Below, in pieces: positions 1-64,000 of a stretch of 64,000 bases of DNA. The position numbers and the translations under genes are program-made. The stretch covers positions 1,059,001 through 1,123,000 of the forward strand of contig OX419756.1 in assembly GCA_948567375.1 (NCBI GenBank). Reading direction: 5' to 3'. A model generated the notes under the pieces. It did no database searches. It was given only the letters and a program-made list of their open reading frames with translations, and had not been told where the DNA came from. The stretch's first letter is position 1. Each line of letters opens with the position of its first letter. This DNA comes from Lunularia cruciata (taxonomy: Eukaryota > Streptophyta > Marchantiopsida > Lunulariales > Lunulariaceae).

Positions 1-881
1 AACCCAAGGAAAAAGTGATAGGAAGTAAGATTACTTTGGGTTTGGGTTTGAAAGCCGATGACAAAGTAGACATCGGATTGGATTAGTAATAGTTTTGAGA
101 TATGAAGAGGCAGATATGAAGGGGTGCATTGTCATTTTGGATCTGCAGGTTAAAAGAGTTGTTGTAGAACGGTATAGTTGTTAGAACTGTTGATTTGTTC
201 ACTACTTAAGAGTGGCATTCGTAGTCAGATGCCATTCAATGCTCATAATTTCTGAGAATAGATAAAGCAAAGTGCTGTGAAGCAGTGCTCGTTGCTTGAG
301 CTTGATTTTGAGTATCAACGTTGTACTTGTGTTTGTGAGTGTTTGGAGAAATTCAAAGTGCAAGTCAATGTGCTTGTTGGATGTTGGATTCCGTAGCCTT
401 GATCTTCATTCTGTGTGTTTGATACTGAGTGAAGTGCAATCAAAGCAATGCCTTGACAGATCTGAGAGGAATTGTAGTGTTGGTGGTATTCTGCATTTGT
501 GAGTGCAGTGCAAAGTTGATGTGAAGCAATTTTGATCGAGGAAGTTGTGCCTTCAGTGGAAGGGTGGAACACAATTCTGAGGCAAAGTCGTTTTGCAGTG
601 AAGTGCCGTTTTTGGGAGAGCCTCAATCATCACAATCAAGATTGTTTGGAAGGATTTGATGGAGTTGTGATTATGGAGTGTTAATTTGTGACAAGACTGC
701 GAGTCAGTGCTTGTTACTCTCTTTTGGGTGTGGTTTCTACCTGAGAGGCTAAAGAAGAACTCAAGAAGAACTACATTGTTACTGTTTGACTTTGTATTTG
801 ACCAATTCCGACTCGTATCTCTGTAGGAACAAACTTTACTTACCCAATTACCGCAAAAGTGATATTTGCCGAGTTATCACA
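1..881 (+). repeat. Family A LTR, copy 1 (downstream part, enters from the left edge)
   Basis: This is the last few codons of the LTR ORF (stop near 86) followed by the roughly 790-base LTR tail. The tail holds a CTTAAGAGTGGC promoter-like segment near 205 and a 68-codon open frame at 296-502 that recurs in other copies. It ends with the family terminus GTTATCACA (other copies GTTGTCACA). At 882 coding sequence of another LTR ORF resumes in the same orientation, so this copy is inserted inside copy 2. Its left end lies outside the window, so I cannot tell a solo LTR from a full element. Broken fossil. Confidence 0.85.
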
Positions 882-2607
882 GTAGAGTCAAGTTATTGAG
901 GACTTGAAGAGAGAAGCAAGGTATCGAGAAGAACTTGTGAAGAAGAGTGACATAGCAAGAGAGAGACAAGTAGCAGAGTACAAAATCTTGAAGCAATAGT
1001 TTGCTAATTCAAGACTACAAATTATCCATGCTATGGCGAGGGTAGTAGAGAAGGAACAAGACCTCAATAGAGTGATGGAGAATTAGAAGAGAAGAAGCAA
1101 CTGTGGCAACGGGAGTTGACAGTGAGATATAGGGAAGAAGAGCGATTACGAGAGTAACTTCGTAATCAAGAGGAGAAGATTGTGCAGAAGGAGAAGGAGA
1201 AAGAAACCGTGAAAGCCGAGTTCGAGGTAGAGTTGGCAATGTATAGGGAAGATTGGCTTGCAGATCGGGAGCGTGAAAGGAAGATGAGATTGGAGCCATT
1301 GAAGGAGATCGTAATCAGGATGAACGCAATGCTGAGTACAGAGGCCAGTGTTTGTATTGAAGAGACAAGGCTGCACGAGTTGAAATTGTTAGTGCAGGAG
1401 ACAAGGAGGAGACATGCAAAGGATACAGACTTGAATGCTCTATTAATAAGTCTCAGAACTTGGGTAGATCGGAAGATATTGGAAGTCAAAGACAATATCA
1501 CGATTAGATTAGATCTAGTGAAGTTAGAGATAGATAAACTTTGGAAAGATGTTAGAGCAAAACCCGAAGTAGATGAAGTAGGAGTGAAGATATCTTCGGA
1601 GTTACCATTGGAGACAATAGAGAAGAGTGGATCAGCAGATAAGGAGTTAGAAAGATTACCCACTAGTGAAATGTCAGATCAAGAAAGAGAATTGTTAGAT
1701 CTGGTAACAGATGTAGGAGTTGTGAAACTCAAGGACAGAGCAGTAAGAAGTACAATTACTTTGGGTTCGGGTTTGAAAGCCAAAGAAGAAGTAGACATCG
1801 GATCGGATTAGTAACCGATTTGAGATTTGAATAGGCAGATATGAAGAGGTGCATTGTCATTTTGGATCTGTAGGTTTGTAGAGGCATTAGGAAGAGGTGC
1901 ATTAGGAAGATAATTGTCGATTGCTTTACTATTTAAGAGTGGCATTCGCAACATCATGTTGTTCAGTGCTCATTATTTCTGAGAATAGATAAAGCAAAGT
2001 GCTATGAAGTAGTGCTTGTCGCTTGAGCTTGATTTTGAGTATCAACTTTGTGATTGTGTTTGTGAGTGTGTGGAGAAATTCAAAGTGCAAGTCAGAGTGC
2101 TTGTTGGATGTTGGATTCCGCAGCCTTGATCTTCATTCTGTATGTGTGATCCTGAGTGAAGTGCAATCGGAGCAATGCCTTGATAGATCTGAGAAGAACT
2201 GTAGTGTTGGTAGTATTTTGCATTTGTGAGTGTAGTGCAAGGTTGATGTGAAGCAATTTCGATCGAGAAAGTTGTACCTTTAGTGGAAGGGTGGAACACA
2301 ATTCTAAGGCAAAGTCATTTTGCAGTGAAGTGCCATTTTTAGGAGAGCTTGAATCATCACAATCAAGATTGTTTGGAAAGAATTGATGGAGTTGTGATTA
2401 AGAAGTGTTAATTTGTGACAAGACTATGAGTCAGTGCTTGTTACTCTCTTTTGGGTGTGGTTTCTACCTGAGAGATTAAAGACACAACCAAGAAGAACTA
2501 CATGTTACTGTTTGACTTTGTAGTTGACCAATTCTGAATAGTATCTCTGCAGGAACAAACTTTCCTAACCTGATTACCGCAAAAGTGATATTTTCCGGGT
2601 TGTCACA
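882..2607 (+). repeat. Family A LTR, copy 2 (downstream part)
   Basis: Coding sequence for the coiled-coil half of the LTR ORF runs from 882 to about 1811, followed by the LTR tail and the terminus GGGTTGTCACA at 2607. A TATA-like TATTTAA lies at 1930-1936, about 120 bases after the ORF end, and the recurrent 68-codon frame is at 2023-2229. Immediately right of 2607 the sequence becomes a minus-strand LTR ORF, so this copy inserted into copy 3 in the opposite orientation; CTCGT at 2608-2612 is the expected target duplication but its partner is outside the window. Broken fossil. Confidence 0.85.
1182..1811 (+). pseudogene. Open segment of the family A LTR ORF (coiled-coil C-terminal third)
   Basis: A 209-codon open stretch, extremely rich in Glu, Lys, Arg and Leu, with motifs such as REDWLADRERERKMRLEPLK and RLHELKLLVQETRRR that recur in every family A LTR here. 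Its heptad-like spacing of Leu/Ile/Val and charged residues predicts a long coiled coil. It ends with the conserved tail KAKEEVDIGSD. This is only the downstream part of an ORF that is about 850 codons long in fuller copies (11988-14568, 20335-22884, 40300-42855). No enzymatic motif or membrane segment is visible. Function unknown; I see no match to a host motor or structural protein beyond generic coiled-coil composition. Confidence 0.7.
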
Positions 2608-3025
2608 CTCGTCCTCCCATGAAGACACTTTGCGCAATTAATTGGCTCTCCTGCAAACCTCTTATGGAAGAACACCGCTTGGTGCTTCATCACATAAGTT
2701 GTTCTCTCTGGCTTCAAGATTACCATTAGAGCACTCACAATCCCTCGCTTGATAGGGTCCTTATAGCTCTCCACTTTGTAGCCATTCTTCATGTGCTTTG
2801 AAGAGAAGACATCCTTCACTTCTTGGGTTTCTTTGGCTACTTCTCCCTTCCCCAAGAACGTGGTACCATGGTCTACGCTTGCTTTTCTCTCGAGTACTAA
2901 CCTCCAATCCGACTCTGTCCATTGAGCCAGATTTCCTCTCTTCCCTTCTTCATCAAGGCCATTGAGACACTTAATCTCAATGATCTTAGTCATGAACCCT
3001 AGAAAGCCAACATTCCAATTCCATG
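2608..3025 (-). repeat. Family A LTR, copy 3, left piece (globular domain of the LTR ORF)
   Basis: Minus-strand coding sequence for the conserved globular domain of the LTR ORF, with motifs WNWNVGFLGFMTKII, KNGYKVESYKDP and HQAVFFHKRFAGE. On its left, LTR copy 2 has inserted. On its right, the 11.9-kb element at 3026-14973 has inserted; the same LTR continues at 14974. The bases CCATG at 3021-3025 are repeated at 14974-14978 as the target duplication of that insertion. Broken fossil. Confidence 0.85.
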
Positions 3026-6000
3026 TGTGACAACCCGGCAAATATCACTTTTGCGGTAATCGGGTAAGTAAAGTTTGTTCTCGCAGAGATACGAGTCAGA
3101 ATTGGTCAAATACAAAGTCAAACAGTAATGATGTAGTTCTTCTCAGTTGCGTCTTTAATCCCTCAGGTAGAAACCACACCTAGAAGAGAGTAACAAGCAC
3201 TGATTTGCAGTCTTGTCACGAAGTAACACTCCTTAATCACAACACCTTCAATTCTTTCCAAATAATCTTGATTGTGATGATTCATGCTCTCCCAAAAATG
3301 GCACTTCACTACGAAATGACTTTGCTTCAGAATTGTGTTCCACCCCTCCACTGAAGGCACAACTTCCTTGATCAAAATTGCTTCACATCAACTTCACGCT
3401 GCACTCACAAATGCAGAATACTACCAACGCTACAATTCCTCTCGGATCTATCAAGGCATTGCTTCGATTGCACTTCACTCAGGATCAAACACACAAAGTA
3501 AAGATCATGGCTACGGAATCCAACATCCAACAAGCATAATGACTTGCAGTTTGAATTTCTCCACACACTCACAATTATAGACACAACATTGATACTTAGA
3601 ATCAAGCTCAAGTGACAAGCACTACTTCACAATACTTTGCTTCATCAATTCTTAGAAATAATGAGCACTAAATAACATAAGACTGTGAATGCCACTCTTA
3701 AATAGTGAAGCAAACTACAATTATCTTCCTAATGTACCGCTTCCTAACAACTCTACAAACTTACAGATCCAAAATGACAATGTATCTCTTCATATCTGCC
3801 TCTTCAAATCTCAATTTTGTTACTAATCCAATCCGATGTCTACTTCTTCTTTGGCTTTCAAACCCAAACCCGAAGTAACTTTGCTTCCTACTACTCTATC
3901 CTTGGGTTTCACAACTCCTAATTCCTCTACCAAATCTAATAGTTCTCTTTCCTAATCTAAAATTTCACTATTAGGTAATCTATCTAACTCCTTATCTCCC
4001 AACCCACTCTCCTCTAATGTCTCCAATGGTAACTCCAAAGACATCTGCACTCCGACTTCATCTACTTTGGGTTTTGCTTTGACATCCTTCTAAAGTTTAT
4101 CTTTCTCTAATTTCACTAAGGCTAATCTAATGGTGATATTGTCTCCTACTTCCAATATCTTCCTATCTACATGAGTTCTTAGACTGATCAACAAAGCATT
4201 CAAGTCTTTGTCCTTTGCATGTCTCCTCCTCGTCTCCTATACCAACAAATCCAACTTGTGCAGCCTCGTCTCTTTGATATGCACAATGGCCTCTGTACTC
4301 AGCATTGCATTCATCCTGATTACAATCTCTTTTAATGGCTCCAATCTCATTTTCCTCTCCCGTTCTCGATTTGCAAGCCAATCTTCTCGGTACATTGCCA
4401 ATTCTGCTTCAAACTCTACTTTCACAGCCTCCTTCTCCTTCTCTTTTTGCACAATCTTCTCCTCTTGATTGCGAAGTAACTCTCTCAACCTCTCTTCTTC
4501 TCTATACCGCACTATCAACTCTCATTACCAAAGTTGCTTCTTCTTTTCTACACTCTCCATCACCCTATCGAGCTCTTGCTCTTTCTTGGCTACTCTTGCC
4601 ATAGCATGGATAATCTCTAATCTCAAATCAGCAAATTGCTGCTTCAAGATTTCATACTCAGCTACTTGTCTTTCCCTTGCTATGTCACTCCATTCTATGA
4701 GTTACTCTTGATTTCTTGCTTCTCTCTTCAAGTTCTCAATCACTTGATTCTATACTACTGCATCTACTCATAGTACTTCCTTTTCCTCCTCACCTCGGAT
4801 TATACTCTTCTTCAATTCGGAGTTCTATTCTTCTAATCGGGCTAACACTTGCGACATAGTCTTCACCTCTAGACGCTTTGACTGTATCTCCTTCTTCCTA
4901 TCTTCTAACTTCACCAATAAGGGACACACAACCTCCAGCAGGTACTCCACTCCTTCACTTGTGGCTACTTTGACTTGCGGAGTGATCTCCTTCTTCACCT
5001 CTTCTTCTTTCAATACTTGCCTTCTAAGCTGTAGCCGCCGTATAGGAATGAATGCTTCACTTCCAAAACTTGCATTCTCCTCTTCTCTTACCTTGCTTGG
5101 CCCTGCTTCACACTTTGCCTTTCACCTGGAACAAACTCCTTGTTGAATGGTAACTTTTCTCTCTTCCTGCTCTGGCACTTTCTCTGCTAGCTTCAAGTTA
5201 CCTTTCTCCTCTATCTCCATCCTGGCTTCTTCTTCCTCGGGTACCAATGTCATCTCTCCTCCATTGTTGCTATCACTACTTGTGTCTCCACTTTGCAGTG
5301 TGAGCTTGGATTCTTCTTCTCTTTCTGAGTCTTCACACTTGCACTTGGCTTTGCCCTCCAATTCTTCCTCCAACAATGCGATTACCACCATACCTTTCCT
5401 CGGGTTTACCCTTCTAGTCTTCCAAGGTCTTATTTTTTCAACATCTTCTCCTTCTCCTTGTCGACTCCTCTTCTTTGACTTCAGAGTACTCACGTCCAAC
5501 TGCACACTCTTCCCCATTTGCGCATAGTACTCATCACTACTCTTGATCTGAAGAATGTACTGTTGTTCCTCTATGTCAACCTCCTTTCTTAAGTCGGGAT
5601 GGAAATGCAACACCATTCTGTTGCGCTCTACCGCATTGAGCAAGTTCAGCCCCAGATAAAAATGTGCTGCAAATTGCACAATGTAATGTGGAGGTGATTT
5701 ATCCCACAAATTCCACACCATCTGTCTTGTTCGCCCATGAAAGCACTTTGCCCAATTAATCGGCTCTCCTGCAAACATCTTATGGAAGAACACCGCTTGG
5801 TGCTTCATCACATAATTCATTCTCTCTAGCTTCAAGATTGCCATTAGAGCACTCACAATCCCTTGCTTGACCAGATCCTTGTAACTCTCTACTTTGTATC
5901 CATTCTTTGTGCGCTTCAAAGAGAAAGCATCTCTCACCTCCTAGGTTTCTTCTGCTACTTCTCCCTTCCCCAAGAATGTGGCACCCTGCTCCGTGCCTAC

Positions 6001-6234
6001 TTCTCTTCCAAGTATTAACCTCCAATCCAAATCCATCTAACGAGCCGGATTACCTCTCTTCCCCTCTTCCTTGGGCCATCGAGACATCTACTCTGGATTA
6101 TCTCAGTCATGAACCCTGGAAAGCTCACATTCTAGTTCCATGCCAAGAATGTGATTTGAAGTTTGCTCAAGACTTTAATTCTTGCAATCACATATAGCCT
6201 CTGAATTGCGTGATTTCTCACTGCCAATTTGGAG
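3026..6234 (-). repeat. 3' LTR of the minus-strand family A element
   Basis: Begins on the plus strand with TGTGACAACCCGGCAAAT, the reverse complement of the family's terminus. Next come the LTR tail (with the recurrent 68-codon frame at 3405-3611 on the minus strand) and then the LTR ORF. It pairs with the LTR at 11190-14973. The boundary toward pol, near 6234, is approximate: the N-terminal LTR-ORF motif FAVRNHAI-type sequence lies next to pol sequence there. Confidence 0.8.
3823..6234 (-). pseudogene. LTR ORF in the 3' LTR (globular domain plus coiled coil)
   Basis: Minus-strand fossil of the LTR-encoded protein. The best open segment (5122-5937) shows the C-terminal part of the globular domain (HQAVFFHKMFAGEPINWAKC, PPHYIVQFAAHFYLGLNLL, HFHPDLRKEVD). 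A basic stretch (KSKKRSRQ, KTRRVNPRKG) follows, then a very acidic hinge rich in Glu, Ser and Asp. The downstream half (about 4830-3823) encodes the coiled coil (RYREEERLRELLRNQEEK and similar). The charged hinge between two conserved parts suggests a two-domain protein. Function unknown. Broken in several places. Confidence 0.75.
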
Positions 6235-8165
6235 TTTTGTCTTTGCCCATCTTGAATAAAATGTTGTGTTTTAGCTGATACGGCCCCATTTTCCTAAGAA
6301 AGACTGCCCTCTGCTCCAGGTCCAGCCCTTCAGGACAATGGAGAGTATACAAATAATGATATTTTGCTGCATACCTTGTACTTTGCATTGTTGTTAATTG
6401 ATATAACTCCTCATCAAGGAACCGATTGTCAATTTCCCACTCTTGGTCTTGAGTTTCTAACCTAGATAGGAAGTCCGCATTCGAATGCAAAGATCTCTTG
6501 TAACAACAAGATCCATCTTGCAATTTGCCCGGGAAAATCTGCCATCTTGACCAAATGTTGCAATGCGTAATGGTCAACATAGGAAACAAACTCGTATCCT
6601 AGCAGGTAGTGGCAAAATTTCTTGCAGGCATACACCATTCTAAGTGCTTCTCTTTCAATCATGGAATAGTTCTTTTCAAAAGCTGAAAGTTGTTGGCTGG
6701 CATAATACACCGGGTAGTCCTTCTTCTTCTTGTCCTTTTGACTTAAGACAACGCCGATGGCCATGGACAAAGTGTCCACATATACATGAAAAGGGAAATC
6801 CCAATTTGGGGCCCTCATACCTGGTGCTTCAACCAGTTTCTTCTTCAACACTTGGAAAGCTTCTTCTTGATTTGCTTCCCATAGGTAGTCTTTGGATTTC
6901 TTCAGAAGCTTTGTAAGGGGTGCAACAAGCACGGCATAGTTTGACACAAAGCGTCTGTAGTATCCGACATCTCCCAAGAAGGCTCTTAGCTCCCGGATGT
7001 TCTTTGGGGATTCCAAAGCTGTAATTACTTTAACCTTCTCAACATCGACTTCTATACCTTGGCTTGACACCCGATGCCCCTGAAGAATTCCCACCTTCAT
7101 TGCAAAGAAGCATTTCTCCAAGTGTAATGACAAACCGGCAAAACGACACCTTTCGAAAGTTTAGCAAAGGTAATCCAAATGTACATCTCTTTGGCGAAAC
7201 ACACAAAAATCATCAATCAACACTTCCACAATTTTACGCAGGAAATCCTTGAAGATTGAATTCATCATCCGCTGGAAAGTAGCTGGAGCATTACACAACC
7301 CAAAGGGCATTTGATTGTAAGCAAAAGTGCCCCAATCGGTCGTGAATGTGGTTTTATCCTTGTCTTGTTCTCAGATGGATACTTGATTGTACCCTGAGAA
7401 TCCATCAAGAAAACTATAACAAGGGTGACCAGCTACTTGGTCTAGAATTGTATTGGTCAAAGGCAAGGAATGATGATCCTCCCTTGTGATTGCATTCAAC
7501 TTACGGAAGTCTTGGCACATTTGGATCTTCCATGTTTTCTTCTTTGGGACATTGACAATGGGGGAGACCCACTCACTGCTTAAGATAGGGAAGATGATTC
7601 CGGCCTCTAAGTACTTGTCAATTTCATCTTTCACCAGAAAGGAGTACTTTGGGTTCAGACGGTATTGTCTCTGCCAAACCGGAACTGCACCTTCAACCAA
7701 ATCAATCCGGTGTTCTCCAAATTCTCATGGAATACCCGGCATTTGATCAATAGACCAGGCAAATATATCTTGGAATTCTATAAATAGGGCTGTGTACCCT
7801 ACCAACTCCTCCAAAGCAATTGTCTTTGAAATTTTTAAAATTTTCCCGTCAGTCAAAACAACATCTTGACAGTCATCGGGGTTGATGACTCCTTCAATGA
7901 GGCTTACTCGGCTTAACCCGAGGTGAGCTGCCATCAAACCCCCTTCCTCCAAGTCAGGTTCACCCAAGGCAAGGTCATATGGATCTTCATCTTTGACATC
8001 CACCTCGTAGCATTCCAAGTAATTGACTTGGACTTTGTCTTCGGATTTGTCTGAGGACAAAGACAATGAGTCTTTGGATTTGTCCTCATCTTTTGACGAA
8101 CTAGTTTCCCTGAGATGGGGAACCTTTGTCCAACTCACATTCACCAGCTTCTGGTCTTCGGACAA
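6218..8165 (-). pseudogene. Family A pol fossil: connection, reverse transcriptase and RNase H
   Basis: Minus-strand pol. 7725-8165 encodes an acidic connector with FQDIFAWSIDQMPGIP just before RT. 7371-7700 gives the N-terminal RT with EWVSPIVNVPKKK, CQDFRKLNAITREDHH and FLDGFSGYNQVSI. 6462-7133 gives the RT thumb (LEKCFFAMKVGILQGHRVSS, RELRAFLGDVGYYRRFV) and RNase H (VYYASQQLSAFEKNYS, KFCHYLLGYEFV). 6218-6589 has the region after RNase H (HNILFKMGKDK). These motifs place the element in the Ty3/Gypsy Athila/Tat group. Broken. Confidence 0.85.
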
Positions 8166-8305
8166 GATGTCCTTCTACCATAGCTTCTACTGGTGCCAAT
8201 CCACCACAACTTGGGCACTTTACAACCAGGGTCTTTCGATCAACAGAGGGTAACCAGTCTTGGTCATTGGTCGCAACACAATGTAGTTCAACTTGAAGGC
8301 ACCCC

Positions 8306-8566
8306 TCAAATGATTGTGGTAATGTTTGACAACATGCCCAAGGGCCGTCTCCTGGTTTGGTCTGCAAATTTCAAGACTCGAGGTGTTGGCTCAAACGCAT
8401 GATACCCCAGTTGATTTGCAATATCTTCGGTCATGACATTCACACCGGAACCTGAATCAATGGGTGTAGATGTGATCATGCACCCTGCAATCTTTGCGTC
8501 AACCTCAAGAGATCCCAAATCTTCTTGCTCAATATGATATATAGCGGGCGTGTCTTTCTTTGACAT
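8306..8566 (-). pseudogene. Family A retropepsin-type protease fossil
   Basis: An 86-codon open stretch with IDSGSGVNVMTEDIANQLGY, the D-S-G active-site motif of an aspartic protease, preceded by the lead-in IYHIEQEDLGSLEVD. It lies between gag and RT, the usual gag-pro-pol order. The same motif set recurs in the plus-strand element near 45780. Its role would be cleavage of the gag-pol polyprotein. Fossil; part of a broken element. Confidence 0.8.
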
Positions 8567-8857
8567 TGACCTTACTTTCTTGAGGGCCGAATTCAGCTGC
8601 CTCTTGTACAGCTTGCTGTCTTCCTACAATTGCTTAAATGTAATGTTGGCATTTGTGGCTGCCAAATCCGCTACAATGTTGTATTGGGGTACTCCTCCTA
8701 ATTTGACCGTCTTTGGCTTTGACTTCGGGTTTGAAGTATCTCCATGTTTGATTTTGACTTTGGGATGCTTCAGAATGGTGACTGGATTGCTAGTGGTCTT
8801 GACCCGAGGTTCCTTCGGTTGGCTCACCTCGGCTTGGATCAGGCCCTTTACTTCGGA

Positions 8858-11101
8858 TCAGATGTCCGCCAGAAAAACTGGAGGCTTCATCTTCGTCTCC
8901 TCCTCCAAACTCATTTCCCAAGTTCTGAGTATTGCTTCCTTTAGTTCTTTCTGCAAGGCTTTAGCTCTAGCTTTAGCAAGGATGTTTTCCTCCTTGGTAG
9001 AGAGAATTGCCTTTGGGCGTAGTCTCTTTGCCTTTCTAGAAGACGATGAGGTCGTACGCAGCTCTTTGGGGTCATGCTTCTTCTTACTTGCACGTGTCTC
9101 AACCTTCAAAATTTCAAGGTCTGGCCATTCTCCTTCCAAGGCCGGACTCCCTTCTTGAGGTCTCTCCTCCTCAAGTGTTATACAATTTACAATGGTATCA
9201 CCCTTTGCCTAAAGCGCTGCATGCTCAACAGGGTCTGTACATATTTAACAAGCGGCTTCAGGTTTGGTGGGTGAGGGCATTGGTTGCCCATATGACTCGA
9301 TCCTTTACAATTTCCGCATAGGAGAACGTACCCGATTTTCCTTCTTGGCTCCGGACAGTTTGGAGACCAATGTCCCATGGAGCCACAATTGTAACGTGCC
9401 CCGAGTGCAACATTCTGAGGTCTATTTGGTTGCTCATTGGTTGTCTTTGTGGAGGAGCATTGGGATTATACTCCCTTGGTCCATACCTTGGACCTTGATA
9501 CGATGTGCTTGCTTGAGGATGAATCTCTTGGGTTTGGTACACCGCCTCTTCTTCCTCTTCCTAGTTCCATCTCGGAACCCAATCAATCTGCTGCACCGAG
9601 AATGCATTACAAGTATTGCATTCCGTGTCTGCATGGCCTGACTTGCCACATGCGGTGCACCATACATTGGATCTGCCAAATGCTGGGGCCTTCCTTTTGT
9701 CCTTAGCCCCAATCATCTGCATCTTAAAATCCAAAAACTCCTTGATGAGGGCGTTTAGCTTAGTATCCACCTTATGTACACCCTTTGCTGGAGGAGTCAC
9801 TAGTTTCTTACCCCTACGTATTTGCACTTGCCTTGGCTTTGATTCTTCTTTGCATTCCAAAGAAGAGCTTGAAGACATGGAGGATTCCTCCAAAGAAGGG
9901 GATGTTCTACAAGAAGCTCTCCTTCTCGGCTTCTTGCCTTTCTTCTCTTGGTTTCTTTGATTGCCGGCAAAATGAGAGTGAGCCGCCTGGTAGCAAGCAA
10001 CATGTTTGAGTACCTTGTCAAGGGAAGTTACATTCCTCTCCCTTGCAAAGATCCAAATCTTTGGTGAAAGTCCTCCCAGGAACCAAGTAATGGCTTGGGC
10101 ATTGGAGTAACCCACCACACTCAATTGCTTCGAGATGCGGTTCAAGAGTGTCATGAATTGCTCAGAGTAGTCTCTCAACTTCTCCTTCTTGCCTCGGTCT
10201 TAATCGTTGAGTGCCGCAAAGACACTCGTGTCATAATCAACTTCCCGGAATTGTTTCAGGAAATTGTTTTGCAAGTCCGCCCAGTCCGCCAATACAAATC
10301 CCTTTTGAGTTACATAGGTGTACCAGCTCCAAGCTTTCTTTTGGAGCAAACTTGGGAAAATTCACAATCGATCTGCCGAGTCATGCTCTTGTAAGCAAAG
10401 GAGTTGACTTTGAATTCTTTGATGAATTCATTGGGGTATTCATCTTGTTCTGTTCCCTTGTACTTTGGATAGGCGTGTCGGGTGACAGGCAGCAAAGTCA
10501 TCATTTGATTTGATGGGATTGGCTGGGGTAAGTTTGAACTTGACAAAACGGAAGAACTGGTTGGAATTGACACCGTGTTGACAGCCCAAGGGTTCCAATT
10601 TATCAAATTCAAGGTAGGGTCTTCTTCAACAATTTCTTCTCTAAGGGTATCGACTTCAACCCGTTTGGAAGAATTAAGCTCAACACCTTTGATGTGTACT
10701 TCAAAATTCCTTCAGGACAACTGAGGAATTGTTTGAAGAAGATGTTGACACTCTTCTCCCGTCAGTGTCCGTGCTATCTTTTCTCAAACAAAGTTCTTTA
10801 AAGATATGACTTCCTTTACAGCTCTAGGGGAAGTCGGTGTTCTGGGCCGTAATGCATATGTCTAGCTAATCGAGTCTTTCTTCTTGGAAGAGGAGGATGC
10901 AAAGTAGCCTTGCCAACCGCCTTTGCGTTTCTTTTGGTCAAGTTCTCGCAAGGCTTCTTGCACTTCTTGAAGGAGTTGAAAGTCCAATGCCTCTTGTTTG
11001 GTTTCGTCAAAAGTGGCTTGGATCTTCAAATGTTTGTCTTCTTCACGATGCAATGCTCGTCTTTGAACTCTCTCTTCCCATTGTTCTCTTGATGCAGACA
11101 T
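8858..11101 (-). pseudogene. Family A gag fossil with multiple zinc knuckles
   Basis: Minus-strand gag in several open segments. 10862-11101 has the N-terminal charged helix region (REQWEERVQRRALHREEDK). 10310-10612 has a Pro/Ser linker and the start of the capsid-like domain (HAYPKYKGTEQDEYPNEFIK). 9561-10178 has the retrotransposon gag region (MRDYSEQFMTLLNRISKQ) and a CCHC knuckle (CTACGKSGHADTEC). 9187-9542 has two further knuckle-like motifs (GHWSPNCPEPRR; CGNCKGSSHMGNQC). 8858-9139 is a Lys/Glu-rich region before the protease. Three knuckles in tandem, separated by long linkers, are more than the usual one or two. Broken. Confidence 0.8.
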
Positions 11102-11162
11102 TCATATTGTTTTGATACCTAGTTTTGAATTTGGCTTTGTATTCTTCCACTTCAGAGATTTG

Positions 11163-11181
11163 TATCCCTGGCAGCGGTGCC
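11163..11181 (-). other. Primer binding site of the minus-strand family A element
   Basis: Read on the minus strand this is TGGCACCGCTGCCAGGGAT, seven bases inside the 5' LTR end at 11190. It resembles the TGGCGCCGTTGCCGGGGA-type site seen in Athila/Tat elements, usually assigned to tRNA-Asp. The equivalent site of the plus-strand element is at 43057-43075. Its position confirms which LTR is the 5' one. Confidence 0.8.
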
Positions 11182-11987
11182 AAAAATCATCTGACAACTT
11201 GGCAAATATCACTTTTGCGGTAATTGGGTAAGTAAAGTTTGTTCTTGCAGAGATACGCGTCAAAATTGGTCAAATATGAAGTCAAATATGTAACAATGTA
11301 GTTCTTCTTGGTTGCGTCTATAATCTCTTAGGTAGAAACCACACCCAGAAGAGAGTAACAAGCATTGATTTGCAGTCTTTTCATGAAGTAACACTCCTTT
11401 ATCACAACACCTTCAATTCTTTCCAAACAATCTTGATTGTGATGATTCAGGCTCTCCCAAAAACAACACTTCACTACAAAATGACTTTGCATTAGAATTG
11501 TGTTCCACCCCTCCACTGAAGGTACAACTTCCTCAATTGAAATTGCTTCACATCAACTTTGCACTACACTCACAAATGCAGAATACTACCAACACTACAA
11601 TTCCTCTCAGATCTATCAAGGCATTGCTTCAATTGCACTTCACTCAAGATCAAACACACAAAGCAAAGATCAAGGTTATGGAGTCCAACATCCAACAAGC
11701 ATAATGACTTGCACTTCAAATTTCTCCACACACATACAATTACAAACACAACGTTGATACTCAAAATCAATCTCAAGCAACGAGCACTGCTTCACAGTAC
11801 TTCGCATTATCTATTCTTAGAAATAATGAGCACTAAACAACATAAGACTGCAAATTCCACTCTTAAATAGTGAAGCAAATGATAGTTATCTTCCAAATGT
11901 ACCGCTTCCTAACAACTCTACAAACCTGTAGATCCGAAATGACAATGCACCTCTTCACATTTGCCTCTTCAAATCTCAATTTTGTTA

Positions 11988-14568
11988 CTAATCAGATCTG
12001 ATGTCTACTTCTTCTTTGGCTTTCAAATCCAAACCAAAGTAACTTAACTTCCTACTACTCTGTCCTTGGGTTTCACAACTCCTAATTCCTCTACCAAATC
12101 TAACAGTTCTCTTTCTTGATCCAAAATTTCACTAGTAGGTAATCTATCTAACTCCTTATCTCCCGACCCACTCTCCTCTAATATCTCCAATGGTAACTCC
12201 AAAGACATCTGCACTCCTACTTCATCTACTTTGGATTTTGCTCTGACATCCTTCCAAAGTTTATCTTTCTCTAATTTCACTAAGTCTAATTTAATCATGA
12301 TATTGTCTTCTACTTCCAATATCTTCCTATCTACACGAGTTCTTAGACGGATCAACAAAGCATTCAAGTCTTTATCCTTTGCATGTCTCCTCCTCGTCTC
12401 CTGTACCAACAACTTCAACTCGTGCAGCCTGGTCTCTTCGATATGCACACAGGCCTTGTACTCAACATTGCATTCATCCTGATTACAATCTCTTTTAATG
12501 GCTCTAATCTCATTTTCCTCTCTTGTTCTTGATCTGCAAGCCAATCTTCTTAGTACATTGCCAATTCTGCTTCAAACTTAGCTTTCACAGCCTCCTTCTC
12601 CTTCTCCTTTTGCACAATCTTCTCCTCTTGATTGCGAAGTAACTCTCTCAACCTCTCCTCTTCTCTATACCGCATTGTCAACTCTCATTGCCAGAGCTGC
12701 TTCTTCTCTTCTACACTTTCCATCACCCTATCGAGCTCTTGCTCTTTCTCAACTACTCTTGCTATAACATGGATAATCTCTAATCTCAAATCAGCAAATT
12801 GCTGCTTCAAGATTTCATACTCAGCTACTTGACTTTCCCTTGCTATGTCACTCCATTCTATGAGTTCCTCTTGATTCCTTGCTTCTCTCTTCAAGTTCTC
12901 AATCACTTGATTCTATACTACTGCATCTACTTGTAGTACTTCCCTTTCCTCCTCACCTCGGATTATACTCTTCTTCAATTTGGAGTTCTATTCTTCTAAT
13001 CGGGCTAACACTTACAACATAGTCTTCACCTCTGGACGCTTTGACTGTGTCTCCTTCTTCCTGTGTTCTAACTTCACCAATAAGGGACACACAACCTCCA
13101 GCAGGTACTCCACTCCTTCACTTGTGGCTACTTCAACTTGCGGAGTGATCTCCTTCTTCACCTCTTCTTCTTTCAATACTCGCCTTGTGAGCTACAGCCG
13201 CTGTATAGGAATGGATGCTTCACTTCCCAAACTTACATTCTCCTCTTCTCTTACCTTGCTTGGCCCCGCTTCACACTTCGCCTTTTGCTTGGAACAAACT
13301 CCTCATTGAATGGTTACTTTTCTCTCTTCCTGCTCTGGCACTTCTTCTTCTAACTTTGAGTTACCTTTCTCCTCTATCTCCATCATGGCTTCTCTTTCCT
13401 TGGGTACCAATGTCATCTCTCCTCCATCATCACTGTCATTACTCGTGTCTCCACTTTGCAGTGTGAGCTCGGGTTCTTCTTCTCTTTCTGAGTCTTCACA
13501 CTTGCACTCGGCTTTGCCCTCCGATTCTTCCTCAATGATGCAATTTCCACCATACCTTTACCCTTCTAGTCTTCCGAGGTCTTATTTTCTTGACATCTTC
13601 TCCTTCTCCTTGTCGACTCCTCTTCTTTGACTTTGGAGTACTCATGTCTGACTGCACACTCTTCCCCGTCTGCGCATTGTACTCATTGCTACTCCTGATC
13701 TGAATAATGTATTGTTGTTCCTTCGTGTCAACCTCCTTTCTTAAGTGGAGATGGAAATGCGACACCATTTTGTTGCGCTTTGCCGCATTGAGCAAGTTCA
13801 GCCCAAGATAAAAATGCACTATAAACGGCACAATGTAATGTGGAGGCAATTTATCTCGCAAATTCCACACCATCTGTCTTGTTCGCCCATGAAAGCACTT
13901 TGCCTAATTAATTGGCTCTCTTGCAAACATCTTATGGAAGAACACCGCTTGGTACTTCATCACATAAGTTGTTCTCTCCAGCTTCAAGATTGCCATTAGA
14001 GCACTCACAATCCCTCGCTTGACCGAATCCTTGTAACTCTCTACTTTGTATCCATTCTTTGTGCGCTTCAAAGAGAAAGCATCTCTCACCTCCTAGATTT
14101 CTTCTGCTACTTCTCCCTTCTCCAAGAATGTGGCACCCTACTCCATGCTTGCTTTTCTTTTGAGTACTAACCTCCAATCCGAGTCTGTCCAATGAGCATG
14201 ATTGCCTCTCTTCCTCTCTTCCTCAAGCCATCAAGACATCTACTCTGGATTATCTGAGTCATGAACCCTAGAAAGCTCACATTCCAACTCCAAGCCAAGA
14301 ATGTGATCCAAAGTCTGCTCAAGACTTCAATTCTTGCAATCACATCTAACCTCTGAATTGCATGATTTCTCATTGCAAATTTGGAGTTCTTCTTCTCTCC
14401 TCTCATCTTTCTCTCTTCCTCACTTGGTTGGGAACTATTCTTCCTATTGACTCCCGGATTAGCTCTCTCAAATTCTCCTCTACACACCAACGCATCTTCA
14501 ACTCTACTTCCCTTCCCACGATCTCCTATAGGACGACTTCTTAATAGTGAAGGAAAATTGCTTGTCAT
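11988..14568 (-). pseudogene. LTR ORF in the 5' LTR (about 860 codons, broken)
   Basis: Minus-strand ORF fossil starting at ATG 14568 (MTSNFPSLLRSRPIGDRGKG), 27 bases after the start of a TATAAAA box. N-terminal basic region to about residue 80. Globular domain around residues 80-300 (AWSWNVSFLGFMTQII, KNGYKVESYKDSVKRGIVSA, PPHYIVPFIVHFYLGLNLL). Basic and then acidic hinge around 300-420. Coiled coil to the C-terminus (LHELKLLVQETRRRHAKDKD). It ends at 11988 with a VDIRSD-type tail. No signal peptide or membrane span is visible, so it is unlike an envelope protein. Function unknown. Confidence 0.8.
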
Positions 14569-14588
14569 TGCTTTGTCTTTAGCCCAAT

Positions 14589-14595
14589 TTTTATA
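14589..14595 (-). promoter_or_regulatory. TATA box upstream of the LTR ORF (family A 5' LTR)
   Basis: TATAAAA on the minus strand in the context CTATAAAAATTGGGC; the first T lies 27 bases before the A of the ORF's ATG at 14568. The same box at the same 27-base distance is present at 20308, 40273 and (minus strand) 15279. Confidence 0.65.
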
Positions 14596-14973
14596 GAGTT
14601 GCGCCTTCTTTGTCTCCCTTCGATTTGAGTTCCTACCGAGAAATCACACCTCTTGCATGCTTGTGTCATTGTCAAGTGTCCTTCACGCATATGACCGCCG
14701 TTTTTGAATGGTCCCTTCTTGAATCTCTTGGCCCAAAGGAAAATTATTACACTATCCTCACCTCAGGTTGAGCACCCCCAATATGAAGACTCCTCACTTT
14801 GGGTTGTATGCTGACAAGGCAATTCTGAGTACTTTGCCTTATGACCCGAAGCCATGTTACCTCGGGTTTCATCTCGAAGACTCTTTTCTTCACCTTCTTT
14901 GGCCATACAAGCGCAATCCGACTTCTCTATACACTTCTTCTTCTCCATTTTGAAAAAATATGTGGGTACCACA

Positions 14974-15664
14974 CCATGCCAAGAATGTGATCCAAAGCCT
15001 GCTCAAGACTTCAATTCTTGCGATCACATCTAACCTCCAAATCGCATGATTTCTCACTATTAATTTGGAATTCTTCTTCCTACCTCCCATCTTTCTCTCT
15101 TCCACTCTCGGCTGGGGACTATTCTTCCTAACGATTCCCGGCTTAACTCTCTCGACTTCCTCTCGACACACTAGCATGTCTTTGACTATACTTCCCTTCC
15201 CCCGATCTCCTATAGGACAACTTCTTAACAGCGATGGGGAATTGCTTGTCATCACTTCATCTTTAGCCCAATTTTTATAGAGTCTTGCCTTCTTTGTCTT
15301 TCTTCAATTTGAGTTTTTTCCAAGAAATCACACCTCCTGCATGCTCTTGTCACTGTCAAGTGTCCTTCATGCGTATGACCGCCATTTTTGAACGGTACCT
15401 TCTTGAATCTCTTCCTCCAAAGGAAATTTTTTACATTGTCCTCACCTTGGGTTGAGCACCCCCGAGACAAAGACTCCTTACTTTGGGTTGTATGCTGACA
15501 AGGCAATTTTGAGTACCTCGCCTTATGACCCAAAGTCACGTTACCTTGGGTTACATCTTGAGGACTCTTTTTCTTTGCTTTCTTTGGCCATACAGGTGCA
15601 ATTCAACTTCTCTGTACACTTCTTCTTCAAAATTGAGAAAAAAAACCAAAATGTGGGTACCACA
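14974..15664 (-). repeat. Family A LTR, copy 3, right piece (LTR 5' end)
   Basis: This continues the LTR broken by the 3026-14973 insertion. Read on the minus strand it starts with TGTGGTACCCACATTTTGG at 15664, followed by the upstream region, a TATAAAA box at 15279-15273 and the LTR ORF start (MTSNSPSLLRSCPIGDRGKG, ATG at 15252). Coding then runs to the insertion point at CCATG (14974-14978). The right flank from 15665 is a plus-strand A-like ORF, so copy 3 itself inserted into related sequence. Confidence 0.85.
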
Positions 15665-16508
15665 TATGCAATTTGTTCTTTGATCCACATACAACAAATG
15701 GTTACAAGGTGGAGTCATATCGGGACCCGATTAAACAAAGTATTATGGGGATGATTATGGCAATGTTCAAACTAGAACAAACGACTTGTGTGAACGTGCA
15801 GTAGGTGCTCTTTTTCCACCAAATGTTTGCAGGAGTGAAGGTGAATTGGGCAAAGTGTTCCCACCAACAAATGAGGCAGATGGTTGTCAATTGGAGGACA
15901 ACTTTGCCTCCATATTATTTTGCACCACATTTCTACCATCTCTCACTTCTACCATTTGCAACACATTTCTACTTTGGGTTGAATTTGCTAACAACCAAGG
16001 AGAGGTGTCACATGGTGTCACATTTTCATCCTAATTTGAGACGGGAAGTGGATGAAGAAGAACAACAATATTGGCACATTTGAGAGCCAATGATGATCAC
16101 TTCTTGAGAATTAGACAACGGGGGATGGAAGAAGTCATAAGCCCAAAGACAAAGAAGCGGAATAAACCCAAAGAAGCAGAGTTGCCTCCAACACAAAGAA
16201 AGGCCCAAAGACTTGTTCTGTAGAGTAAGGAGGTGGTGAAAGAAAAACCTTTAGGAACCGAGTCTGAAGGGAAGAGAGAGTCTAGAGGAGAAGACTCAAA
16301 AGAAGCCAAACTCACATTACAAAGTGGGGAATCCAAAAGTGAGAGTGAGGATGAAGACAAAGTTCAGCAATCGGCTGAAGCAAAAGGAGATGAAGCTTTT
16401 CATGCGATGATTGACTGTATACCAAATCATTGTGTAGCCCTGGTCATGCAAGATGTCATGCCATTTGTAGTGTCGCATCTACATGCTCAGACACTGGAGT
16501 TGCAATGA
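15665..16508 (+). pseudogene. Diverged A-like LTR-ORF fragment (globular domain and hinge)
   Basis: Plus-strand fossil with NGYKVESYRDP-like, LFFHQMFAGVKVNWAKCSHQ and HFYFGLNLLTTKERCHMVSH motifs (frames 15786-16083), then a charged hinge with ESRGEDSKEAKLTLQSGES (16233-16508). It is closer to the A2 protein at 53102-55610 (HQMFAGE..DWAKCLHQ) than to the main family A. After the hinge it diverges from A LTRs: PNHCVALVMQDVMPFVVSHL has no counterpart in them that I can see. It may be another subfamily whose ORF has a different C-terminus. Broken. Confidence 0.65.
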
Positions 16509-17811
16509 TAGTAGTTAGAGTTATTTCAGCAATTTCTTAGAGACTACTTTCCGACGGTCAGATTTTGTGTTTGGGGTACTGATTTCATGGTGGGGCCCAC
16601 CATCACTTTGCACCGTTTGTACCATCAAGTGTACCATCAGCGGCACCGTTAGGGTTTCAGACCTAGGTTGAGTCTAGGGGTATACTTGCCAAGTGCAACT
16701 CCAGAGTGCTCACTTCTTTGATGTTGAGCCTTTGAGTTCTTGGCTATGGTGGACAGAGGCCGACAAGCATCACTTGGATTCTCTTAGTTAGAGTGGGTAT
16801 TGCTTGATTGTAATCAGTGCCCAATTGTTGGTAATTAATAGATTGACAGATCAAGTACTGATCTGAGTTGAGTTGAGTTGAGAGTGATAAACAATCTGAT
16901 TATATCAGAGAAGTGAAATCAAGGGGAAATAGGGTGCATGAACTTTGAGTGTTGGTGGTATCTCCAAGCTTGGTGGATCGTTGGTAGCTCAATTGAAGTT
17001 CCATTTTTCCCTAGTGTGCTCAAGCTCATTGCTTAATGGAGATTTGGCAGTAAGGCAAACGGTGTGCAAAAGTGTTGGCCAATTTTCAAGCACAAAATGA
17101 GCAAATTTTGAGTAGTGGTTGTGATTTTCAGCTCAAGTGGTGAAGGCATGACCAATTTGTTGCGAGTTGGGCTCAAAAAGTAAAATTGAAGGTGGAGTTG
17201 GGAAGCTATTCTTGTGAATTTGTGGTTTGGAGAAACCCATGTTTTCAATTTGGCCCGAGTGAAGAGTTAGCGGGGGATTTGGCAATCAACCAACTTTAGG
17301 GTTTATGTCAAATTTTGGCTGGTTTTATGTCAGATTCTGGCCAGATTTGGAGGAGTTTTGCTATTTGACCAGATTTGGAGGTGTTTTGCTAGTTTGGAGG
17401 ACTTTTGCCAAATTTTGGAGGAGGTTCAAAGTGGTAAGAAGAAAGGCCTCATTTGGCATTTAGAGGCTTCCGGGCATAGGGCTGTGGGCTATGAGAGGCT
17501 ACAAAGGCCTAGAAGGGCCAACAAGCCAACTTGTTGTTGTGAGGCTAGCTAGTTTAGAGTAGATCTTGGTCATTGGTTGGCAAAATCTGCCTTTCCTATT
17601 AGATTGTGTGCAATAGGGTTTGACCCCTAGATCTCTTGTTCCTAGACTGGTACCCTAGCCAAGTGGTCCATCCTCACTTGTTGTCCTAGTGATTGTGCCA
17701 CTGTTATCTATACACTTGTAGTTTTGGCTAGGAGAGGCAGTTTGATCCTATTCTTGGTGATCCTAGTAGCTTAGGACTTAGATACAAACTTCTCTTATGT
17801 CAAATGCCAAA
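16509..17811 (+). other. Unassigned stretch, possibly containing the 5' LTR of element B
   Basis: I see no convincing coding sequence here. The stretch lies directly upstream of a tRNA-Met-like primer site, so an LTR of element B is expected to end near 17800 (the last TGTCA is at 17799-17803). I cannot fix its start, because no second copy of the LTR is in the window for comparison. Local repeats such as GAGTTGAGTTGAGTTGAGAG (about 16865) are simple-sequence. Confidence 0.4.
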
Positions 17812-17830
17812 TGGTAGCAGAGTCAATCCC
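17812..17830 (+). other. Putative primer binding site of element B (tRNA-Met-like)
   Basis: TGGTAGCAGAGTCAATCCC resembles the plant initiator tRNA-Met site TGGTATCAGAGC at most of its first twelve positions. It lies 450 bases before the gag ATG at 18265. This differs from the TGGCGCC/TGGTTCC-type sites of families A and C and marks B as a separate lineage. Confidence 0.5.
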
Positions 17831-18264
17831 ATGTTGTTTTATGAGATGGAGTGTTTTTGTTTAGATTTCTTGTGATTGGACCCCCACCATTCTCTACTTT
17901 CTGTTTGTGCACCACATGTTTATGTGAGGTACCTTGACTTTTGAGCATTGGTGCTCTCGTGTGCTCTTGGTAGTGTGGCTGGAGTGATGACCAGTCAGAC
18001 TATCTTTGTCTCTCTCTGGTGAGGCAGGAAGTGATGACTTGCAGATCGTGAGAGTGCATGTTATGATGGTAGGTTATAGGTTGCCCTTTCTCCTAGCGTA
18101 GTTATCTCAATTAGAGTTACATTAGTGGGTAGTGCTTAGTTGGTGTCGGCACTTGGTGGTGTTGGCACTCGGTGGGGTACTTGCAGTTGTGACTTACGGT
18201 TGCAGTTTGTGGTTTGTGGTGGTTGTGGTTTGTTGTTGCAGTTTGCGGTTGCGGTTACTTTGTC
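17831..18264 (+). other. Leader of element B, GT-rich before gag
   Basis: Untranslated leader between primer site and gag. From 18140 to 18260 it is rich in GTTG/GTGG runs, including imperfect repeats of TGTGGTTTGTGGTGGTTG and TTGCAGTTTGCGGTTGCGG. An open frame that reads hydrophobic residues here is a by-product of this composition. No other feature seen. Confidence 0.5.
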
Positions 18265-19916
18265 ATGACGGAGTTCTTTGGAGATTCCAAAGGAGATAGC
18301 TCTGTAGTACACAGTGGGTTTACTCAGAGCGGTACTTGGTATGAACCTGTATCTCAGGTCCCAATGAGGGAGGAGATTGACTCTAAGTTGGAGTTTGACA
18401 CAGGAGTTGATTTAGTTGAGAGTGCACTTGGTGTGTCCGCACTACTATTGTGGGACATGGACAAGATTTATGGGGCCTCCAAAGGCCCTAAGTGTTACTC
18501 TGGTATGGTGGGGACCATTAAGTTGGATGACTTCATCCAAGAATTTGATAGTTGGTGTGATCTACAATAGATGCGGAACCCGACTTTGTTTACACCCTTC
18601 ATTGCATGGAAGAGGTTGTTTTAGCATCTAGAGGGTCTGCCAATGGATGACTACCATGAGTTCAGGAGAGCTCATTTGGAGGAGATCGAGTTATGGAGAC
18701 AGTATTGGTCTTCGAACTATGTCTCTATCTTCAGGTTCAGTGGCTAGGAGTAGATTGGTTGTACCTACAAGTTCTAGCTCAAGTAGTGTTGGTGGAGCTA
18801 GTGGAGGTGCACTAGTTGGAGAAAGTGTTGCCACAAGTGGGGATACCGTTATAAGAGGTGGTGTGGTATCGGGGTTTAATCCCATGGTAGAGTTCTTCTA
18901 GTGTTTGAGGTAGAACTACTAGGGAGTGCAAATTGACAAGCTGAGGAGCTTGCAAGAGTTCCAGCAAAAGGCTAGAGAGGGCCCACTCGAGGCATACACT
19001 CGCATGAGGTGGCTGATCAGTTTTACTCAAGGAGTTATTGAGGCTTAGGCAAACCTGTTTTGGTATGGGATACTGGACAAGGAGTTGCGACGTAGAGTTT
19101 GTGATGCTACATTGTTACAGGCTACTTCGCCTACTTTGGCAATGGTTTTTGGTTTGGCTGAGCATATTGAGCTCAACATGGTGGAGGAGAGAGTGGTGAC
19201 ATTTGGATTTGGTAGGGAGACCTCATCCACGGCTGTGACTTTTTCTAGAGTGTGGCAAAGTGCACCACACCCGGTTGGTTTTCAAGGACAAGGTGGACAG
19301 CCTATATCCTATGGAGCAAGTGGAAGGCCTAGTGGAGTTAGACCCTTACCTTCATTTTTGGGTCAGTAGTAGCCAGTGAGTGGTGGTGGTGCTTGTGAGA
19401 CTTGTGGTGGACCTCACCATTAGAGAGAGTGTACTCAAGGCAATGGACCTGATACCACTGGTGAAACACAGCCAACACAAAGGCAGTGTGAGCATTGCCA
19501 CAAATTTGGTGATACTAGTGACTGATGTTTTGACCTACACATGGAGTTACAGAGTGTTAGGGTTGCTATGGAAGGTAGTAGAGGAGCTCTAGTTCATGGA
19601 GGACAAGGTGGTCAAGGTGGTGGTAGAGGATCTACACCTAGTACGGTGCAGTACCTGCTCTTACTTCTAATACAGCTATGGCCACTCGGATTGAGCAATT
19701 GGAGTAGAGATTGGCTAGTATGGCTATTGCTCAGAGGAGATCAGATTAAGGTGCTGAGACTTCCACCTCATATGCTAGTGACAGATATGCTTTGGACTTC
19801 ATGTGCGGAGCAACACAAGTTGATGCATTTGCAGCAAAGACTAGGAGTGTTGTACGTGCTCTAGAGCCTAGAGGAGCATCAATGGAGTTGGACCTATAGA
19901 GAAGAGAGGTTGGGAG
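18265..19916 (+). pseudogene. Element B gag fossil
   Basis: Starts at MTEFFGDSKGDSSVVHSGF (ATG 18265). TIKLDDFIQEFDSWCD (about 18515-18566) and the following region around 18640-18720 (PMDDYHEFRRAHLEEIELWR) form the capsid-like domain. Around 18960-19230 come the MRWLISFTQGV and RRRVCDATLLQATSPTLAMV segments, ending in GLAEHIELNMVEERVV. Two zinc-knuckle-like motifs follow (CETCGGPHH...; CEHCHKFGDTSD) at about 19393-19540, then a Gly-rich tail. I start gag at 18265 rather than at an upstream in-frame ATG because the preceding residues read from GT-rich leader. Broken in many places. Confidence 0.75.
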
Positions 19917-20307
19917 ACAAGTGTGGTGCCCACATTTTTTGTTCTTTTCAAAATAGAGAAGAAGAAGTGTATAGAGAAGTCAGATTGCACCTGTATGGCC
20001 GAAGAAGGCAAAGAAAAGAGTCTTTGGGATGAAACCCGAAGTAAAGTGACTTCGGGTCATAAGATGAAGTACTCAAAAATGCCCTATCAGCAAACAACCC
20101 AAAGTAAGGAGTCTTTGTATCGAGGGGAGCTCAACCCGAGGCAAAGTCAGTCTAACAACCTTTTGTCGGAGCGAGAAATTCAAGAAAGGACCGTTCAAAA
20201 CCGGCGGCCTATACGCGTGAAGTATAATTGACAGTGACAGGCGCATGCAAGAGGTGTGATTTCTTGGTAGAAACTTGAATTAAAGAGAGATGAAGAAAGC
20301 ATAACTC

Positions 20308-20314
20308 TATAAAA
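20308..20314 (+). promoter_or_regulatory. TATA box of the LTR ORF (solo LTR)
   Basis: TATAAAA in context ACTCTATAAAAATTGGG, 27 bases upstream of ATG 20335. Conserved at the same distance in three other copies on both strands. A transcript starting about 30 bases downstream would begin at or just after the first ATG; the next in-frame ATG is at 20356. Confidence 0.6.
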
Positions 20315-20334
20315 ATTGGGTTCATGACAAAGTA

Positions 20335-22884
20335 ATGTTGAGCAATTTTCCTTCGATGTTGAGAAGTTGTCCTGCAGGTGATTGTGGGAAGGGAAATAGA
20401 GTTGAAGACGCGCTAGTGTGTAAGGGAGAAGTCAAGAGAGTGAAACCAAGAGATAGTGAGAAAGTAGGAGAGATGGGAGGAGGAAAGAAGAACTCTGAAT
20501 TTGCAGTAAGGAATCATGCAATTTGGAGGTTAGACATAATTGCAAGAATCGAAGTCTTGAGCCGACTTCGGATTACATTCTTGGCATGGAATTGGAATGT
20601 TAGTTTTCCAGGTTTCATGACTGAGATTATCAAGACCAAGTGTCTTGATGGCCTCGAGGAAGAGGGGAAGAGAGGAAATCCGGCTCGTTGGACAGAGTTG
20701 GATTGGAGATTAGTGCTCGGGAGAGAAGCAGGCACGGAGCAGGGTGCCACATTCTTGGGTAAGGGAGAAGTGGCAGAAGAAACTCAAGAAGTGAGAGACG
20801 CTTTCTCTTCAAAGAGAACGAAGAACGGATACAAGGTTGAGAGTTACAAGAGGGATTGTGAGTGCTCTCATGGCCATCCTGAAGCTGGAGAGAATGATGT
20901 ATGTGAAGAAAAACCAAGCGGTGTTCTTTCACAAACTGTTTGCAGGAGAACCAATCAATTGGGCAAGGTGCTTCCATAGAAGGACACAAAAAAATGGTGT
21001 GGAATCTGCGGGATAAGTTGCCTCCACATTACATTGTGCCGTTTGCATCACACTTTTACCTTGGGTTGAATTTGCTCAACTCGGCGGAGCAAACTCAAAT
21101 GGTGTCGCATTTCCATCCCGACTTGAGAAGAGAAGTCAATGTAGAGGAGTAGTAGTATATCCTTCAAATCCAAAGCACAGATGAGTACTACAAGAAAACA
21201 AGAAAGAACATAGTGATAGAAGCGAGTACTCCAAAGTCAAAGAAGCGAATTTGGTAGGGCAAAGCCAAAGACAAGACAAAACCTCAGAAGACCAGGAAAG
21301 GAAACCCAAGGCGAGGCATGGTGGTGATCAAGTCAGAAGACAAGGACTCGGAAGGTGAAGCCAAGTGCAAGTCCAAAGACCCGGAATGCAAGGAAGAACC
21401 AGAGCTAATGCTGCAAAGTGGAGATATGAGTAGCGACAACAATGAAGGTGGAGAAATGATGTCGGTGAGGAGGAAGAAGAAGTTCAAGTAGAGCTCAAAC
21501 CAGAGGACAACACAAAGTTGGAGGATGAGATACCTGAGTCCGAAGAGAAGAAGACCGTAATGCAAAGAGGAGTCCGTTCAAGACGTAAGGCGAAGTGTGA
21601 GGCAGGGCCGAGTAAGGCGAAAGAAGAAGTGAATGAAAGCTCGAGAAGTGAGGCGTCAATTCCGATACAAAGACTACAGAGACGAAGGCGAGTATCGGGC
21701 AAACACGAAGTGAGAAGGGAGATTGCAACGTAGGAGGAGGTAGATGCAAGTGATGGAGTGGAGTACCTAGGGAGATTGTGTGCCCATTGCTGATGAAGTT
21801 GGAGCACAGGAAGAAAGAAATGCAGTCGACTTGTCCAGAAGTGAAGATTGTCTTGTAGGTGTTATTGAGATTAGAAGAAGAGAACTCGGAGTTGAAGAAC
21901 ATTATAACCCGAGGTGAGGAGGGAAGTGAAGTACTGTGAGCGGAGGCAGTAGTGAAGACTCAAGTAATTGAAGACTTGAAGAGAGAAGTGATATATCGAG
22001 AGGAGCTTGTTAAGAAGGGTGACATAGCAAGGGAGAGACAAGTAGCAGAGTATGAGATTTTGAAGCAACAATTTGCTGATTCAAGAGTAGAACTTATCCA
22101 TGCTATGGCAAGGGTAGCAGCGAAGGAACAAGAGCTCGATAGAGTCATGGAGAGCGTAGAAGAAAAGAAGCAACTTTGGCAAAGGGAGTTGGCAGTAAAA
22201 TATAGGGAAGAAGAGAGATTATGAGAGTTACTTTGTAATCAAGAGGAGAAGATTGAACATAAGGAGAAGGAGAAAGAAACGGTAAAAGCCGAGTTCAAAG
22301 CGGAGTTGGTAATGTACAAAGAAGATTGGCTTGCAGATTGAGAGCGTGAAAGGAAGATGAGATTGGAGCCATTGAAGGAGATCATAATCAAGATGAATGC
22401 GATGTTGAGTACAAAGGCCAGTATTCGGATTGAAGAAACAAGGTTGCACAAGTTGAAGTTGTTGGTGCAGGAGACAAGGCGAAGACAAGCAAAAGACACA
22501 GATTTGAATGCCTTATTGATCAGTCTAAGAACTCTTGTAGATAGGAAGATATTAGAGGTAGAAGATAATATCGCAATTAGATTAGACTTAGTAAAGTTGG
22601 AGGTAGAAAAACTTCGGAAGGATGTTAGAGCCAAACCCGAAGTAGACGAAGTAGGAGTACAGATGACTTCGGAGTTAGCAATAGAGACATTAGAGAAGAG
22701 TGGGTCGGGAGATAAGGAGTTAGATAAGTTACCCACTAGTGGAATTTCAGATCAGGAAAGAGAATTGCTGGATCTGGTAGAAGAATTAGAAGTTGTGAAA
22801 CCCAAGGATAGAGTAGTAGGAAGTAAAGTAACTTCGGGTTCAGGTTTGAAAGCCAATGACAAAGTAGACATCGGATTGGAGTAG
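20335..22884 (+). pseudogene. LTR ORF in the solo LTR (about 850 codons)
   Basis: Starts MLSNFPSMLRSCPAGDCGKG. The first 170 codons are open through the conserved globular domain (FLAWNWNVSFPGFMTEII, GNPARWTELDWRLVLGREAG, TKNGYKVESYK), continuing near 20990-21150 with PPHYIVPFASHFYLGLNLL and HFHPDLRREV. An acidic and basic hinge spans about 21180-21640. The coiled coil follows (22357-22884: RLHKLKLLVQETRRRQAKDT, SGSGDKELDKLPTSGISDQE), ending in VDIGLE at 22884. It is the same length as the ORFs at 40300-42855 and 11988-14568. There is no transmembrane segment and no known catalytic motif. Broken in several places. Confidence 0.82.
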
Positions 22885-23682
22885 AAACTGATTTGAGATT
22901 TGAAGAGGTAGATATGAAGAGGTGTATTGTCATTTCGGATCTGCAGGTTAGAAGAGTTGTTGTAGAACGGTATAGTTGCTAGAATTGTTGATTGCTTCAC
23001 TACTTAAGAGTGGCATTCACAAGGAAATGTTGTTTAGTGCTCATTATTTTTGAGAATAGATAAAGCAAAGTGCTGTGAAGTAGTGCTCATCGCTTAAGCT
23101 TGATTCAGTATCAGCTTTGTGTTTGTGTTTGTGAGTGCTTGGAGAATTTTGAAGTGCAAGTCAGTGTGCTTGTTAGATGTTGGATTCCGTGGCCTTGATC
23201 TTCATTTTGTGTGTTTGATCTTGAGTGAAGTGCATTCAAAGCAATGCCTTGACAGATTTGAGAGGAATTGTAGTGTTGGTAGTATTTTGCATTTGTGAGT
23301 GCAGTGCGAAGTTGATGTGAAGCAATTTTGATCGAGGAAGTTGTGCCTTTAGTGGAGGGGTGGAACACAATTCTGAAGCAAAGTCGTTTTACAGTGAAGT
23401 GCCATTTTTGGGAGAGCCTAAATCATCACAATCAAGATTTTTTGGAAAGAATTGATGGAGTTGTGATTAAGGAGTGTGAATTTGTGACAAGACTGCGAGT
23501 CAATGCTTGTTACTCTCTTCTGGGTGTGGTTTCTACTTGAGAGATTAAAGACACAACCAAGAAGAACTATAGTGTGACTGTTTGACTTCATATTTGACCA
23601 ATTCTGACTCGTATTTCTACGGGAATGAACTTTACTTACCCAATTACCGCAAAAGTGATATTTGCCGGGTTGTCACAACAAG

Positions 23683-24454
23683 TCAGACTTCCCTAGTCTT
23701 TCACACTATTTGAGGCATTGCAAATGACATCCATGGTTCCTAGACGTCCTAGTGCAAGTGTGGTAGGTTGTGATGAAGTGCATGATGGACTGCCTGCTAG
23801 TCAACTACTTGCTACTACATAGACTGAGTCTAGCATGATGTTGGAGGCGACTCAGCTGATTATGCAGCGACCTTTGTTTTTGGACAATGACATGTTTACA
23901 TTGGGAGTTGACCCAACCCTAGTGTTTCACTTGGCTGCCATGCTATGTGAGAGTAGGGATGATGCGGTTCCTACTACTAGAGCAGAGGTGGTTGGTAGTG
24001 GAGCTGACTTGGTTGAGGAGCATGGGATCCGTTCAGCAACTAGTGGTTTATGGCAGGCAACAACGGCTAGACTGCAAGAGTTGCCAGCTAGACCGGCCTT
24101 TGAGAGAGCAAAGTTTACACTTGGAGTTTTCCTATTGGATAACCATAGGGGGCTTTTCCATTTGGTGGGACCTTCAGGGAAGGTCTATACACCATAGAGA
24201 GTCTTGTTAGACTCTGGTGCGCAGCCCCTTATGTTAGGGAAGGCTGCAATTGTTGGTCTGGAGTAATGAAAGACCAATGTGGAGAGGTGTCCATTCCAAA
24301 TCTAGACATCTCTAGGTGGTAGTTCAACACAATACATCACACGTGGGGAGCTTGTTGTCTAGATTCAGCCTAGTTATCCGATTGATAGCTCAATGGTGAG
24401 AACTCAGGCTATTGCGACAATAGTTGAGTCATATGATGTGCTAGTTGGGGCAGC
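23683..24454 (+). pseudogene. Element B: end of gag and retropepsin-like protease
   Basis: This is the continuation of element B after the solo LTR. An open frame at 23835-24197 (QRPLFLDNDMFTLGVDPTLV, RPAFERAKFTLGVFLLDNHR) leads to LLDSGAQPLMLGKAAIVGLE near 24203-24262, the D-S-G motif of an aspartic protease. The frame ends at VLVGAA at the insertion point of the family C element (24455) and the protein resumes at 32250 (VLYPMGFSIDYWEEITSYRP). Fossil. Confidence 0.7.
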
Positions 24455-25144
24455 TGTGAGCCGGCCTGTCTCTCACCGAGGATGAACTTCTGATGGCTAT
24501 TATGGTAGCGCACCATGGACTAAGAAGGCAAGGAACCCCGACTCCATCATACTCCTCCAAGGCTAATACTCCAAGACTCAAGACATTGCTCACTAGAGAA
24601 CTCAATGAGAGAGAGATAGTTGCAAATGAAAGGATGATGAGTACCTCCTCACCCCTTGTTTATATACTTGTGAAATAGTTACGTACCAAAGTTACTAATT
24701 ACCGTAGTAACTCAAGTTACTAGACTAAAAGTTAAGTAAAGTCAAAAAGTAGAAAGGAATATCCATTCACATGGGCATATTCCCCTAAGCATGTGGTCTT
24801 ATCTTGACCCAACCACTAAGTCAAGGATTCCTTCACATGGGCTATCCTTGGACTAAAGAAGAATCCAAAACAAAAAGGCTTGCGGGCCCAAGAGTTCTCA
24901 ACTCTTTCCTCAAAGCCAAACACCTAAGAATAATACCAAGTCAACACACTAAAATCCAAAATAGTGGTGCTCATCTTTTCTACTTCCTCTAAAGTAAGGT
25001 CCCCTCTATCTTAGCTATGACTAACTTTAGCTAACCATGACTAACATAGAACCATCCTTTCTCTATATAAATAATATCTCTTAAGTACTTGTAATACCAA
25101 GCTAAATATCACAATACCACACACATGCACAAATGGGTGTTACA
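24455..25144 (-). repeat. 3' LTR of the minus-strand family C element
   Basis: 690 bp, TGTGAGCCGGCC...GGGTGTTACA on the plus strand. It contains CTCTATATAAATAATATC near 25062-25080, which reads on the minus strand as a TATATAGAG-type TATA region. Confidence 0.9.
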
Positions 25145-25157
25145 TTTACCCCCGGAC
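25145..25157 (-). other. Polypurine tract of the minus-strand family C element
   Basis: The minus strand reads TAGTCCGGGGGTAAA directly before the 3' LTR start TGTAACACCC. The G-rich purine run GGGGGTAAA abuts the LTR, as expected for the plus-strand primer. Confidence 0.6.
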
Positions 25158-25444
25158 TAAGTTTTCACTTTGTCCTCAAAGTGAAGGTCTCTCTACCTTC
25201 TATGGTAGATTTTCAACTTATCATGGTTCATCCTATCAAAGTGTCTTCCTCCCAACTCCTTGAGATCATAGGTGTAATTGCCCCACACCTTCTCCACTAT
25301 GAAAGGTCCAAAGTACTTAGGCAAAAACTTCTTTTGCACTCTCTTGAATCAAATGGAATCAAACAACATTACACAATCACCTTCCTTGAAGGCCTCCACC
25401 TTCTTCTTGCCTTGCCTCTTGTCATAACTCTCCTTTTGTTACCT

Positions 25445-26155
25445 TTAGGCTTGCTTCACTCGAACCATAGCAACTGCTCTTGCCTCTTCCAACTCCATGA
25501 GTTGATCCTTCCTTGACTTCTCTGCATCACCTCCTTGTGCTTTCTTTAATCTCCTATGAATGCTTTGGAAGGTAGGAAGATCAAAGTGAATAGGTAAGGT
25601 AGACTCAATACCATACACCAATTGAAATGGAGAATATCCGGTGGAAGTCTTCATGGTTGTCCTATACTCCCACAAAACTGCATGAATCCTCTTGTCCCAA
25701 TAATGTTTAGCCCCCTCCATTTCTGCATCTTTGGCCAACATCATGCACAAGGTCTGATTGGTTCTCTCTGCCAAGCCATTGGAATTTGGCTTATAGGATG
25801 TAGTTACTCTATGTGTGATAGAGAAATGTCATAGCATGGCTGTAGTAATGCTTCCTATAAACTCTCCTCCTCTATCAGAAACCAACTCCAAATGGCATCC
25901 AAACCTAGTGATAATGTGTTCATAAAGAAATCTACCCACTTCATCTTCATTCTTGTCCCTCGATGGTCCAGCCTCAACCCACTTGGTAAGGTAATCAGTA
26001 ACTACCACAATGTACCGATTGTTCCTTGGGGTTCTATTGAGAGGACCTACAAAATCAATTCTCCACTTCTCAAAAGGTCCTAGCCATGGAATTGATCTAA
26101 GTGGTGGAGTGGATGTAGACTTTCTAGCAAAAGCTTGACAAACATGACAAGTTTT
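25445..26155 (-). pseudogene. Family C integrase core and C-terminal region
   Basis: Minus-strand integrase following RNase H. Motifs include the lead-in GPFEKWRIDFVGPLNR near 26070-26020 (first catalytic Asp) and LELVSDRGGEF near 25890-25860 (second Asp). NGLAERTNQTLCMMLAKDAE follows at the start of the open segment 25774-25445 (catalytic Glu in GLAER). After these come the TPF/GYSPFQLVYG-type motif and a basic, helical tail (RRLKKAQGGDAEKSRKDQ). D,D,E architecture of a Ty3/Gypsy integrase. Fossil. Confidence 0.8.
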
Positions 26156-27676
26156 TCAATAATCAAGACAATCCTTGAAAATCCCTCTCCAATAGTAACC
26201 TGCATCTAGAATCTTGAAAGCAGTCACCTTTCTTGCAAAGTGTCCTCCCCATACTAAACCTTCATGAAACTCCTTTATGAGTAGGATAGACTCTTCCTTA
26301 CCCACTACTCTTTGAAGTAGACCATCTGCTCCTTGGTGAAAAAGAATATCCTCCACCATTGTGTAAGGTCTAGATCTTGCTGCAAGGGCCTTCCTCTCCC
26401 TAGCATGCATCCCTTCTGGATAGTTACCTCTTGTCACAAAATCCACAATCTCCTTGTACTCCATTGGAACCTCTTGAGTGATTGAGATTGTCATGAGCTC
26501 CTCATCCGGGAAGGAATCATCCACTGGCTCATCTCCATCATGATCATAGGCTCTAGATAACAAATCAGCATTTGCATTTTTCTTTCTTGGCCTATCCTCA
26601 ATGGTGTAGTCATACTCAAACAAGAGTATCATCCACCTTGCTAGTCTCCCTTCAACATTAGGCTTGTTGAAGATGTACTTCAAAGCCTTGTGATCTGTGA
26701 CAATTGTAGCTTTCCTTCCAATCAAGTAGTGCATAAACTTCTTGAGACCAAAGATCACTGCCAACCCTTCTCTCTCCATGACAGAGTAGTTCTTCTCTAC
26801 TGAAGCCATCTGCCTACTAGCATAAGCTATTGGATGATCATGCCCATCTTGGTCTAATTGACTAAGAGTGCATCCTATAGCTACATTAGAAGCATCAGTG
26901 TAGAGGATGAAAGGCTTACTCCAATCAGGTTTAGCAAGAATTGGAGCTACAACAAGGGATTGCTTGAGCTCCTCAAAAGCTTTGAGAGCCTCCTTGTCTT
27001 CCAAAATCACCATGTAATCTACACCCTTCTTCATATAGATGGTCAATGCATAAGCCTTGTTGGAAAATGAGAAGATGAACCTCCTATAGTATCCAACTAT
27101 CCTCAAGAATTGGCGTAACTTTGTCAAGCTTGAAGGAAATGGAAGGTCTGAGATTTTCCTCACCTTCTCAAGATCAACTACTATTCCATCCTCGGAGATG
27201 ATGTGCCCCAAAAGTAGACCTTCTTCACATCCAAAAATGTACTTCTTTGGGTTGAGTGATGCATTTGCCTCATCTAAGCATTGCAAGACTTTGATTAGGT
27301 GCTCAAAGTGCTCCTCCTTGCTTCCATAGACACAAAAGTCATCAATGAAGTCTCTCACAAATTTCCCAATGAAAGGTTCAAATACCTTGTTCATGAACCG
27401 TTCGAATGTGGCTGGAGCATTGCAAAGCCCAAAAGGCATGACCTTGAAAGTGTAAGTTCTCCAAGGTGTGGTGAATGTGGTGAGTTTTTGATGCTCTGGT
27501 GTAATCTTGATTTGGTTATATCCACTATAACCATCTCCAAAACTATACCTCTCATGACCTGCAACCTCCTCCAAGATCTCATCAATGAATCGCAATAGGT
27601 AGTAGTCCTTCTTGGTAACAACATTGAGCTTCTTGTAATCCACACATACCCGAAGCTTGCCATTCTTTTTCTTCAC
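26156..27676 (-). CDS. Family C pol segment: reverse transcriptase, RNase H, integrase zinc finger
   Basis: A 506-codon open frame, the longest uninterrupted one of family C. It begins inside RT (KKKNGKLRVCVDYKKLNVVT) and includes FGDGYSGYNQIKI, FTTPWRTYTFKVMPFGLCNA and the catalytic FIDDFCVYG. RNase H follows (ILYTDASNVAIGCTLSQ, YASRQMASVEKNYSVMERE, TDHKALKYIFNKP), then the start of integrase (GLVWGGHFARKVTAFKILDA, YYWRGIFKDC). The F-I-D-D form and DGYSGYNQ are typical of Athila/Tat elements. It is part of a broken element, so this is a segment rather than a working gene. Confidence 0.85.
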   Translation of the reverse strand: MKKKNGKLRVCVDYKKLNVVTKKDYYLLRFIDEILEEVAGHERYSFGDGYSGYNQIKITPEHQKLTTFTTPWRTYTFKVMPFGLCNAPATFERFMNKVFEPFIGKFVRDFIDDFCVYGSKEEHFEHLIKVLQCLDEANASLNPKKYIFGCEEGLLLGHIISEDGIVVDLEKVRKISDLPFPSSLTKLRQFLRIVGYYRRFIFSFSNKAYALTIYMKKGVDYMVILEDKEALKAFEELKQSLVVAPILAKPDWSKPFILYTDASNVAIGCTLSQLDQDGHDHPIAYASRQMASVEKNYSVMEREGLAVIFGLKKFMHYLIGRKATIVTDHKALKYIFNKPNVEGRLARWMILLFEYDYTIEDRPRKKNANADLLSRAYDHDGDEPVDDSFPDEELMTISITQEVPMEYKEIVDFVTRGNYPEGMHARERKALAARSRPYTMVEDILFHQGADGLLQRVVGKEESILLIKEFHEGLVWGGHFARKVTAFKILDAGYYWRGIFKDCLDY

Positions 27677-29992
27677 AATGCTCTACCTCAAAGATAAATC
27701 CAGCCTCCTTGAGCTTATCAATCTCCTCCTTCACAACCAAAGATATTGGTGGGCTAATGCAATGTTTTTTTTGGCGGATTGGTCTTGCATGTGACTCCAC
27801 CTCTATCTTGTGCTCCTCCAAGGTGACTTCCTTCAAATCCTTGTAACTAAAAGCAAACACATGGATGAACTTGTGGAAAATCTCCTCAAATCTCACCTTC
27901 TCCTCCTTGGTAACATTTGGGCCATACTTGAGGGTAGCTAACCTTCTCTCTACCTCCTCAAGTGTCAATGGTGATTTGTCAGGGTCCTTCAAAACCTTTG
28001 GCTTAGGTGCAAAATCCATAGCACACAAGGGATACACATCTGAATTGGATTCAGATTCATCCTCCTCTGTGGAAGTCTCCTCCTCCATGCTTGTGTCCAC
28101 ACCTAAAGCTCCTTCTTCAGAATCTGATTCCCAATAATCAGAAGAAGGTGTATCTAAATGTGAAGTGTTGGTGGTGTTATTCACAGGAACTGTGACTCTA
28201 TGGTTTGATGGCCCAATCCTCAAGTACCCCTTGTGCCATCGATCAGTTGTGCATGCTGCTCTCAACCATGGCCTCCCAAGAAGTAAGTCATAGCTTGAAT
28301 CCTTCAAGACTTGGAAAGTCATGAGATTTTGAACTCCCATAACTGAAACTACCACTTTATCCATCACCCCTATTGGTCGAACTTGTTGCTTGTTTGCCAT
28401 GCTTACCACAAATGTTGAAGGTCTTGAGGGTATCATACCCAACTTCTTCATCAACCTTTTTAACATGGCATTCACTGCTGATCCTCCATCAACCAATGCA
28501 TCCTTGATGTTGTGACCATTCACTCTCACATCAATCTTGGAGGCATATTCACAAGCCTCCCATGGTGCTGGCTTGGCATCCACCACTCCCATTGATATTG
28601 GAACTTTTGCCTTCTTCTTCCTCTTGCTCCTTGTAGAACTCAAACCACCTCTAAGCTCCTTTCTCAAGGTAGGGTTCAAAGCAATCAATTGGCCCACTGT
28701 GATGTTAGCCTTGTGACTACCAACATCTTCCAGCACATTGTAGTTCCATTGTTGCTTTGAAATCAAGAAATCCTCCATCCCCAACTTCTTCCTTGGAGTC
28801 TTTGTTGTTGATAGTGTTGAGGTGCGAGTGCTCCTAGTAGACATAGGAGTATCCTTGCTTGGAGTAAATCCTTGAGAAGAGTGAACATTCTTTGCAAAAC
28901 GAGCTCTCTTCTTCTCTTGTGCCAAAAGCTCCAAATTAAGACTCTTGGAGTTTGAGCACTCTCCCTTCTCATACTTGCTCTCCACCACATCTATGGATGC
29001 TATCCCCTTACCTTTGTTTGGATTAGGAGCCACTTGGGTTTCACTACAACCCTCTTTCCCTCTATTGGCTCCCTCATAACCCCTTCCTCCATGGTAAGTG
29101 GAATTTGGGCAATTCCTTTGGATATGGCCTCTTCCTCCACAACCAAAACAATTTCTATCATTCAAATTGTTGGCTGGTTGGCCTCCTCTATATGGATAGT
29201 TTCCATGACTCCTAGGCCCTCTCCCTACATTCTGATCCACCTCTCTCTTCTCCCATAGTTGCACCACATTGATCTTGAGATCCGCAAGTTGTTCTGTGAT
29301 GGTTTGAAGTGGATCTTTTGGTAGAGGTGCAAGAACTAGAGCAACCACTACTTGTGGTGCAACCCTTGCCACCAAAGTATCAGAAGTTCCACCATACTTG
29401 TAGCCTTGAGGAGGATGCACAACCTCCTTCACTACCAAATCACTCTCATCTCCTTCCAAACTCTCCTCCATACGAATTGTGATCTTGATAGCCTCAACCT
29501 TGGAAGAAGGTTTCTCATATCTCACCTTGCTTCTAATTGTGGTCTCAACTCTCCCACAAAATTCTTGGTGAGCATGGCCCCTATGCCAATCATTGTAGTC
29601 TCCACATCATCCCTACCCTTCCTCAACACTATGCAAAATCTGGACTCTAACTTTTCCACTCTTTTCACATAGACTCTCACTTTCTCTCCTTCTCCTTGCT
29701 TGAGAAATGTAACCTCACTCATCAATCTCTCATAACTCTCATCAGGAAGAAAGTTCTCAATGAGTGCTGAAGTCAAAGTCTCCCAAGACTCCTCTTCGCC
29801 ATCTCTCCTCTCTCTCTTTTGGTATTCTGACTCATACCATGCAAGTGCTGCATCCTCAAAGAAATTTGGTAATAATGAGGCCCACTCATTCTTCCTCCTC
29901 TCATTTTTTCCTATGCAAGCTCTCTTGAAGTCTCTCACAAAGGCCTCCACATCTTCTCCATCCTTGCAAAAGAAAACCGGAAGTTTCCCCAT
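27582..29992 (-). pseudogene. Family C gag and protease
   Basis: Gag starts at ATG 29992 (MGKLPVFFCKDGEDVEAFVR) with capsid-type motifs (WASLLPNFFEDAALAWYESE, LIENFLPDESYERLMSEV). The 647-codon open frame 27582-29525 continues with the CCHC knuckle CFGCGGRGHIQRNCPN (about 29106-29153). A Ser/Thr-rich linker follows, then the protease motif DALVDGGSAVNAM (about 28464-28502), LLLGRPWL, and the acidic connector leading to RT (HKFIHVFAFSYKDLKEVTLE). The gag-pro-pol order is standard. Fossil. Confidence 0.85.
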
Positions 29993-30224
29993 CTTAGCCT
30001 TTCACTGTCTTTCTTTCTCTCAATTTTTTTTCTCTTTTCTTTTCTCTCACTCTATTTATAATAGAGTATATACATGACTAACAACATCTAAGAATAATCC
30101 ACTCTAGGGAACACAAAAGGTTCAGGTTTCTCCAAGATTTCTATAGTAACATCAGATCCTAGAGTGCATATTAATCTAACTCTCATGGATAGTTTATCCA
30201 TAAGTTGAAAGATTATCTCCATCA

Positions 30225-30697
30225 CTAATCTTGAGAACTAGCTGATGAAGGTGGTAGTATTTCTGTAGCTGTTCTAAGACTCTCTCCAAGATCGTTCACC
30301 AAAGTCTCCAAAAGTGTTTTTACTCCACTACACTCATGTCCTTTTGGAAGTCCTTCCACTCTACAAACCTCACACAACTCCTTGGTCTTAGATCTTCTCC
30401 CTCCTAATCTTGGTGAAGAAGGTCCAACATGCAAACCCAAGTCAAGTAAGCCTCTCCTTCCCTCAATCTCTTGCTCTCAAAGGTCAATGGATATGAACTT
30501 GCCTTATGTCCCTTCTCTCTACATAGAAAGTACTTAGACTCACTCTTTCCTCCAAGTGGTGTAGGTTTTTGGATCCTCTCAACACTCTCTTCAAATTCTA
30601 TTGTAAACTCTCTTTTCCTCAAATCCACCCCTACAATCAACTCAAACCCTTGGAGAACCTTGCATAATCTCAATTTCCACTCTTGATGACCCTCCAT
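30225..30697 (-). pseudogene. Extra zinc-knuckle ORF upstream of gag (family C)
   Basis: Minus-strand counterpart of the intact-looking 157-codon ORF at 35924-36397. Frames show MEGHQEWKLRLCKVLQGFEL, GVDLRKREFTIEFEESVERI, and a CCHC region (CREKGHKASSYPLTFESKRL). The C-terminal part follows (KTKELCEVCRVEGLPKGHEC, then LLETLVNDLGES). This small ORF sits between leader and gag in all three family C copies. Broken here. Confidence 0.7.
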
Positions 30698-31530
30698 GTT
30701 CCCAAGATGAATCTAAACACTCAAACATGCTTTTTGTTGATCTCAAACTCCTCATTCATGAGATCTCCACTCTGCAAAATTGACCCTTCCTCATAATGTC
30801 ACTCAAATCTCCCAACCAGTATGTCACAGTCCTTTGACATTTTGCACACTTCATCAGAACTTTAGGGCGTCCCTCCCCGCAAAATTTCAGATCTTTTCAT
30901 TGACCATTTGGCCTAGACACATTTCTATTCAACACACATATTTCAGATTTGGTCTCAAAACCACCCCCCTCACTTCACAAACTCATTACTCCCTGTGCAA
31001 GAACGATCTCTCTCTAATTTTTGTGACAGCAGGTAGGATACAATGCACTGAAATTTTGTGTAAATTTTCAAGACAATTCACTGAAAATTGAAGAAATGGC
31101 AGACTCTGTACAATTTTCTAGAGAGCATGTAGTTGTGGGAGCACTTTACCCTATCAACTTTCAAAATTTCTAGCCCAGTGCGCATAGTAGATCTCACAAT
31201 AATTTTAAGTGTGATAACTGAAAAATAACCTAAGATATCATGTGTAGAAATTTCAAGTCCAGATCTCAAACTTGAGATTTTGCCCAAAATCACCTTAATC
31301 CCCAAAATCTGCAATCCACCTCACATAATCTCTCCAATTCCTCTCATGTGTACAAGATGTACAAAATCACCTCAAAGACATCATAATGAACTACAGGGTA
31401 TACAAATAGATCTTGGTTCTCTAACATAAGTTCAGCCCTCTCCTCTCCTAATGTTCTCTCCAAGTGAGCTCTCATAGCCTCCTTCTGCCTAATGTAGAAT
31501 TGAATGCGGAACATTATCTTGCCTTCTAGA
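30698..31530 (-). other. Leader of the minus-strand family C element
   Basis: Lies between primer site and extra ORF. It holds a short conserved coding-like segment right after the primer site (about 31515-31350, FYIRQKEAMRAHLERTLGEE-type) also present at 35138 and 59741. The remainder shows no recognisable gene. Confidence 0.55.
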
Positions 31531-31533
31531 GAG

Positions 31534-31551
31534 GTCTCGGCAACGGAACCA
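31534..31551 (-). other. Primer binding site of the minus-strand family C element
   Basis: The minus strand reads TGGTTCCGTTGCCGAGAC, just inside the 5' LTR end at 31556. The same site is at 59703-59720 (TGGTTCCGTTGCCGGGAC). It belongs to the TGGCNCCGTTGCCGGGG type common in Athila/Tat elements. Confidence 0.75.
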
Positions 31552-31555
31552 AAAA

Positions 31556-32247
31556 TGTGAGCCGGCCTATCTCTCTCTCAAGATGAACCTCTGATAGCCA
31601 TTATGGTAGCGCACCATGGACTAAGAAGGCAAGGAACCCCAACTCCATCATACTCCTCCAAGGCTAACACTCCAAGACTCAAGACATTGCTCACTAGAGA
31701 ACTCAATGAGGGAGAGATAATTGCAAATGAAAGGATAATGACTACCTCCTCACCCCTTGTTTATATACTTGTGAAATAGTTACATACCAAAGTTACTTAT
31801 TACCGTAGTAACTCAAGTTACTAGACTAAAAGTCAAGTAAAGTCAAAAAGTAAAAAGGAATATCCATTCACATGGGCATATTCCCCTAAGCATGTGGTCT
31901 TATCTTGACCCAACCACTAAGTCAAGGATTCCTTCACATGGGCTATCTTTGGACTAAAGAAGAATCCAAAACAAAAAGGCTTGCGGGCCCAAGAGTTCTC
32001 AACTCTTTCCTCAAAGCCAAACACCTAGGAATAATACCAAGTCAACACACTAAAATCCAAAATAGTGGTGCTCATCTTTTCTACTTCCTCTAAAGTAAGG
32101 TCCTCTTTATCTTAGCTATGACTAACTTTAGCTAACCATGACTAATATAGAACCATCCTTTATCTCTATATAAATAATATCTCTTAAGTACTTGTAATAC
32201 CAAGCTAAATATCACAATACCACACACATGCACAAATGGGTGTTACA
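31556..32247 (-). repeat. 5' LTR of the minus-strand family C element
   Basis: 692 bp, partner of 24455-25144, with about 23 substitutions and a 2-base gap between them by eye. It ends at ...GGGTGTTACA; element B coding resumes a few bases on. Confidence 0.9.
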
Positions 32248-32707
32248 TAGCAGTGTTATACCCTATGGGTTTCAGCATTGACTATTGGGAGGAGATAACC
32301 TCTTATAGACCAGGTTGGTAGTCTGGTGAGGGACGGGTATGTTGCCTACCAGTACCCTTAAGTAGTGGCAATCTTGGCTCACTAAAGTCCGGTACCATGG
32401 CAACATCAGTTTTAGCTTTCAATGGTGCAACTACTTGGCCTGGTGACTTGTTGGAGAGGAATGCCCATGCAAAGGATACTCCAATACCAGAGGAGATCAC
32501 TCGGATTTGGAGTACAAGTGGGATTGTTCCATCCACCTTGGATGTTACATTGTGGAAATAAAGGAGGCATTGCAGCAGCATGTAGATCAGTTGGTGTAAT
32601 AGGCTTGGAGTGGAGCATTTGTACCATTGGCAGATGAGTGTGAGGATGAGCTTCCAGAGTTGATTACTTTGACACCTTTGGATACCACACTCATTGCTTG
32701 GCAATAT
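32248..32707 (+). pseudogene. Element B: region between protease and methyltransferase
   Basis: Resumes with VLYPMGFSIDYWEEITSYRP (about 32253-32312), the end of the protease-like region. It then runs as a linker with EEITRIWSTSGIVPSTLDVT-type and acidic ADECEDELPELITLTPLD segments immediately before methyltransferase motif I. No catalytic motif of its own. Fossil. Confidence 0.6.
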
Positions 32708-33680
32708 CCAATAGAGGAGATATGTCTATTGGAGTTGTTTGGTGGGATTAGCACCGGACTAACTGCAATATTACAGGCGGGTATATGAGTATAGAGGTAC
32801 TTGTATGTAGAGAGAGATGAGACTGCTAGGTGAGTCTCTCTACATCATGTGGTACACTTGGCTTATTGGTATCCAGAGTTATTATTGATGTTAGCAATCA
32901 AAGGTTATTAGAAGGCCCTAGCAACAAACATTTCCTTATTGGGGGCACATGATCTAGAGAGATATGGACCTATTCACTTGGTGATTTCTAGATGGCCATG
33001 TTAGGGACATACACGTGCTGGTAGAGGTTTGGGTCTTCACAATCCTTATTCTGGTGTGTTTTGGGAGATGTTACGGATATTACAACATCTCTAGGTTCAT
33101 AAGTCCATTTCTCCTGCTTACTTTTTGGAGAACAGTCCTTTGATGGGTGATTCTTGCACCAAAGAGGTGGCAAGTACACATCAGGTCCATTCTTAGATGG
33201 GACCTATTGTATTGTTAGATGCAACCAAAGTGGCATCACGGGCTCATTGTCTTTGTCTTTGGTAGACAAACCTCTTACCCAGAGAGGTTCTACAACGTGC
33301 TTGTGATGGGATTCAACGACTTGACTACATCCTTGTTGATGATATCTTGGATGTTGGATGTCAATCTCAGGCAGTGGTAGTGGCTAATAGGTCACCTATG
33401 TCAGAGGTGAACCTAGTTGGACAGCCTATAGCCGCATTTCCCACACTCATGAGTTTCCCAAGCTCTCATGCTTTTTGAGAGGGAGGACCTAGACTTGTTT
33501 GGGACTCACAGTTACAGCAGTTGGTGGAGCTCAACGCTGATGAGAGAGAGCGGGTGATGCACTGGTATTACCGCTGTTCCAATAGTGTCAGAGGCATCCA
33601 TGCATTAGGTGTTAGATCAAGCTATGGACCTAAACTGTTTGACCTGGATTGTGACCCTTGGCTTGGCAGAGCAACATAGG
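32708..33680 (+). pseudogene. C5 cytosine DNA methyltransferase domain (DNMT3/DRM-like) inside element B
   Basis: Seen in the sequence: motif I LLELFGGISTGLTAIL (32726-32773), the SAM-binding loop. A motif II-like YVERDETAR lies near 32803. YGPIHLVI leads to WPC at 32993-33001, then GHTRAGRGLGL and FWEMLRILQHL (motif IV, catalytic Pro-Cys). LENSPLMGDS at 33125-33154 contains the Glu-Asn of motif VI. MGPIVLLDATKVASRAH near 33197-33247 is motif VIII-like. DERERVM lies at 33539-33559 and the motif X-like LDQAMDLNCLTWIV at about 33612-33653. Known of the family: the order I, IV, VI, VIII, X with PC and EN is diagnostic for C5 methyltransferases, and the IDA...S...R block after motif VI resembles DNMT3/DRM. 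It lies between protease and RT of element B, so it was probably a polyprotein domain. Inference: it could have methylated element or host DNA. Heavily broken. A host gene is unlikely, because flanking retroelement coding is collinear on both sides. Confidence 0.8.
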
Positions 33681-34398
33681 ATGTGCTTGATAGGCATCAC
33701 CACTCAAACACTTGTGAGCCATGTGCCTATCGAGATGATTCAGGCTCATGCTAGGGGCGATAGACCGATTGGACATGGTATTCTTGGGACACAACCAATA
33801 GCTACTAAGGAGAGTGGTCTACTTGGAGTCCATCCAGGCAAGCATGGGCTACTTGGATTACACCCTTGGTCCACTTGGGATGTAGCTAGTGGACGTGTGG
33901 AGCTTGCAGCCAGAGTGGAGGGAGTTTTTCACACACAGGTTGGGACCTCTAGTGGTTGGGGGCATGACACTATTGCTTCCAAGTGCCCAATGAAGCAGCT
34001 AGTCACTACGTCTTCCACTCCTACTACAGTTACAAAAGATACTTGGACCCAAGCTTATAGGAGAGGAAAGACAGAGCGTTTGGAGGTTCTTAAGGAGCCA
34101 CACAAGTTTTTTTGCCTTCAATATGAAGGATTTGAGTGCTCTAAATGGACTTGATACATAGATTGAGTTGACTAGCAATGCACCACGTTTCCGGCGTCCA
34201 TATCAATATAGTGAGATGGAGAGGACATTGATTTAGAGCTAGAGTAATGACCTTTTGAGACTTGTTTGGTGGAGATCTCACATGGAGAGTATGCATCAGC
34301 AACAGTGATGCCAGCCAAGAATGATATGCATGGCAACTACATAGATAGGCGGATGTGTGGAGATTACTTTCCTATCAACCAACATATCAAGGCTGATC
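33681..34398 (+). pseudogene. Element B: linker and start of reverse transcriptase
   Basis: After the methyltransferase comes a linker (HVPIEMIQAHARGDRPIGHG; open frame to 34154), then the typical lead-in of a Ty3/Gypsy RT. This consists of APRFRRPYQYSEMERTLI (about 34180), EISHGEYASATVMPAKNDMH (about 34274-34333) and RMCGDYFPINQ (about 34351-34383). The next element (family C) inserted at 34399 inside RT, after IKADL. The rest of B's pol is not in the window. Fossil. Confidence 0.75.
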
Positions 34399-35089
34399 TG
34401 TAATGCTCATTTGTGCATGTGTGTGGTATTGTGATATTTAGCTTGGTATTACAAGTACTTGAGAGATATTATTTATATAGAGATAAAGTATGGTTCTACA
34501 TAAGTCATGATTAGCTAGAGTTAGTAATAGCTAAGATAGAGGGGACCTTACTTTAGAGGAAGTAGAAAAGATGAGCACCACTATTTTGGATTCTAGTGTG
34601 TTGACTTGGTATTATTCCTAAGTGTTTAGCTTTGAGGAAAGAATTGAGAACTCTTGGGCCCGCAAGCCTTTTTGTTTTGGATTTTTCTCTAGTCCAAGGA
34701 TAGCCCATGTGAAGGAATCCTTGACTTAGTGGTTGGCTCAAGATAAGATCACATGCTAGTGGAATATGCCCATGTGAATGGATATTTCTTTATACTTTTT
34801 GACTTTACTTGACTTTTAGTCTAGTAACTTGAGTTACTAAGGTAATTAGTAACTTTGGTGCATAAATATTTCACAAGTATATAAACAAGGGGTGAGGAGG
34901 TAGTCATAATCCTTTCATTTGCAACTATCTCTCTCTCATTGAGTTCTCTAATGAGCAATGTCTTGAGTCTTGGAGTGTTAGCCTTGGAGGAGTATGATGG
35001 AGTTGGGGTTCCTTGCCTTCTTAGTCCATGGTGCACTACCATAATAGCCCTAAGAGGTTCATCCTGAGTGAGAGACAAGCCGGCTCACA
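34399..35089 (+). repeat. 5' LTR of the plus-strand family C element (34.4 kb)
   Basis: 691 bp from TGTAATGCTCATTTG to GCCGGCTCACA. Contains ATTATTTATATAGAGATAAAG near 34470, the TATA-like region shared with the other family C LTRs. Followed four bases later by the primer site. Confidence 0.88.
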
Positions 35090-35923
35090 TTTTTGGTTCC
35101 ACTGTCAAGACCTCTCTAGAAGGCAAGATAATATTACGTGTTCAATTCTACATTAGGTAGAAGGAGGCTATGAGAGTTCACTTGGAGTGAACATTGGGAG
35201 AGGAGAGGGCTGAACTTATGTAAGAGAACCAAGATCCATTTGCTTACCTTGTAGTTCATTATGATGTCTTTGAGGTGATTTTGTACATCTTATACACATG
35301 AAAGGATTTGGAGAGATTGTGTGAGGTGGATTAAAGATTTTGGGTATTAAGGTGATTTTGGGCAAAATCTCAAGTTTGAGATCTGGACTTGAAATTTCTA
35401 CACATGATAGCTTGGGTTATCTTTCAGTTAGCACTTCAAATTATTGTGAGAGGTACTATATGCACTGGGCTTGAATTTTTGAAAGTTGATAGGGTAAACT
35501 GCTCCTGCAACTGCATGCTCTCTGGAAAATTGTACAAAGTCTATCATTTCTTCAATTTTTGGTGAATTGTCCTGAAAATTTCCAAGAAAATTCAATCCAT
35601 TGTACCCTACTTGTCAAAAACCTTAGAGAGAGATCATTCTTTTACTGAGAGTTATGAGTTTTTGAAATGAAGGGGGTGGTTTTCAGACCAAATCTGAAAT
35701 ATGTGTGCTGAATAGAAAGGTGTCTAGGCCAAATGGCTCAATGAAAAAATCTGAAATTTTGCAAGGAGGGATGCTATGGAGTTGTGATCAGTGGACTGTG
35801 ACATACTGGTTGGGAGATTTGAGTGACATTGTGAGGAAGGGTCAATTTTGCAGAGTGGAGATCTCATGCATGAGGAGTTTGAGAGCAACAACATGTTTGA
35901 GTGTTTAGATTCATCTTGGGAAC

Positions 35924-36397
35924 ATGGAAGGTCATCAAGAGTGGAAATTGAGACTATGCAAGGTTCTCCAAGGGTTTAAGGTGATTGTAGGGGTGGATTT
36001 GAGGAAAATAGAGTTTACAATAGAATTTGAAGAGAGTGTTGAGAGGATCCAAAAACCTATGCCACTTGGAGGAAAGAGTGAGTCTAAGTGCTTTCTATGT
36101 GGAGAGAAAGGACATAAGGCAAGCTCATGTCCATTGAAATTTGAGAGCAAGAGATTGAGGAAAAAGAGAGGCTTACTTGACTTGAGTCTGCATGTTGGAC
36201 CCTCTTCACCAAGATTGGGAGGAAGAAGATCTAAGACCAAGGAGTTGTATGAGGTTTGTGGAGTGGAAGGACTTCCAAAAGGACATGAGTGTAGTGGAGT
36301 AAAAGCACTTTTGGAGACTTTGGTGAAGGATCTTGGAGAGAGTCTTAATACAGCTACAGAAATACTATCACCTTCATCAGCTAGTTCTCAAGATTAG
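35924..36397 (+). CDS. Extra zinc-knuckle ORF of family C (157 codons, open)
   Basis: The best copy of the small ORF that precedes gag. The N-terminal half (GVDLRKIEFTIEFEESVERI) has no match I recognise. The centre has a perfect CCHC knuckle, CFLCGEKGHKASSCP (C-X2-C-X4-H-X4-C). A second Cys/His cluster, CGVEGLPKGHEC, lies about 50 residues later, and the C-terminus is Ser-rich (SPSSASSQD). It starts at ATG 35924 and ends about 240 bases before gag. It is conserved in all three family C elements at the same place. A nucleic-acid-binding accessory protein is a reasonable inference; function unknown. Ogre-type Tat elements are known to have an additional ORF before gag, though I cannot say these are related. 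Confidence 0.75.
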   Translation: MEGHQEWKLRLCKVLQGFKVIVGVDLRKIEFTIEFEESVERIQKPMPLGGKSESKCFLCGEKGHKASSCPLKFESKRLRKKRGLLDLSLHVGPSSPRLGGRRSKTKELYEVCGVEGLPKGHECSGVKALLETLVKDLGESLNTATEILSPSSASSQD

Positions 36398-36630
36398 TGA
36401 TGGAGATAATCTTTCAACTTATGGATAAACTATCCATGAGAGTTTGATTAATATGCACTTTAGGATTTGATATTGCTATAGAAATCTTGGAGCAACCTGA
36501 ACCTTTTGTGTTCCCTAGGGTGGATTATTCTCAAATTTTTTTAGTCATGTACATACTCAATTGGTTATAGAGTGAGAGAAAGAAAAGAGGAAAAAAATTG
36601 AGAGAAAAGAAAGATAGTGAGGGATTAAGA

Positions 36631-38468
36631 TGAGGAAACTTCCAATTTTCTTTGGCAAGGATGGAGAACATGTGGAGGCCTTTGTGAGAGACTTCAAGAG
36701 AGCTTGCATATGAAACAATGAGAGGAGGAAGAATGAGTGTGCCTCATTATTACCAGAATTTCTTTGAGGATATAGTACTTACATGGTATGAGTTAGAATA
36801 CCCAAAGAGAGAGGAGAGATGGGCAAGAAGAGTCTTAGGAGACTTTGACTTCAGAACTCATTGAGAACTCTCTTCTTGATGAGAGTTATGAGAGAGATTG
36901 ATGAGTGAGGTTACCTTTCTCAAGCAAGGAGATGGAGAGAAAGTGAGGGTCTATGTGGAAAGAGTGGAAAAGTTAGAGTCTAGATTACGCATAGTGTTGA
37001 GGAAGAGTGGGGATGACATGGAGACTACTATCATTGGCATAGGGGAAATGTTCACCAAGAATTTTGTGGGAAGGTTGAGACCACAAATTAGAAGCAAGGT
37101 GAGATATGAGAAACCTTCTTCCAAGGTTGAAGCTACCAAGATTGCAATTCGTATGGAGGAGAGTTTGGAAGGGGATGAGGGTGATTTGGTGGTGAAGGAG
37201 GTTGTGCATCCTCCTCAAAGCTACAAGTATGGTGGAACTTCTGATACTTTGGTGACAAGGGCTGCACCACAAGTAGTAGTTGCTCCAGCTCTTGCACCTC
37301 CACCAAAGGATCCACTCCAAACCATCATAAAACAACTTGCGGGTCTCAAGATCAATGTGGTGCAACTATGGGAGAAGAGAAAGGTGGATCAAAATGTAGG
37401 GAGAGGGTCTAGGAGTTATGGAAATTATTCATATAGAGGAGGCCAACCAGCCAACAATTTCAATGATAGAAATTGTTTTGGTTGTGGAGGAAGAGACCAT
37501 ATCCAAAGGAATTGCTCAAATTCCACTTACTATGGAGGAAGGGGTTATAAGGGAGCCAATAGAGGGAAAGAGGGAGGTAGTGAAACCCAAGTGGCTCCTA
37601 ATCCAAAAAAAGGTAAGGGGATAGCATCCATAGATGTGGTAGAGAGCAAGTATGAGAAGGGAGAGCGCTTTAACTCCAAGAGTCTTAATTTAGAGCTTTT
37701 GGCACAAGAGAAGAAGAGAGCTCGTTTTGCCGAGGATGTTCACTCTTTTCAAGGATTTACTCCAAACAAGGATACTCCTATGTCTACTAGGAGCACTCAC
37801 ACCTCAACACCATCAACAAAAAAGACTCCAAGGAAGAAGATGGGGATAGAGGATTTCTTGGTTTCAAAACAACAATGGAACTACAATGTGTTGGAAGATG
37901 TTGGTAGTCATAAGGCTAACATCGCAATGGGCCAAATGATTGCTTTGAACCCTACCTTGAGAGGGAGCTTAGAGGTGGTTTGAGTTCTACAAGGAGCAAG
38001 AGGAAGAAGAAGGCAAAAGCTCTAGTATCAATGGAGGTGGTGGATGCCAATCCAACACCATAGGAGCCTTGTGAATATGCTTCCAAGATTGATGTGAGAG
38101 TGAATGGTCACAACATCAAGGATGCATTGGTTGATGGAGGATCAGCAATGAAGGCCATGTCTGAAAGGTTGATGAAGAAGTTGGGTATGATACCCTCAAG
38201 ACCTTCAACATTTGTGGTGAGCATGGCAAACAAGCAACAAGTTTGACCAATAGGGATGATGGATAAAGTGGTAGTTTCAGTTATGGGAGTTCAAAATCTC
38301 ATGACTTTCCAAGTCTTGAAGGATTCAAGCTATGACTTACTTCTTGGAAGGCCATGGTTGAGAGAAGCACGCACAACTGATAGATGGCACAAAGGGTACT
38401 TGAGGATTGGGTCATCAAACCATAGAGTCACAGTTCCTATGACTAACATCACCAACACCTTACATTGA
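36631..38468 (+). pseudogene. Gag and protease of the plus-strand family C element
   Basis: Begins MRKLPIFFGKDGE-like at 36631 and includes a 361-codon open frame at 36898-37983. That frame contains the gag region (FLKQGDGEKVRVYVERVEKL), the CCHC knuckle CFGCGGRDHIQRNC (about 37474-37515) and EDFLVSKQQWNYNVLEDVG. Protease motif DALVDGGSAM lies near 38122-38151 and LLLGRPWL near 38340-38363. Same layout as 27582-29992. Fossil with several breaks. Confidence 0.8.
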
Positions 38469-38548
38469 GATACACCATCTTTTGATTATTGCGAATCAGA
38501 TTCTAAAGAAGGAGCTTTCGGTGTGGACACAAGCATGGAGGGGAGACT

Positions 38549-39336
38549 TTGATGGAGGAGGATGAATCTGAACCTGATTCAGATGTGTATCCTTTGTGTG
38601 CTATGGATTTTGCACCTAAGCTAGAGGTTAAGAATAACCTAAATAAATCACCATTGACACTTGAGGAGATAGAGAGAAGGTTAGCTACCCTCAAGTATGG
38701 CCCACATGTTATGAAGGAGGAGAAGGTGAGATTTGAGGAGATTTTCCACAAGTTCATCCATGTGTTTGCTTTCAGTTACAAGGATTTGAAGGAAGTCACC
38801 TTGGAGGAGCACAAGATAGAGGTGGTGTCACATGCAAGACCAATCCGCCAAAAGCAACGTTGCATTAGCCCACCAATATCTTTGGTTATGAAGGAGGAGA
38901 TTGATAAGCTCAAGGAGGCCAGATTTATCTTTGAGGTGAGGAATTCAGAATGTGTGTCTCCAATTGTCATCGTGAAGAAAAAGAATGGCAAGCTTTGGGT
39001 ATGTGTGGATTACAAGAAGCTCAATGTTGTTACCAAGAAGGACTACTATTGATTGCCATTCATTGATGAGATCTTGGAGGAGGTTGCAGGTCATGAGAAG
39101 TACAGTTTTGGAGATGGTTATAGTGATATAGCCAAATCAAGATTGCACTAGAGCATCAACAACTCACTACATTCACCACACCTTGGGGAACTTATGATTT
39201 CAAGGTCATGTGTTTTGGGCTTTGCAATGCTCCAGCCATATTCCAATGGTTCATGACAAGGTATTTGAACCTTTCATTGGGAAGTTTGTGAGAGACTTCA
39301 TTGATGACTTTTGTGTCTTTGGAACCAAGGAGGAGT
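38549..39336 (+). pseudogene. Reverse transcriptase start of the plus-strand family C element
   Basis: 38549-39052 is open: acidic connector, then FKFIHVFAFSYKDL-like sequence, EVRNSECVSPIVIVKKKNGK and VCVDYKKLNVVTKKDYY. RT continues to FIDDFCVFG near 39298-39324, where the element is interrupted. Fossil. Confidence 0.8.
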
Positions 39337-39590
39337 TGTGGTACCCACATTTTTCTTTTTTCTCAATTTTGAAGAAGAAGTGAACCAAAGAATTTGAACT
39401 GCGCTTGTATGGCCGAAGAAGGCAAAGAAAAGTGTCCTCCGGGTGTAACTCGAGGTAAAGTGACTTTGTCTTTGAACTCTCTCCTTCCATTTTTCTCTCG
39501 ATATAGACATTCATATTGCTTTGACGCCTAGTTTTGAGATTGGCTTTGTATTCTTCCACTTACGAGTTTTGTATCCCCGGTGTCGGGGAA
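39337..39590 (+). repeat. Rearranged family A fragments in opposite orientations
   Basis: 39337-39465 reads as the start of a family A LTR on the plus strand (TGTGGTACCCACATTTTTC, then KKKCIEK-like upstream sequence). From about 39466 to 39590 the sequence matches the minus-strand gag start and primer-site region of family A (compare 11040-11181). The join brings an LTR start against an inverted internal region. Left flank is family C RT. Confidence 0.7.
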
Positions 39591-39885
39591 ATTGTTTGGC
39601 CTCAAGAGTGCACCAAGCACCTAGCTGCTTGTGCTTAGTTTGTGGTTATTATAGTTGATTTAGAGTTTCTCGTAGACTGTCATTCTCTTCCTATTCCTGG
39701 TGTGTTGGAAGTCTCAGCTCTGTAAAATTTTGGGGTTTCCTTTGTTTCTTGATGTTAGGCTTCTAGAGGGTTTTTCTTTGTCTTTGGCCTTTGCGGATTG
39801 GCTAGTTCATGCAGGTTCTGCTACGGGTTCGGATCCGACGGTCCCTAGGAATGGCTGGGAATTTCACAAACAACAAATAGTATTT
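39591..39885. other. Unassigned 295 bases left of the plus-strand family A element
   Basis: No family A, B or C sequence recognised. It ends with CAAATAGTATTT, where TATTT is the probable target duplication of the element starting at 39886 (right copy TATTC at 49805-49809). It may be the same host sequence that continues at 49805. Confidence 0.5.
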
Positions 39886-40272
39886 TGTGGTGCCCACATT
39901 TTTTGTTTATTTTTTAAATAAAGGAGAAGAAGTGTATAGAGAAGTCGGATTGAGCCTGTATGGCCAAAGAAGGCAAAGAAAATTGTCTTTGGGATGAAAC
40001 CCAAAGTAAAGTGACTTTGGGTCATAAGGTGAAGTACTCAGAAATGCCCTATCAGCATACAATACGAAGTAGATTGTCTTCGGATTGGGGGGAGCTCAAC
40101 CCAAGGCGAAGATTGTCTAACAACCTTTCGTCAGGGCGAGAAATTCAAGAAGGGGCCATTTCAAAACTGGCGGCTCATACGCGCAAAGGTTGATTGATAG
40201 TGACAGGTGCATGCCGGAGGTGTGATTTCTCGGTAGAAACTCAAAGTGACGGAAGACAAAGAAGTGCAACTC

Positions 40273-40279
40273 TATAAAA
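40273..40279 (+). promoter_or_regulatory. TATA box of the LTR ORF (plus-strand family A element)
   Basis: TATAAAA in AACTCTATAAAAATCG, again 27 bases before the ORF's ATG at 40300. Confidence 0.62.
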
Positions 40280-40299
40280 ATCGAAATTGCAACTACGAA

Positions 40300-42855
40300 A
40301 TGTCGAGCAATTTTCCTTCGCCGTTGAGGAGTTGTCTTGTAGGTGATCGGGGAAAGGGAAATAGAGTTGGACTCGTGTTAGTGCGCAAGGGAGAAGTCGC
40401 AAGAGAGAAATCGAGAGATAGTAAGAAAGTAGAAGAGATGGGAGGAGGGAAGAATAACTCTGAATTTGCAGTGAGAAATCATGCAATTTAGAGATTAGAT
40501 GTAGTAGCGAGGATCAAAGTCTTGAGCCGACTTTGGATCACTTTTCTGGCATGGAACTGGAACATAAGTTTTCTAGGATTCATGACAAAAATCATCAAGA
40601 GTAAGTGTCTCAATGGTCCCGAGGAAGAAGGGAAGAGAGGAAATCTGGCTCGCTGGATAGAGTCGGATTGGAGACTCGTACTTGGGAAGGAGGCGGGTTC
40701 GGAGTAGGGAGCCACGTTCTTGGGGAAAGGAGAGATAGCCCAAGAAACGCAAGAGGTGAGAGATGCCTTCTCATCGAAGAGAATGAAGAATGGGTACAAG
40801 GTAGAAAGTTACAAAGATCCTGTCAAGAGAGGAATTGTGAGTGCTTTGATGGAAATCCTGAAGCCGGAAAGAACAACATATGTGATGAAACACCAAGCGG
40901 TGTTCTTTCACAAATTTTTTGCAGGAGAATCAATTAATTGGGTGAGGTGTTTTCATGGGAGAACGAGGCAGACGGTGTGGAATCTGCGGGATAAGTCGCC
41001 TCCACATTACATTGTGCCGTTTGCGGCGCACTTCTACCTCGGGCTCAATTTGCTAACCTTGGCGGAGCAAAATTGGATGGTGTCGCACTTCCATTCGGAT
41101 GTGCGAAAGGAAGTCGATGTCAAGGAGCAGCAGTACATTCTCCAAATCTAGAGCACGGACGACTACTACGCAAAGACAAGGAAAAACGTGGAGGTCGTAG
41201 TAAGTACCCCAACAAAGAAGAGAACTCGGCAAGCTGAAGCCAAAGAAAATAAGAAACCTCAAAAGATGCAGAAAAACAACCCGCGGCGAGGAATGGTAGT
41301 AATTGAGTCAGAAGATGAAGACTCAGAAGGCGAGGCCGAGCTCAAGACGGAGGACTCAGAACATGAGGAGGAACCTGAGCTAACATTGCAGAGTGGAGAT
41401 ACAAGCAGTGACAGTGAAGATGGTGGAGAAATGACCTCGGCGCCAACGGCTGAAGAATACAAAGAAGAAGTGCAAGCCGAAGTAGAAGCTGAAGACAAAG
41501 TACCGGTGCTCGAGGAGAAGAAGATCGCAGTACAGCAAGGAGTTTGCTCGAGACGTAAGGCGAAGTGTGAGGCGGGGCCAAGTAGGGTGAAGGAAGAGGC
41601 AAAAGACAGCTCGGGTAGTGAGGCATCAATCCCGATACGAAGACTTTAGAGAAGAAGGCGCGTATCAGGAGAACACAAGGAGAAGAGAGAGACCACTCCG
41701 TGGGAGGAAGAAGTTGCCAGTGATGGAGTGGAGTACCTACGAGAGGTAGTGTGCCCGCTGTTGGTGAAGTTGGAGCAGAAGAAGAAGGAGATGCAGTCAA
41801 CTTGTCCAGAGGTAAAGACTGTATTGCAGGTGGTAGCAAGATTAGAAGAGGAGAACTCGGAGTTGAACAAGAGTATAACCCAAGGTGAGGAAGAGAGAGA
41901 AGTACTACGAGCGGAAGCAGTAGAGAGAAGTCAGGTAATCAGACACCTGAAGAGAGAAGTGAGCTATCGAGAGGATCTTCCGAGGAAGAGTGACATAGCA
42001 AGGGAGAGACAGGTAGCGGAGCACAAAATCTTGAAGTAGCAGTTTGCTGATTCAAGAGTAGAGCTTATCCATGCTATGGCGAGGGTAGCATCAAAGGATC
42101 AAGAGCTTGATCGAGTGATGGAGAGTATGGAGGAGAAGAAGCAACTCTGGCAAAGAGAGTTGTCTGCGCGGTATAGAGAAGAAGAGAGATTCCGAGAGTT
42201 ACTTCGTAATCAGGAAGAGAAAGTTGTACAGAAGGAGAAAGAGAAGGAAGCGGTGAAAGCCGAGTTCAAGGAAGAGTCAGCAATGTACCGAGAGGAATGG
42301 CTTGCAGATCGTGAGCAAGAAAGGAAGACAAGATTGGAGCCATTGAAGGAGATAGTCCTTAGGGTGAACGCAATGTTAAGTACAGAAGCCAGCATTCAAA
42401 TTGAAGAAGCGCGACTGCACGAGTTGAAGTTGTTGGTGCAGGAGACGAGGCAAAGACAAGTGAAGGACACGGAGATGAATGCCTTGTTAATAAAATTAAG
42501 AACTTGTGTAGATAGGAAGGTTTTGGAGGAGGAGGATAACATTTCAATTAGATTAGACTTAGTGAAAGTAGAGCTAGAAAAGCTTCGGAAAGACGTTAAG
42601 GCAAAACCCGAAGTAGATAACATAGGAGTCCAAATGTCTTTGGAGTTACCCTCAGAGACATTAGAGAAGAGTGGGTCAGGAGATAAGGAGTTAGATAGAT
42701 TACCCACTAGTGCAATTTCAGATCAGGAAAGAGAATTGCTGAAATTGGTAGAAGAAGTAGAAGATGTGAAACCCGAGGAAAAGATAGTAGGAAGTAAGAT
42801 TACTTGGGGTTTGGGTTTGAAAGCCAAAGAAGAAGTAGACATTGGATCAGAGTAG
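40300..42855 (+). pseudogene. LTR ORF, best-preserved copy (about 852 codons)
   Basis: Begins MSSNFPSPLRSCLVGDRGKG. Globular domain around residues 85-285 with AWNWNISFLGFMTKII, NLARWIESDWRLVLGKEAG, KNGYKVESYKDPVKRGIVSA, HQAVFFHKFFAGESINWVRC and PPHYIVPFAAHFYLGLNLL. Residues 285-450 are first basic (KKRTRQ, KMQKNNPRRG) and then strongly acidic (ESEDEDSEGEAELKTEDSEH). From about residue 475 a coiled coil extends nearly to the end, with long open frames at 41728-42039 and 42076-42855. The same protein in subfamily A2 keeps the globular core with conservative replacements, which argues for past selection on the protein. No signal peptide, membrane span or enzyme motif. Function unknown. Broken. 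Confidence 0.85.
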
Positions 42856-43056
42856 TAACCGATTTGAGATTTGAAGGGGCAGATACTCTCTTCTGGGTGT
42901 GGTTTCTACCTGAGAGACTAAAGAAGAACTCAAGAAGAACTACATGTTACTGTTTGACTTTGTATTTGGACATTTTTGACTCGTATCTCTGTGGGAACAA
43001 ACTTTACTTACCTGATTACCGCAAAAGTGATATTTGCCGGGTTGTCACATGAGTTT

Positions 43057-43075
43057 TGGCGCCGCTGCCAGGGAT
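43057..43075 (+). other. Primer binding site of the plus-strand family A element
   Basis: TGGCGCCGCTGCCAGGGAT, eight bases after the LTR end. Athila/Tat type (usual form TGGCGCCGTTGCCGGGG). Confidence 0.85.
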
Positions 43076-43137
43076 ACAAATCTTGGAAGTGGAAGAATAC
43101 GAAGCCAAATTGGAAACTGGGTATCAACGCAATATGA

Positions 43138-45639
43138 ATGTCTACATTGAGAGAACAACGGGAAGAGAGAGCTCAAAGACGAGCATTTCAGCATGAAGAA
43201 GACAAACGTCTGAACGTCCCATCCATCATTGACAAAACTGAACGAGAGGCATTGGAGTTTCAACTCCTTCATGAAGTGCAAGAAGCCCTGCAAGAACTTG
43301 ATCACAAGAAATGCGAAGGCGGTTGGCAAGGCTACTTCGCATCTCCCTCTTCTTCCAAGAAGAAGAAAGAATCAAGTGGGCAAACATATGCATTGCGGCC
43401 CATTACACCAACTTCCCCTAGAGCTGTAAAGGAAGTTGTTTCCTTGAAGACCTTTGTTTGAGGAAAGACAACACAAACACTTACTGAAGACGAGTGTCAA
43501 TATCTTCTACGAACGATTCCTCGGTTGTCCCAAAGGAATTTTGAAGAACCCATCAAAGGTGTTGATCCTGAATCTTCCACTCGGGTTGAAGTCAACACCC
43601 TCATAGCAGAAATTGTCGAAGAAGACCCTACCTTGAATTTGACGAATTGGAATCCCTGGGCTGACAACACGGCGTCAATTCCAGCCAATCCTTCCGTTCC
43701 GTCAAGTTCCACATTACCTCAGCCGATCCCAGTGCATCGAATGATGACTTCGCTCCCTGTCACCCGACACGCCTATCAGAAGTATAAGGGGACAGAACAA
43801 GACAAAGACCTCGATGAATTCATCAAAGAATTCAAAGTCATCTCCTTTGCTAACAAGGAGCATGACTCGGCGGATCAACTGAGAATTTTCCCAAGTCTGC
43901 TTTGCAAGAAAGCTCGGAGCTGGTACACCCATGTGACTCAAAAGGGGTTTGTACCAGCGGACTGGGCAGACTTGAGAAACAACTTCCTGGAATGATTCTG
44001 GGAAGTTGACTATGATACGAGTGTCTTCGCGGCACTTAACGATTTGGACCGGGGCAAGAAGGAGAAGTTGAGAGACTACTTTGAGCGGTTCATGGCACTA
44101 TTGAACCGAGTTCCCAAGCAATCGGGGGTGGTCGGATACTCTGATGCCCAAGCCATTACCTGGTTCCTCGAGGGCCTTTCACTAGAGATACAAATCTTTG
44201 CCACGGAGAGGAACATAACTTCCCTGGACAAAGTACTCAAACATGTCGCTCGTTATGAAGTGGCCCACTCTCACTCTACCGGTAACCAGAGAAATCGGGA
44301 GAAGAAAGGCAAGAAGCCCAAAAGGAGAGCTTTGCGCAGCACCTCCCCTTCTTCGGACGAATCCTCTACGTCTTTGAGCTCTTCTTTGGAATCCGAAGAA
44401 GAATCAAAGCCAAGACAAGTCAGAAGACGTGGAGGCAAGAAACCAGTGACTCCTCCAGCCAAGAGTGTACATAAGGCAGATACGAAGCTGGATGTCCTCA
44501 TCAAGGAGTTTTCAGATTTCAAGATCCAGATGATTGGGGCTAAGGACCGAAGAAATGCCCCAGCATTTGGACGATCTAATGTGTGGTGCACCGCATGTGG
44601 CAAATCCGGCCACGCCAACACATAATGCAATACTCGTAATGCATTCCCGGTGCAGCAAATTGATTGGGTTCCGGGATGGAACCAAGATGAGGACGAAGAG
44701 GCGGTGTACCAAACTCAGGAGGTATAGCCTCAAGCGAGCACATCGTATCAAGGTCCAAGGTTTGGACCCAGGAAGTATAACCCCAATGCTCCTCCACGAA
44801 GACCACCGATGAGCAACCAAAATCACCCTTAGAATGTTGTGCTCGGAGCCTATTATAATTGTGGCTCGATGGGACATTGGTCTCCAAACTGTCCCGAGCC
44901 AAGAAGGCAAATTGGGTACGTTCCCCTGTGCGGAAATTGTAAAGGATTGCGGCATACCCCTCACCCACCAAACCCAAAGCCGCCTGTAAAGTATGTACAG
45001 ACCTCCGCTGAGCGTGCCGCACTTCAGCCAAAAGGGGATACAAATGTAAATTGCATTACTCTTGAGGAAGAAAGACCTCAAGAAGGGAGTCCGGCCTCAG
45101 AAGGAGAATGGCCGGACCTTGAAATTTTGAAGGTTGAGACACGCTCCAGCAAGAAGAAGCGTGATCCCAAAGAACTGAGTACAACCTTGTCGTCTTCCCG
45201 AAAGGCAAAGAGATTGCGCCCAAAAGCCATTCTTTTGGTCAAGGAGGAAAAGATCCTTGCAAAAGCCAAAGCTAAAGCCTTGCAAAAAGAATTAAAGGAG
45301 GCATTACTAAGGACTCAGGAATTGAGTTTGGAAGAGGAGACGAAGACAAAGTCTCCAATTTTTCCGGTGGACATCCGATCCGAAGTAAAGGGTCTGATCC
45401 AAGCCGAGGTGGGCCAACCCAAGGAACCTCGGGTTAAGGCCATCAGCAAGCCCGTCACCATTTTGAAGCGTCCCGAAGTCAAGAGGGAACATGGAGAGAC
45501 TTCGGACCCAAAGCCGAAGACGAAGACGGTCAAATTGGGAGGTGTTCCCCAGTATGATATTGTAGTCGATTTGGCCACCACAAATGCCAACGTTACATTT
45601 AAGCAATTGTGGGAAGATAACAAGCTGTACAAGAGATAG
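43138..45639 (+). pseudogene. Gag of the plus-strand family A element
   Basis: Open segments in order: 43138-43461 (REQREERAQRRAFQHEEDKR, charged helical N-terminus); 43525-43995 (HAYQKYKGTEQDKDLDEFIK, capsid-like, KARSWYTHVTQKG). 44044-44625 follows (RDYFERFMALLNRVPKQSG, then Ser-rich and basic linkers and knuckle CTACGKSGHANT). 44839-45639 is last (YYNCGSMGHWSPNCPEPRR, then CGNCKGL, then a Lys/Glu-rich region to the protease). Corresponds segment by segment to 8858-11101 on the minus strand. Broken. Confidence 0.82.
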
Positions 45640-45659
45640 CTTAATTCGGCCCTCAAGAA

Positions 45660-45994
45660 GGTGAGGTTGATGTCAAAGAAGGACCTGCCTGCTATTTATC
45701 GTATTGAACAAGAAGATTTGGGATCTCTTGAGGTAGACACGGAGATTGCAGGGGGTGCATGATCACATCGATACCCATTGACTTTGGGTCCGGTGTGAAT
45801 GTCATGACCGAAGATACTGCAAATCAACTCGGGTATCATACGTTTGAACCAACACCTTGAGTTTTGAAGTTTGCAGACCAAACTAGGAGACGGCCCTTGG
45901 GCATGCTGTCAAACATTACCACGATCATTGGAGGGGTACCCTTCAAGTTGAATTACATTGTGTTGCGACCAGTGACAAAACTGGTTACCCTCTG
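45660..45994 (+). pseudogene. Protease region of the plus-strand family A element
   Basis: Between gag and RT, with YRIEQEDLGSLEVDTEI and the region GSGVNVMTEDTANQLGYH near 45788-45841, followed by LGMLSNITTIIGGVPFKLNY. Same position and sequence type as 8306-8566. Aspartic (retropepsin-type) protease fossil. Confidence 0.7.
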
Positions 45995-47884
45995 TTGGTC
46001 AGCAGACTCTGGTTGTACAGTGCCCAAGTTGTAGTGGATTGGCATCACCAGAAGTTAAGATTCAAGGACATTTTGTCCGAAGATCAGAAGCTGGTGACTA
46101 TGAGTTGGACGAAGGTTCCCCATCTTAGGGAAACAAGTTTGTCGGAAGAGGAGGACGAATCCAAAGACTCATCGTCTTTGTCCTCAGATGAATCCCAAGA
46201 TGAGGTCCAAGTGAATTACTTGGAATGCTACGAGGTAGAGGTTGACGACGAAGATCCATATGACCTCGCCTCGAGTGAACCTGACTTGGAGGAAGGGGGT
46301 TTGATGGCCGCTCGCCTTAGGTTAAGCCAAGTAAGCCACGTTGAAGGAGTCATCAACCCTGATGACTGTCAAGAGGTGTTACTAACTGAAGGAAAAATTT
46401 TAAAAATCTCGAAGATAGTTACTTCGGAGGAGTTGGCAGGATACACTGCCCTGTTTATAGAGTTCCAGGATGTATTCGTCTGGTCAATTGATCAAATGCC
46501 GGGTATTCCACGAGAATTCGGAGAACACCGGATTGATCTTATTGAAGGTGCAATTCTGGTTTGGCAGCATCAATACCGCCTGAACCCAAAGTACTCGCTT
46601 TTGGTGAAAGATGAAATCGACAAGTACTTAGGGGCCAGAATCATCTTCCCTGTCTTAAGCAATGAATGGGTATCCCCCATTGTCATTGTCCCGAAGAAGA
46701 AAATAGGGAAGATCCGAGTGTGCCAAGACTTCCAAAAGTTGAACGCAGTTACAAGGAAAGATCATCATCCCTTGCCTTTTACCGATACAATTTTAGATCA
46801 GGTAGCTGGGCATCCTTGTTATAGTTTTCTTGATGGATTTTTAGGGTACAATCAAGTATCCATTCAAGAAGAAGACAAGGATAAAACTACATTCACAACC
46901 AATTGGGGCACTTTTGCTTACAATCAAATGCCCTTTGGGTTGTGTAATGCTCCCGCTACTTTCCAGCGGATGATGAATTCGATCTTCAAGGATTTCTTGC
47001 GCAAATTTGTGGAAGTTTTTATTGATGACTTTTGTGTGTTTGGGCAAAGAGATGTACATTTAGATTACCTTCGCCAAATGTTTGAAAGGTGTCGTTCTGC
47101 CGGCTTGTCATTACACCCAGAGAAATGCTTCTTCGCAATGAAGGAGGGAATTCTTCTAGGGCATCGGGTGTCAAGCCGAGGTATTGAAGTCGATGTTGAG
47201 AAGGTTAAGATAATTGCAGCTTTGGAATCCCCGAAGAACATCCGGGAGCTGAGAGCCTTCTTGGGACATGTCGGATATTATAGACGCTTTGTGTCAAACT
47301 ATGCAGTGCTTGCTGCACCACTTACAAAGCTTCTGAAGAAATCCGAAGACTATCTGTGGGAAGCAAATCAAGAAGAAGCTTTCCAGGTGTTGAAGAAGAA
47401 ACTAGTTGAAGCACCAGTCATGAGGGCCCCAAATTGGGACGTCCCTTTTCATGGGTATGTGGACACTTTGTCCATGGCCATCGGGGTTGTCTTAAGTCAG
47501 AAGGACAAGAAGAAGAAGGACTACCCGGTGTATTATGCCAGCCGACAACTTTCAGTTTCTGAAAAGAACTATTCGACGACTAAAAGAGAAGCACTCGGAA
47601 TGGTGTATGCCTGCAAGAAATTTCGTCATTATTTGTTGGGGTATGAGTTTGTCTTCTATGTTGACCATTATGCATTGCAACATCTGGTCAAGAAGGCAGA
47701 TTTATCGGGACAAATTGCAAGATGGATCTTGTTATTACAAGAGTTCACGTATACTGTACAAGTAAGGAAGGGAGCTTCGCATTCAAATGCAGACTTCCTG
47801 TCCAGGTTAGAAACTCAAGACCAGGAGTGGGAAATTGATGATCGGTTCCCTGACAAAGAGTTGTATCACTTATCAGCAATGTGA
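45995..47884 (+). CDS. Family A pol segment: reverse transcriptase and RNase H (629 codons open)
   Basis: Longest open frame in the window. It begins after the protease with an acidic connector (DEDPYDLASSEPDLEEGGLM) and FQDVFVWSIDQMPGIPREFG. RT follows with EWVSPIVIVPKKKIGKIRVC, FLDGFLGYNQVSI, MPFGLCNAPATFQRMM, catalytic FIDDFCVFG near 47023 and ELRAFLGHVGYYRRFV. RNase H follows (YVDTLSMAIGVVLSQKDKKK, YYASRQLSVSEKNYSTTKRE, FRHYLLGYEFVFYVDHYALQ, HSNADFLSR). Ty3/Gypsy, Athila/Tat type. It is part of a broken element, so a preserved segment only. Confidence 0.88.
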   Translation: MVSRLWLYSAQVVVDWHHQKLRFKDILSEDQKLVTMSWTKVPHLRETSLSEEEDESKDSSSLSSDESQDEVQVNYLECYEVEVDDEDPYDLASSEPDLEEGGLMAARLRLSQVSHVEGVINPDDCQEVLLTEGKILKISKIVTSEELAGYTALFIEFQDVFVWSIDQMPGIPREFGEHRIDLIEGAILVWQHQYRLNPKYSLLVKDEIDKYLGARIIFPVLSNEWVSPIVIVPKKKIGKIRVCQDFQKLNAVTRKDHHPLPFTDTILDQVAGHPCYSFLDGFLGYNQVSIQEEDKDKTTFTTNWGTFAYNQMPFGLCNAPATFQRMMNSIFKDFLRKFVEVFIDDFCVFGQRDVHLDYLRQMFERCRSAGLSLHPEKCFFAMKEGILLGHRVSSRGIEVDVEKVKIIAALESPKNIRELRAFLGHVGYYRRFVSNYAVLAAPLTKLLKKSEDYLWEANQEEAFQVLKKKLVEAPVMRAPNWDVPFHGYVDTLSMAIGVVLSQKDKKKKDYPVYYASRQLSVSEKNYSTTKREALGMVYACKKFRHYLLGYEFVFYVDHYALQHLVKKADLSGQIARWILLLQEFTYTVQVRKGASHSNADFLSRLETQDQEWEIDDRFPDKELYHLSAM

Positions 47885-47941
47885 AGTACAAGGTATGCAG
47901 ATGAATATAATTATCTGAATACTCTCCATTGTCCTGAGGGG

Positions 47942-49115
47942 ATGGACCCGGAACAGCGGGCAGTCTTTCTCAGGAAAATGGGGCCATACCAGCTTAAACA
48001 CAACATTTTATTTAAGATGGGCGAAGACAAAGTACTTCGGCGATGCTTGGAGTCATACGAAGTAGGAGGAGTCATTGAATCTTTACACTCCGAGGCATCG
48101 GGAGGACACTATGCTCTAAAGAATACTGTAAAGAAAATTCTTTTGGCAGGGTATTGGTGGCCTACAATGTACAAAGATGTACATGCTCATATCCAAAGCT
48201 GTGATGCGTGTCAAAGAACGGGGAAGCCGATGGCTACTTCTCAATGGCCTTTGAGACCAATTTTGCCTTTGGCCCCATTTGAGAAATGGGGAATTGATTT
48301 TGTGGGTCTTATTCAACCAGTGACCCGAGTCACAAGAAAGCGCTACATTTTGGTTTGCACTAACTATGCTACCAAGATGGTTGAAGCGGAAGCAACTCGC
48401 AGAGATGATGCTGAAACTGTGGCGGAATTTTTCTTTCAAAACATCATCTCCCGATATGGGTGTCCTCTAGAATTGGTCAATGACCGAGGAACACATTTTT
48501 TGAACTCTGTAATGGAGGCATTAACCAAGTACTTTCAGATTAAACATCGGAAGACGACTCCTTATAACCCAAAAGCAAATGGCTTAACGGAAAAAACAAA
48601 TGGGTTACTTTGTAAAATTTTGAATAAGGTGACTGTCAATTATGCCTATGACTGGGATATAAAATTACCAGCCACGTTGTGGGCATATTGAACGACAGAG
48701 AAGATTACAACCAAACAAACTCCATACTTCTTGACATATGGCTTGCATCCCATACTGCTAGTTGAATTTGAACTTCCGACATATCGGGTTCTGTGCGAAG
48801 AACGAATGTCAGAAGAGGAAAGTCAGGATCTTCGGATTCATCAACTGATGTGGTTAGAAGAGAAAAGAGACTATGCAATGCAAACCACGAAAGAAGTACA
48901 AGCACAGAGGAAAGTCAAGCACGATCACAGAATCAAACTTGTGACTGTACGAGAAGGGGATTTGGTTTTGTTATATGACAATCGCCAAATATTTTTTCCA
49001 AGTAAGTTGCATTTGAGATGGATGGGTCCCTATCAAGTTCTTCATCTTTACAAAAATGGATCCATGCAATTTGTCGATTTGGAAGGTAATCCTTTTGCCA
49101 CTCGAGTAAACAGGT
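47942..49115 (+). pseudogene. Integrase of the plus-strand family A element
   Basis: The open frame 47942-48691 contains the HHCC zinc finger (SGGHYALKNTVKKIL, then QSCDACQRTGKP) and the catalytic core. The core shows WGIDFVGLI (first Asp), VNDRGTHFLN (second Asp) and a Glu in NGLTEKTNGLL. 48731-49189 carries the C-terminal part (TYGLHPILLVEFELPTYRVL; DLVLLYDNRQIFFPSKLHLR; WMGPYQVLHLYKNGS), the usual LLYD...GPY-type domain without a chromodomain that I can see. Fossil. Confidence 0.85.
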
Positions 49116-49116
49116 G

Positions 49117-49804
49117 GAGAGTTCACTACTTAAGAGTGGCATTCGCGGTATCATGTTGTTCAGTGCTCATTATTTCTGAGAATAGATAAAGCAAAGTGCT
49201 GTGAAGCAGTGCTCGTCGCTTGAGCTTGATTCCGAGTATCAACTTTGCAATTGTGTTTGTGAGTGTTTGGAGAAATTTAAAGTGCAAATTAGAGTGCTTG
49301 TTGGATGTTGGATTCCACAGCCTTGATCTTCGTTCTGTGTGTTTGATCCTGAGTGAAGTGCAATCGAAGCAATGTCTTGACAGATCTGAGAGGAATTGTA
49401 GTGTTGGTAGTATTCTGCATTTGTGAGTGCAGTGCAAAGTTGATGTGAAGCAATTTTGATCGAGGAAGTTGTGCCTTCAGTGGAGGGGTGGAACACAATT
49501 CTGAGGCAAAGTCATTTTGCAGTGAAGTGCCATTTTCGGGAGAGCCTGAATCATCACAATCAAGATTGTTTGGAAAGAATTGAAGGATTTGTGATTAAGG
49601 AGTGTTAATGTGTGACAAGACTGCAAATCAGTGCTTGTTACTCTCTTCTGGGTGTGGTTTCTACCTGAGAGACTAAAGAAGAACTCAAGAAGAACTACAT
49701 GTTACTGTTTGACTTTGTATTTGGACATTTCTGACTCATATCTCTGCGGGAACAAACTTTACTTACCCAATTACCGCAAAAGTGATATTTGCCGGGTTGT
49801 CACA
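49117..49804 (+). repeat. 3' LTR sequence of the plus-strand family A element (LTR tail)
   Basis: Matches the LTR tail of other copies from TTCACTACTTAAGAGTGGC to GCCGGGTTGTCACA. It contains the recurrent 68-codon frame (49220-49426). Confidence 0.85.
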
Positions 49805-50460
49805 TATTCTATTTGGCTCAACCCGGCACCCAGACTGTTGAATCAAACCATTCATATAGATGGACTGAGAGCTCCTAAAATGGAACTTCCTCGATGCTAG
49901 TCATAGATTGAACACACCTTTTTCTCAAGATTTGTCATTCATAAAATTCCAGCTGCAAGGTTCACAATTTTGGAAAAGCCAACCAACTCCAGTTCATACA
50001 GTGTTAGCACTAGATTATGACAAAAAAATCATTTCAGCTGGCGCCTTCACACGCACTCTGTCCGATGATAGTAAAGACGATTCACCCTCCGGACTTCTTC
50101 CTTCACCTCCCAGCAGCACTCCCATCAATGATTTCTCCTCTGAAAACCCTCACAAAGATCCACTGAAAACCCCTGTTCAGCCCTCTCCTTCTCAAAATCT
50201 TGCAACCACTCCTTGCAAAGCTCTTCTAGCATTTTCCCGAATGCTCTCTACTGTCATTTCCCAAAAACTCTCTGTCCAGCTCTCATCCATCTCGAATTTT
50301 CATACCCTGTCAGCATGTGCACTCTTGCAAGACTTTCTCCTCTGAAAACCCTCTGAAAGATCCACTAAAAACCCCTGTTCAGCCTCCCCTTCTCAAAATT
50401 CTGCAACCACTCCTCGCAAAGCTCATCTGATATTTTCTCAAAAGCTGTCAGTCCTTCTCA
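49805..50460. other. Sequence right of the family A element, weak open frame
   Basis: TATTC is the right target-duplication copy. An open frame at 49908-50345 on the plus strand has Ser/Pro-rich composition (SPSGLLPSPPSSTPINDFSS) without a recognisable domain. It leads into the repeat region, and I see no better assignment. Confidence 0.35.
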
Positions 50461-50462
50461 CT

Positions 50463-52040
50463 ATGAAGAACTCAACTCCTGCCCAACCTTGCCAACTTCC
50501 CTCTCAAAATCCTCTGGCATTTCCCAAACTGTCAGCCCTTCTCACTTTCGATAATTCTCACTGTGAAGAAATCAACTCCTGCCCAACCTTGCCAAATTCC
50601 CTCTCAAAAATCCTCTGGCACTTTCCCGAAACTGTCAGCCCTTCATCTTTTGATAATTCTCCTTGTCAAGAACTCAACTCCTGCCAACTCTTCTCTTGAA
50701 ACTTCCCCTGTCAAAAATCCTCTGGCACTTTCTGAAAACCCTACTGTCTTTTTCTTCTCAAGAATTTCTGCAACTTCTCTCTTGAAACTCCTCTCCTTTT
50801 TTCCCGAAAACCCTTGTCTCTCTCAAAAATCTCTGCAAGCTTCTCTATCAAAAATCCTCTGGCATTTCCTGAAAACTTCATGCCCAACCTTGTCAACTTC
50901 CCTCTCGAAATCCTCTGGCACTTTCCCTCCGAACTGTCAGCCCTTCTCACTTTCAATAATTCTCACTGTGAAGAACTCAACTCCTGCCAACTCTTCTCTT
51001 GAAAACCTCCCTTGTCAAAAATCCTTTGGCACTTTCCTTCCGAAAACCCTACTCTCTTCTCTCGAAAGTTCCTGCAAACTTCTCTCTTGAAACTCCTCTC
51101 CTCATTTCCTGAAAATCCTTGTGTCTCTCAAAAATCTTTGCAAACTTCTTTATCAAAAATCTTTTGGCATTTCCCGAAAACTTCCTGCCCAACCTTGTCA
51201 AATTCCCTCTCAAAAATCCTCTAGCACTTTCCCTCCGAAAACCCTACTGTCTTCTCTTCTCAAAAATTCCTGCCCAACCCCTACTGTCTTTTCTTCTCGA
51301 GAATTCCTCTGGCACTTTCCCTAAAATCCTACTGTCTTTTCTTCTCAAGAATTTCTGCAACTTCTCTCTTGAAATCCTCTGCCAACTTCTCCCTCGAAAT
51401 CCTCTGGCAATTCCTGAAACTGTCAGCCCTTCATCTCTTGAAAATCCTCCATCACTTTCCAAAAACCCTACTGTCTTCTCTCTAAAATTCCTGCAACTTT
51501 CTCTCTTGAAACTCCTCTCCTCATTTCCCAAAACTGTCAGCCCTTCCTCTCTTGATAATCCTCCATCACTTCTCGAAAACCCTACTATCTTCTCCCAAAA
51601 ATTCCTGCAACTTTCTCTCTTGAAACTCCTCTCCTCATTTCCCAAAACTGTCAGCCCTTCCTCACTTTTGATAATTCTCCATCACTTTCCAAAAACCCTA
51701 CTATCTTCTCTCAAAAATTCCTGCAACTTTCTCTCTTGAAACTCCTCTCCTCATTTCCCGAAACTGTCAGCCCTTCCTCTCTCAAAAATCCTCCATCACT
51801 TCCCAAAAACACTACTGTCTTCTCTCAAAAACTCCTGCAACTTTCTCTCTTGAAACTCCTCTCCTCATTTCTCAAAGCTGTCAGCCCTTCCTCACTTTCG
51901 ATAATTCTCACTATGAAGAACTCAACTCCTGCCAACTCTTCTCTTGAAAACTCCCCTTGTCATTTCCCAAAAACTCTTGTCTCCTTTTTCTCAAAAATTT
52001 CTCCCCACTTCTCTTCTAAGGCAAGTCCTCTTTCATTCCC
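50463..52040 (-). repeat. Tandem repeat region with a 114-bp (38-codon) unit
   Basis: The phrase ACTGTCAGCCCTTC (one variant GCTGTCAG) recurs at 51419, 51533, 51647, 51763 and 51877, giving spacings of 114, 114, 116 and 114 bases. Looser units occur at 50529, 50631 and 50933. Each unit contains CTCTTGAAACTCCTCTCCTC. Because 114 is a multiple of 3, both strands keep open frames: plus 51119-51739 (LQLSLLKLLSSFPKTVSPSS) and minus 51244-51645 (GNEERSFKRESCRNFWEKIV). The adjacent primer site shows that the element's sense strand is the minus one. It lies in the leader or internal region of an A2-type element. Confidence 0.75.
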
Positions 52041-52324
52041 ATAACATAAACAGAACCTGAGCTAGTGTAACCCCACATTATTTCTTGGCTCAAGCCACAT
52101 TAAAAGACTCCTTGAGCTAATAACACCCTAACTTTTTCCGGCTTCACAATAATATAGGAAATATCTCCCGCGGCAAGGTAGCAAAACCACACCCTAGACA
52201 TATTATCATAAATCCATGTTCCTTACAACAACTAAAAGAGAAAAAGAAAATTTATCACACCAAAAGCCTCAAGGGTACACGTGGGCTATTTTCTCAACGA
52301 CACCGGTAATGGCGCCAAAAATCA
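52041..52324 (-). other. Leader and primer binding site of an A2 element extending leftward
   Basis: The minus strand reads TGGCGCCATTACCGGTGTCG at 52317-52298, seven bases inside the LTR terminus at 52325. This is an Athila/Tat-type primer site. The rest, to the repeat region, is non-coding leader sequence with no gene recognised. Confidence 0.7.
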
Positions 52325-55300
52325 TGTGACAACCCGAAAAATATCACTTTTGTGGTAATAAGGTAATTACAGTTTGTTCCTGCATAGATGCTGGTCAGAA
52401 ATGTCCAAATACAAAGCAAAGTAACAATTTAGTTCTTCTTGAGTTCTTCTTTAACCTCTCAAGTAGCAACTACACCCAGAAGAGAGTAACAAGCTCATAA
52501 TCTTGACAACTTGTCACGAATACATACACACATAATCACAACATAGCAAATTCTATCCAAGCAAATCTTGATTGTGATGATTCAGATTCTCCCAAAGATG
52601 GCACTTTATTGTAAAACGACTTTGCCTTAGAATTGTGTTCCACCCCTCCACTGAAGGCACAACTTCTTTGATCAAAATTGCTTCACATCAACTTTGCGCT
52701 GGACTCTTAAATGAAAAATATTATCAACACTACAATTCCTCTCAGATCTATCAATGCATTGCTCAGATTGCACTTCACCCAGGATCAAACACACAAAATG
52801 AAGATCAGGCTACGGAACTGATTTGCACTTCAAAATTCTCCACACACTCACCAACACACACAAAGTTGATACTCAGAATCAAGCTCAAGCAACGAGCACT
52901 ACTTCATAGCACTCTGCTTTATCTATCTTCATAAATTTAGAATACTAAACAATAGTTCATTGAGAATGCCACCTTTAAATAGTGAAACAATCAATAGTTA
53001 CTGACAAAAATACCATTCTATAACAACTCTACAAACCTACACATCCAAAATGACAATGCACCTCTTCATATCTGCCTCTTCAAATCTCAAGTCTGTTACT
53101 ACTACAATCCAATATCAACCTCAACTTTGGCATTCAAACCCGATGATCCCTCTATAATTTCACCATCCTCGGGTCTATCTTATCCTACTCTTCACTCTTG
53201 TATTTCTATAATTTCTTCACTACAAACTACACTGGAGGTCTCACATGATCATTCCAACTCTTTATCTCTTGACCCATTTTTCTTTAAGGTTTCAGAGAAC
53301 AACTCCAAAGACAATTGTATTCATACTTCTACAACATTGGGTCTTTGTACTTCTTGTACCTCACTACAAAGTTTAGCTAACTGGGTTCTAATAAGATCTG
53401 GTCTGAGACACACATTGTCTCCCACCTCTAAGATCCTCCTATCTACACAATCCTATAGATAAATTAATAGATTATTTAATTCCGTGTCCTTTGCTTTCCT
53501 CTTGTGCGTCTCCTGTACTGATAACTTTAGCTCATGCAATCTTGAGTTTACCTTCAACTTCTGTGCTTAGTATTGCCTTGATTCATTAAAGACTCCTTTT
53601 ACCTCATCAGCCTCTCCTTCTTCCTTTCTTCCTCCAATTCAATGCAATACATTTGGAGCTCATCTTCAAATTTGGCCTTCAATGCCTCCTTTTCCCTTCA
53701 ATTCATAAGGATTTTCTCCTCTACCTCCCGCATCAACCCTCGCAATCAATCTTCTTCTCTATTGTGCTCCACTAACTCTTGTTGCTAGGGTTGATGTTTC
53801 TCCGCTGCTTTCTTCTTGAGACTCTCTAACTCTTGCTCCATCACCGTGGTACTTGCTTTTGAGTGAATTAACTCTTCATGTGCATCTGAAATTTCCCCTT
53901 TCAACACTACAACCAACACATTCATCTCCTTCGCCTCCTTGCGACTCTTGACTAACTCTTGCCTTGTCACCTCAAAATGCTTACTCCAAAGAACCTCCTC
54001 AACCCAAAGTTCTTCGACTTCTGTCTCCACCCTTGTCAATTTACTTTGCAACAACAAGGTTTCCGCACTCCAAGTCTTCACTGCTGCCAATTCATCTGGC
54101 ACCTCAAGATTGGCACTCACCATCTCTATCTTCTTCTCCTATAGCAACGTCAATAGTGGAAAAACTAATTTAGACAAATAGTCCACTCCTTTGCACCTTG
54201 CGCCATCAGCTCGGCCTTCCAATTCCAACCACTCTACTTCTTGCACCTTGCCTCGAAGTTGCAATCTTTGTACCTTCAAAGTTTTTTCCTCTAAACTTTC
54301 TCCACCTTCAAGAGTAACTTTACTGGGCCCCGCTTCAACTGCAGGCATTTCATTCTTACACTTGGCAGTCTGGGGTTGTGCCACAACTTCCTCTACCTTC
54401 TTCCTCTCACTTCCTCATTCAACCATGGAAACCTTGGGACTCGGCTTTCCTACCTTGATCATTGGCTGTCACATTCGTTGTACTTCTACTTTGCCTTCAC
54501 TTCCACTGCTTGATTCTTCACTCCTTAGCGTGAACTCCTCTTCTTCTCCCGACATTCCTTCCTTTGATCTAGTTTCTCTTTTCGACTTGTCTTCTGCTTC
54601 CAGTGTGGCTTCCTTTGTCTTCACTACCACCACCGTTGGGTTTAGCTTTGGAACTTTTTGGGGCTGGACTGTCACAACACGACTCTTGGGATTGGCTCTC
54701 TTTCTAGCTCTGGGAAGGTCAATTGTTACAATTTTCTCCTACCCACTCTTCTTGTAGTACTCATCCTCATCTCGCACTCTCTCCATATAATATTGCTCAT
54801 CTACATCTGCCTCCTTTCACAAATCCGGATGAAAGTGTGAGCGCATTCGATTTTGTTCTTCCAAAGTCAGCAAGTTCAACCCAAAATAAAAATGCACTGC
54901 AAAGGGCACAAAATAATGTGGTGGCATATCCATTCTCCATCCCAAAATCATTTGCCCCACTCTCTGATGTAGACATTTTGCCCAATCCGATGCCTCCCCC
55001 GCAAACATCTGGTGAAAGAACACCGCCTATTGCATAGTAACATAGGTGGTTTGCTCTAGCTTGAACATTGCCATCATCGTGCTAACTATCCCTCTCCGCT
55101 TGAGGTCTTTGTAAGTATCCACCTTGTACCCATTCTTAGTGCAAGGTTGATTGAACAACTTCCTCACTTTGGCAGTCTCTTCTGAAGCCTCACACTTTCA
55201 ATAGAAGGTGGTCCCTCCTACCTCTCCTGCCTCTCTTCCCAAAACTACTCTCCAATCTGCCTCTGTCCATTGAGAGGGATTCCCTCTCTTCCCCTTGTGC

Positions 55301-56022
55301 TTTGGTCCATCCTTGCAATTACTTGCTGCAATTTCTACCATGAAACCGGGAAAACTGAAGTTCCAGTTCCAGGCCAGGAATGTGATATGAAGTCTTGTCA
55401 AGACTTTGATCTGCACCATCACTCTAATCTAAAAATTGCAAGCCCCCTCATTGCACTCTGCTTACTCACTTTTGGGGTCATTGTGTGCTTCCTCACCTTC
55501 TTCTTGTGGAAGATTGTTCCCGAGATCCTAACCCACTCCTCTTCTTGCTGATTTGCAATTTGCATTACTTTGGGTTGACTCCTAAAAGGAACCATGTAGT
55601 GACTGGACATTGCTCTACTTACTCACACAACTTGTAATTTTATAGTCTTTCCGCGATCGGTCATTCTTCAGTTGCTCCTCCTCTCCAATCTCCAATTTGG
55701 TGAAATTGTTTCTTGTCACTATCAAGAAGTTCTTGATCTTGAGGTCATTACTTTCTTCCAACATACTTTCTTGTTTGGGCCAACTCCAAAGAATTTTGTT
55801 ATAGGTTCTTTGGATCTGCTCACACCGCCTGATATGAAGTCTCTCCTTCTTCATCTTTGTCTTTGTGTCTTTGGGTCTTGACCCAAGGTCGACTTTGGGT
55901 TTTACTTCAAACTCCCGCTTCTTCTTATTTGTTCCCAGGTTAGCACTCTTTAGGCTCTATCCACATACTTCTTCTTCAAATTTTCCTAAAACTATCCAAA
56001 ACAAAAAATTGTGGGTACCACA
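52325..56022 (-). repeat. A2 LTR (3.7 kb) shared between two internal regions
   Basis: TGTGACAACCCG at the left and GTGGGTACCACA at the right; 3698 bp. On its left is a primer site, so it acts as a 5' LTR for sequence at 49.8-52.3 kb. On its right is a polypurine tract followed by integrase, so it acts as a 3' LTR for 56.0-58.4 kb. It contains an LTR ORF (53102-55610) and a TATTTAAA promoter-like box near 52972-52979 (minus strand). Diverged from the main family A LTRs. Confidence 0.85.
53102..55610 (-). pseudogene. LTR ORF, subfamily A2
   Basis: Minus-strand counterpart of the family A LTR ORF. From MSSHYMVPFRSQPKVM at 55610, the globular domain reads AWNWNFSFPGFMVEIA, GNPSQWTEADWRVVLGREAG and then VFFHQMFAGEASDWAKCLHQ, PPHYFVPFAVHFYFGLNLL and EEQNRMRSHFHPDL. 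A charged hinge (KSKRETRSKEGMSGEEEEFT) and a coiled coil (53785-54123: LTRVETEVEELWVEEVLWSK) follow. The globular core is far better conserved with family A than the coiled coil is. A TATAAAA box lies at 55644-55638, 34 bases before the ATG. Broken. Confidence 0.8.
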
Positions 56023-56040
56023 TACCTCCTCCCTCAAATG
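56023..56040 (-). other. Polypurine tract of the A2 element
   Basis: The minus strand reads CATTTGAGGGAGGAGGTA directly before the LTR start TGTGGTACCCAC at 56022. The purine run GAGGGAGGAGG is the expected plus-strand primer and shows that the internal region on the right ends in this LTR. Confidence 0.7.
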
Positions 56041-56126
56041 TGAGCATCCCTACAAACACCAACAACCGGTACTTTATACAAAGTTGGGTTCGTGGTCCAC
56101 TACTTTCTAACCCTCCACCCGTTTAC

Positions 56127-57127
56127 TCAAGTGGCAAAAGGATTACCTTCCAAGTGTGCTAGTTGAATAGAGCCGTTGGCATATATGTGCATAACACGGT
56201 ATGGCCCCATCCACCGCAAATGAAGTTTCCTTGGAAAAAATATGTGGCGATTGTCATATAACAACACCAAGTCACCTACTTGAACAACCACTTGCTTGAT
56301 TCTCTTATTGTGCCTGACTTTCAGCTGTTCTTGGATTTCCTTTGTGGTTTGCATTGCATTGCCTCTTTTCTCTTCTAACCACATCAGTTGATGGATCCAA
56401 ATATCTTGGCTTTCTTCCTCCGACAATTGTTCTTTGCAAAGAATCCGGTAGGTCGGTACTTCAAATTCAACTGGTAGTATGGGATGCAATCCATATGTCA
56501 GGAAATAAGGAGTTTGCTTGGTAGTTATCTTTTCAGTTGTTCTATATGCCCACAAAGCTGCAAGTAACTTTGTGTCCAAGTCATAGGCATAATTGACTGT
56601 CACCTTGTTCAAAATTTTACACAACAATCAATTGGCCTGTTAATCCATTAGCTTTTGGATTGTAAAGAGTCATCTTCTGATGTTTAATTTGGAAGTACTT
56701 AGTTAACACTTCTACCATATAGTTCAAAAAATGAGCTCCCCAATCACAGACCAATTCCAAAGGACACCCGTAACATGAAATGATGTTTTGGAAGAAAAAT
56801 TCTGCAATGGTTTCCGCATCATCTCTCCGTGTTGCTTCTGCTTCGACCATTTTGGTATCATAATCTATGCATGTCAAGAACTTGGGTCCTTGGTTGGATT
56901 GGACCCACAAAATCAATACCCCATTTCTCAAATGGAGCCAATGGAAAAATTGGTTTCAAAGGCCATTGGGAAGTTGCCGTCGGTTTTCTTGTTCTCTGAC
57001 AAGCGTCATAGCTTTGGATATGAGCATGTGTATCTTTATACATCATAGGCCACCAGTACCCAGGAGAAAGAATCTTCTTTACAGTATTCTTCAGAGCATA
57101 GTGTCACCCCAATGCTTTGGAGTGTAA
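56127..57127 (-). pseudogene. Integrase of the A2 element
   Basis: Minus-strand frames: the zinc-finger part (HAHIQSYDACQRTRKPTATS, 57046-56858) and core with WGIDFVGPI (56930-56900). LELVCDWGAHFLNYM (about 56775-56730) and NGLTGQL lie near 56640. The C-terminal part at 56627-56127 contains LTYGLHPILPVEFEVPTYRI and LLYDNRHIFFPRKLHLRWMG. Close to the family A integrase at 47942-49115. Fossil. Confidence 0.8.
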
Positions 57128-58441
57128 GGATTCAATGACCCCTTGAACTTTGTATGCCTCCAAACATCTCCGAAGTACTTCATCTTTACCCATCTTAAAC
57201 AAAATGTTGTGCCTTAATTGGTATGGTCCCATCTTCCGGAGGAAGACTGCCCTCTACTCCAAGTCTAGCCCCTCAGGACAATGACAATTATGCAGGTAAT
57301 GATATTTGGCCGCATACCTTGTACTTCAAATAGCCATCAGATGATATAGCTCTTCATCAAGAAACCAATCATCGACTTCCAAGTCTTGGTCTTGAGTTTC
57401 TATCCTGGATAAGAAGTCTGCATTAGAATGTAAAGCTCCCTTCCTTACTTGTATAGTGTATGTGAATTCTTGTAACAACAAGATCCATCTCGCAATTCAC
57501 CCGGACAAATCTGCCTTCTTGACCAAATGTTGAAATGCATAATGATCAACATAGAAGACAAACTTGTATCGCAGCATGTAGTGGCAAAATTTCTTGCAAG
57601 CATACACCATTCTGAGCGCTTCTCTTTCAGCTGTTGAATAGCTCTTTTCTGAAACTGATAATTGTCAACTAGCATAGTAAACTGGGTAGTCCTTCTTCTT
57701 CTTGTCCTTCTGACTTAAGACAACTCCGATTGCCATGGACAAAGTGTCCACTTATACATGGAAAGGGACGTCCCAATTTGGAGCCCTCATGACTGGTGCT
57801 TCAACTAGTTTCTTCTTCAATACCTAGAAAGCTTCTCCTTGATTTGCTTCCCACAGGTAGTCTTTGGATTTCTTCAAAAGCTTTGTAAGGGGTGCAACAA
57901 GCACCGCATAGTTTGACACAAAGTGTCTATAGTATCCAACATGTCTTAAGAAGGCTCTCAACTCCCGGATGTTCCTCAAGGATTCCAAAGCTAATATTAC
58001 TTTTACCTTCTTGACATTGACTTTGATACCTTGGCTTGACACCCGATGCCCTAGAAGAATCCCCTCCTTCATGGTGAAGAAGCATTTCTCCGGGTATAAT
58101 GACAAACCGGCAAAATGACACTTTTCAAAATTTTGGTGAAGGTTATCCAAATGTACATCTCTTTGCCCAAACACACAAAAATCATCAATGAAGACTTCCA
58201 CAAATCTGCGCAAAAAATCCTTGAAGGTTGCATTCATCATCCATTGGAAAGTAACATGAGCATTACACAACCCAAAGTGCATTTGATTGTAAGCAAACGT
58301 GCCCCAATCGGTGGTGAATGTAGTTTTATTCTTGTCCTCTTCTCGGATGGATACTTGATTGTACCCTAAAAATCCATCAAACAACATATTATTGCAAATG
58401 ACACCTTTAAATAGGCAGAGCACTTCAGCAATTACTAACAA
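57128..58441 (-). pseudogene. Reverse transcriptase and RNase H of the A2 element
   Basis: 57824-58441 is open: FDGFLGYNQVSIREEDKNK, FGLCNAHVTFQWMM, FIDDFCVFGQRDVHLDNLHQ, LYPEKCFFTMKEGILLGHRV and ELRAFLRHVGYYRHFVSNYA. RNase H traces lie at 57445-57790 and the region after it (HNILFKMGKDE-type) near 57190. Fossil; upstream gag of this element is not seen in the window. Confidence 0.8.
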
Positions 58442-59022
58442 CTATACCATTTCCTAACAACTCTTCCTACCTACACATCCAAAATGACAAACCATCTCTT
58501 CATATCTGCCTCTTCAAATCTCAAAACTGTTACTTCTTCGATCTGATGTCTACTTGTTCCTCAACTTCCACACTCAATCCTGAAATAATCTCACATACTA
58601 CTCTATCCTTGGGTTTCACAACTACTAAATCCTCTACCAATACTAACATTTCTATTTCCAGATCTACAATTCCTATCACAAGTAATCTTTCTAAATCTCT
58701 ACTTCCCGACCCACTCTTCTCTAACATCTCCACTGGTAACTCCAAAGATATTTGTACTCTTATGTCATCTACTTTGGGTTCACTCTTATATCCTTCCAAA
58801 GTTTATCTATCTCCAATTTTACCAAGTCTAATCAAATCGTGCTATTATCCTCTACTTCTAATGTCTTCATATCTACACGAGTTCTAAGACTAATCATCAA
58901 GGCATTCAAATCTTTATCCTTTTCATATCTCCTCCTCATCTCTTGCACCAACAGCTTCAACTTGTGCAATCTTGTTTCTTCAATCCGGACATTGGCTTCT
59001 ATCCGGACACTGGCTTCTGTAC
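58395..59022 (-). repeat. A2 LTR fragment interrupted by a family C element
   Basis: Minus-strand LTR tail (CCTATTTAAAGGTG promoter-like box near 58414-58401) and end of the LTR ORF. The frames read VQISLELPVEMLEKSGSGSR (58530-58799) and RLHKLKLLVQEMRRRYEKDK (58832-59032). At 59023 the family C LTR has inserted, with TGTAC at 59018-59022 as the expected left target copy. The left junction with RT sequence is approximate. Confidence 0.75.
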
Positions 59023-59698
59023 TGTAACACACATTTGTGCATGTGTGTGGTATTGTGATATTTAGCTTGGTATTACAAGTACTTAAGAGATATTATTTAT
59101 ATAGAGATAAAGGATGGTTATATATTAGTTATGGTTAGCTAAAGTTAGTCATAGCTAAGATAGATGGGACCTTACTTTAGAGGAAGTAGAAAAGATGAGC
59201 ACCACTATTTTGGATTTTAGTGTGTTGATTGGTATTATTCCTATGTGTTTGGCTTTGGGGAAAGAGTTGAGAACTCTTGGGCCCGCAAGCCTTTTTGTTT
59301 TGGATTCTTCTTTAGTCCAAGGATAGCCCATGTGAAGGAATCCTTGCTTTAGTGGTTGGGTCTAGATAAGGGGAATATGCCCATGTGAATGGATATTCCT
59401 TTCTACTTTTTGACTTTACTTGACTTTTAGTCTAGTAACTTGAGTTACTACGGTAATTAGTAACTTTGGTACATAACTATTTCACAAGTATATAAACAAG
59501 GGGTGAGGAGGTACTCATCATCCTTTCATTTGCAACTATCTCTCTCATGGAGTTCTCTAGTGAGCAATGTCTTGAGTCTTGGAGTGTTAGCCTTGGAGGA
59601 GTATGATGGAGTTTGGGTTCCTTGCCTTCTTAGTCCATGGTGCGCTACCATAATAGCCATCAGAGGTTCATCCTGAGTGAGAGACAGGCCGGCTCACA
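59023..59698 (+). repeat. 5' LTR of the right-edge family C element
   Basis: 676 bp, TGTAACACACATTTG to GCCGGCTCACA. Shares the TATTATTTATATAGAGATAAAG TATA-like region (about 59090) with the other family C LTRs. Confidence 0.9.
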
Positions 59699-59702
59699 TT
59701 TT

Positions 59703-59720
59703 TGGTTCCGTTGCCGGGAC
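59703..59720 (+). other. Primer binding site of the right-edge family C element
   Basis: TGGTTCCGTTGCCGGGAC, four bases after the LTR end; identical in position to 35094 and 31551 (minus). Confidence 0.8.
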
Positions 59721-59740
59721 CTCTCTAGAAGGCAAGATAA

Positions 59741-59910
59741 TGTTCCGCGTCCAATTCTACATTAGGCAAAAGGAGGCTACGAGAGCTCACTTGGAGAGAA
59801 CATTAGGAGAGGAGAGGGCTGAACTTATGTTAGAGAACCAAGATCCATTTGTATACCCTGTAATTCATTATGATGTCTTTGAGGTGATTTTGTACATCTT
59901 GTACACATGA
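59741..59910 (+). other. Short ORF just after the primer site (family C)
   Basis: ATG at 59741 opens 56 codons: MFRVQFYIRQKEATRAHLER, then TLGEERAELMLENQDPFVYP and a hydrophobic end (FEVILYILYT). Related sequence sits at the same place in the other two family C copies (35138-35300 and minus 31514-31350). It could be an upstream ORF or the remnant of a larger N-terminal gag extension. No domain recognised. Confidence 0.4.
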
Positions 59911-60557
59911 GAGGAATTGGAGAGATTGTGTGAGGTGGATTGCAGATTTTGGGGATTAAGGTGATTTTGGGCAAAATCTCAAGTTTGAGATCTGGACTTG
60001 AGATTTATACACATAATAGCTTGGGTTATCCTTCAGTTAGCACACTTGAAATTATTGTGAGAGCTTTTATGCGCACTGGGCTAGAATTTTTGAAAGTTGA
60101 TAGGGTAAAGTGCTCCCGCAACTGCATGCTCTCTGGAAAATTGTACAGAGTCTGCCATTTCTTCAATTTTGAGTGAATTGTCCTGAAAATTTCCACAAAA
60201 ATTCAGTGCGTTGTATCCTACTGGCTGCTACAAAAATTAGAGATAGATCGTTCTTGCGCAGGGAGAAATGAGTTTTTGAAGTGAGGGGGGTTGTTTTCAG
60301 ACCAAATCTGAAATATGGGTGCTGAATAGAAAGGTGTCTAGACCAACTGGCTTGATGAAAAGATCTGAAATTTTGCACGGAGGGACGCCCTAGAGTTTTT
60401 ATCAAGTGTGCAAAATTTCAGAGGACTATGACACATCGGTTGGGAGATTTGAGTGACATTGTGAGGAAGGGTCAATTCTGCAAAGTGGAGATCTCATGCA
60501 TGAGAAGTTTGAGATCAACAAAAAGCATGTTTGAGTGTTTAGATTCATCTTGGGAAC
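59911..60557 (+). other. Leader of the right-edge family C element
   Basis: Conserved with 30698-31350 (minus) and 35301-35923, but no open frame is shared among the three copies. I see only leader sequence. Confidence 0.5.
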
Positions 60558-61030
60558 ATGGAGGGTCATCAAGAGTGGAAATTGAGATTATGCAAGGTTC
60601 CCCAAGGGTTTGAGGTGATTGTAGGGGTTGATTTGAGGAAAAGAGAGTTTACAATAGAATTTGAAGAGAGTATTGAGAGGATCCAAAAACCCACACCACT
60701 TGGAGGAAAGAGTGAGTCTAGTGCTTTCTATGTGGAGAGAAGGGACATAAGGCAAGTTCATGTCCATTGACCTTTGAGAGCAAGAGATTGAGGGAAAGGA
60801 GAGGCTTACTTGACTTGGTTTTGCATGTTGGACCTTCTTCACCAAGATTGGGAGGGAGAAGATCTAAGACCAAGGAGTTGTGTGAGGTTTGTGGAGTTGA
60901 AGGACTTCCAAAAGGACATGAGTGTAGTGGAGTAAAAGCACTTTTGGAAACTTTGGTGAAGGATCTTGGAGAGAGTCTTAGTACAGCTACAGAAATACTA
61001 CCACCTTCATCAGCTAGTTCTCAAGATTAG
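60558..61030 (+). pseudogene. Extra zinc-knuckle ORF, right-edge family C element
   Basis: MEGHQEWKLRLCKVPQGFEV start, GVDLRKREFTIEFEESIERI, a disrupted knuckle region, then HVGPSSPRLGGRRSKTKELC, CGVEGLPKGHEC and PPSSASSQD. Same length and position as 35924-36397. Broken here. Confidence 0.72.
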
Positions 61031-61265
61031 TGATGGAGATAATCTTTCAACTTATGGATAAACTATCCATGAGAGTAAGATTAATATGCACTCTAAGATT
61101 TGATGTTGCTATAGAAATCTTGGAGCAACCTGAACCTTTTGTGTTCCCTAGAGTGGATTATTCTCAGATGGTGTGAGTCATGTATATACTCTATTAGTAA
61201 TAGAGTGAGAGAAAAGAAAAGAGAAAAAAAAATTTGAGAGAAAAGAAAGATAGTGAGGGGTTAAT

Positions 61266-63128
61266 ATGGGAAAACTTCCGGTTTTCTTTGGCAAGGATGG
61301 AGAAGATGTGGAGGCCTTTGTGAGAGACTTCAAGAGAGCTTGCATAGGAAACAATGAGAGGAGGAAGAATGAGTGGGCCTCATTATTACCAGATTTCTTT
61401 CAGGATGCAGCACTTACATGGTATGAGTCAGAATACCAAAAGAGAGAGAGCAGAGAGGGGGAAGAGGAGTCTTGGGAGACTTTGACTTCAGCACTCATTG
61501 AAAACTTTCTTCCTGATGAGAGTTATGAGAGATTGATGAGTGAGGTTACATTTCTCAAGCAAGGAGATGGAGAGAAATTGAGAGTATATGTGGAAAGAGT
61601 GGAAAAGTTAGAGTCCAGATTTCGCATAGTGTTGAGGAAGGGTGGGGATGATGTGGAGACTACAATGATTGGCATAGGGGACATGCTCACCAAGAATTTT
61701 GTGGGAGGGTTGAGACCACAAATTAGAAGCAAGGTGAGATATGAGAAACCTTCTTCCAAGGTTGAAGCTATCAAGATCGCAATTCGTATGGAGGAGAGTT
61801 TGGAAGGGGATGAGAGTGATTTAGTGGTGAAGGAGGTTGTGCATCCTCCTCAAGGCTACAAGTATGGTGGAACTTCTGATACTTTGGTGACAAGGGTTGC
61901 ACCACAAGTAGTAGTTGCTCCAGTTCTTGCACCTCCACCAAAAGATCCACTCCAAACCATCACAGAACAACTTGCGGATCTCAAGATCAATGTGGTGCAA
62001 CTATGGGAGAAGAGAGAGGTGGATCAGAATGTAGGGAGAGGGCCTAGGAGTTATGGAAACTATCCATATAGAGGAGGCCAACCAGCCAAAAATTTCAATG
62101 ATAGAAATTGTTTTGGTTGTGGAGGAAGAGGCCATATCCAAAGGAATTGCCCAAATTCCACTTACCATGGAGGAAGGGGTTATGAGGGAGCCAATAGAGG
62201 GAAAGAGGGAGGTAGTGAAACCCAAGTGGCTCCTAATCCCAACAAAGGTAAGGGGATAGCATCCATAGATGTGGTTGAGAGCAAGTATGAGAAGGGAGAG
62301 TGCTCAAACTCCAAGGGTCTTAATTTGGAGCTTTTGGCACAAGAGAAGAAGAGAGCTCGTTTTGCAGAGGATGTTCACTCTTCTAAAGGATTTACTTCAA
62401 GCAAGGATACTCCTATGTCAACTAGGAGCACTCGCACCTCAACACCATCAACAACAAAGACTCCAAGGAAGAAGTTGGGGATGGAGGACTTCTTGATCTC
62501 AAAGCAACAATGGAACTACAATGTGTTGGAGGATGTTGGTAGTCACAAGGCTAACATCACAGTGGGCCAATTAATTGCTTTGAACCCTACCTTGAGAAAG
62601 GAGCTTAGAGGTGGTTTGAGTTCTACAAGGAGCAAGAAGAAGAAGAAGGCAAAAGTTCCAATATCAATGGGGGTGGTGGATGCCAAGCCAGCACCATGGG
62701 AAGCTTGTGAATATGCCTCCAAGATTGATGTGAGAGTGAATGGTCACAACATCAAGGATGCATTGGTTAATGGAGGATCAGCAGTGAATGCCATGTCAGA
62801 AAGGTTGATGAAGAAGTTGGGTATGATACCCTCAAGACCTTCAACATTTGTGGTGAGCATGGCAAACAAGCAACAAGTTTGACCAGTAGGGGTGATGGAT
62901 AAGGTGGTAGTTTCAGTTATGGGAGTTCAAAATCTCATGACTTTCCAAGTCTTGAAGGATTCAAGCTATGACTTACTTCTTGGGAGGCCATGGTTGAGAG
63001 CAGCACGCACAACTGATCGATGGCACAAAGGGTACTTGAGGATTGGGCCATCAAACCATAGAGTCACTGTTCCTGTGACTAACACCACCAACACTTCACA
63101 TTCAGATACACCATCTTCTGATTATTAG
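61266..63128 (+). CDS. Gag and protease of the right-edge family C element
   Basis: 538 codons are open at 61266-62882. Gag starts MGKLPVFFGKDGEDVEAFVR, with WASLLPDFFQDAALTWYESE, LIENFLPDESYERLMSEVTF and GDGEKLRVYVERVEKLESRF (capsid-like). The CCHC knuckle CFGCGGRGHIQRNCPN is near 62109-62156. A Ser/Thr-rich linker (STRTSTPSTTKTPRKKLGME) and the protease lead-in DALVNGGSAVNAM near 62758-62796 follow. 62892-63128 continues the protease with LLLGRPWLRAARTTDRWHKG. It starts at the ATG at 61266, after a purine-rich leader. Belongs to a broken element. Confidence 0.82.
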
Positions 63129-63158
63129 GAATCAGATTCTGAAGAAGGAGCTTCAGGT

Positions 63159-64000
63159 GTGGACACAAGCATGGAAGAGGAGACTTCCACGGAGGAGGAT
63201 GAATCTGAATCTGATTCAGATGTGTATCCTCTGTGTGCTATGGATTTTGCACCTAAGCCAGAGGTTTTGAAGGACCCAGATAAATCACCATTGACACTTG
63301 AGGAGGTAGAGAGAAGGTTATCTACCCTCAAGTATGGCCCAAATGTTACCAAGGAGGAGAAGGTGAGATTTGAGGAGATTTTCCGCAAGTTCATCCATGT
63401 GTTTGCTTTTAGTTACAAGGATTTGAAGGAAGTCACCTTGGAGGAGCACAAGATAGAGGTGGAGTCACATGCAAGACCAATCCGCCAAAAGCAACGTCGC
63501 ATTATCCCACCAATATCTTTGGTTGTGAAGGAGATTGATAAGCTCAAGGAGGCTGGATTTATCTTTGAGGTGGAGAATTCAGAATGGGTGTCTCCAATTG
63601 TCATTGTGAAGAAAAAGAATGGCAAGCTTTGAGTATGTGTGGATTACAAGAAGCTCAATGCTGTTACCAAGAAGGACTACTACCCATTGCCATTCATTGA
63701 TGAGATCTTGGAGGAGGTTGCAGGTCATGAGAGATACAGTTTTGGAGATGGTTATAGTGGATATAACCAAATCAAGATTGCACCAGAGCATCAACAACTC
63801 ACCACATTCACCACACCTTGGAGAACTTACGCTTTCAAGGTCATGCCTTTTGGGCTTTGCAATGCTCCAGCCACATTCGAACGGTTCATGAACAAGGTAT
63901 TTGAACCTTTCATTGGGAAATTTGTGAGAGATTTCATTGATGACTTTTGTGTCTATGGGAGCAAGGAGGAGCACTTTGAGCACCTAATCAAAGTCTTGCA
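63159..64000 (+). pseudogene. Connector and reverse transcriptase of the right-edge family C element
   Basis: An acidic connector (EEETSTEEDESESDSDVYPL) leads to RFEEIFRKFIHVFAFSYKDL, then RT with NSEWVSPIVIVKKKNGKL, FGDGYSGYNQIKI (about 63738-63777), MPFGLCNAPATFERFM and FIDDFCVYG near 63936. The window ends in RT. Fossil. Confidence 0.82.

Follow-up and report, generated by a model that had tools for sequence, protein, structure and literature searches.

A methyltransferase domain within an interrupted Ty3/Gypsy element

The window, a stretch of 64,000 nucleotides of the Lunularia cruciata genome (contig positions 1059001-1123000), contains on its plus strand a Ty3/Gypsy retrotransposon that encodes a C5 cytosine methyltransferase (MTase). 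The element is one copy in pieces and a member of a large family. It was mapped with bryophyte proteins (tblastn) and with the same-genome copies L012, L014 and L026 (86-89% identity). Three insertions interrupt this copy, which is dead and retains only the 5' LTR, gag, the protease (PR), the MTase and the start of the reverse transcriptase (RT) (Table 1).

Table 1 Pieces of the MTase element and of the sequences inserted into it, in window coordinates
Feature	Position	Strand	Evidence and remarks
5' LTR of MTase element	16451..16903	+	Aligns with 3' LTRs of L012, L014 and L026 at 86-87%
gag, frames broken	18457..19921	+	Up to 71% identity to Marchantia P0057/P0058 (tblastn); same-genome copies 86%
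Inserted repeat 1, foreign to the element	19922..23677		Target duplication ACAAG at 19917-19921 and 23678-23682
gag-protease linker and aspartic protease	23678..24454	+	DSGAQPLM at 24210-24233
Inserted LTR retrotransposon 2, foreign to the element	24455..32247	-	LTRs 24455-25144 and 31556-32247, ~96% alike
Protease end (YPMGF, at 32259) and linker	32248..32566	+	Protein and same-genome copy mapping
Linker end and DNMT3-type C5 cytosine methyltransferase	32567..33664	+	11 in-frame stops
MTase end and C-terminal tail, frame shifted after decay	33543..33992	+	Protein and same-genome copy mapping
RT start (PYQYSEMER, RMCGDY)	34024..34398	+	Two frames, 47-74% identity to P0061/P0071
Inserted LTR retrotransposon 3, foreign to the element	34399..39335	+	~4.9 kb present, then itself interrupted

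A preliminary description of this DNA had placed a C5-MTase at this position inside a Ty3/Gypsy element, and both the MTase frame and its relatives (E 4e-120) bear this out; neither of the results that the description named as a refutation was obtained. Its series of motifs from I to X stands in part: motifs I, IV, VI and VIII follow one another in a single frame, and the IX/X end lies in another. Its collinear flanks of protease and RT are in the right order, but they are not intact neighbors of the MTase. The protease motif LLDSGAQPLML is found at ~24.21 kb, 8 kb upstream of the MTase, because younger insertions split the element three times, with insert 2 lying in this gap; the RT is cut off where insert 3 begins.

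Repeats similar to insert 1 occur at other places in the window. Insert 2 is bordered by a 4-bp target duplication with one mismatch. Inserts 2 and 3 (aligned at 27311-32253 and 34393-39335) belong to one family, lie head to head around the MTase piece and are ~91% alike over 5 kb; a third copy of this LTR family begins at 59022. Past the RT start, the RT and integrase matches in the window are all more distant (26-39% identity), and we assign them to other elements. Between protease and RT, other Gypsy elements in the window lack an MTase (e.g., frame 27582-29606). Elsewhere, positions 51321-52008 hold a tandem array with a period of ~114 bases within a C- and T-rich stretch.

Two of the 11 stop codons in the window MTase frame fall in the linker immediately ahead of the MTase proper, and it is these 11 stops that mark the copy as dead. 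Nine of them stand at alignment columns that are mostly Gln, Arg or Trp in relatives. Compared with 20 same-genome copies, 43 of the 59 differences private to the window MTase are C>T or G>A, an excess that indicates decay as expected for methylated, silenced DNA. The stop that follows the MTase tail in other copies is gone from this one.

The methyltransferase is of the DNMT3 type

The identity of the MTase is certain because of its relatives, while the window copy by itself is weak. A PF00145 search, the check proposed in the preliminary description, stayed under the cut-off for the window copy alone (E 0.29). DNMT3A matches the window copy alone at E 3.6e-5. A search with the window MTase found 56 proteins at E <= 1e-3, the best with 57% identity over 99% (E 4e-120), and a profile of eight diverse relatives matches DNMT3A at E 1.2e-20. 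DNMT3 is the top match in both sequence and predicted fold. We conclude that the domain is DNMT3-type.

Motifs I, IV, VI, VIII and IX/X occur in the ordinary order in the family. An origin from plant DRM is thus ruled out, since the rearranged order of those enzymes (VI-X before I-IV) is absent. DNMT1, MET1 and CMT were not listed at E <= 10 with the eight-relative profile, nor were DNMT1 and CMT in a later comparison, which in both cases shows no more than their absence from the list. The 11 family frames scanned gave no match to a BAH or chromo domain, and P0001 had no match among viral contigs.

The catalytic motifs are intact in family members, unlike the stop-interrupted window copy. Across 72 aligned relatives, the motif IV Cys is present in all 56 rows with a letter at that position, the motif VI Asn in 46 of 47 and the motif VIII His in 44 of 44. 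PCQG, LENV, AHR.R and LFGGI are each intact in 19 of 20 same-genome copies.

A large family in the same genome shares one domain order

The genome searched for further copies comprises 565.8 Mb in 74 contigs, ~558 Mb of it in eight contigs of 60-85 Mb from which loci were fetched. A PF00145 profile search gave at least 123 scored matches out of 2161 candidates. From these, 20 copies (L009-L028) were fetched for their long open frames (783-1428 aa), a choice that biases the set toward intact copies. All 20 encode, at regular spacing, PR, MTase, RT and RNase H (RH), integrase (IN) and a PHD finger, and 19 also have gag, so that the order gag, protease, methyltransferase, RT, for which a same-genome search had been suggested, recurs. 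L018 is the one without gag and has a second RT/IN match upstream.

In L026, Pfam identifies DNA_methylase in the first frame and RT, RNase H, integrase and the PHD finger (E 7e-10) in the second. The PHD finger occupies residues 992-1036 at the C terminus of the integrase frame; it is also found in the related proteins P0123 and P0072. Most fetched stretches cut into the 5' LTR. In 16 of the 20 copies the fetched stretch partly includes an LTR pair. Over 216-454 bases these pairs are 90.9-100% identical (median 98.1%), a sign of recent insertion. With gag, protease, RT, RNase H and integrase in this order between LTRs, the family is a Ty3/Gypsy LTR retrotransposon.

An RT search that ignored the MTase gave the same arrangement. 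The genome was searched with a Marchantia RT and the best 150 of 38054 candidates were scored; the first 21 listed, minus one already fetched, were inspected 1.05-1.75 kb upstream. The MTase lies upstream of the RT at all 20 loci, with WPCQGH intact at 17 and the piece seen free of stops at 11. Protease and RT adjoin directly at none of these 20 loci, contrary to the alternative layout considered in the preliminary description. Since the list is saturated by the nearest copies, more distant relatives may lack the MTase.

An exact pattern for the MTase/RT junction occurs at 724 places in the genome (349 + 375; control 0). The pattern has 27 set positions, two of them purine, and leaves the three stop bases free, and it thus counts exact junctions rather than complete or intact elements. 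Compared with Marchantia P0058, the family is 73% identical in the MTase and 57% over the whole first frame; its second frame shares 65% identity with P0061 and 68% with P0123.

A conserved UAG separates two in-phase frames

In open-frame members, gag-PR-MTase and RT-RH-IN-PHD form two frames that are in phase and parted by one stop. Six copies have frames of at least 250 aa meeting at the junction (L014, L015, L016, L018, L025 and L026); all six are in phase with exactly one stop. The junction codon is TAG in the 20 long-frame copies and in 23 of 24 others, the remaining one (L037) having no such site. The context TAG-CAR-YYA is kept in 41 of these 43 junctions and two depart from it. Among 100 listed of the 724 genomic places, the triplet is TAG in 97, TAA in 2 and TTG in 1. 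Apart from the junction, no MTase stop position is common to more than 15 of 44 copies.

UAG-CAR-YYA is the type I leaky stop signal of tobamoviruses (in the parts of PMC3542737 and PMC5382211 consulted). Judged by this TMV-like context, the junction stop is probably leaky. As the 43 junctions are related by descent, they demonstrate retention and not repeated origin.

The relatives from other species are known as proteins, in which stop codons are not visible. For 52 that have motif X, the distance from this motif to the end of the first frame is 85-92 residues in 12, 98 in three, 107 in five and 122-128 in six; the remaining ones differ or are cut short.

Many copies are broken and the methyltransferase is under selection

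In 13 of 44 copies (L005-L048) the MTase, 316 codons long, has neither a stop nor a gapped codon. These include 11 of the 20 long-frame copies, two of the 20 in L029-L048, which were drawn from the remaining, mostly shorter frames, and none of the four in L005-L008. The 59 MTase stops in the 44 copies fall on 23 codons. One codon, number 255 of the L026 frame, is affected in 15 copies and another in six. The recurrent stop reflects either a subfamily that spread with an inherited stop or a mutation hot spot.

Both recurrent stops are present in L010, whose LTR stretches are nevertheless 100% alike over 315 bases. L010 probably moved recently with its own broken MTase, perhaps aided in trans. 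This argues against the MTase being strictly required in cis; help from intact copies would account for it, as would an MTase that can be dispensed with.

From the 20 long-frame copies, which are related, 190 non-independent pairs give a pooled pN/pS of 0.29 for PR, 0.37 for the MTase, 0.26 for RT-RH, 0.50 for IN and 0.29 for the PHD finger. The linker (0.51) and the MTase tail (0.57) are higher, as is gag (0.62), a value that is unreliable because the gag frame of the reference copy is broken and its alignment contains 254 stops. These ratios show that the MTase is under purifying selection. The window MTase compared with the copies has a pN/pS of ~0.54, a mix of selected ancestry and neutral decay.

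Related elements in bryophytes and the host methyltransferase genes

The protease precedes the MTase in all 33 of the 157 related proteins in which both were detected, which, with the long-frame copies and the RT loci, supports placing the MTase after the protease and ahead of RT. Marchantia, Sphagnum and Calypogeia have relatives whose protein also contains protease or gag, with 13 Marchantia polyproteins listed. In a tree, the decayed window row groups with Calypogeia (96/85) within a 33-row clade that includes all named bryophyte rows (100/97). When four same-genome copies are added, the window joins them in a single group (SH-aLRT 100) that sits beside Calypogeia (81). By themselves, these trees point to a bryophyte, perhaps a liverwort, as host.

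The MTase precedes RT in five of six related proteins with both, and the exception is P0072 (1993 aa). This protein and P0097 (523 aa) form a separate clade. In P0072 the MTase stands between RNase H and integrase; in P0097 it precedes integrase. The RT, integrase and MTase of P0072 are all 39-45% identical to L026, and one old lineage thus seems to carry the MTase domain in two positions. We also read in P0072 a PHD finger and a C-terminal second methyltransferase-like stretch with an SPPF motif. Another retrotransposon-type MTase (P0079, on a 2410-base contig) is filed under a bacterial metagenome-assembled genome (Candidatus Obscuribacterales) and is probably plant contamination.

The genome also has methyltransferase genes of its own (L001-L004), by motif reading two DNMT3-type genes with introns (L001 and L004), one DRM-type and one CMT/MET-type. 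The DRM-type gene, L002, shows the rearranged motif order. As to a possible origin of the element MTase from the host's DNMT3 gene, its identity to the exons of that gene is only 33% over 57 residues.

Comparison with known elements

Chromoviruses are Gypsy elements with an integrase chromodomain. They share with the present family a chromatin-reader domain at the integrase C terminus, which here is a PHD finger and co-occurs with a methylation writer. The plant Copia element SIRE1 has a stop of the kind described here, placed before an env-like frame. Tobamoviruses have the same stop and context, and make a short product and a longer readthrough product with the polymerase (according to the available text of PMC3542737 and PMC5382211); in the present family, an LTR retrotransposon, the leaky-type stop separates the MTase from RT.

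A DNMT3-carrying Gypsy element is already known. KnitGypsy-Dnmt3 of the alga Klebsormidium nitens is an LTR Gypsy element with a DNMT3-type domain (de Mendoza et al. 2018, PMC5890265), and the statement in the preliminary description that algae harbor such retrotransposons is correct. The sections of that paper at hand describe further likenesses, namely a non-rearranged domain, a streptophyte host and purifying selection (there Ka/Ks < 0.2). They also describe an MTase within the Pol polyprotein, DIRS-like repeats and fewer copies than in Symbiodinium, whereas the present MTase ends the Gag-protease frame before a conserved UAG, in an element with plain LTRs of ~450 bp, hundreds of junction copies and a PHD finger. 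This distinction follows the description in the text, where the domain order within the polyprotein is not stated. KnitGypsy-Dnmt3 gave no methylation in yeast, a result its authors call inconclusive.

SymbioDIRS-Dnmt3 and SymbioLINE-Dnmt of Symbiodinium are also retrotransposons that encode their own DNMT, and the DIRS versions methylate CG in yeast (PMC5890265, in part). They belong to other retrotransposon classes and are stated there to be independent acquisitions. A 2025 survey of many eukaryotes (PMC12344493, as far as its text was available) places DNMT3 members in 'LTR Copia' and DIRS elements and cites the streptophyte and dinoflagellate cases.

No bryophyte Gypsy-DNMT element is reported in the CC-licensed PMC literature searched, as represented by the available portions of PMC5890265, PMC9033089, PMC8616336, PMC6180176, PMC10952607, PMC12344493, PMC11244446, PMC6453930, PMC3542737, PMC5009743 and PMC5382211, although the trees and supplements of PMC12344493 may hold bryophyte sequences. 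The same literature, in the portions available, mentions neither a Gag-side MTase nor a leaky UAG that parts MTase from RT, and a search for readthrough in plant LTR elements gave one review whose accessible text has no such case. As far as searched, five features are new: bryophytes as hosts, a copy number in the hundreds, an MTase on the Gag side, the leaky-type stop and the PHD finger.

Possible roles of the methyltransferase

Cytosine methylation silences plant retrotransposons, which makes an element that keeps a de novo methyltransferase under selection a puzzle. The explanation we lean toward, tentatively and as somewhat short of probable, is that the MTase is made at the Gag level before a leaky UAG, packed into the particle and directed at the element's own DNA, with integration guided by the PHD finger. 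It builds on the domains observed and their order, on a stop that is conserved along with its context, on an MTase under purifying selection, and on a DNMT3 sequence and predicted fold with catalytic motifs. Most translation would end at the UAG, so that the MTase would be produced with Gag and enter the particle, from which it could act for copies with a broken MTase of their own as well. RT and integrase would come from a minority of readthrough. In the particle or just after integration, the MTase may methylate the new DNA of the element de novo, and this DNA would then resemble resident heterochromatin and not foreign DNA. By reading a histone mark, the integrase PHD finger could select or fix the site. 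CG methylation by SymbioDIRS in yeast indicates that retrotransposon DNMT3 domains can methylate CG (PMC5890265, in part). Against this explanation, the MTase is broken in most copies examined (31/44), L010 seems to have moved recently with a broken one, other Gypsy elements in the window lack the domain at this place, and KnitGypsy-Dnmt3, the nearest studied kind, gave no methylation in yeast, an outcome that its authors regard as inconclusive (same source, in part).

The same data accommodate other roles. Freed from Gag by the protease, the MTase could instead act on the host side, methylating chromatin around targets or disturbing host silencing marks. The DNMT3-, DRM- and CMT/MET-type genes of this genome offer partners for such competition and the integrase-linked PHD finger suggests work on chromatin, but production together with Gag suggests the particle first, and we regard this role as unlikely. 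Self-restraint, an idea raised by de Mendoza et al. (in the part of PMC5890265 available), would have the MTase methylate new copies so that early silencing limits damage to the host and the family stays tolerated. The predominance of C>T and G>A changes in the dead window MTase resembles that of heavily methylated silenced DNA; host methylation alone would yield the same decay, however, and the high LTR identity points to recent activity, and we consider this idea improbable as well.

Several observations would also suit a domain that has ceased to matter for methylation: where retained, it would bind nucleic acids or serve as a structural part of Gag, or else a family able to move without it would be losing it. 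These are its place on the Gag side and the 31 of 44 copies with an MTase stop or gap, 15 of them at one codon and one of these, L010, with identical LTR stretches. The pooled pN/pS of the MTase and the retention of its catalytic Cys, Asn and His in relatives and of four motifs in nearly all copies speak against it and make it quite doubtful. That the domain is a chance resemblance, or a host gene fragment beside an unrelated element, might be thought from the Pfam score of the window copy and from a position between two inserted LTR elements. We reject this, and give it practically no weight, given the relatives with protease or gag on the same protein, the 20 long-frame copies and the MTase at every same-genome RT locus inspected.

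Extending the particle-based explanation, we speculate that a bryophyte-wide Gypsy lineage with a DNMT3 writer at the Gag level and a PHD reader pre-methylates its particle cDNA, including that of sister copies with a broken enzyme. New copies would be born with the host heterochromatin mark, the family could multiply to hundreds of copies, and part of plant DNA methylation would be element-made. We hold this wider scenario to be rather unlikely as a whole.

As far as searched, retrotransposon DNMTs have been documented until now in one charophyte alga and in dinoflagellates. Their occurrence in Marchantia, Sphagnum and Calypogeia and in the large family of the present genome extends them to land plants with genetic tools, and the Gag-side position and conserved UAG allow direct tests of when, where and on which targets the enzyme acts.
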